Shown: positions 1-64,000 of the stretch, piece by piece
Layout of the letters: the number at the start of each line of letters is the position of its first letter
Numbering within the stretch: position 1 is the stretch's first letter
Source of the DNA: Sialis fuliginosa
Taxonomy: Eukaryota; Arthropoda; Insecta; Megaloptera; Sialidae
NCBI GenBank assembly: GCA_961205875.1
Contig: OY540817.1
Span: 20,123,001 to 20,187,000 of the forward strand
DNA length: 64,000 nucleotides
Reading direction: 5' to 3'
Position numbers and translations under genes: made by a program
The notes under the pieces: model-generated
The model's input: the letters and a program-made list of their open reading frames with translations, nothing else
Databases searched by the model: none
Told to the model about the DNA's origin: nothing

Positions 1-190
1 TGGAATGTACCAGAAATTTTAAAATGTCATTTTTAAGCGTGTAAGGAAGTGAGAAAGAAGTAACCAGAAAGAGATAGAAACTAGTGTTCTAACAGAAACG
101 CTCACTAGTTTCTATCTCTTTCTAGTTACTTCTTTCTTACTTTGTTACACGCATACAAAATTAGATTCTTTAAATTTCTGGTACATTCCA
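1..190. repeat. Small foldback (palindromic) element
   Basis: The first 190 bases form an inverted repeat. The left end (TGGAATGTACCAGAAATTT) is the reverse complement of the right end, and the arms continue inward with few mismatches for about 85 bases to a short loop near 90-105. It has no coding capacity and looks like a non-autonomous foldback MITE. The left target-site duplication cannot be judged because the element starts at the window edge. Confidence 0.8.
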
Positions 191-278
191 CCAGAAATTC
201 CATGAATCAACGAATCAAAGCTCGTTTTTCACTGTTTTTGGTCAGTCGTGAACGTGACAATTATCAACATCTCATATG

Positions 279-596
279 TCCGGTATTATAAAGGAGCTAG
301 CAAATTTGCTAGCTAGCAAACACTTTTAACTAAGATATCAAACTTATATGACAGTTTGTTGATGACTTAGAAAAGTTTCGCGCACGCGTTGTAGGTAAAT
401 ACCAACGGTATTAAAACAGTGGTGATATTATGAAAATTATTTTGTACGGTGAAAGATGCCAACTGTGTTACAATTCGTTGAAGTGTCACTGCTATAAATT
501 CCATAACTAATCCATAGATACTAGTACAGATTTAATACCCCATTTGAAAGTAATTGTTAGCTAGCAAATTTTGCTAGCTCCTTTATAATACCGGAC
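279..596. repeat. MITE, TIR TCCGGTATTATAAAGGAGC (family 1, full copy)
   Basis: The termini TCCGGTATTATAAAGGAGC and GCTCCTTTATAATACCGGA are perfect inverted repeats, followed inward by GCTAGC-rich sequence. The interior has no ORF. Related copies lie at 1823-2066, 10386-10455 (left part only) and 62422-62690, making this the most dispersed family in the window. Confidence 0.85.
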
Positions 597-1118
597 AATA
601 GAGTTATAACTTTGGAATATGTCGATTCTATTAGAATAATTTTTCGTCGCTTTTACATATTTACATCTGAACATACAAATCATGCAAAATTCTGATTTTC
701 ACAAACACACTCCTTATCTTTCCATTTCCATATATACCTTTCGTACAAAACAAAACGAAAAAAAAAACACAAACGGCAATTAAAAAACCATAAAATCTTA
801 TCGTATGCACACAAGCTATTAACAACAACTCATTTAACAAAAAAACATTCTGAATGATTGAGTCAGATTCACAGAACAAGTACAATCACTGCCACCACGG
901 CACCATTAATTATTAACACTTTACGTGCACCAGCTACACAACGAACAACAAACTGTTGATCACCAGACCGCGATTTAAAAAAACAGTTTCTATTTACGTC
1001 TGTAGCAAAATGCCCCCGGCTATTCCTTATCAAAACTTAGTAACAGAAGGTCATGTGTGCGTGTACCAAAATAATAATAAACCACTGATATTATAAATAT
1101 GATTAACATAAACATAAT
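597..1118. other. Intergenic, no feature seen
   Basis: AT-rich sequence between two MITEs. No splice-bounded coding segment, RNA gene or clear repeat end was recognised. A short minus-strand ORF inside it (661-885) is low complexity and looks fortuitous. Confidence 0.5.
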
Positions 1119-1507
1119 ATACAGTGTATTCCAAGTTGATTAAGACATAGGAAATTTAACATGGGGACAATTAGAAGTGTTGTAGTAACCTTTTGTCAAA
1201 TTTAACGATTTGTAATTGGTGCATGCCGCCACAAAATTTAATAAAATAGTAATCAGTATTTTGTTTTCAAATTTATATCTCTCAAAAAATATTATTATAA
1301 TTTTATCTAGAATGCTTAAATAAATGAAATTAAAGTTGAGAACAAAATACTGTTGATTAATTTAAAATTTATCAGTTAGTTACGAGGCGGCATTTCAAAA
1401 TGCACCAATCACACATTGCTAAATTTGACCAAAGGTTACTACAACATTTCTAATTCTCCCCATGTTAAATTTCCTATGTCTTAATCAACTTGGAATACAC
1501 TGTATAT
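1119..1507. repeat. Foldback MITE, TIR ATACAGTGTATTCCAAGTTG (family 2, copy 1)
   Basis: Starts with ATACAGTGTATTCCAAGTTG and ends with its reverse complement; the arms run on through AAGACATAGGAAATTTAAC for over 100 bases. The core carries a second, imperfect inverted repeat around GCCGCCACAAAATTTAAT and GAGGCGGCATTT. Other copies are at 3262-3667, 4306-4692 and 59467-59747 (left arm lost). Confidence 0.9.
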
Positions 1508-1540
1508 ACGGGACTTCTATTAATAACAAATAAATAAGAT

Positions 1541-1636
1541 ACTAGCACCAGTTATGGCCGCTTTAAGAGCAAGGTTTACTGTTGTTGCGATTGGCGAGCT
1601 TCTTTTTTGTGATTCTCATGAACTCATGTTACTAAT
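1541..1636. repeat. Fragment of family 3 MITE
   Basis: Contains the terminal motif ACCAGTTATGGCCGCT and, further in, TTCTCATGAACTCATGTTACTAAT, both shared with the family 3 copies at 2555-3105 (inverted), 57999-58418 (inverted) and 61092-61557. It is interrupted by a G-rich tract starting near 1640. Confidence 0.6.
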
Positions 1637-1700
1637 CAGTACCGGCTTTAGGGGGGGGGGGGGGGCGAACCAGGGCGACCGCCCGAGGCGCCAGGCCAGA
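1637..1700. repeat. G-homopolymer tract and GC-rich transposon-like end
   Basis: A run of about 16 G lies in an otherwise AT-rich region and is followed by a GC-rich stretch (CGACCGCCCGAGGCGCC). Similar G or C runs occur inside hAT-like elements in this window (16297-16449, 38506-39065), so this is probably the end of such an element; no partner end was found. Confidence 0.45.
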
Positions 1701-1822
1701 CTGTAATTTTTGAGTAAATTTTTTGTTTATCTTTAAATTTTTTGTCGATCAGTTAAACCCGATTAAGCAAAAAATATAGCTAAATATAAACAATGTTCGT
1801 TTGTAAAAAAATCTAATAAATG

Positions 1823-2066
1823 TTCGGCATTATAAATGAGCTAGCAAGCACTTTCAAATGAGGTTTCAAACCTATCTGACAGTTCTTTTTAAGTTTCATG
1901 AAATGTTTGACAATTTTCGCGCACGTACGGTCAGAATCGCCAACTGTGTTACAATAAGTTGAAGTACCACTGTTCTAAATTGCATAGCTAATCTGTAGAT
2001 ACTATCACAGAATTAATACCCCAGTGTTTGCTAGCAAGCAAAGCTAGCTCCTTTATAACATCGGAC
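1823..2066. repeat. MITE family 1, second copy
   Basis: Starts TTCGGCATTATAAATGAGCTAGC and ends GCTAGCTCCTTTATAACATCGGA, degenerate versions of the family 1 termini. The interior shares ACAGTTCTTTT, TTTTCGCGCACG and CAACTGTGTTACAAT with the copy at 279-596. Confidence 0.8.
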
Positions 2067-2554
2067 ATAAGACTTTTCCAGGTCAGTTTCAGTTACAAAA
2101 ACTGAGACGATAGTATACTTAAGTACATCTAGAACGACTCAATTAACGTTCGATATTACATAAATATAAATACATCCATTCTCCCTCAATCGGTCAAGGA
2201 TAATACAAGTACAGTTAAAAAGAACTAGTAGCTACATGATATTTTACAACATTTGCAAGTGAATTAAAATAAATTATAATACACATTACACATCTCATAT
2301 TATCTGTCTCATTAAAATTACGCGATCATGGTGATATCACTACCACTTATGTATTCTGGAACACATTATCGTGAATTAAATTTTGGTTAAATTGTTCACC
2401 AAAGGAAACGAATACTATCAAGTTCTTTGACATTAATTAAATGCATTTGTAAATGTAAATTATTACGAATACAACAGATAGGTAGAATGTAACGTATATA
2501 TTTTGATCATTTAATTATAACAAACGAAAAATAAGAAGGAAAGTCAATATATAA
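2067..2554. other. Intergenic, no feature seen
   Basis: AT-rich sequence with no coding segment bounded by splice sites and no repeat end that I could pair. Confidence 0.5.
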
Positions 2555-3105
2555 GGTACTGATACCAGTCTTGGATATGACCCCAGTAATGGCTATTTTT
2601 AAATTAAATGTACTGAATTAGAAATATTTGTTGATATTTGATTACATACTACCATTTCTGAATATTAATCTATATACATTTAACTGTCTTACAGCTTGAT
2701 TTGATGACAATCGGCCAATAGGTGTCAAAATGGTGGACATTTAAACTAATTATTAGTATAATTTATTTATTAACTATTATTTTATCATAGCAACTGCTTT
2801 ACATTGTTTCAAAATTGACGATTTTATTTTTTATTTTTTTTGTGTCGTAATACTTATCATTAGCAAGTGTCCATCACTACGTGCTCATTACTGGTTTTAC
2901 TTTATCCATTACTGGAGAAAAAACATAAACAAAATAAAAGGCTATAATTAAAAAAAAAAACACTATATTTGCGGACTTTGGTAATTAAATTGATTAAATA
3001 AAGAGTTACTTGTTTTATTAGTAACATGACTTGATGAGAATTACAAAAAAGAAGCCCTTCAATCACAAAAACAGCCTTATAGCGGCCATAACTGGTGCCA
3101 GTACC
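2555..3105 (-). repeat. MITE family 3, TIR GGTACTGGCACCAGT, full copy
   Basis: The ends GGTACTGATACCAGT and ACTGGTGCCAGTACC are inverted repeats. The element is about 550 bp and its one ORF (minus, 87 codons) is low complexity and not kept open in other copies. Homologous segments lie at 1541-1636, 49311-49350, 57999-58418, 61092-61557 and 63025-63050, in both orientations. Confidence 0.85.
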
Positions 3106-3261
3106 ATGTAACCTACATATATTAATTAAAATGTAACTATAAAAAACTAAATAAAAATGCAGCACTTGAAAGAGATATCATATCACGTACATATGTTTTA
3201 TATTAAATAAAAAATACCGATTATTTCAAACATGGCAATTTGATAGTACATACATACTGTA

Positions 3262-3667
3262 TATACAGTGTATTCCAAGTTGATTAAGACATAGGAAATT
3301 TAACATGGGGACAATTAGAAGTGTTGTAGTAACCTTTGATCGAATTTAACGATGTGTGATTGGTGCATTTTTAAATGCCGCCACAAAATTTAGTAAAATT
3401 GTCATTAGTATTTTGTTTTCAATTTTATATCTGCCAAAAAATATTATTATAATTTTATCTAGGATGCTTACTTTAATTTCATTAATGTATTTAATTGTTG
3501 AAAACAAAATACTGTTGATTAATTTAAAATTTATCAGTTAGTTTCGAGGCGGCATTTCAAAATGCACCAATCACACATCGTTAAATTTGACCAAAGGCTA
3601 CTACAACATTTCTAATTGTCTCCATGTTAAATTTCCTGTCTTAATCAACTTGGAATACACTGTATAT
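3262..3667. repeat. Foldback MITE family 2, copy 2
   Basis: Same terminal sequence and same core orientation as the copy at 1119-1507, with high identity along the whole length. Short ORFs inside it at 3356-3541 and 3587-3775 are parts of the repeat and not genes. Confidence 0.9.
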
Positions 3668-4305
3668 TACAATCACAAATCTCGCGAAGCAAAAACGTTG
3701 ATATATATCTCGAAATGTACTTTATGTGGGCTAATACAACAGTGCATAACAGTGTCCAAATATAAACGTACCTAGATATACTTACAGTTTCATTAGATGA
3801 TATATATTGTCAGAATAAAAAATCAAAATAAAAAAATATATGTGCTATCACAATAGTTTTAAAATCTATATAGATAGATTTATTTATTATTTTATCTCTG
3901 TATAGACAGAGATATTATTATTAAGCACTTTCCAACTACAGATATACTACATATAGAAATAACGTTGTTGTTAGCTGTTACTAGCATACACTCACGTAAA
4001 CTTGGAAATCTGGTTGTTAATTTTTTTTAGGATGAACCTTTGAAGAAATATTAAATACATCTAGAAAAACTGGTTTCAAGGATTTGTGTGTGTGTGTGTA
4101 TATGTGTGTCGAACGCATTATAGAATAGTAAATATAGTACCTATATAATAATTAAATTTAACAGTTTTTGAAGTCGATGCCAAACCAATAAAAAAATCAG
4201 TATTTGTAGGGTTTTTTTGAAGTCGGTTTTATTTATTTCTTAAAAAGTTTTTTATTATCTTTAAGTTTAAATTAAACTATACAGAAATACATTTACTTAT
4301 TAATT
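3668..4305. other. Intergenic with a short GT microsatellite
   Basis: AT-rich DNA. A (GT)n run of about 16 bases lies at 4086-4101. No coding segment or paired repeat ends seen. Confidence 0.5.
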
Positions 4306-4692
4306 TATACAGTGTATTCCAAGTTGATTAAGACATAGGAAATTTAACATGGGGACAATTAGAAATGTTGGTCAAATTTAACGATGTGTGATTGGTGCAT
4401 TTTGAAATGCCACCTCGAAACTAACTGATAAATTTTAAATTAATCAACAGTATTTTGTTTTCAACAATAAAATACATTAATGAAATTAAAATAAGCATCC
4501 TAGATAAAATTATAATAATATTTTTTGGCAGAGATATAAATTTGAAAACAAAATACTAATTACTATTTTATTAAATTTTGTGGCGGCATTTCAAAATGCA
4601 CCAATCACACATCGTTAAATTTGACCAAAGGTTACTACAACACTTCTAATAGTCCCCATGTTAAATTTCTTAATCAACATGGAATACACTAT
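4306..4692. repeat. Foldback MITE family 2, copy 3 (opposite orientation)
   Basis: Shares the termini and arms of family 2, but the core reads as the reverse complement of the cores at 1119-1507 and 3262-3667, as expected for an insertion in the opposite direction. The right terminus has a few changes (CAACATGGAATACACT). Confidence 0.88.
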
Positions 4693-5511
4693 AACTATTC
4701 CAATACAAAATAATTTTTTGTTATCAAATCAATATAATATTAAAAATATAAAAAAAGCTCACAATATCTTATTAATTAAAATACTAAATAAGCTACACCC
4801 AACTGTTATTTTTTTTAACACAATTAATTAAAAATTAATATCATATATCAGCAGAACATATGTAGATATATAGTAATACTTTTAATCTAATATAAAACAT
4901 TCCCAGTACACTGCTCGAGAGTAATAACATGTAATTATATAAATAAATAACTTTATATGCAATAATTAACGATTTTATTACCAGTTTCGTCATCATTTAT
5001 ATCATCACGTGATGCTCGATTTTAATTGTATCATATGACAGCCAACGACTTGCAATTTGCAATCAATATTAGAAAGAAAGTGATTAATTCCATTAAGACA
5101 GATCTTAAGAACCCCAATATGAGATTTTTATATGAAAACAAGAAATAGACAGAAAAGAAAAAAATAACTCTACCCTAGACAAATAATATCAATAAAAACT
5201 ATGTCAGTAGTAACTAATCAGAATAAATACAAGAAAAAAAATCTATTATCAATACAGTCCATTCTTTATTGATAACTTTTGAATTGTTAAATGGCATATC
5301 TTTCACCTTTAACATCCCATATCCACCACCAAACATATCAATAATTAAGTTGGGAAGTTTCCACAAATGTACTAGAAAAGTTCTATAAAATATGCAACAA
5401 CAAATAGCGCCTAGCTAACATCACCACTTACTTAATAATAAATGTACGTATCGAGTGGTCTATGAATGTATCAATATAATATATGCACAGCCATCTAGTA
5501 AAAAACAAAGA
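4693..5511. other. Intergenic, no feature seen
   Basis: AT-rich, with no recognisable coding exon, RNA gene or repeat termini. Confidence 0.5.
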
Positions 5512-6276
5512 TTATAGTCTGTTTCATTTAAGGCGGCTATTACACTATCAAATAAATATGTCAAAGATCTTTGATAAAGATTTGATCATATTTCTTTGAT
5601 AAAATACGAGATTTTGTTCTATTACACTACATAAAATATTTGATAATATTTTCTCAATATTATCTAGGGATATTTTCTTCTTTTTTGGTGCATTTTGATT
5701 ATCAGTGCGTGGATGTTCGTCAATTGACGCGATCGAGGTTTGAATTTACAACCGTGTATTGTGGTTTTTATAATCAATAAGAAGATTATCATATAATACT
5801 GGATTTTGTTGATATTCATATATTAATAATTATGCAACTGTAACTGTCAGTGATAACTTGGTAGTTGCCATTTTGTTTTTGACGTCAAAAAACTTTGATC
5901 AAATATAAGAAACTGTCATTAACTATGATCATATAAATATTATAAAAGTTGACTTATTACACTGTCATATTTCTTTGATCAAAATAAATTTTATCATATT
6001 TCTTTGATAGTGTAATAGCCGCCTAAGACGGAAGCATAATACGCGCTCCTGATTGGGCAAAACGCAATATATCATGTTGCCTTGGAAATAAATGCAATTA
6101 AATTCAAATTGTCAGATTAGTTATTCTAAAAATGTGTATTATATTATCGACATTAGGATATTAGAAAACTAATATTCATAATACAAAGGTGAGTTTTATT
6201 TCTTACAAATTTCATTAAAAGTTATCATATACTAATCCCCACCTACCACTGTAATCTTAAATGAAACAGACTATAG
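5512..6276. repeat. Outer MITE, TIR TATAGTCTGTTTCATTTAAG, split by a second insertion
   Basis: TTATAGTCTGTTTCATTTAA at the left and its reverse complement CTTAAATGAAACAGACTATA near 6252-6272 form terminal inverted repeats. The element is interrupted almost immediately after its left terminus by the MITE at 5532-6023. The remaining 250 bases have no ORF. Confidence 0.75.
5532..6023. mobile_element. PIF/Harbinger-like MITE nested in the outer element
   Basis: The termini GGCGGCTATTACACTATCAAA and TTTGATAGTGTAATAGCCGCC are perfect inverted repeats, with TAA immediately outside each end. A 3-bp TWA target duplication is typical of PIF/Harbinger elements, so the superfamily is inferred from that and from the G-rich terminus. 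The interior is AT-rich with repeated TTTGATCA/ATTTCTTTGAT motifs and no transposase. Confidence 0.75.
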
Positions 6277-6529
6277 TATCTTTAGTGTGTAGTTGTAGTT
6301 TTTTTTTGCAGTCCCAAAAATGAAAACTGTAGTTGTAAAATCTAATTTGTGTAGTTGAAAAATTCTATGTCGAATGAAAAATATAAGTGTATAGTAAAAA
6401 AAAGGTTACTATAATTTATAAGAGAGAAATATAGAACAAAAAAACATAAAAAAGTAAATGCAGTTGAACATTTTTCTTAAAATAACCATTGCTCATTTCG
6501 GATTTCATAACAGACAGCCTCGTCTTTTT

Positions 6530-6720
6530 AATGTTCCATACTAAAATCGGAATAATGGAACACTTATGGAATCAACACTGTGTCTGTCTGTCACAGTCTT
6601 CTAGTTACTGAACCATTTGACCCAGAAATCTGAGATTTGACATAAATCATAATATAAATGGTGTACCAATAACAGACTTGTGTTACTTTGGCGATTTTTA
6701 AGGAGTTTAAATCTTAAAAA
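6530..6720. repeat. Dispersed repeat fragment (SINE- or Helitron-like tail)
   Basis: Contains GTGTCTGTCTGTCACAGTCTTC, ACTGAACCATTTGACC and the phrase GTGTTACTTTGGCGATTTT. A related stretch at about 63690-63775 (AGGTCAAACTGTGACAG, CAGACAGATAGACACAG) precedes the copy of the CAGTCGCCTGCAG element at the end of the window. Family not identified. Confidence 0.4.
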
Positions 6721-6883
6721 TTACAATTTTGTAATTGCGTCACTTCTATTTAGAATATTAAAGTTTATTTCCACGAATTCAGAAGCCAAAACTATACAAA
6801 AAATTAAAAAGTCGAAAAAATCGATATAGTTAACATATTAATATATTAACAGTAAATCACGTATAACAATTATTATGTAACGT

Positions 6884-7265
6884 CGCATGCAGAAGTGGTC
6901 GACCAGTTTTCAATCAAATTCACTTATCACAAACTTAGTAGGCTCCTCCTTTTTGATTATTATAATATTTAAATCATTTCTCCATGTACCAAACAAAGAC
7001 AGATGTTTTGAAACTCATTTGCTAGATAAAGAAGTACTCTTCGTTTATAGTACTCATATATATTTGTGCGATTAAATTATTATGTAATCTATTAAAAATT
7101 GTATAAGTAAATTTTGTGGCAATAAATATTTGGTATTCCGAATTTTAGTATTTAAATATGTTAAACTTGATACAAAAAGATAACCGATGATGTTTGTCTT
7201 AATATTTTTGAATCTGTTGTAAACGATTCTGACCTTTAGGGTGCCAGACGACTTCTGAAGCCGAT
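6884..7265. repeat. Tc1/mariner-type MITE family 4, copy 1
   Basis: Starts CGCATGCAGAAGTGGTCGACCAG and ends CCAGACGACTTCTGAAGCCG, and is homologous over its full length to 58682-59073 (inverted) and to the end of the window from about 63770. The better-preserved copy at 58682 shows CAGTCGCCTGCA termini and TA duplications, the basis of the class call. Here the extreme ends are mutated. Confidence 0.7.
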
Positions 7266-7339
7266 AGTACAGGCGTATTCACTCAAAAATCCTTTCGCAT
7301 GATAAAAACTAATAACATTATCATATTCACAAAACTTAC

Positions 7340-10279
7340 CTAACTTTTCTAACAGCTCTTCTAAGAACTTGCACAGGATACAGCATCATCATACACAGCC
7401 TCCACGGTAGAGAAACACTGGTCGTGCTGACGGTCGTCGAGACATTTGGGTCACCGTGGACAACATCTTCAAAGCGCTCACGAGAACTAGGTCCCTGTTC
7501 GCTGGATCTCGATGGCCGAGAATCATTCCCAAATCGCAAACTGCGTGCAGTGTTGGTATCTTGAGAATTCGAGTCGATATTTTCTGAATTTCCATCTCTA
7601 GCTTCGTTCACGTTCGTATCGTTTGTATTTTGAAAGTTTAATTCGGTATTTTCTGAATTTAATTTTAATGTTTCGATTTTAGAGTTTCGTTTTGAATTTT
7701 TATTGGTGCGTTTTCGACTTGTTGAAATATTATATAAAGAACTGGGCATGTGCTTTTTCTTTGGCTTCTTTTCGTTAATACTAGATTTACACGGATGATT
7801 ATTTATGCTAGCCTTTTTTGGTTTCAATAATCCAAGAAATGTATTCGATCTTTTACGTGATAACTTCTTCAAAGAATTCGCTGACCTACTTTTCTTTTTC
7901 TGATCGTTAAAAACATCTGGGTTTATTGATTCTTCTTCAATACTTCCCAAATCGGATTCACCAAATATAAATGTATCAGGAAATGTTTTTTTATTTTTAT
8001 CCCTTTTTATTTTCTTTAAAAATATCGTAAAATCTTCCCCACTCAGATTTTTATCACCAATTTTACTTCCTAGATCAAAAACTAACCGATTAGTAAAATC
8101 ATATTTAGATTTTCCAAATCCAGTTCTTGTAAATTGCTGAAAAACAAACCCCACATCCAAATCATGAACCTTCTCCTCAGTTTCCTGCATCGATACATTA
8201 TCTTCTTCTTCTTCAGACGCTGTACCAATCCCAATCGCTTCATCGAACCCTTTCCAGCTAACTTTCTGCTCAGGTTTAACCCTGCAAGACGTTTGCGATG
8301 TTTTCTTATCTTCATTAATATTACCATCGTATGACTTTTGACTTTTCGATAGGATACCTTTCACTACACTTGGTCTTTGTACTGGATCTACAATCACTAA
8401 CGGTTGATCCATCCAGAGTAAGTGTTCTGATAGCTCTTCTAATACACTCACTTCATCTTCAACATCGTTCTTCTTATTCTTCTTATCATCCTTCTTGTGT
8501 TTCCTATCCTTTTCATTCAAAATGTTCACTCTTGTCATTTCAAAAACATTATCATCTTCAGGTTCTGAAGTCGGGGCATTTTTCCTGAACTTTTTAGTGA
8601 GCCTTTCTAAGCAACCTTTCTTCCTTTTACCCTTCCCCTTATCACGAGATAAAATCTCTCCATAAAAAGTCTCATCGTTTTGGGAAGACGAATGCCTCTG
8701 TCTTAAAGTACCATACACTTTCTTATCTATGATATTCTCATCATGAAACGTTAGATGTTCATCTATGAAATTTGCAACACCTTTTGATGCGAGACTGTTT
8801 CTTCCATAGACGCGTGAATGGCTTCCACTTTCCAATATCTGTTCGTCGCGACTTCTACGACCCACTAAACATTCATCCGAGTCTGGATCGTCCAATTTTT
8901 GAATACTAGTCGGCTCTTTCATCATGTATTCATCGTCAGATATAATAATCTTAGGTAAATTAGATAGTTCTTTTTCATTTTGAACGTGAGTACCAACTAA
9001 ATTATGAAATGTATGCACTCTGTCATGTTCTCCTGATACAGGAATCTTTGGTAACTGTGTCTCTATATCATCATCCTCATTTGGTTCACATATAATTACT
9101 CTATTATGATGAACGTACATGTTATTCTGAGCATTTGATTCTCGAACATGATGTTGAGTTTCTATACCTTCATTTGGTTCACAAATAATTACTTTATTAT
9201 GATGAACGTTACTTTGGGCATTTGAATCCCGAACATGTTGATCTAATTGTTGAGTCTCTGTACCATTGTCTTCATTTGGTTCGCAAATAATTACCCTATG
9301 ATGAACGTTTGAATCCCGAACATGTTGGTCTAAACCACTATTTTTAATAATTGATTCTCGATGTCTTATTTCGTGTTTACCATCATTATGCTTAATTTCT
9401 TGAACTGGTTCACGAAATGTTACACTGACGCGTCTATTTACGTTAGGATGTTGACTAACTGTATCATGAACATGTATTTTCTCTTGATTATGATGAACAT
9501 TTACCTTCTGACTATTTATACTTTCCTGATCCAATTCATGAGTATTCAAATTATTATTTTGATTACTCGGTCCAGGAACATTTGATTCTATAAAATTTAC
9601 AATATCATTATTATTTTGGTTATTAAAATTGCTGTTGCCTTGATCATTAGACTCCTGATTATTTACGCCAGCTTCACCAACAAAATCATTCGGAAAATTA
9701 ACAGAAGTGTGTTCATCAGATTGCCTCACAGATACAAAATATGAATCGATGTTTTTCGGGGGTATGTTCAATGAAGATCCTGAAATGGTGCTTAACATAT
9801 ATCGATTTCGACTACATGAAGATGTTTTAGATAGTAAGCATTTATCCGATAAAAAACTGTCCGAGTTATTAACAATAAGTACACCAGAAAACTGAATTCT
9901 GTTAGATTTGTTCGACAGCTTGCTAGATGTCTGTGAGAAAATATGTTGAATGTTTCGCGATGTTGAAGGACCATCTGTATGGTCATCTTTATCTACAGGC
10001 GATTTTGAAGTTTCTTTTTTATTTTCAGACGAATTCTCGTTATTAGAAGTTTCCGGTTTATCATCTTCATGTTTTTTTGTATGATCTTTTCCTACATTGA
10101 CTGAACTCTTTGTGTATTTAAGAGGAAACTGTATATCTGTTTCCGATAAAATTGAAGTGTTCGATTTGGGCTGATGACGATGGCTTAATAAATCATTTGA
10201 CGAATGTTGTCGAGCTGGATTTACAATAGAAACCGTGGAAGCCTCATCTTCAGCTTCGTACCCACTTAATGAGTCTTGG
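7340..10279 (-). CDS. Giant internal exon of an unrecognised disordered protein
   Basis: One open exon of 2,940 bp bounded by an acceptor (TTTTTATAG, intron side of 10279) and a consensus donor (GTAAGT, 7334-7339). The frame stays open for 979 codons, starting with one base and ending with two, so the exon is a multiple of three and phase-symmetric. The first in-frame ATG is only at 9798, so the start is probably in an upstream exon I could not find; the 3' exons would lie left of the window. The product is hydrophilic, rich in Asn, Ser, Asp, Glu and Lys, with several Lys-rich blocks and acidic tracts, no catalytic motif and no obvious signal peptide. A short hydrophobic stretch (LCMMMLYPVQVL) lies at the 3' end. 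Three imperfect repeats around VIICEPNE occur near the middle (about 9040-9350). I do not recognise the family. It could be a long cassette exon of a cytoskeletal, synaptic or membrane-associated gene, but that is a guess. Confidence 0.75.
9040..9350 (-). repeat. Three in-frame peptide repeats (VIICEPNE) inside the giant exon
   Basis: Three copies of a unit containing HVR(D/E)SN, VHH(N)(R/K) and VIICEPNE occur in succession, separated by ETQ-containing linkers. The DNA repeats with about 80-100 base periodicity and with substitutions and small in-frame indels, so the tandem duplication has been kept in frame. Confidence 0.8.
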
Positions 10280-10385
10280 CTATAAAAATTATTTATGTAG
10301 TACGAAAAAACACACCACTTTAAAAAAAAATCGCTTTAAATAACTGAAACTATATTGATTTAAATTTAATTTAAATATATCTTGT

Positions 10386-10455
10386 GTCGGGTATTACAGC
10401 CGAGCTAACAAAATTTGCAAGCACTTTTAAACGGGGTATCAAACTTATATGACAG
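10386..10455. repeat. Truncated MITE family 1 fragment
   Basis: TGTCGGGTATTACAGCCGAGCTAAC followed by AAGCACTTTTAAACGGGGTATCAAACTTATATGACAG matches the left part of the copy at 279-596. The right part is absent. Confidence 0.7.
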
Positions 10456-10749
10456 TTATAGTTTTCGACAGATAGTTGCATGCATAATAAAAATAATAAG
10501 TATTAGGTCGTTGCAAAAATAATGCACGTTAAAGATTTTTTTACTGGCTTCCTTTATTTCTTTGAACATTTTTCATAAAATTTAATTTCACCTATTTTAA
10601 GGTGATTAAAAAAAGATGTCGAAAAAGGATTTTAGAAAAAAATATTATTGCAGCGCAAACGGCCAGAAACATAAATAAATACAGTTTGGGGGCAGGGGTC
10701 CCTTGATAAATCCAATTGGTTTCAAAAATTTCGTGCAGATGAAGTAAAT

Positions 10750-11215
10750 TTGGAAGATCAAATGTTGAAAGTTATAGTGGAACTAACCCACATACAACTG
10801 TTCGAGAATTTGCAAGAGCTACAAAAAGACCCAGGAACCATTTCACAGCATTTAACTACGATTTGCAAAACAAAAAAGCTTGATAAATGGGTGCCACACG
10901 AATTAAGCGAAAATCACAAAAATCTTCGTTACGAAATTTATTCTATGCAACAAAAACGACCCATTTTTGGAACGTATTGTAACGTGCGATGAAAAATTGG
11001 TTTTATGTAACATTAGGAGACGTTCAGGGCAGTGGTTAAATAAAGCTGAAGCTTCTAAACACTTTTAAAGCCAAGTTTGCATCTAAAGAAGACAATGGTG
11101 GCCGTTTGGTGATCTGTATAGGGAATAATCCACGATAACTTCTTAAATCCTGGTGAAACAATTAAAGCAGAAAGATATTGTCAACAAATTGACGAAATTA
11201 ATTATATTTTGAAAT
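10750..11215 (+). pseudogene. Mariner transposase remnant
   Basis: An open stretch from 10750 to 10992 translates to a mariner N-terminal region containing GTISQHL, KKLDKWVPHEL and ENHKNLRYE. The next motif, VTCDEK, is encoded around 10975-11000 in a shifted frame, followed by a degenerate version of the tryptophan-containing region and a block reading like AERYCQQIDE near 11165-11200. At least two frameshifts and in-frame stops are visible. The downstream catalytic aspartates are missing because another repeat occupies that position. Confidence 0.85.
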
Positions 11216-11219
11216 ATAT

Positions 11220-12039
11220 AAGTTTAAAGTTAATAATAAAACATCTGCCTTGGGAACCACGGGACTTTCTTATACCTAACCTAACAGTGAATTGTATACG
11301 TGATTCTTTGTTTATTAAAACATTTCTAACAAACTAACAAGATAGAACAAAACCTAACCTAACCTAACCTAACCTAACAGTGAATTGTATACGTGATTCT
11401 TTGTTTATTAAAACATTTCTAACAAACTAACAAGATAGAACAAAATGAATAATTTTATATTTATACAAGTGATTTTTTTTAACGTAATAACTGAAAACAG
11501 ATGTTTACTCTTGCAAATTTTTGGATTTTTGAATTATTTTTGAAATAAGAAAAAAATGTTTTAGATCAAAAATGTCGAGTATGTTATTATCTATAATTTA
11601 TTCCCCATACATTTTTTTCTCTGTTATGAACCATTTGAATTATAATACATTTTTTTTTTCAAAAATTCTTTTTTACAAAAAAATGAATAGAACATAAATT
11701 ATAGATATAACCTACATTTTTTAACTTGACCATTTTTCTCTATTTCGCACTGTTTCAGAGTAATTCAAAAAATTAAAAAATCGACGTAGGTAAACATCCG
11801 TATCCGGTTGAAAGATCGTTTTCAAAAATAGGACCCTTCTACGATTTGTCGTATTTGAGTTACAGCGCTTACAGACAGACAGACGGACACACAGAAATCA
11901 TGGCGAAAATAGTCAGAATGGATTCAGGGAAGATCAAAATAGATAATTCTGTCAAAATCCGGAGTTCGAAAAAAATCGGCTTCACTATACTTACTTATAC
12001 TAAATGTATATTTCATATACATGGTATAAGAAAGTAAAA
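11220..12039. repeat. Dispersed repeat family 5 (with CCTAA array), inserted in mariner
   Basis: Homologous in inverted orientation to 55843-56600. Shared landmarks are TGCCTTGGGAACCACGGGAC, the CCTAA array, TTTTAACGTAATAACTGAAAAC, GACAGACGGACACACAG, AATGGATTCAGGG and TATACATGGTATAAGAAAGTA. No ORF is conserved between copies. The element class is unknown; it behaves like a non-autonomous transposon. Confidence 0.75.
11274..11443. repeat. (CCTAA)n telomere-type arrays and an ~80-bp tandem duplication
   Basis: CCTAACCTAAC at 11275 and five CCTAA units from 11353 each precede the same block (CAGTGAATTGTATACGTG to AACAAGATAGAACAAAA), so the segment is duplicated in tandem with array lengths differing between units. 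CCTAA/TTAGG is the canonical insect telomere repeat. The arrays lie inside the repeat at 11220-12039. Confidence 0.85.
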
Positions 12040-12066
12040 ACGTGCATTATTTTTGCAACAACTTAA

Positions 12067-14157
12067 TAATAAAACGGTCAAGTGCGTGGGAAATATATTT
12101 AACTAATCAACAAACCTATTAAACAAAAACTGTTGATAAGCACCTCAAATCATTTTTGGGTTCATTGGCGTCACCACTATTCGGAGTTGTCATAATCAAT
12201 CACTTTCTCGATCATAGCAAGGGTAAAAACATTATGTTCCATTATGCACATCGAGTAAAATCAATTCATTCTTCAATCAGAACAAAGTTACAATAATGTT
12301 AGATAATATTCGATAAAAATAACTGTATAATAATACATACCTCTTTAAAAATAAAATAAACAGCGGAAGGAATAGTATTGCATTCTATATGTATTGCAGG
12401 GTGGGTAGTTTTCTTTTATGGGAGTGGGAAAATTAAAGTGTTAACGTTGTATATATTTTTTTATACATAATAATAATAGTAAAATTTAAATGTAAAGCTG
12501 AAATGTCAAAAATGACGCAATGGTGACGAACAAAAAATTTTAACCTACTAGATCGGAAATGTTACTTGGAAAAAAGATAAACGTTTTTAAAAATACGTTT
12601 GAAGTTCATACGTTATTTCCCCTATGCATGAAGTTGTAACATTTTGGGTTTCCTAATTTAATAAATTATACTTATATGTACGTTATACCACAGTCCCACA
12701 AAAAAGGCCATGTACTCTTAACTTGTAGATAATATTATTATCTATTTAAGGGGTTATTTCGGAAAATAAGATTTTTTTATAATTTTTTTCAGAATAATAA
12801 AAAAAGCAATCAAATGAAATTTGAAGGGTTTATTGTACACTAGCTGGACCCGCGCGGCTTACATTAGCTCGCGTGGAGTACGGAATTATTGTTTAGGATT
12901 TAAAAAATATATAGTTGAATTAAGTACAAACACGATTAGTTATAATTGTAATAAAAACCAAATATCACTTAAAAGTTAATTATTGAAAACAAAATAAACA
13001 ATTGACAATCAAAAGAATACCGGCCTGTGATCATTCCCTCTGCCCCGCGACTACACGGTACGCTCACTCATTTTTCAAATTTAGATAGATTAAGATATGC
13101 TTTAAAAGTTTTACAAATTATTGATTTACCCTAAGAAAGTTTCTGTATAAATAAAAAGATAAAAAATAGGTCAATGCACCGGGCAATATATCTTGTTGAC
13201 AATGTCAGACAACTTACTCAATTAGGATCAAGTTTTATTTGTTTTTTTTTAAGCACAGGCAATTTTACAGTTTTATAATAAAGATTTTCAATATAATCTA
13301 CATCATTTCTAATATATATTTACTACTATTACTACAGTAGTAGTAAGATTAACTTCAAAAAGCAAAACCATTATAATTAACAAACTATTTTATATATTTT
13401 TTATAGGTGATTCATTTTAGCATGCAAACATTTCAATGTTAAAGTATAGACATTATCATAAAAAACTGATATGTAGGTTTAGTGATAAAATATGAAGTTG
13501 CCTGTAAGCCTGTACGAAAAGCTGTTATCGACAATAAAAATATATACCCTTTTTTGCACGTGTAATGTTACCGTTAAAAAATAGGAAGGATCTAGAATAT
13601 TATTTTATTGGTTACTAAGCAGATAATGTATTAAATTAGTATTACGTTATCTAAGTATTCTTATCAAAAAAAATATATACCTATTTTAATCAATTTAAAT
13701 TGAAAATTTAACGAAAAAAATCTATCAACGATAAATTAAGGCAATAATCGTAAAAAATAGAGTTAAATATAATAACGTTTTGAGTAAATTGAATGATGTA
13801 CTTATTTAAAAAAATAATTAATTTAAAAATTTTAAAATGTTATTAAGAAGTGTGGCAACGTTGTATGGTTTATACACGTAAAATGTGTAAGTGTGTGTGT
13901 ATGAATACAAATACAATACACTATTAACCAAGTCGTTTGCGCTGTTGCCAAGATTTCAGTATTATTACAAATAATTATTTACTAGCTATTTTGCTAAGTT
14001 TTGCTAGTGTGGACTACGGAATTATTGTTTAGGATTTTTGAAAAATATAATTGAATTAAGTGCAAACAAAAACGAATCAGAACAAAAACTACACATAATT
14101 TTTGTTCTGTTTAAATTTAAAAGTCAATTGTTGAAAACAAAATAATCAATTAAAATT
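12067..14157. other. Intergenic with degenerate retroelement-like fragments
   Basis: No gene seen. Two related segments, near 12840-12990 (CTAGCTGGACCCGCGCGGCTTAC then GGAATTATTGTTTAGGATTT) and 13980-14150 (CTAGTGTGGACTACGGAATTATTGTTTAGGATTT), share about 100 bases and look like diverged copies of one dispersed element. A third fragment with GACTAGCGCGGCTTCACCCG lies at 46660. Confidence 0.5.
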
Positions 14158-14942
14158 CAAGCTTTTACTTTTTTTAATTCTTATATAAATATTTATATAG
14201 TGACTAAACGATTCTACGTCTTATTTTCTTGTATTTTAGTCGATATTTGTATGACGAGTTGAAGTTCACTGCAGGAAATTTCACTAAAAAATTTCGAATT
14301 TTTTATTTCGTTAAAAGTATGTTTATTGTATAGAAAATGACGCGAAAAGCTGTTTGTTTCAAACCGCAGGTCTGTATCTCAAACCGTTCTCGGGATATAG
14401 CCTCTCAAAGTTTTAGTTTTTTCAAATTTTTGGAGAAAAAAGGCCATAACTTTTGAACGCGTGGTCGGAATTGATTTTAGTTGACGGATTTGGAATCAGC
14501 GTGTCAAAATCTATATAATGACATGTATAATACCTGAAAACTCGAAAAAAAAATTTCACGAAAAATCGAAAAAATTCAAAGGGGTATACCTTAAAAAAAT
14601 GTCGATTTTTGGCCAAAATTTTTTTGTCGGATTTTAAAGTATTATACATGTCATTATATAGATTTTGACACGCTGATTTCAAATCCGTCAACTAAAATCA
14701 ATTCCGACCACGCGTTCAAAAGTTATGGCCTTTTTTCTCCAAAAATTTGAAAAAACTAAAACTTTGAGAGGCTATATTTCGAGAACGGTTTGAGATACAG
14801 ACCTGCGGTTTGAAACAAACAACTTTTCACGTCATTTTCTATACAATAAACATACTTTTAACGAAATCAAAAATTCAAAATTTTTTAGTGAAATTTCCTG
14901 CAATAAACTTCAACTCGTCATACAAATATCGACTAAAATACT
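14158..14942. repeat. Large foldback element family 6, copy 1 (~785 bp)
   Basis: Two arms of about 350 bp are near-perfect reverse complements. Examples are TGACGAGTTGAAGTTCACTG and AACTTCAACTCGTCA, TCTATATAATGACATGTATA and its complement, and GGCCATAACTTTTGAACGCG and its complement. The loop is near 14560-14620. A homologous element lies at 53568-54376. Predicted ORFs here (e.g. 14422-14691) simply run through the palindrome. Confidence 0.92.
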
Positions 14943-15970
14943 CGAGATTTTAACGGAATGACACGTACTGAGGGTCCCTGAACTAAATGATACTAAGTCA
15001 TATTCCCCCCATCGCAAAAAGCTATCTACGCCACTGCTGAAGTCAATCTTATTAAAGAGTTCTAATTGGTTGAAAGTTTTGTCAATTTTACATTATCTTT
15101 TATACAAAAATTATATATGCAGTATAATTTATTAAAATTTTGTGATTCAATAATAGAAAGAACATTGATATATTCAATGTAGATACTTTATAATCACGAT
15201 GTAGCCATAGCCAGCCAAGAACGGATGTTAATTTGAGTGTTAAGTGCTTTCGGTGGCGGCCGGATCGAACATCGCTGAAGAGACGCTCCCAGATATTTCG
15301 TGTTTTCAATTAGTGAAGAGAGGAATTCGCAATGAAATATTTCACTCTCCTGCACGCGACACATCGGCTTCAATTATTTTCTAACGCTTTCAACGACGAT
15401 TGGAAGGGTGGTTCCAAACGTAATAACGAAAATTAAGTTAAATATACTATTCGGTTGGCAACTAAGTAATTTCGGGTTTTTTCGTTAGACGACTTTAGAC
15501 GTTCTAAGTCAATCCACCTCATCATTTTGTAGCAACCATATGGCAATTGATTTAAAACTATTTTCTATTAATATATATTTAATATTTTTGGTAGCAAAAA
15601 TGTTATTTTCCCGGAATATCCGTTCATAATTTTGCAAATTTCTATCAGATCAATTGAAGTTTTTTTAAAATTTCCTCGATGAAATATGAACCATTATAGT
15701 ATGTTTATTGTTTATATTATTTATTTTTCTAATGAAAAACGTATTGCACAAAAATCACAAGATAGATATACAAAAATATGTCGGACAGAAATAGTACCCT
15801 GAACTATAGTAAGCTACCGATCAGATTCTTAGAAAAAGAGATAGATATATTCCAAACTACACTGCATCTCTCTCACTTTTTGAACAGATGTTACACCATT
15901 GTGTTAATACAGAATGCACTGTCCATTCTCTATGCGGACATTTCATAGATTATTTCGTAAAAAAAAAGTT
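14943..15970. other. Intergenic; GC-elevated segment 15180-15440
   Basis: Most of this is AT-rich with no gene seen. Between about 15180 and 15440 the GC content rises clearly (CGGTGGCGGCCGGATCGAAC, CCTGCACGCGACACATCGG). On the minus strand this includes a short frame beginning MFDPAATEST that stops at once. It may be a promoter or 5' untranslated exon of the minus-strand gene whose exon is at 7340-10279; no splice donor was identified with confidence. Confidence 0.4.
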
Positions 15971-15974
15971 TCAA

Positions 15975-16265
15975 GTTTAGGCGGTATACCCAAAAAACTT
16001 AAAATTCGGAAATTCTTAAAATGGCTATAACTTTTTTGTCAAAATAGATAGGTATGTTTTGTTTGCGGTTTCTTAAAGCACTTTTTGTATAAAATTGATT
16101 AGTATATTTAGAATTTTTATATCACTTTTAGTTTCCGAGTTACAAGCCTTAACTTTAGTTTTTCTTATGGGCCACTAAGTTGGCTATAGTATATTTGAAC
16201 GTGTTTTTTACAACGATATATAACTTATACTAACTATCGAAAAATAGTAAGAACATTTTTTTTTG
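15975..16265. repeat. Half copy of foldback family 7
   Basis: Shares GGCTATAACTTTTTTGTCAAA, GATAGGTATG, TTTGCGGTTTCTTAAAGCAC and GGCCACTAAGTTG with the complete palindrome at 29888-30600. Only one arm plus part of the loop is present. Confidence 0.75.
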
Positions 16266-16296
16266 TAATTTGTTCAGAAAGAATCTACTCTGTAAT

Positions 16297-16449
16297 CAGT
16301 GGCGTAGTAACAGTGGAGGGGGGTGGGGCGAATCCCCCCCCCCCCGTAATATTCAATATATGATTTGTTGAGAAAACATACCTTCAAAAAATAAAATATA
16401 TATATATATAAATATCCCCCCTCCGAAATTTTTTCTTACTACGCCACTG
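16297..16449. mobile_element. hAT-type MITE with perfect 8-bp target duplication
   Basis: The ends CAGTGGCGTAGTAA and TTACTACGCCACTG are perfect inverted repeats. The flanking 8-mers TCTGTAAT (16289-16296 and 16450-16457) are identical, the hallmark of hAT insertion. The interior holds long C runs and an AT-rich middle, with no ORF. The perfect duplication suggests a fairly recent insertion. Confidence 0.9.
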
Positions 16450-17940
16450 TCTGTAATTGTAATGAATTAAAATTGACCTACCATTATACTATTCCAACGA
16501 AATATACAGCAAATCTTGATTTCTACATTTTTTCCATTCATTTTCAGCATCAACACAAATAAGAAAATTCAGTAGTTTTCCATGGTCTGTTTAAAATCTA
16601 ACACCGAACACTAAATACACAAAAATGCACGCACAATACACAAAACGCACAATCACTAGATATTCTATGTATATTAGAACACAATAGAAAAAGTTAATAG
16701 TTTTTAGAATGCATTTTATTTATTTAAAGTAGATTACAATATGTTAGAAAAAAATTTATTTTTTTTAAAGTCGAGTTTTGTTGAGGCACCTGAAACAAAT
16801 AAAAAAATAAAGTTAGTTTGATATTTTTTATGATAGACTAGGGGGGGGGGGGGGGGTAAAAAGTAATTTTTAGGTGGCGCGACGAACTCCGAATTTTATT
16901 TTGTATTTGTATATATTTTTTTAGAAAAAAATCCTTTAATTTGATATGTCTCTATAAAAGCATTGATTTTTTGGAGGCATTTGATTTCTGAACGATTCAC
17001 CTATAGTATCCTATAGGAAAATAATATTCATACTGTCTTAAATAACTTTTTGAAGACACTACCTACATAGAATCACATCGTATTATCTTATTAAAAATGT
17101 AGGTACTATCCGACCCGATAATAATTACGTTAATTAATACCCAAGAGAAATGAAACACATGTTGCTATTGAACACTTGAAATACAAGATAAAACTCGATA
17201 AATTAATAAATTGTTACGTCTGAGAACTTCAGATAAAGCAACAGTTTTTTTTACAATACGTATACAAAAAGGAATAGTAGGAATTAAGTTAAAAAAATAC
17301 AATAAATACTAATAAATACAAAAAAAAAATAATTTAATTATGTTTGCAAGTCAAACAATAATAAATATTATAAAGAAATTGTTCATTGTTGATATTTTTT
17401 ATTCTAACCAAACAAAAGTATTATTCATTTTTAAACAATAAAATCTATGAATTTGTTTACTCAAGTATTTAAACACATTTACATTTTTTATTACCTTCTG
17501 TGTGTATACATAATGCATATACATCATAATGAACTCAGCAAAATTACTGTGATTAGGTATCACATTCCAAAATGTTAATTAATTAATGTAAAATAAAGTA
17601 GGTAATATTATCGAATTCATTATAAACAATAAAAATACTTACATTTTACATATAAATCAAAATCCAAAATAACAGTTAAACTAGCACAATTATAACGAAT
17701 GATATTGTATCCTCTGAAAACCATATTAACGTAGATTATCGTTCTAAATATCATATTTCGTTTAATTAAATCATATTTAACATTGTAAAAACAACATAAC
17801 CTATAAAAATTGCAAAACAAAATATACTGCACATGTGTTATTGAACTCTACCATAAATAAATACCAGTAACAGGTGCTTATATTAATAATTAATTTAAAA
17901 AACTATATACTTACTGTTTGGTTTAAAACATTATTACAAT
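16450..17940. other. Intergenic, one G-homopolymer run
   Basis: Very AT-rich. A run of about 17 G lies at 16841-16857 followed by TTTTTAGGTGGCGCGACG, probably a transposon remnant. No coding exon or RNA gene seen. Confidence 0.5.
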
Positions 17941-17944
17941 TTCA

Positions 17945-18290
17945 CAAATCACTTTACAGCCAACCGCGACACACGGGCAAACTAACTGATCACTATAAAA
18001 TTCACTTCTGGCAAGGTCCCTTTTCATGCTTCTCGCAGAAAATTCTCCACATCAGAGAGTTCGAGTACACATGCACTAAGCCAATACAATAGAAAAAGAT
18101 CTAAGGTGTATGTGTGATTGACGAATTCAACGTTCCCAGGTGCACTTGTACTAAGGAAGAAGGAAATGGAAGAGGTGTGTTACCGCTGACCAAAAGAGTA
18201 CGACAATAGTGGTATGTTTGTGTACATCGGTAATCCCAGCACAAAAAGTCGAATCTTGTAGATGTCAGCACTTGAGAGGTAGATATTTAG
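17945..18290 (-). promoter_or_regulatory. GC-elevated segment, candidate promoter / 5' untranslated exon
   Basis: About 340 bases of clearly higher GC between AT-rich flanks, without a long ORF. On the minus strand a possible donor (GCT|GTAAAG) sits near 17957, so this could be a non-coding first exon of the minus-strand gene whose giant exon lies at 7340-10279. The evidence is composition and position only. Confidence 0.3.
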
Positions 18291-18299
18291 CGGTAAATT

Positions 18300-19013
18300 T
18301 AAATAAAAAATCCATGTGTTAGTGATTTTTATTTAAAAGTAAAATGTCATTTTAAATACAATACACTTCCATAAAATATCATTTGTATACAGTTAAGAAA
18401 ATTATATAAACCTCTTCAAAAAATTAATAATTACAAATTTCAAAGATAAAATAGAACAAATTATACAGAATTAATTTATTCAGAATGATAATTATTTTAT
18501 AATATTGTGATAAGATCATTTTAAAATTAGGAATGTATTATCAATAAAGGATAGGGCATGTAAGTATAAATTTAAAAATTATCTAAAGATTGTTCTACGT
18601 TATCTTACAAATTTCAATATTTATACAAAGCTATTTATCAATTTTTATTGAATCAACAATTACTGAAATAATTGTTATCTCATAACCTCACTTTATTTTA
18701 CATATTTATTAAATAGCTTCATATAAATAATAGATGCTAAATAACAATAATAATAAAATGAATCTATTTAAAATAAATGCAAATATAACCTCATTTTTAA
18801 ATAATTATTTTAATTCAATTAGATAAACATATTGTTTTTAACTTTTTTAATTAAAATAAGTACCTACTCAAAAAACAGAATAAATATTACTTTTATTAAT
18901 TATTTAATTTATATTATCTACATTATCAAGCATTGTAAAAAATAATTTCAGCACTATAGTTTTCTTTTGCAAAAATTGTATTTTACAATTTTTTCGATGT
19001 TTTGACTGTCAAA
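18300..19013. other. Intergenic, no feature seen
   Basis: Extremely AT-rich, with no repeat termini, coding exon or RNA gene recognised. It contains one copy of a recurring TAACCTCACTT motif at 18683. Confidence 0.5.
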
Positions 19014-19268
19014 TACTAGTTTAGGTACTTGTCTATTATATCCCCTGCGGTTTAAAAAAATAAAATCACTAGGAACATAAGATAACTAGTTCTACAGATA
19101 AGCAAGTGTCATGTATTATATGTATAATACATATAAAAAAAACTTTACTCACATAAAAATAACACCTACATGACACTTGCCTATCTGTAGAACTAGTTAT
19201 TTTATGTTCCTAGTGATTTTAGTTTTTTTAAACTACTGGGAATATAATAGACAAGTACTCTAGTTTAT
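19014..19268. repeat. Foldback MITE 3' of TFG
   Basis: ACTAGTTTAGGTACTTGTCTATTATA at the left and TATAATAGACAAGTACTCTAGT at the right are inverted repeats, and the arms continue through CACTAGGAACATAAGATAACTAG and its complement to a loop near 19120-19140. It lies just beyond the TFG stop codon and could be part of the TFG 3' untranslated region; a candidate polyadenylation signal (TTTATT on plus, AATAAA on minus) lies at about 19264. Confidence 0.85.
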
Positions 19269-19444
19269 TATTTATGTTTTCTACATTCCATAAGAAAATA
19301 TTGTTTAATACATTATATCATAAATGAATACATATATTAATAATACGGCTCATATTATTAAGCGCAGCAAGCATTAAAGTGGTAAAAAGCAATCAACAAT
19401 ATTGAAACGAGGTTACATCCGCACAATTTTGTCAAAATGCAAAA

Positions 19445-21465
19445 CTACTGGTTCTGATAGGCATGAGACGGAGATCTATGCCCGTAGAGTCCAGAGCCTT
19501 TAGCGTACGGGTTCACGCCAGGAATCGTAGTACCCGGAGTGTACGCAGGAGGTGGACCGTAATTTGTCGGCGGCGCCGGGTTAGACGGGGGTATGTAGTT
19601 AGCTGCCTGCGGTGGAGCGGGTAAGTTACCGTAGCCCGGTAATGCCGGAGCGTTAGTGTAGTTGGTACCGGGGTAGCCGGTTTGAGGAGGGAAGCTCGAC
19701 ATTGATGATGTAGGTGGTAGTTGATTGGCGGGGTATGATTTGTTGTATGAATTAGGGTCAGACGATGGTGGACGTTGTTGAGTTGCATACGTCGGAATGG
19801 TATACCTAAAAAATTCCATTATCAGAATATTTTTGGATTTTTTGCAGGACCAAATATAATTGAGACATAAGGACAATCTTGATTAGTATTTTTTACACAA
19901 GTACCTCAACCTGATTATTGTAATTACTTGTGTTATGCTTCACTAGTTATATAGTTTGTTTGGGGTTATCTATAAATTATTAATTAAATTTGTGTGACGT
20001 AATTTATTAATTCATTTTTTAAAATTTGTTGTCAACTTTTTTTTCGTAGATCTAATCTAAATACTACCTCAATGGCTTTAGCTATACTATACTAGCATTT
20101 CAATATTATAATTAGCATAAATAATATCATAGCTTCAATGTAAACCAATACTAGAATAATATAATAAAAAAAATAATTTATATAATTTAATAATGCCCAA
20201 CTATATTTGGTATAAAATGAATATTATTTAGTTAAATATTTATTACCCATCGTATGACATTGTAGTTGGTTGCATCGGTTGATTTCCATAAGGCTGAGTA
20301 GGTTGAGGTCCTGTATAGCCTGCTGAAATAATAATTATTAACAATCAAACTTACGAAAGACTAAAAATATACAAAAGACTTGATTTCATATAAATTATAT
20401 TGTACAATATGCTGTATTCAAGTTTTATATTGTTTGTATAACAGAAGTTCGAATCTAAAATTTGAATGATAATATAGTTTTATAAGTTAATAATTTACCA
20501 GGCTGCGGTGGATAAAATTGGCCTTCGTGTGAATTCTGAATTTGCTGAGGTTCATTCTTTGTTATGTTTTGTGCAGCAACGCTGCTAGAATCTTGCTGAG
20601 GATTAGTTATGGAAGTTTGTTCTGGAAGTACATTTTCTGGTTGATTATTCTGTCCAGTAGATTTGTTCTCTTCTTGCAGAGGATCGAATTCCCGTGAGTT
20701 TACTATAGTGTTTGATGTATTTGAAGCCTTATCACAAATTTTGACTAAAAAAAATTTCAAAATAATCAAAACAATGGCTATCATATACTGTCATTAATAT
20801 TATAAGTGATGTACAAGTAAAACGCACTACAAGAAGAAAGTAGATTGCAAAGATTTAAAAAACACACCTTCAGAATCTGCTGCAGGTACTGACGGCGTAT
20901 TCGTATCCATAGAATCCAGTAACTTATTTACTTCATCGCGGATATTTCTCAGTTGTGTTCTAACATGTTTTAAATCAGTCTGCGATATAGATTTGCCTTC
21001 AGTATCTTTATTAAACAGAATCTGAAGCTTCAATACACGGCTATATTGTATAGCAAATGATAAATCTGAGCTATCGAATATTGTTATTAAATCTCCATCT
21101 AAAATAATACAAAAAAATTGGTACAATTAGTTTTAAATAATATTTGGTAAGATTAAAGACTTTAGGTGCAGTATTGTCCTAACCAAATTACTATTTTATT
21201 CTAAATTTCTTAATAGGTGATTTTGGACGTTTTGCATTCAAATTGTCAAGTCTAGTTTAATAACTGGAAAGAAAACAGTACCTTCATCTCGATACTTGAT
21301 TGTAATTTCATCAGTACTTGATAATTTTCCTCTAAAAACCCTTTGCATCATTAAAACGAGTTCATCGTACGTAATTGCTTCATTATGTATAGGAATTCGT
21401 CTAATATCGTCCCCTAGTTGTACTTTAATAATAAGTTTTCCGGTTAAATCAATTGGTGAATCCAT
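19445..21465 (-). CDS. TFG: TFG (TRK-fused gene) homologue, PB1-domain ER-exit-site protein
   Basis: Five exons in gene order: 21282-21465, 20868-21098, 20499-20744, 20247-20322, 19445-19805. They total 1,098 nt (365 aa), close to animal TFG. Phases agree at every junction and all introns are GT-AG. Exons 1 and 2 encode the PB1 domain: [20 protein letters not shown] (about residues 9-28), [16 protein letters not shown], then [17 protein letters not shown], followed by a short coiled coil ([14 protein letters not shown]). Residues from about 140 on are low complexity, Gln/Asn/Ser then Pro/Tyr/Gly rich, ending in SPSHAYQNQ, as in other TFG proteins. Known role: TFG oligomerises through PB1 and the coiled coil and organises COPII carriers at ER exit sites through its disordered tail. 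Start is the ATG at 21465, directly before the PB1 region. The gene is divergent from ALG14. The family call is firm; exon 3 is the least conserved part. Confidence 0.95.
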
Positions 21466-21911
21466 ATTAATATTATAGGTTATATATCAATTGTCAATAC
21501 TGTACAATAATTATAAATTTGTTTAAAGAAAAAAACTCAAAATAAATACTCGCGAACTGATATGTGCCAGATCAACGATTTAATTATTATCTACTGTTTG
21601 CCACGAATAGAAAATTAACTGCAATATGATTTATCAATTAGATGACGTTACTCAACGTCAAAGGTTAAGTTCTGTTAAGTTGACAGCTTAACAAAGTTAT
21701 TGGTTAAATTAATCGTTGGATCGCTGATTAATCTATCGATGAAGGAATTTTTTGCATCGATGCGTATTTCAATGTACTTAAGAATTTGTGTAAAATTCCA
21801 CCGGTGATATTTAAAACATACTGATGAATTTCATTAATATTTCAATTTCATTTTTTGATGAATTGAGAGACGAAACAAATATGAAAACAGAATAACACTC
21901 CATTTGTTAAA
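21466..21911. promoter_or_regulatory. Shared divergent promoter region, TFG / ALG14
   Basis: The translation starts of TFG (minus, 21465) and ALG14 (plus, 21912) are 446 bases apart with no other gene between. The segment is less uniformly AT-rich than its flanks and contains a short inverted motif (CGATCCAACGATTAA-like around 21705-21735). No defined core-promoter element could be assigned, so transcription start sites are unknown. Confidence 0.55.
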
Positions 21912-22614
21912 ATGTAAGTAAAAAATAATTTATCGTATCATAAAATTTAATACATAATAATTTTAATTTATTTTCAGGGTTATATTAATTCTATTTTTGT
22001 TAATTTTACTTCTCATAATACGTACATTTTATCTCATATATCAAATTATAACAAATAAATCTGCAAATACCAAATTTACAAGAACAGAACCTGCAAAAAC
22101 ATTAATATGTATTGGCTCTGGGGGGCATACAACGGAAATATTACGTATTGTAGAAAAATTAGATTTGAAGAAATACTCTCCGCGATATTATGTCATGGCT
22201 TCAACAGATACGACAAGCAAAATAAAAATAATAGATATTGAGGGTAAAGAAACGAGCGATACACATAAAATTATGTATATTCCTCGTAGTCGAGTTGTAC
22301 ATCAGTCATACTTTACATCGATATTTACAACACTGTATTCGATTCTTTATTCATTTCCAATATTATTTAAAACCAGGCCAGATTTAATTCTTTGCAATGG
22401 TCCTGGAACTTGTGTTCCTATTTGTTTAATTAGTTTCCTATATAAAATATTTTTTATATCAAATACTAAAATAGTTTTCATAGAAAGTATATGTAGAGTT
22501 AAATCGTTATCTCTTACAGGAAAAATTTTGATTTTTATTGCAGATTGTTTTATTGTTCAATGGAAAAGCATAAAATCAAAATTAAGAGATTTTCAATGTT
22601 TTGGAAGACTGTAA
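21912..22614 (+). CDS. ALG14: ALG14, membrane anchor of the UDP-GlcNAc transferase
   Basis: Two exons: 21912-21913 carries only the first two bases of the start codon, and 21978-22614 the remainder. The donor is AT|GTAAGT and the acceptor TTTTCAG|G, so splicing builds the ATG. The product is 212 aa, close to the usual length of about 215. Residues 1-20 form a Leu/Ile-rich membrane segment (MVILILFLLILLLII). The glycosyltransferase family 1 N-terminal fold follows, with the CIGSGGHTTEIL nucleotide-sugar loop at about residues 43-54, YVMASTDTTS, then LILCNGPGTCVPI and FIESICRVKSLSLTGK, all diagnostic of ALG14. Known role: ALG14 sits in the ER membrane and recruits soluble ALG13 to add the second GlcNAc to dolichol-PP-GlcNAc in N-glycan assembly. 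Catalytic UDP-GlcNAc binding is in ALG13, not seen here. An AATAAA lies at 22639, 25 bases after the stop. Confidence 0.93.
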
Positions 22615-22644
22615 TAATGTTTTATTGATATTTTATTTAATAAA

Positions 22645-23110
22645 TGTTTATTATTAATCACTGTCGTGTTAATTATTTAATCCTTGAATTTTCTATAAAA
22701 GAAAGAAATTATAAACTTCTTAATGAAGATGTACGTGACTTAATACACAAACTTTGGAGAGATGCAATTTGAAAAAGTGAATAAACTCAATCGTAAGTCA
22801 AAAATAAACAATGAGTAATAGTTTCTTGTTTTTTTTACGTTTTTGTATGACTTAAATCAGCAACGCTCAAAATGTAATACTTTCTATTTACAAATTTAAC
22901 TATTTCATAATTCACTGTATCAAAATATTTTTCTTATTTATCAATAAATTATAACTAGAAATGATGAATAAATTTACTAAAAAATATCTTAATTATGTCT
23001 GAGTACTTTAAATATATTTTTTTAAATATTAAAGGTATTAATTATTATTATTTATTATACATCAATATTTGTATCATAAAAAAATGTTTAGATTCACTGG
23101 TCGTGTTCTA
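22645..23110. other. Intergenic between ALG14 and the HIG1 gene
   Basis: AT-rich, with no coding exon supported. An ORF from 22995 has no splice or homology support and probably lies in promoter or 5' leader DNA of the next gene. Confidence 0.5.
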
Positions 23111-23349
23111 CTTTGTATTTGGCGTATTTGGATTACGTGACAATATACAAGAAAGAAATTCCCCTACTCTGACCTGCCGGCTGTTTCCTACAGGTTCTAT
23201 AGAATATTATTATTTAATTCGACGGCGCGACGTCCTTTCGAAGGAAGGTTTGATAGATTATCAGCACAGTCAGATATTATACCAAGGCCAGTGATATTTT
23301 TTAGTACAGATAAATTGTGTTTCTTCATTTTTAACCGACAAATAACTCG
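23111..23349 (+). other. Probable 5' untranslated exon of the HIG1-domain gene
   Basis: A segment of higher GC (CTGACCTGCCGGCTG, GACGGCGCGACGTCC) ends in a good donor, ACTCG|GTAAGC at 23349/23350. A matching acceptor, TTTGTTACAG at 23433-23442, lies six bases before the start codon. The upstream limit is a guess. Confidence 0.5.
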
Positions 23350-23448
23350 GTAAGCAACAAAAAGATTTGGTATCGATTAGATTTTATTTAAAATTGCATT
23401 TCGGTAGTAAATACGTCGTATTATTAATAACATTTTGTTACAGTGAAA

Positions 23449-24659
23449 ATGTCGAACAATTATGTTGAAGAGTCGCAGCTTGAGAAATTGAAGAGGAAAA
23501 CAAAAGATGCACCAATTTTCCCAATTGGTGAGTACAAATAATTTATTTTAAAAAAAATTGTTTTTCGTTATTCAATTTTTTTTAAGTCAAGGTCGTATTA
23601 TGAAACAAAAGGCACCGTGACCTGGTTATTAATGTCAATTTTTTTTTTCAATAAAATACAACAATTAAATTGTTTTGTTTTACCAAAAAGTAAACATTTT
23701 TTTGCATGATTTGCTTGCTTCTGTATCAATTAAAATTCAAGGTTATTGAGAAAAAACTTGTTTTGTAAATATACCTTGTTATAATTCAAACTAAAAAAAC
23801 ATTTTTAGCTGATGATGTAAATGAGATTTGTTTTATTTATCGTATCAGAATTAGAATATCTGAATGTAATATAATTAATATTCATAGATTTATTTAGCAA
23901 ATATTCAGTGCGAAAAAATTAAATTTATGAAATCACATTCAATATTTTATTAATTTTGGTACTTGACTGTTTTGTGCTAGTCACAATTCTATATTTTACA
24001 TTTTGTAGTTTGGTCTATCTAACATTCCCAGATTTGCCACTGGGAGATAAGGAGTGGTAAAGATTGTCCTAATAGTTCTAACCCTAAAAATAAAAACAAT
24101 ACTTTGTATTTTTTGGCCATGGATATTGACCTTCTAGAGATGTGGCAATGAATATGAAATTTATTCAAAAATAGTACTTCCTTTTAATGAAATAAATTAC
24201 ATAATGATTATATTTATAGTTCACCATTGAACTTACACCATCTAGCTAATGACCTAATTTTTAAGATAGCAACAATTGGCAAATAAGATGTTTTGGGAAA
24301 CTTTGACTGTATATTAGGTGTCGTTCATATATCCGACAGAACTGTACGGAAATAGGAATTTTTTCACTTTATTTAATGTAAACATACAAAATCGACTTTT
24401 TTTCAAAAGTACTCGTTTTGGTTCTAACAATAACAAATACATAATGGTACTTAACTTTACAGGAATTGCGGGATGTGCGATAATGTGTGCGGTTGCAGCA
24501 TACAAGTACAAAACAAGAGGTAACACAAAAACCAGCGTCTTCTTGATGCAAACTCGTGTCGCTGCACAAGGCACAGTTGTAGCTGTCTTAACGGCAGGAT
24601 TAGCTTACCAAATGGCGAAAACATATTTATGGAAAGATGATGAACATAATGAAAAGTAA
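23449..24659 (+). CDS. HIG1 domain family protein (HIGD1-like)
   Basis: Two coding exons, 23449-23527 and 24463-24659, joined by a 935-base GT-AG intron in phase 1, give 91 aa, matching HIGD1 proteins (about 93 aa). After a short charged N terminus, residues 13-30 read EKLKRKTKDAPIFPIG, the conserved lead-in to the HIG1 domain. Transmembrane segment 1 (IAGCAIMCAVAAYKYK) and a loop with TRGNTKTSVFLMQTRVAAQG follow, then segment 2 (TVVAVLTAGLAYQMA) and a charged tail. The RGNTK and (M/T)RVAAQG motifs are hallmarks. Known role: small inner mitochondrial membrane proteins that associate with respiratory complexes III/IV and respond to hypoxia or stress. It reads more like HIGD1 than HIGD2 because of its length and simple N terminus. 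AATAAA signals occur near 25022. Confidence 0.93.
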
Positions 24660-26143
24660 ATACTTTTCGGGTAGAATTAAAATATAAAATTGTACGATCA
24701 ATATTAATTCTATTTTTCGAATTACTTTAATATTTGTGTGTTCTAAATGAAATTATACTAACGGTATTGGATGTGTATATTTTTCTAAGATATTAATAAT
24801 TTTAAGGAATGAAATTATGACAATTATTGAACTGAATGAATTTTTTTAAATTGCTTTGAGATTTTTTTATTTTGAACACATTAATATATTTTCAATGCAA
24901 CTTTATTTTCATGAAATTTTTACATATGTTTAAGTTGTAGAAAAAATATTCTTTTTATGTATATTAATATAGTATGCTTTTAATGTATATATAATGTGTT
25001 ATATTATTATTAAAATTCAAAAATAAATTATAAATGTATTGAAATAAAAAAAAAAGTTTTATCATTATTTATGTGCATGTACATTCTGTTTACAGGTTTT
25101 GCGATATAAAAATTCAAAATAAACACGTGGATAGTAAGTATGTTGTTTATAGTATTTTTATGATAATATGTCCATTAGTTTTTTAATCTTTTTACAAATA
25201 TATCATTTATAATATTTAGAAAAACAAGGTTTAGTAATAAATTAAATAAGTAATATAGAATTTGCATGTTTATTTTAAGTCATACTCCCTAAAAGTTTCA
25301 TAAACCCAGGGCTTTTTTTTGTCATGTAACGCAGTGGAACGGTGTTCTGGCACCTTTTTTTCATTGGCATAGGAAAAGCTGCTTTAAATTTCATTTTAAT
25401 GATATTTGAATATAATTTTCTTCAATAAAAAGCTTGACAAAAAGTGTGTTCTTTTTCTCAAATAGAATACAGATAATTGTCTGTGTATTTATTCATAAAC
25501 ATCCTGTATATAGAATCATATTTGTAAGGTGTTCTTGTAAAAGTTATTGACCTTACATCTAGTCTGTCAGTTGTTATATACACAAAAAATGGGCAAAGGT
25601 CCAAGAAATTTTGGCTAACAGGAAGCTTATCAAGAAATAGAAAAAAAACTTGACTTATTGTGTGAACTATAGAATTTTTTCTTGGAAGATGAACACTATT
25701 TTAAAAATATTGTAGTTAGTAACAGGAGAAAAAAAGAGTTGTTATGTAAATACATTTTTTTTGTCTGAATATTTTATGTGCCAATAAGACAAATGTAGTT
25801 TATTTGAATTTAAAATGTCAAATATATATAGTTATAGATATGAATAAATTATTTCAGTATCTTTGGTGTAAATTACACAATTTTGCATTGATAAAAGTAA
25901 TACAGAGTTATCATTTTTTAATTCTTATGATGAAAATATTTTAAAATATACACAAACAGGGATAAGGCATTATTTAATACAATTATTAATATCAATCAAT
26001 AATTACATACTATGGCCAATATATTGTTGTAGAATCAATGTTCATTACATTTTATTCATCCTGTTTATCAAAGAGGTATTGTTAAATAAAATATTACTCA
26101 TATCATCTCAAATTTCATATATTTCCAAACTTCAACCACAAAT
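24660..26143. other. Convergent intergenic region
   Basis: AT-rich, holding the 3' ends of the HIG1 gene (plus) and the Gag-zinc-finger gene (minus). AATAAA occurs at 25022 on the plus strand; TTTATT (AATAAA on minus) occurs near 26051. A possible transposon-like stretch near 25305-25380 (CAGTGGAACGGTGTTCTGGC) has no paired end. No other gene seen. Confidence 0.5.
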
Positions 26144-28592
26144 TTAAACAGATAAACCATTAACATGCACCCTCGAATGTTTTACTAATTTAGACTTTTG
26201 CGTGTATGTCTTATCGCAGACGTCACATCTAAACGGCCGTTCCCCAGTATGCACCCTCCTGTGTTGCAGCAGTACACATTTGAACGCAAATGTCTTATGG
26301 CACACTTCACAGGCGTGCGGCCGTTCCCCACTATGCACTCGAGCGTGCTTAGACAAGTTGGACTTGAGAGAGAACAGCTTGTTGCAGACTTCACACTTGT
26401 ATGGACGTTCCCCACTATGGGTGCGAAGGTGGATTGTCAGGTAACTTTGCTTGGCGAACGTTTTATCGCAGGTAGGACACGTGAATGGTTGGTCATCTAA
26501 ATGTACCTTGGAATGATTCACCAGATAGCTCTTCCTCGCAAATGCCCTACCGCATACGTCGCATTTAAATGGTCTATCGTCGCTGTGCGTCCGGTAGTGC
26601 TTGTATAAGTTGCTTTTGAGCGCAAATGTGCGGGCGCAGACCTCGCACATGTACGGCCGTTCTCCACTGTGGACCCTCGCGTGTACGCGCAGGTAGTTCT
26701 TCACCGGGAAGCCTTGGCCGCAGACATTGCATTTGTAGGGACGTTCGCCTGAGTGTACCAACAGGTGTTTGAGAAGGTTTGATTTCGTAGAAAATGATTT
26801 AGCGCAGATCTCGCACATGAATGTACGTTTTTCTGTGTCATCTGAAGGAGTTGCTGTCACATGTTTATCAGTTGAACGATCTGTCAAAAAAAAAGTTAAG
26901 TAAAAACAGAAATTTTGAATATTTGGTATTGTGAATAATATTTTGTATTCACAATTATTTCACAAAGACAGAGAAGTCAAAATATATCAAAAAATAATAC
27001 GTACCATGAGAACGTGAATGAATAAACAAATAATTCCTCTGTGAAAATGTTTTTGAGCATATCTTACAATTAAATGACCTTTCTGTTGAATGTATCCTCG
27101 AATGTTTCAACAGATTTGACTTGAATGAAAATTTCTTATCACAGGATTCACAATTGTATGGTTTTTCTTGACGATGCATTCTCATATGAATAATCAAATA
27201 GCTCTTTCTTGCAAATGTTTTATTACATTCATCACATTTGTGTGGACGATCCCCGCTATGTATTTTTAAATGGTTTATCAGAATACTCCGTGTAGAAAAG
27301 TTCTTATTACACACTTCACATTCAAAAGGTTTTAATCCTGAATGGACACGTTCATGAGTTGTGAGTATGTTCTGGGATGTAAACGATTTATTGCAGGTTT
27401 TGCATTTGAAGGGTCGGATTGTATTATGTATAGAAATGTGTGATGTTAAATCGGCACTTTGTGAAAATGTTAATTTACAAACACCACATTCATAAGGCCT
27501 TCTTTCGCTATGGATTCTTTTATGTTTAATCATATTTGATTTGAAGGTAAATGCTTTACCGCAGAAGTCACATTTAAATGGTTTATCTCCACTGTGTATC
27601 CGAGCATGAATTAGCAAATAATCTTTACGGGAAAACTTTTTCTCGCACATCCCACAGCTGTATGGACGGACTGTCGTGTGTATTTTGGAATGGGTTATCA
27701 GTGTACTTTGTGATGAGAAACTGCTAGCGCAACTTTCACACTTGAAAGGCCGATCTTCAGAATGGGTTTTCATGTGTAATGATAAATCATTTTTGTTGTG
27801 AAATATCTCGTTGCATACTTCACATTCAAACTGTTTGTCTTCTGTTTTGATAACGTTTTTATCAATGTCTTCTAGTTTTACATCAACTTCAGGAAAAATT
27901 ATCGTTTCACAATTTTTTTTATTTTCAACTGTTTCAATTTTTATATAATTACATGTATTATTATGTTCCTCATTTTGTGTTGTTTCATTTTCAATATTAT
28001 CATCAGTATTACTGTTAGAATTACTCAATTCATTTATTTCTTCGAATGGTTCTGTTTGAACATTATTTTCTTCATCTATAAACATTTGATCAGATTTAAG
28101 TAAATGTCTAATAGTTTTTTCTAACGTTAAGTGTTCATCTTTACGTAACATTTTTGATTCTAACTGGTTGAGAATTCCACAAACTAATCGATCTCTTATC
28201 ATTTCATCATGAAGCAAACCAAAACTGCAACTAGAAGCTAATTCATATAATGACTTAATATAGTTATCATATGGTTCGTTTTCTTTTTGAAATCGGGTGA
28301 AAAAGTTGTACCGTTCATTTATTACATTTTTATGTCTGCTACATAGCTCATCTAATTTTCTAGTAATGTTTTTATACTTTTTCATATTACAAGAACTAAG
28401 TTTAAGTGATGATAATATTTCCTTTGAATGTTTTCCTATACAAGAAAGTAATATTTTAGTTTGGTACTTTTCAGATTTATTTCTTAACCCTGATATTATA
28501 CGCTGTACTTCAAATTCACTTTTCCATTTAGGCCAATCAGAAATAACAGTTATTTGAACAGGTATGTTGAATTTGTTATTTAATGCTGTCAT
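26144..28592 (-). CDS. Gag capsid-like domain fused to 18 C2H2 zinc fingers
   Basis: Two exons, 27005-28592 and 26144-26880, separated by a 124-base intron (donor CATG|GTACGT, acceptor TTTTTGACAG), in phase, give 774 aa. Residues 1 to about 170 resemble the capsid region of Ty3/gypsy-type Gag: KWKSEFEVQRIISGL, then KILLSCIGKHSKEIL, then NFFTRFQKENEPYDNYIKSL, ELASSCSFGLLHDEMI and RDRLVCGI, with a following LTLEKTI helix. No protease, reverse transcriptase or CCHC knuckle follows. An acidic Asn/Glu-rich linker (about 175-255) leads to ten C2H2 fingers in exon 1 and eight in exon 2, most joined by TGEKP-type linkers (HSGERP, HSGDRP). Inference: a nuclear DNA-binding regulator in which the Gag-derived part mediates self-association, as SCAN domains do in vertebrates. 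The start is the only upstream ATG in frame. If the intron were not used, exon 1 alone would encode 545 aa with ten fingers, and exon 2 has no ATG of its own at its 5' end, which supports joining them. Confidence 0.82.
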
Positions 28593-29887
28593 TGTTAAAG
28601 TTTAATTTTTTCAATAAAATTTTTTAGGTTAACGATCGTTTTATCATTAAATCAATTTTATTTATTGATGGATATACGTTTTTAAATCTTTACATTTATA
28701 TGAGACATAAATCATTTAATAGTTTTCAATATTTCATTCAAATTTCAATCAAATAAGAAATAAACAGTACTATAATATGCACTATATGACATATGTCATA
28801 ATATTATGACGATTATGACAGTTATCCAAGCTATAAACCTTTATTTTAAAATTTAAAAACATCGAAAATAAATTATTTTATAAGCTGTGATGTTTTAATT
28901 AATTTATTATTTATGTATAGTCTGTATAGTATTATCAAATTTTATAACTTACATTAAATATCACATCTTTTTTTCTTCTATAACCTCACTTCTTCTTATT
29001 GTTAAAAATTAATAAAGAAAGGTATATATGTATGATATAAATTTAAAAAAATAAGAAATTAAGAATACAAATATTCACTGTCCAGTTTTTTTTAGTGATA
29101 TCATGATAGGCAGCAGCATTTTATATATGATATCTTATAGTACTTTTGAAGTTCAAATGAACACGTTGGTGCAGTTTTTACCAAAATTGGTCCAGCAGTT
29201 TTTGAGTGTTCTTCAATTAAACACAGACACACAAACTGTCTCTTAACTTATTTGCAATAACTGTCAAAAGAGAAAAATGTATGGTTAAATAAAAACACAA
29301 ATAAAATTATTATATATTTTTAATATAATTTTCCATAAAAGAGAGATAAACAATGTTTCACATAACACTGTCAATAGAATATGATAGAGAAAACATTACA
29401 TTCAAATGTTGCTATATAGGCAAAATTTAAACAAATACTTTACACTTTGCAATATTATGCTCATGCCCACAAACAATAAAACCTTTATTTCTAATGTACT
29501 TGAATTCTCAAACAATGCACATATTATATCGTACAGAAAAGTAACATCAACTAAAACAAAAAACGCTTGCGTAAACAGGTAAATAAAATAATATCACACG
29601 ATGAAATGGTTTAGTCTACATTAGAAAAAAGGTGTATTATATTCCAAAATTAATAGATAAAAAATTATCATATATATTTATGTATAAAATATTAATAAAT
29701 AAACTTATATAACACATCAACAGACTATTTTATCTTCAACATATAAAACATTTTAAAATACTGAACATAGAGGCAAGTGTTAATATGCCGACGGCGCGAC
29801 ATCGTACCGGTAAATAAACGTACTCCGATGTCCAGACAAGTCCGGAACACGGGCAATTGCACTCTCCGTATTTATTGCGTATCAATA
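28593..29887. other. Upstream region of the Gag-zinc-finger gene
   Basis: AT-rich. A dispersed-repeat fragment around 29085-29250 contains CCAAAATTGGTCCAGCAGTTTTTGAGTG, a phrase like the 3' parts of insect non-LTR or SINE elements. A small GC-richer block (GACGGCGCGACATCGTACCGG) lies at about 29788-29860. No gene seen. Confidence 0.45.
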
Positions 29888-30600
29888 ATACAGGGTGTCC
29901 GAGATAAGCGTGAAATGTATGGGGATTTCCTAAATGGTAAGAGATACAGATTCAGTTAAATGAGATGAATTATTTGTAAGGAAGTTGTGAGTATTACTAC
30001 ATCAAAAAATATTAATAATTCTATGTGGCTTAGGCTGTATACCCAAAAATCTCAAAATTCAGAATTTTTTAAATGGCTATAACTTTTTTGTCAAAGTAGA
30101 TAGGTATTTTTTGTTTGCGGTTTCTTAAAGCACTTTTTGTGTAGAATTGATTGGTGTATTTAGAATTTTTATATTACAATTTGATAACAATAAACTATTA
30201 CAAAAAATTTTCTTACTTAGTTACATATCATTGTAAAGTAGAGTAAAAAAAAACGTTCAAATATGCTACAGTCAACTTAGTGGCCCATAAGAAAAGTTAA
30301 AGTTCGGGCTTGTAACTCAGAAATAAAATACATCAATCAATTCTACACAAAAAGTGCTTTAAGAAACCGCAAACAAAAAGTACTTATCTACTTTGACAAA
30401 AAAGTTATAGCCATTTAAAGAATTTCTGAAGTTTCAGATTTTTGGGTGTACTGCCAAAACCACATAGAATTATTAATATTTTTTGATGTAGTAATACTCA
30501 CCCTTTCCTTACAAATAATTCATCTCTTTTAACTGAATCTGTATTTTTTACCATTTAGGAAATCCCCATGCATTTCACGCTTATCTTGGACACCCTGTAT
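29888..30600. repeat. Foldback element family 7, full copy, TIR ATACAGGGTGTCC
   Basis: The element begins ATACAGGGTGTCCGAGATAAGCG and ends CGCTTATCTTGGACACCCTGTAT. The arms match for about 290 bases, including AAATCCCCAT, CACATAGAATTATTAATATTTTTTGATG, GGCTATAACTTTTTTGTCAAA and TTTGCGGTTTCTTAAAGCAC with their complements, around a loop near 30190-30240. Partial copies lie at 15975-16265 and 54636-54782. No ORF of note. Confidence 0.92.
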
Positions 30601-32548
30601 ATATAAACATTATAATAAATTGGCACTAAAAATAAAATATATAAATAAATATAAAGGAACACAAACGTAACAAAACATCTACATAATTAATAATATACTG
30701 ATCCGCAAAAAAATAATTAAATTTACAACTACTATATATATTATGTATATATATATATTTATATTTTATTTATAATCATTCAAGAGAAAAATATAAGTAC
30801 AGATGTGTGAATTGAAGTGTACAATTTAAATATTAGGCCAAAAACATTACCTCAAAAAGCCAATTCATAGAACGGCTTTTCAATCAAATAATTTCACTAC
30901 TAATTTTGCTACAGAAGTGAATTTGATTCTCATTTAAGTCACGTACCTTCTATAACTAACAGAGAAGGTTTTTGTGCAACATAGTCGCAGACGCTGACGT
31001 CCGTCACAGACAGACGGCCGCCCCAGGCATCTCTTTAACTACAACTTGCAGGATGCACATTAACAGTATTTTATTACATTAAATTCGATTATTTTCATTA
31101 AGAATTTTCACAGCTATTACATTAAAAAAGCAACTCTTGATGTAAAACTCTTTAACCGATTTAGTTTCACACTGACCATTTATTTCTAGTCTATTATTTA
31201 TTATTTATCATTCATTTTAACTACTTTTCAGTCAGATACAGATATTTCATTTTTAACTAATTTGTTTGTTGTAATTGTAAAAAAATAACACACTACGACA
31301 GGTTTTGTGATTATATTCAAATCACTAGAAATAAATGATCTACCGGTTAGAAGATAATCATTAGTATTATGTAATAAATGTATGAAAAGAAATAACTTTA
31401 CACTAAGTCAGATCCTATTCAATAATTTTAATAATTTTTTTCACTATTCTTAAGAGAGACTGCATTAATATGAAATATTTATAAGATTTATATTGAACAT
31501 TATATTATATAATAATATCTAAAGTTATCCTCAAACAGTCACGAGAATAGAAAACAGAATCCAGGATCTAAGAGCAAATAGATCATGCATTCCGGGCTGG
31601 CTGGACCTCAATCATTCGGGCCCTGCCACTTTAAGTAACATTTCAGATATCATGTATGTATGTCTATACAAATACTTTATGGAACCATTTTGAACAAAGC
31701 AACTTGTCGAAACGATGCGCATTCTTTACCCATCGCTTATTGACTGGTATTACGATTCCTTGTTCTACATTCATAAGACAGTATTAAATCTAAACATTAT
31801 TAAACATTATTATATGCATATAACAAACGCCAAAAAATGTTCATATGTTATGTATATATTTATATATATATATTATATCCACGATAATCATTTGTTTCTG
31901 CTGTTGGATACGGTACAAATAAATAAACGTAACGTTGAATATTTCACACACAACTCAATTTTCCAACACACGAAAATTCTTCCTATGAATATATAAACTA
32001 AATTCACCTAATCTTAAAGAATAACGTAAGTTGTTGTGCTATCAGAAATTCTGTACTATATCCTAATATATGACAGCGTCAGAAGTTACGAAAAGCTCTC
32101 CATGAACAACTACAGTATGAAACTTATTTAGAAAGGTTTGGCATTATCATGTACTATCAATAATACTCGCTCCCATCACCGACATCGCAACGGTACAGCC
32201 TCGGAGAATCCAACAAAACGTCAGCAAAGAAAGGGTAAGGCATGTATTAAAGCACATCCACCAAGAAATCCAAGCTTCTCTGAGGAGCGGTCTGAAGACA
32301 GGCCGTACCGCGCACGGGCGCAACTACACGTGTACTGTTACAAATCACTAATAGCACACAAACTTAAACAAAGGGCCACGTCAGACTCTTCTAAAATATA
32401 ACCACTATGGCACAAAAAACTAGTGATATGGTTTTAGAAAATAATAACGCTAAAGTCATTGTGACTGATTTTGAGGTTCTGATTTGTTCTGTCGGATGCA
32501 GCAATAATAATTTTCAATACATTCCCCATCGGAATCAATCGCGGACGC
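30601..32548 (-). other. Probable CaMKII 3' untranslated region and downstream DNA
   Basis: Directly follows the CaMKII stop codon on the minus strand. Islands of higher GC at about 32150-32370, 31570-31640 and 30985-31035 interrupt AT-rich sequence and are not kept as exons by splice sites. They fit a long 3' untranslated region, as is common for CaMKII. TTTATT (AATAAA on minus) occurs repeatedly near 31170-31210. The ORF at 32138-32401 on plus lies in one GC island and has no other support. Confidence 0.4.
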
Positions 32549-50229
<17,681 letters not shown>

Positions 50230-53200
50230 CTGTAACAAAAAAAATACAGAATATAAGTTTTATCAATATTAAATCAATGGTAACCTCCCTCTAAATATTT
50301 TTACAAATTTAAAGTAAAAAAAGTAAAGTAAAACTAAGTTTTCACCTCATTTTCTATACAAAAAAAACCTAAAATTCAAAAATTTTTAGACATATTTCAT
50401 GTTTCAAATTTCAACTTGCCATAAAAAAATCAATTTAAAGACAAGAAAAATAAAAAGAACATCATAACTTGCTTTATAAATAATAATTTGCATTATATTT
50501 CAAAAACCATAATTCAACCTTCAAAATGTATAATGACAAAAGTGTATTTTGCATTATATCTCATCACCAATTGAAAATAGAAAATTGGACCTGGGATAAA
50601 ACTTGTAGATTCGACTCTGATTTAAAAAAAAGGTTATGACAAATTTTATCGTAGGATGAACGGTTTACGAGATAATTACATTTAAAGTTTTCGCGCTTAT
50701 GGTGGATTACGCTCAAGGTCATAGACCACGCCAACTTAATGTAGTACTCAGAACACCCCACCCCCCAACAATTGAAAACAAAAAAAATAGACTAGAAATG
50801 CAGAAAAACAATACAATAGATACATAAGAGAAATTAAAAGTTACAAAAAAATTAAATTGAAAACTTCCAAATATACAACTTTCAACAGGTAAAATTGTGA
50901 AATAATATACCATCTACTCACCCACCCACCCACCTACCCATCCACCATCATCCTCATTTAGTATTTATTTCATAAACTACGATCGTATTGAAAATTTAGT
51001 ATCTACTAAATTCGATATTTCTCGAAGCGTAAGAGCAGAAGAAAACATCAAATAGGTGTTATATGCCATACGTCTATCTCTGTCTGACACTGCGCATACG
51101 GAATCAGTGGCGTGCGCTATTTTTAATTCTGCACAATTGAGTTTAAGATTGGAAAAATCCATTCCTACCGTATCCCCTGGAGGGCATTAGTGGGCGGATA
51201 TCCTCCAGCTGTGATTAAATGTAAATCAGTGGTCCCAAAACTTCGTTAATGTAAAAAAGTAGATTTGGTTAATTTAACCCATAATTTAACCCGGAATTCT
51301 ATTGATTATTTTTTTACATTTTTTTTAAACAAATTTGAATTATAAACCATTGCTTTTTTATAAAATGTATTGTATTTTATTTTCCCCTAAAATGCCCCCT
51401 TCATTTTTCAAAATAAATATATTTTTTGAAAATCATGTAAAAACCAATATACCCACCATCTTTAAGGATTCAAAAACCTTTTGAATTTTTTAAAAATCTC
51501 TAAAAATAAAGAAAATAGAGCAATTTTTAAAAATAAAATATCATTTTTCCAAATTTTGTTTCGTTCTATTTCAATTTAAAAAAAAAATCGAAAAATATAA
51601 CTGAAGTCTATTAAATATAGAAAATATCTTTAAAATGTGCCTACAAATTTCATTTTTAATAAAATTAATATTTTATTGATTCCTTTTCGAATTAAATGGC
51701 TAAAGTTTGAGTATCGCTGATATTGATGTATTTTCCTTCTCTCTTTTTCTCTCATAATAGTTATTTACGTGACCTTTTGATGCGAAAAAATCATCTAAGT
51801 GAAGTCAAGAAGTTACCGAGAAATAATTTTTAATTAATAAAAAAAGTACACGAGAAAGATTTTAACATTCTTTTACATGGCTTTTTTGCAGGAATTTTTT
51901 TAGTAATAGGTTTTTTATTACATTTATGGATTTAACTGAAAGCCGTTTAGACGCAAAAACAACAAAACAATAAATCGTAATTAAAAAAAAATTCTTAAAA
52001 AAAGGTGGCCAAAATTTTTTTAATGTATTAAAATTTTGAATTTAAAAAACTGCATATAAACGTCCTGGTAAGCAACATTATACTGCATAAAAAATTTTGG
52101 GTGGTTAATTATCGATTTCATATCAAAATAAAAGTAATCTGATAGAGACAGAATATGACATTTGACAGCTGTCAATGTTGCAACCAACTTAAAAAAAATA
52201 TGTTTTTCTGGGTAAATATAGTCTATTAGAGTTTTATAGGTTGGTAAATATGAATTTAATGTCAAAATAAAATTTTATTAATGATTATTTGTACAAAATA
52301 TTTGGATCGGAAAATAATTTCAGTTTGCAGCGATTTTTAACAGTAATTTTTAATTTGTGTAAACAAGTAGGCGCTGGCATTTGTTATTATTATTTTCAAT
52401 ATCTAGAAAAAATGTGTTGGTACCACTGTGGTACCTATTATGAATTGATGTGTCGTCGCCTTCAGTGGTAAAAATCGTAACTAACACAATCGGGTCAGTT
52501 GTCATGTAACCTAACTTATTGTTGACCAATGTTTAGTCAACAATTAAATCAGTATATTATATATGTTTAACAATTACAGTATTTAATTTCTTTTATAAAG
52601 AAAATAAATATAATTCTTCAAAACAATACTTGCGTTATAACCGGTTATGAGAATCATTTTTCTTTGAAAATTCGGAAAAATGTAAGTGCAGTATTTGAAT
52701 TATAATAAAATATGAGTTTTTTTACTGAACCAATTTAAAATATTACAATTCAAATTGTTTTATGATAAAAACAAATATTTTACTCACAAAGGTACTGTGT
52801 TTTGTCAAATAAAACCTAAAATAGAATATAGTGTTCAATTTGTTTACTTTTTTTTCATTCTTTACAAAATTGTATAAAGCAATGATGTGAAAAAGGCTTT
52901 ATTTACAGTATATAATATTACACAGTCGTTTTCAATATTTTTTCGTACACAAGAGCCTCGAATTTCAGTAGATATACCTATATATATTTTTTTGTAAACA
53001 GGGATTTGATTATTTTATTTTGGAATTTGCTTTACTGGGAAAAGGTATTTGATAAAAAAGAATTTATTTTTTTGTGTTGATATTTAAGTAGATCTATTAT
53101 GTATTTTTCTTTTGATTAAAAACTTCCACGAAGACAAACAAAATGTGTTTTTTTTATATATATATATAAATATTTAAGTTCTGTCGATTGAAAGATGTTT

Positions 53201-53350
53201 CATAAAAAAATATTTTTACAATAGAAAATATATATATATATGTAGATTCTTAAAAGCTTATCTTTACCTTTAAGTTTTTTTTTTATAAAAAGCAAAGAAT
53301 ATATTTATTTCAATTCGTGGAAAATAAAGTAAGAAAATAAGATATTTGAA
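50230..53350. other. CaMKII 5' intron or upstream DNA, no exon found
   Basis: AT-rich. A (CACC)n-like run lies at 50920-50946 and a half hAT terminus (CAGTGGCGTGCGC) near 51105. I looked for the N-terminal CaMKII exon (product should resemble FSDNYD then KEELGK) and did not find it. A segment at 52440-52640 is a dispersed repeat, given separately. Confidence 0.5.
52441..52640. repeat. Dispersed repeat, inverted copy at 60500-60710
   Basis: Shares CCTTCAGTGGT, TAACCTAACTTA, ATGTTTAGT, AACAATTAAATCA, TTTAACAATTA and AGTATTTAATTTCTTTTATAAAGAAAATAA with the reverse complement of 60500-60710. No ORF or terminal motif identified. Confidence 0.65.
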
Positions 53351-53352
53351 TT

Positions 53353-54473
53353 CAGTAGCGCACCCAAGGGGTGGACGGTAGGGATTAGAATTCACCAGAA
53401 TTTGTCAATATACATTTAATCCTCCCCTTCCCACCGATTTTTTCTGGGTGTTAAATAAATGGTTCAGAATTTACTGATAAATTGAAGAAAAAAATCTATA
53501 TAATAAACATACAAAATCAAAAATAGCATTTAATATTAATTTACATGCTCAATTATAAAACTATAATACCTCTACGTCTTATTTTCTTGTATTTAGTCGA
53601 TATTTGTATGACGAGTTGAAGTTCACTGCAGTAAATTTCACTAAAAAATTTCGAACTTTTGATTTCGTTAAAAGTATGTTTATTATATAGAAAATGACGT
53701 GAAAAGATGAACTGTTCAAACCGCAGTTCTGTATCTCAAACCGTTCTCGAGATATGGCCTTTCAAAGTTTTAGTTTTTTCAAATTTTTGGAGAAAAATGG
53801 CCATAACTTTTGAACGGGTGGTCAGAATTGATTTTAGTTGACGGATTTGAAATCAGCGTGTCAAAATCTATATAATGACATGTAGAATACCTTAAAACTC
53901 GAAAAAAAAAATTTCGCGAAAAATCGAAAAAATTCAAAGGGGTATACCTTAAAAAAATGTCGATTTTTGACCAAATTTTTTTTATCGGATTTTAAAGTAT
54001 TATACATGTCATTATATAGATTTTGACACGCTGATTCCAAATCCGCCAACTAAAATCAATTCCGATCACCCGTTCAAAAGTTATGGCCATTTTTCTCCAA
54101 AAATTTGAAAAAAGTAAAACTTTGAGAGGCTATATTTCGAGAACGGTTTGAGATACAGACCTGCGGTTTGAAACAAACAACTTTTCACGTCATTTTCTAT
54201 ACAATAAACATACTTTTAACGAAATCAAAAATTCTAAATTTTTTAGTGAAATTTCCTGCAATGAACTTCAACTCGTCATACAAATATCGACTAAAATACA
54301 AGAAAATAAGACGTAGAATCATTTAGTTACTATATAAATATATAAGAATTTATTTAAAAAAGTAAAAGCTTGAACTTAAGGTGTTTCATAACTATTTTTT
54401 TTTTGTTAATAAGAGGGGAAGGATTTACAAAATATGCTTCACTTATTAAAAATTTCACGCCTCGCCACTGTTG
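53353..54473. repeat. Possible hAT-like element containing a large foldback
   Basis: CAGTAGCGCACCCAAGGGG at the left and CGCCTCGCCACTG at the right could be diverged hAT termini enclosing the foldback at 53568-54376. Flanking 8-mers do not match, so the outer element is tentative. Confidence 0.4.
53568..54376. repeat. Large foldback element family 6, copy 2 (~800 bp)
   Basis: Same long palindrome as 14158-14942, with arms of about 350 bases around a loop near 53950, and closely similar in sequence despite being 39 kb away. The homologous terminal segment (AAGCTTTTAC to ATTCTACGTCTTATTTTC) is at the left in copy 1 and at the right here, so the copies are in opposite orientation. Confidence 0.92.
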
Positions 54474-54635
54474 TTAATTTATCAATTTTAATTTGTTTAT
54501 AATAGGGGAAGGGGTCGTGACGGTCTTTGGGCACATGCTACTCTTAAAGTTAATGATGTAAGCTATATTTCAAAAAAAATTTAAGTCTGTAGGATCGCAC
54601 CAAGCTGAGATATTAACTATTCAAATTATTCTGTA

Positions 54636-54782
54636 TACCGCCTAAACTACTTAGAATTATTAATATTTTTTGATGTAGTAATACTCACCCCTTCTTTACA
54701 AATAATTCATCTCATTTAACCGACTCTGTATCTTCTACAGTTTAGAAAATCCCCATACATTTCACGCTTATCTTGGACTGTA
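54636..54782. repeat. Partial copy of foldback family 7
   Basis: TTAGAATTATTAATATTTTTTGATGTAGTAATACTCACC through CCCCATACATTTCACGCTTATCTTGGAC matches the right arm of 29888-30600. The left arm is missing. Confidence 0.85.
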
Positions 54783-55007
54783 TATTGCACACTAACATTT
54801 TGATAACCACTGCAATACTAACATCCAACAGATATAAACTTTGTTCAATTTTCCACGCAAAAAAAAAGATAGAGCGAGATCAAATTTTTATTATTGATAT
54901 ATTCATAAAAATATCCAGTCTATAAAATTTTATATACATCATAATATTTTCCCTTCTTTTTTGCCGATATTCTGACCAACGAGCCGCTACTGAAACCATC
55001 AATAACT

Positions 55008-55664
55008 GTTCACCGATAGAAAGAGACAGGACATCCTTATAACCCACACCACGCATCTTGCCTCTCACTCGCACACGTCGATCGTTGTGTCAATGATTCA
55101 AGCTACCACTGAAAACTTCGATGCGTTTAGCGATTGAGCGAGACAGACTATGCGTGACATGTGTTATACGCGTACTCTATCCTTGTTGCACGGTATGGAT
55201 TCTCGTGACAATGACATGATTTGTTCATCAATTGTTCACCGATAGAAAGAGACAGGACATCCTTATAACCCACACTACGCATCTTGCCTCTCACTCGCAC
55301 ACGTCGATCGTTGTGTCAATGATTCAAGCTGCCACTGAAAACGTCGTAGCGGTTGAGCGAGACAGACTATGCGTGATACGTGTTATACGCGCGCTCTGTC
55401 CTTGTTGCACGGTTTGGGTTCTCGTGACAATGACATGATTTGTTCATCAATTGTTCACCAATAGAAAGAGACAGGACATCCTTATAACCCACACTACGCA
55501 TCTTGCCTCTCACTCGCACACGTCATTGTTGTGTCAATGATTCAAGCTGCTACTGAAAACGTCGTAGCGGTTGAGCGAGACAGACTATGCGTGATATGTG
55601 TTATACGCGCGCTCTGTCTTTGTTGCACGGTTTGGGTTATCGTGACAATGACATGATTTGTTCG
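55008..55664. repeat. Three tandem copies of a 219-226 bp unit
   Basis: The units start with GTTCACC(G/A)ATAGAAAGAG at 55008, 55234 and 55453 and run to ATGACATGATTTGTTC. Copies 2 and 3 are more alike than either is to copy 1, which has an extra segment around GATGCGTTTAGC. GC content is clearly above the flanks. Each unit contains ACACGTC(GATC)GTTGTGTCAATGATTCAAGC and GAGCGAGACAGACTATGCGTG. The ORFs across it are not conserved between units, so it looks like a short satellite or minisatellite block. Confidence 0.92.
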
Positions 55665-55842
55665 ATAACATCAAATTTTTCAAGACAGGAGGTAGGTTTT
55701 TCATCCACAGTGAATTTTCTCACAATACCTGCTGTCGTTAAGATTACAACGGGGTTGTATACAGTACGAAATTATTGCTTACATAGCAAAAGCTCTATAA
55801 TCATACAGGGTAGCATTAAGTTTATTATTATTATATTTTTAC

Positions 55843-56600
55843 TTTCTTATACCATGTATATGAAATATACATCAGTATAAGTAAGTATAGTGAAGCCGAT
55901 TTTTTTCGAACTCCGGATTTTGACGGAATTATCTATTTTGACCTTCCCTGAATCCATTCTGACTATTTTCGCCATGATGTCTGTGTCCGTCTGTTTGTAA
56001 GCGCTGTAACTCAAATACGACAAATCGTACAAGGGTGATATTTTATATTTAAGATTAATTTTTGGCTGGGAAAAAAACGTCCTATTTTTGAAAACGATCT
56101 TTCAACCGGATACGGATGTTTACCTACGTCGATTTTTTAATTTTTCGAATTACTCTGAAACAGTGCGAAATAGAAAAAAATGGTCAAGTTAAAAAATGTA
56201 GGTAATATCTATATCTATAATTTATGTTCTATTCATTTTTTTGTAAAAACGAATTTTTGAAAAAAAAAAATTATTATAATTCAAATGGTTCATAACAGAG
56301 AAAAAAATGTATGGGGAATAAATTATAGATAATAACATACTCGACATTTTTTATCTAAAACATTTTTTTCTTATTTCAAAAATAATTCAAAAATCCAAAA
56401 ATTTACAAGAGTAAACATCCGTTTTCAGTTATTACGTTAAAAAAATCACTTGTTATATAAATATAAAATTATTCATTTTATTCTTTCTTGTTAGTTTGTT
56501 AGAAATGTTTTAATAAACAAAGAATCACAATTCACTGTTAGGTTAGGTTAGGTTAGGTATAAGAAAGTCCCGTGGTTCCCAAGGCAGATATTGTATTAAC
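55843..56600. repeat. Dispersed repeat family 5, copy 2 (inverted), with TTAGG array
   Basis: Runs from ACTTTCTTATACCATGTATATG through GACGGAATTATCTATTTTGACC, a four-unit TTAGG array near 56537-56557, to GGGACTTTC-complement and GTCCCGTGGTTCCCAAGGCA. It is the reverse complement of the insertion in the mariner element at 11220-12039, here not inside a mariner. Confidence 0.85.
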
Positions 56601-57998
56601 AGATACGAAAAATATATGTTTATCTTAATAAATATTACCCTTGTGGCATTAATAATAAAGGAGCCTGTACGTTATGCCATTGATTGTGTTTAGAGATACA
56701 GTCCAATTTGTTGGTGATGGAAATATTTTAAATTTATAATTCAGAAACGTGTTATTTTAAACAAAAAACTTTATATGAACATGAGTATGGAAATTCTTCG
56801 TGAGAGAGCTACAGCCTCCCAAAGATTATTAGTTTTTATTTAATATCTAAAGAATCCACTGTGTTAAAATTAGGAAATTTGATAATCTTTTTAGTATTAA
56901 TAAGTGATATCGGTTTTTAGTATCGATCAAAATAATTCAATATTATAAAATTGATTTTTTTGATTCCAAGGTTATTAAAAAAAAAATAGACAAAAATTCA
57001 AAACCGGATTTTTTTTTTTTTTATAAAATTTCTTATTATGTGCGGCCCTCGGAAAATTTCAGGTTATCAATGCGGCCCGCAATTTGGGTTGGCCAGGCCT
57101 GCTATACATGGTGTAAATTTAAAGTTGACACAACAAAATATTTTCGAAATGTGCATTTTAGAAAATAATGATATTGATAAAAGTTGTATTGTTTCGGAGG
57201 GGAAACAAATTGGCATAGTTTATTTTTTTATTTGGTAAACGATTTCAAGATCAACATTAAAAAAAAAGAACTTGAGTTCAATTTTTTATGATATTAACAA
57301 AATAAATAGATTTTGTTTTATTTTCATCAAGTTTTTACTCGGAATTATTCAATTTTAGAAGAAAATTGGACGACACATGAAGATTTTTCAGTAACTGTAT
57401 TTTTAAGAAAAAAAATTTGAAAAAAATGAAGTAGGTACAATAATAAAAAGTTATTTCTACAATTGTTAAAATAAGTAATATTTTAAGTTAATTTTTTTCA
57501 TGTTTGTCATTTTACGATTCCTTATTTATGTCATCTATCTTTCGAGTTAAAAAATCAAAATTAAAAAAAAAATGGACAGGAAATAATAATAGTTATAACT
57601 TATGACTACCTTTCATTTTTATTAAATCTTGTTCCAAAAAAATGACTTCATTATTTTTGTCGATTAGTTACCTTTCCTTCCATAAATACATTTTCGCATG
57701 CAGAAAAAAAGAGAAAATAATTTTCGTGACTTTCATTAAACAGTTTCGTGTTTTAAGAATAATATGTAGTAGGAATACATTTATTAATAAACATAGAAAA
57801 ATAAATGTCGGAAATAAATATGTAGAAGAACATGGAGAACCTTCATGTAATGTTGCAACTAATAAATAATAAAGTGACCTAGAAAAATGTAGCTTCTTGG
57901 TGAAAAAAGGAGTTCTTTATATTGCATGGAATTGATGTTGAACTCTGCAAGCAGGGCCGTAATTAATAAATACTATCTGTTACTTGACAACGTTAATA
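56601..57998. other. Intergenic, transposon-end-like fragment
   Basis: AT-rich. GTGCGGCCCTCGG and TGCGGCCCGCAATTTGGGTTGGCCAGGCCTGCT at 57040-57105 look like one end of a hAT-type element; no partner found. ORFs at 57038 and 57642 lack any support as genes. Confidence 0.45.
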
Positions 57999-58418
57999 TT
58001 TCTGAATATTAATTTATATACATTTAACTGTCTTACAGCGTGATTTGATGACAATCGGCCAATAGGTGTCAAAATGGTGGACATTTAAACTAATTATTAG
58101 TATATTTTATCATAGCAACTGCTTTACATTGTTTCAAATTTGACGATTTTTTCTTTTATATCTTTTGTGTCATAGTATTTATCATTAGCAAGTGTCCATC
58201 ACTGCGTGCTCATTACTGGTTTTACTTTATCCATTACTGGAGAAAAAACATAAACTAAATAAAAAGCTATAATTAAAAAAGCAAACTATATTTGCGGAAT
58301 TTGGTAATTAAATTAATTAAATAAAGAGTTACTTGTTTTATTAGTAATACGAGTTCATAAGAATTATAAAAAAACAGTAAACCTTGCTCTTATAGCGACC
58401 ATAACTGGTGCCAGTACT
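57999..58418 (-). repeat. MITE family 3, copy truncated at the left
   Basis: Collinear with 2653-3105, from TTTCTGAATATTAAT through GATGACAATCGGCCAATAGGTGTC and ATTACTGGTTTTACTTTATCC to ACTGGTGCCAGTAC. The first hundred bases of the family are missing. Confidence 0.85.
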
Positions 58419-58519
58419 TTATTCTTTTTCTTTAACTATTTATCGTGATTTCTTTATTTGATTTGTACCAAAAACAATCTCAGATTAGAAGAAATTTAAA
58501 AAAATGTTTTAATTTATCT

Positions 58520-58580
58520 TATGTGGGCCGGGTAGCACAGCAGTTAGAAAAACATATAGCGGCCGCCTTGATTCTTATTG
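58520..58580 (+). repeat. tRNA-like A-box sequence, possible SINE head
   Basis: GGGCCGGGTAGCACAGCAGTTAG resembles a tRNA-type A box (TRGCNNAGYNGG). No good B box (GGTTCGANTCC) is found at the expected distance, so neither a functional tRNA nor a clear SINE can be claimed. Confidence 0.25.
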
Positions 58581-58681
58581 TTATTTATTCTTTTATTTAT
58601 TACGTGTTCTATTTTGTTCTCGGGACGGTTGAGAGAAATATTGTCAATTTTATTACATATATATACATATGTACATATGTA

Positions 58682-59073
58682 CAGTCGCCTGCAGAACTCG
58701 TCTGGCACCCTAAAGGCTAGAATCGCTTACAACAGATTCCAAATTTAAAGACAAACATCATCGGTTATCTTTTTCTATCAAGTTTAATATATTTAAACAC
58801 TAAAATTCGGAATATCAAATATTTATTGCCACAAAATTTACGTATACAATTTTCAATAGATTACATTATAATTTAATTGCACAAATATATATGAGTACCT
58901 ATTATAAACGAAGAGTAGTTCTTTATCTAGCAAATGAATTTCAAAATATCTGTCTTTGTTTGATACATGGAGAAATGATTTAAATATTATAATTGCACAA
59001 ATGGGAGGAGCCTACTAAGTTTGTGATAAACGAAAATGAATACAAACTGCAAGACCATTAATGCAGGTGACTG
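58682..59073. mobile_element. Tc1/mariner-type MITE family 4, copy 2
   Basis: The termini CAGTCGCCTGCAGAA and the complement of TGCAGGTGACTG are inverted repeats with TA on both sides (58680-58681 and 59074-59075). Internally it is the reverse complement of 6884-7265. 392 bases, no transposase. Confidence 0.82.
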
Positions 59074-59466
59074 TACGTATGTATATAATATATATTTGTG
59101 TATCTAGGGTGTAAAATGATTTTTGTTTTTTTTTTGGAAAAAATCTCGGAGGTTGGGAAATAACTTTTGAGAAGCAGGCGGTGGGGTAGGATGCAGGATG
59201 CAGTGCTGTTGCCAAATTTACTACCTGTGTCTCTCACTTGCACTCATGTATTTGTCATTTTACAATGCAAGCGCTGTTGCCATTAGTTTCAAATTTGTAT
59301 ACATGGTTTCATATATTTTCTGAGTTTCTTATATTGTTTTTTTAATAATGGTCGAAACGTGTAATTATTTCATAAATGTATACTTTACAATATCCTTAAT
59401 TTTTAAAACAATCTTAGTGTTTTTTAAATTTATTTTTATCATTTTTCTATCTTTTAACAGACTATT
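59074..59466. other. Intergenic, no feature seen
   Basis: Short AT-rich stretch between repeats; nothing else recognised. Confidence 0.5.
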
Positions 59467-59747
59467 TTGAAATGCCGTCACAAAATTTAATAAAATAGTA
59501 ATTAGTATTTTGTTTTCAATAATTTTATCCAGGATGCTTACTTTAATTTCATTAATGTATTATATTCTTTATTAAAGTTGAAAACAAAATACTGTTGATT
59601 AATTTAAAATTTATCAGTTAGTTTCGAGGCGGCATTTCAAAATGCACCAATCACACATCGTTAAATTTGACCAAAGGTTACTACAACATTTCTAATTGCC
59701 CCCATTTAAATTTCCTATGTCTTAATCAACTTGGAATACACTGTATA
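59467..59747. repeat. Foldback MITE family 2, copy 4 (left arm lost)
   Basis: Begins in the core at TGAAATGCCGTCACAAAATT and continues to the right terminus CTTAATCAACTTGGAATACACTGTAT. The outer left arm, about 110 bases, is absent. Confidence 0.88.
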
Positions 59748-60499
59748 AGAAGAAATTCCGGGGAGTTTATTTTATTATTAACATATAGGTATAGAATATA
59801 GAGTATATAATTTTGTGTTGATTATTTAGAACCTCTGATTCATACAATCGTAGATCATAACTGCCAGAAGGAAAAAAATAATTTAGAATTCATAGGCATC
59901 AAAAAAATCCGTGCAGAGAAGGCGAGAAAATAAATAAAAGCGAGAAAGTCTATAAATCTGGATCAAAGTCATAAGAACAAGGAGAAACAGCCAAGTGAAT
60001 CAATATTTAATACAAGGGACTTAACTGTGTATTATTGAGACACTGTGTAACAAATGAAATAGAAATATATTGCATGTATGGCATATTAGGGTGTTTTTTT
60101 TTAATTTTTATTTTTTCGGTCCTTTTGGCCTATGTTTTAACTTTGAATCAAAAGTTAATTGTGACTCGTAGATCAAACCTGTGAACGGCGCAAATTGAGT
60201 CTTTTTCGCATTTGATTAACATGGAAAAAATTCCTTTTTTACTTATGCTCGTTGAAAAAAAAATTTGAAAATTTTTTAGAACAATATTTTGTAAAGAATT
60301 AAGTGCTCAATTCATAAATCCAGTTATGTTTCTTTAAAAATTATCATAAAAATTGGATTTTATTTAAAAATATGATCACAGCGCAAACCGTCATTAATAA
60401 ACGTCATAAAACTGTCATTAATTTTGCAAAATAGCATTTTTTCCAATAATGGTATGTATATTTGATCGTACGCCACCATGTGGTAAAAAAAGGAACTAT
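59748..60499. other. Intergenic, no feature seen
   Basis: AT-rich with homopolymer T runs; no repeat termini, exon or RNA gene recognised. Confidence 0.5.
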
Positions 60500-60710
60500 T
60501 CTTATCGGGTCAGCTGTCAATTGTTAGTTTGAAAAACGTATGAAATTGTTTTAAAGAATTAAACTTATTTTCTTTATAAAAGAAATTAAATACTCTAATT
60601 GTTAAACGTGATTTAATTGTTTACTAAACATCGGTTAATTAAGTTAGGTTATATTAGTTTCGATTTTCACCACTGAAGGTGTCGCTACCATCGACGACAA
60701 ATACCAATTA
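60500..60710. repeat. Dispersed repeat, inverted copy of 52441-52640
   Basis: Reverse complement of the segment at 52441-52640 with about 80 percent identity by eye; see that entry for shared landmarks. Confidence 0.65.
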
Positions 60711-61091
60711 AAATAACATAAATAACTAAAACACCAAAATTAGAAAAAAATGAGTACAACCTTAATATTTAAAAGTCAAATAAAGGTACTACACTAACAA
60801 ATGGAAATGCAATTTATGTAATAAGTCCAAAGTTAACTCCTGTAGACAAAAATCTTTAAATATATTTTAATTATTCAAAAACTTTTAGGTTTAGTTTAGT
60901 TTGTGAATGCTAACAACTGGATTGAGTTGTAGAAAGTTTTATTTAATCTTGATTGAGATTTGAATTTCGGTTCTTGTTAAAGCGTGGTGTAAAATGGTGA
61001 TGATTACATTTTGATATTAGTATAAATCGATGGTTTTAGGACATTTTAGGTCATAAAATGATATTTTGACTATATTTTCTTATAAACAGTT

Positions 61092-61557
61092 AAGGTAAAG
61101 GAACCAGTTATAGCCGCTTTTTTTGGATTAATGGGCTTGTTTTTTTGTAATTCTCATGAACTCATGTTACTAATAAAACAAGTAACTCTTTATTTAATCA
61201 ATTTAATTACCAAAGTCCGCAAATATAGTTTGTTTTTTAAATATTAGCATTTTATTTTGTTCATGTTTTTTCTCCTGTAATGGATAAAGTAAAACCAGTA
61301 ATGCGCATACAGTAATGGACACTTGCTAATGATAAGTACTACGACACAAAAGATATAAAAAAAAGAATCGCCAAATTTGAAACAATGTAAAGCAGTTGCT
61401 ATGATAATATAATAATAAATAAATAAATTATACTAATAATTAGTTTAAATGTCCCCTATTTTGACACCTATTGTCATCAAATTACGCTGTAAAACAATTA
61501 AATGTATATAGATTAATATTCAGAAATGGTAGTAATCAAATATTGACACATTTCTAA
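61092..61557 (+). repeat. MITE family 3, copy in plus orientation
   Basis: Starts AAGGTAAAGGAACCAGTTATAGCCGC and is collinear with the reverse complement of 2640-3105, ending near TTAATATTCAGAAATGGTAGTAATC. The far terminus is degenerate. Confidence 0.85.
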
Positions 61558-62421
61558 TTATTAATTATTATAATATAATAATTATTATTATAATTAGAAT
61601 ATACATATATACAACAAAAAAGATATAGATAAATACAGTTGAAAAGCAAAAAAGGTAATTACATATACTACAAAAAAATCATTCAGTTGAAAAATTACAA
61701 TAACTACAAAGAAAAAAAAGGAAAATGTTGTAAAATTTTCTTAAAATAACCCCTAGAGTCTACCGCTTTTATTTCTTAAATAGATTAATATTAATTTTTT
61801 CCGCCAGTCACGAATTTTGAGGTTAAATTTCGCTACCTCCCCCCTCACCCCCTTTTTCAACCGCACGCGTAGTACCACCATTTCACAGTCCTTGCCCTAC
61901 ATCGAGTGCTACCACTTGACCGGAAGGATTCCCTCCATAACTTTATATTTCCAATCTTATCTGCTCCGACCGCGCCGCGTCCTTGAGAATACGGAGCTAT
62001 AGTCCTTTATAGACAATGGTAAGGTTAGGTTACAGTCATTAAAGCAGTTCAAACGCAGAAGTGACAAATTCCATTTAAACAGAAAATTAGTAATTTGATC
62101 AAGAACCTGAGATATACAAGAAAAATGATGCTCGGGTTCAATAACAATAGTTATCTGTAGTCTCATACTTCAATGTTATATCCAACTAAAAGCGAGAAAA
62201 ACAAAAATTTAATTTAATTTTGTTTAATTGCAAGGAGGGTATTAAAATTGTAATTACAATATTTGGGTATAATGAAAATTGTTCTTTGAAGAGGCCTTTG
62301 TGTCAAGAATCGACACTTAAGGCTTCTATGATCACTAGAAGAATGTTTTTATTAAACTTGAAAGTGAAATTTCTACGAAATAAATATAGTCCAAGTATTA
62401 CAAGTATAATATCAGATTAAT
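61558..62421. other. Intergenic; small GC-richer block 61800-62030
   Basis: AT-rich except for about 61800-62030 (CCTCCCCCCTCACCCCC, CTGCTCCGACCGCGCCGCG). The block has short ORFs on both strands but no splice-bounded exon or homology that I recognise; it could be a promoter region or transposon remnant. Confidence 0.4.
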
Positions 62422-62690
62422 ACCCGATATATATATTTAGCAAGCACTTTCAAATGAGGTTTCAAACCTATCTGACAGTTCTCTTAAAGTTTAATGAAGT
62501 GTTTGACAATTTTCGCGTACGTGTGGTATGTAAACACCCACGGTATTAAAACAGTGGCGATATTATGAAGTGTCACAATAAGTTGAAATTCCATAGTTAA
62601 CCCATAGATTCTATCACAGAATTAATACCTCATTTGAAAGTGCTTGCTAACTAGCAAATTTGCTAGCTCGCCTTTATAATACCGAACATA
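62422..62690. repeat. MITE family 1, copy 4 (degenerate left end)
   Basis: Interior and right terminus match 279-596 (CACGGTATTAAAACAGTGG, CATTTGAAAGTGCTTGCTA, GCTAGCTCGCCTTTATAATACCG). The left terminus is eroded to ACCCGATATATATATTTAGC. Confidence 0.85.
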
Positions 62691-63769
62691 AGACACTTCT
62701 ATTATGGTCGTAGATATTTAATCATATTATATGTTATACTTTCTGTCATTACTGACACAAATAAAAGTTACCAGAAATTTAACAGTTGATTCCAAATGAA
62801 AACAATATTTTTATTATATATTTTATATTTTTATCATTGAAATTATAGCTACGAAATAGTTTTACGAACCTGAAAAAATGCAGAATATGTAGAAAACACA
62901 ATTTTTATAATTTAATGTATTTTCTTAAAGAAATACCATATAGAACAATGTTATATTAATTTAAGATAATAATTTATGTCTTAATATTTAAAATATAATA
63001 GCAGTGAAGTTAGACGTGAATTAAAGCGGCCAAGACTGGTACCAGTACCTTATTATAATACAATAAAAATATTCAAGTGCTGAGACATCAATATTTTGTT
63101 CAATCAATGCTAGTATCGCCCTTTCTTCCACTTCTTCTGTTTGAACAGTTTAATAATTATGCCAACGTGCAAATTATATTTACTTTTCTGTTTTACATTT
63201 ATTATAACTGGGTTCTGTTAGGAAGTACTTATTAGTTACTTTACATTTTGTTAAATGTCGTTTGAGTTTTACAACATTCGATGTTTTTTGCTGCGACGAT
63301 TTTCAGGCTGGTGTGGAAATAATTATCGATTTTCAATTTTTAATAAAATTTAATTAAAAACAGTTAACTCTTGTGTAGGTACTGATGAAAAATGTGTAAT
63401 TTTTTGGTTTACTTATTTTAATTAATTAATTAATTAATTCTAAACATATAAAAACGAATAGCTGCTCTTTTGATTTTCGGTTAGTACAGTGGTTTTTAAA
63501 CGGTGTGCCATTGAAAATTATTTAAAAAAAATTTTTTTTAAAATCATTTCAGGAGAAAAATATTTTATATGGAATTGAATAAAACACATATATTTGACAA
63601 CCCATTTGCTTCCCTCAAAAAGTGCCAAATTTTGTTTTTTTAATTTTTATAACTTAGTTCTATAATTGATCCACCATTTAATATAAGTCTCAGCTTTCTA
63701 GGTCAAACTGTGACAGATAAATACTCAGACAGATAGACACAGTTTTGATTCTATATAAGTGTTACTTTA
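62691..63769. other. Intergenic with family 3 fragment and AATT repeat
   Basis: AAAGCGGCCAAGACTGGTACCAGTACC at 63024-63050 is a family 3 terminus. An (AATT)n run lies at 63419-63440. A possible lone transposon end, CAGTGGTTTTTAAACGGTGTGCC, is at 63488. No gene seen. Confidence 0.5.
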
Positions 63770-64000
63770 TGTAAAATCGCCTGCAGAAGTGGTCGTCCAG
63801 TTTACATTCAAATTCGCTTATTAGTAGGTTCCTTCCATTTGATTATTATAATATTTAAATCATTTTTCCATGTACCAAACAAAAACATATATTTTGAAAC
63901 TCATTTGCTATTAATTTATTATAATGTAATCTATTTAAAATTGTATAAGTAAATTTTGTGGCAATAAATAATTGATATTCCGAATTTTAAACTTGATATA
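63770..64000. repeat. Tc1/mariner-type MITE family 4, copy 3 (cut by window end)
   Basis: CGCCTGCAGAAGTGGTCGTCCAG onward is collinear with 6884-7150 with one internal deletion, and continues past the end of the window. Confidence 0.8.

Follow-up and report, generated by a model that had tools for sequence, protein, structure and literature searches.

In the available text of PMC5509000, KRAB and SCAN are typical of vertebrates and ZAD is typical of insects, where it is a dimerizing N-terminal module of C2H2 proteins with a zinc-coordinating fold. The available part of PMC3424704 restricts SCAN to vertebrates and traces it to the Gag of a Gmr1-like Gypsy/Ty3 element, and that of PMC3720700 likens the SCAN dimer to a domain-swapped capsid C-terminal domain (CTD). 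Insects have domesticated gag genes such as Gagr (PMC10816282, as excerpted), and a mosquito chimera that joins pieces of a Harbinger auxiliary protein to C2H2 fingers (PMC13389597, as excerpted) means that transposon-finger chimeras in insects are already known. None of the literature matches listed was a paper on an insect Gag-C2H2 fusion, judging by title and the start of the abstract. Two works that might bear on such fusions are Wang and Han 2021, reportedly on gag co-option, and Emerson and Thomas 2011, which is said to concern SCAN.

We analyzed a 64-kb stretch of Sialis fuliginosa DNA (the window) containing a gene that places a Ty3/gypsy-type Gag capsid (CA) ahead of an array of C2H2 zinc fingers. 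A capsid-finger fusion here is notable, with SCAN said to be confined to vertebrates and ZAD to be typical of insects in the available parts of PMC3424704 and PMC5509000. Most likely, this single-copy fusion is an independently domesticated SCAN-like regulator, with a mechanism and function that we infer.

Gene structure

The gene and its features have the following positions in the window.

26144..28592, minus strand: whole gene, a CA-linker-C2H2 fusion of 774 codons plus stop in two exons, found once in the genome
27005..28592, minus strand: exon 1, with the CA domain, acidic linker, and fingers 1 to 10
28335..28544, minus strand: predicted CA N-terminal lobe, residues 17 to 86 (AlphaFold2 helices 17-34, 41-62, and 73-86, and homology)
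28077..28328, minus strand: predicted CA C-terminal lobe, residues 89 to 172 (predicted fold and conserved columns)
28248..28304, minus strand: major-homology-region-like stretch, residues 97 to 115 (FFTRFQKENEPYDNYIKSL), with F97, R100, Q102, and E106 kept
27825..28061, minus strand: acidic, Asn/Ser-rich linker, at the site of nucleocapsid, protease, and pol in elements
27006..27824, minus strand: C2H2 fingers 1 to 10 (GC3 0.30)
26881..27004, minus strand: predicted intron of 124 bp, phase 1, GTACGT...TTTTTTTTTGACAG, from sequence only
26144..26880, minus strand: exon 2, with fingers 11 to 18 at 26165-26815 (GC3 0.54)
26051..26056, minus strand: AATAAA, roughly 90 bp past the stop, a candidate poly(A) signal

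The sequence-only reading of this DNA had claimed an intact 774-codon frame that runs uninterrupted from a capsid part into zinc fingers without pol, and we found this to be so. Joined across the predicted intron, the frame extends from the ATG at 28592 to the stop at 26144 with no stop in between and encodes 18 C2H2 fingers (10 plus 8) in two predicted exons. A tblastn search of the window with 29 element proteins (low-complexity filter on) gave no match outside the Gag region at an E value of ≤1e-3, and no element pol match was among the results. The stop-to-stop frame starts at 28601, and the ATG is preceded, four codons upstream, by an in-frame stop.

We consider it quite improbable that the two exons belong to different transcripts, with exon 1 encoding a 545-amino-acid (aa) ten-finger protein and exon 2 lying in another. 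Two observations would suit such an arrangement: without splicing, translation of exon 1 would continue only a short way into the intron before meeting a stop, which leaves the 545-aa ten-finger frame, and GC3 is 0.54 in exon 2 versus 0.30 in the exon-1 fingers (rounded counts give a z of about 5.4). However, the splice sites are good and their phase matches, and the sole pre-finger ATG in exon 2 is the codon immediately ahead of finger 11. The capsid and the first ten fingers share one exon, and CA plus ten fingers would still fit the domesticated host gene that we favor below.

The N-terminal capsid domain

Residues 1 to 172 are a Ty3/gypsy-type Gag capsid, as the sequence-only reading had proposed for the N terminus. 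Protein searches matched residues 1 to 177 to 29 Gag or Gag-pol proteins: one search returned 6 Gag-pol proteins (best E value, 1.5e-16; one named K02A2.6-like), and a search focused on residues 15 to 175 added 23 further proteins (best E value, 4.9e-28 at 45% identity). When an element profile from which the window piece had been left out was compared with the window piece by hhalign, the probability was 100 and the E value 6e-39. General profiles were less sensitive: Pfam gave no family at an E value of ≤1 for residues 1 to 254 (no SCAN, ZAD, KRAB, or Gag match), and three of four element relatives reached Retrotrans_gag below the cutoff (E values of 0.00085, 0.0083, and 0.092). In the profile check that had been suggested for this region, Pfam is blind to the domain and the element-Gag profile detects it. 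A phmmer search of residues 1 to 177 against the PDB returned just 5 LRRK2 rows (E values of 0.13 to 0.25), and a viral contig scan with exon 1 gave 24 pattern matches, none of which was confirmed.

The homology ends with the capsid or somewhat past it. The alignment stops at residues 159 to 178 for 23 of the 29 Gag relatives and at 186 to 230 for the other 6. A CCHC knuckle is present in 28 of them, and in every one of these the alignment stops ahead of it. A D-T/S-G-A/S protease motif is present in 25 of the 29, and a C2H2 finger is present in none. After CA, C2H2 fingers stand where an active Ty3/gypsy element has its CCHC knuckle, protease, and pol.

An AlphaFold2 model of the N-terminal part predicts a two-lobed CA spanning residues 17 to 172, so a Gag-like fold, the absence of which would have counted against the capsid assignment, was found. 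All 50 aligned PDB chains listed in the fold search were capsid or capsid-derived proteins, with weak Foldseek E values; they include the dArc1, dArc2, PNMA2, and Ty3 capsids and no SCAN structure, an absence that excludes nothing. Residues 97 to 115 presumably correspond to the major homology region (MHR). Conserved columns (≥85% in 23 element Gags) are kept at 25 of 30 positions in the C-terminal lobe and at 5 of 9 in the N-terminal lobe. The ratio of N-lobe to C-lobe identity is 0.76 for the window piece versus 0.72 to 0.85 in 15 near elements, a comparison from which 6 truncated Gags were left out. Because the window ratio is within the element range, we rejected a preservation of the C-terminal lobe alone, as in SCAN. 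According to the predicted model, the module comprises an entire CA with its two lobes rather than a fragment resembling the CTD.

The dArc1, dArc2, and Gagr genes are, like this one, host genes from the gag of LTR elements; to our knowledge, none of them has a C2H2 array. A very unlikely explanation of the window gene is that it is an Arc-like capsid gene in which CA forms shells, C2H2 fingers replace the zinc knuckles, and the role of the protein is to package or transport RNA or DNA. The prediction of both CA lobes, neither preferentially diverged by the ratio given above, would be compatible with shells, as would the dArc1, PNMA2, and Ty3 capsids among the fold matches. However, an 18-finger array is large for a shell interior, and finger arrays usually target proteins to nuclear DNA.

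Relation to SCAN and to other capsid-finger proteins

The SCAN C2H2 proteins, such as ZNF24 and PEG3, share with the window gene a capsid-derived N-terminal module ahead of a C2H2 array. SCAN is, however, a single CTD-like five-helix module without an N-terminal lobe, whereas the window gene has both lobes, and the window gene encodes its capsid together with fingers 1 to 10 in a single exon. Alignment by hhalign with 7 SCAN domains gave a probability of 0.3, like reversed or shuffled controls at 0.1 to 0.4 (7 of the 8 scanned SCAN-bearing proteins were used; the partial P0083 was left out). With this control-level score and the Pfam result for residues 1 to 254, we rejected membership in the SCAN family. 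The capsid profiles of PMC11011659 missed SCAN proteins, according to the available part of that paper, so the failed comparison is weak evidence on deep kinship. The lack of a profile relation supports the proposed origin independent of SCAN, with the same weakness as to deep kinship. The sequence-only reading had described a SCAN-like layout outside vertebrates; the N-terminal capsid before a C2H2 array stands. The SCAN profile match and the single CTD-like module that mark the SCAN family are lacking. Since no profile relation was found and both lobes are kept, the gene is SCAN-like in arrangement and not a SCAN member. By analogy, it probably works as SCAN does, as an oligomerization module for a DNA-binding array.

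The ZAD-C2H2 proteins of insects also have an N-terminal module ahead of C2H2 fingers, but ZAD is zinc coordinating (available text of PMC5509000) and residues 1 to 254 of the window protein match no Pfam family at an E value of ≤1. The same search separates the window protein from KRAB C2H2 proteins, with no KRAB in these residues.

Two other proteins combine Gag and C2H2 fingers. P0035 of Diabrotica virgifera (NCBI name, zinc finger protein 420-like) was the only one with a Gag of the same family among the best 120 of 3,328 zinc-finger matches; its Gag is found by profile at an E value of 1.3e-26 in 126 proteins, with an hhalign probability of 98.3. Like the window gene, it has a Gag of this family followed by C2H2 fingers, but ahead of those fingers it retains CCHC knuckles and a protease-like piece, and it is 28% identical over 86 aligned positions. 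It looks like an independent fusion, a fusion that has been trimmed less, or a gene-model artifact. P0047 of the caecilian Rhinatrema bivittatum (LOC115094716) has a Retrotrans_gag domain and C2H2 fingers, with Ty3_capsid just below the cutoff; its Gag, however, sits between finger blocks and has no profile similarity to the window Gag (hhalign, 0.6). With P0035 and P0047 considered together, capsid-finger fusions may recur.

Copy number and relation to Ty3/gypsy elements

Near-identical dispersed copies with pol, as expected of an active element, were not found: a search of the organism's own genome (392 Mb, 20 contigs) found the gene DNA once, plus a 59-bp piece at 81%. Residues 1 to 177 match 51 other genomic places, 24 of which are inside frames of 1,000 or more residues, and those spanning >120 residues are at most 36% identical (best, 30 to 36%). 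Among 19 of these 51 places inspected (frames of 120 aa or more), 18 had knuckles within or just past the Gag frame, and C2H2 fingers occurred in that frame at none. A tree of 16 of the 19 fetched element loci and 24 of the 29 database Gags contained Ty3/gypsy families of the host genome with near-identical copies and internal branches near zero, and in it the window Gag had a branch of its own, 0.99 substitutions per site in length. Two external elements, P0127 and P0128, at 41 to 42% over the aligned region, are nearer to the window Gag than are the own-genome places aligned (26 to 35%). The only exact 15-mer common to the flanks 28593-34500 and 20001-26143 is A/T rich, and a self-comparison of the window listed no repeat pair closely bracketing the gene; badly decayed LTRs would escape both comparisons.

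We rejected a live element, or local fragments of one, on the grounds of the single copy, the lack of pol in the window, and an identity of ≤36% for the genomic Gag matches that span >120 residues. From these identities, the lone branch of 0.99, and the lack of visible LTRs or pol, the gene seems not to belong to any Ty3/gypsy family now or recently active in this genome. The data fit an old, single-copy captured capsid rather than a live element. A fairly recent element insertion within the 5' portion of a zinc-finger gene, leaving a fortuitously open frame and a CA without host function, is unlikely: no donor copy above 38% identity occurs among the genomic places scored, no LTR or pol remnant was seen, and nucleocapsid and protease are gone with no stop in frame. 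A point in favor of a recent insertion is P0035, which, with its knuckles and protease-like piece, could represent such a fusion, or else a joined gene model.

Of the 51 other Gag places, 12, some intact and some broken, are on contig C14, which is perhaps repeat rich or sex linked. At another place (L017; G000:C10:835680 region), a Gag-pol frame has as its same-strand neighbor a frame of 198 residues that encodes six C2H2 fingers, perhaps the raw state of a capsid-finger fusion.

The zinc-finger array

Zinc ligands are intact in all 18 fingers, and 16 of the 17 interfinger linkers are seven residues long. Finger arrays 1 to 10 and 11 to 18 are parted by a 22-residue stretch; because of this stretch and the difference in GC3 described above, the array may be a mosaic of two pieces of differing composition. 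The genome has a large C2H2 family, with at least 221 matches to exon 2 (150 scored of 1,772 candidates). The best relative of exon 2 among those scored, at 12849208-12849873 of contig C10, is 48% identical and belongs to a 596-residue frame that lacks a capsid and has an acidic leader and 16 fingers; it is absent from the genomic Gag places. Its leader, VIKLEHIKIEQ, resembles the final part of the linker in the window gene (VDVKLEDIDKNVIK), and this likeness, seen only by eye, suggests that the capsid was placed ahead of a complete finger gene.

Conservation of the capsid

The window Gag keeps 24 of 28 conserved columns (0.86) and 17 of 74 variable columns. The column-defining elements (n = 23), each left out in turn, keep 0.93 to 1.00 of the conserved columns, so the window Gag is less conserved than its near relatives; six more distant elements keep 0.61 to 0.75, and the beetle fusion P0035 keeps 0.43 (12 of 28). 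This substitution pattern fits constraint over most of the branch, in which the element and host phases are not separable. The GC3 of the capsid part is 0.20, matching its A/T-rich surroundings (GC, 0.22 to 0.25). Of the 153 pairs among the 18 fingers, 118 gave a saturated or undefined dN/dS. The proteins listed in the Gag searches and the best 120 of 3,328 matches in the zinc-finger search included no full-length orthologue.

Proposed function

We think that this is probably a host gene in which a Ty3/gypsy Gag capsid, in frame before a resident C2H2 gene, has been domesticated and oligomerizes the finger arrays. In this proposal, the capsid part of a Gag would have landed in frame ahead of the C2H2 gene, giving a fusion without nucleocapsid, protease, pol, or LTRs. 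The fusion protein would be nuclear, and its CA would self-associate via the C-terminal lobe, perhaps with the N-terminal lobe as well. Such contacts would gather several 18-finger arrays on DNA, as SCAN, ZAD, or BTB domains do, and selection for this host function would maintain the fusion. Rather more tentatively, and with doubt, we suggest that a full two-lobed capsid, independently domesticated outside vertebrates, could build finger-array assemblies on chromatin beyond a dimer or could form shells in which sequence-specific C2H2 fingers take over from the knuckles as cargo binder.

If our preferred explanation is true, this would be a second capsid-finger fusion, with both lobes kept and from Gags without a detectable relation to SCAN, and it would suggest that capsids are repeatedly suited as oligomerizers for DNA-binding arrays. 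It also makes testable the reuse of capsid lattice contacts, beyond the CTD dimer, in gene regulation.

Neighborhood

Both neighbors named by the sequence-only reading, HIGD1 and CaMKII, are present: a HIG1-family gene lies at 24318-24656, with ALG14 also nearby, and CaMKII lies at 44412-44996 on the minus strand. Chains 5hu3 and 5fg8, which we take to be the fly CaMKII enzyme, tie as its best match, in keeping with an insect host. Pfam found no domain above the cutoff in six other frames of the window. A 999-residue open frame at 7339-10335 (minus strand) contains internal repeats, has a high content of Ser, Asn, and Asp, and matches no Pfam family. An inverted-repeat element with arms of about 275 bp that are 93% alike occupies 29888-30602, 1.3 kb upstream of the gene, and has relatives at 15975-16209 and 54620-54785. 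The window also contains dispersed repeat pairs, direct and inverted, that are 88 to 95% alike (14153-14941 with 53571-54377 and 11357-12040 with 55836-56558).
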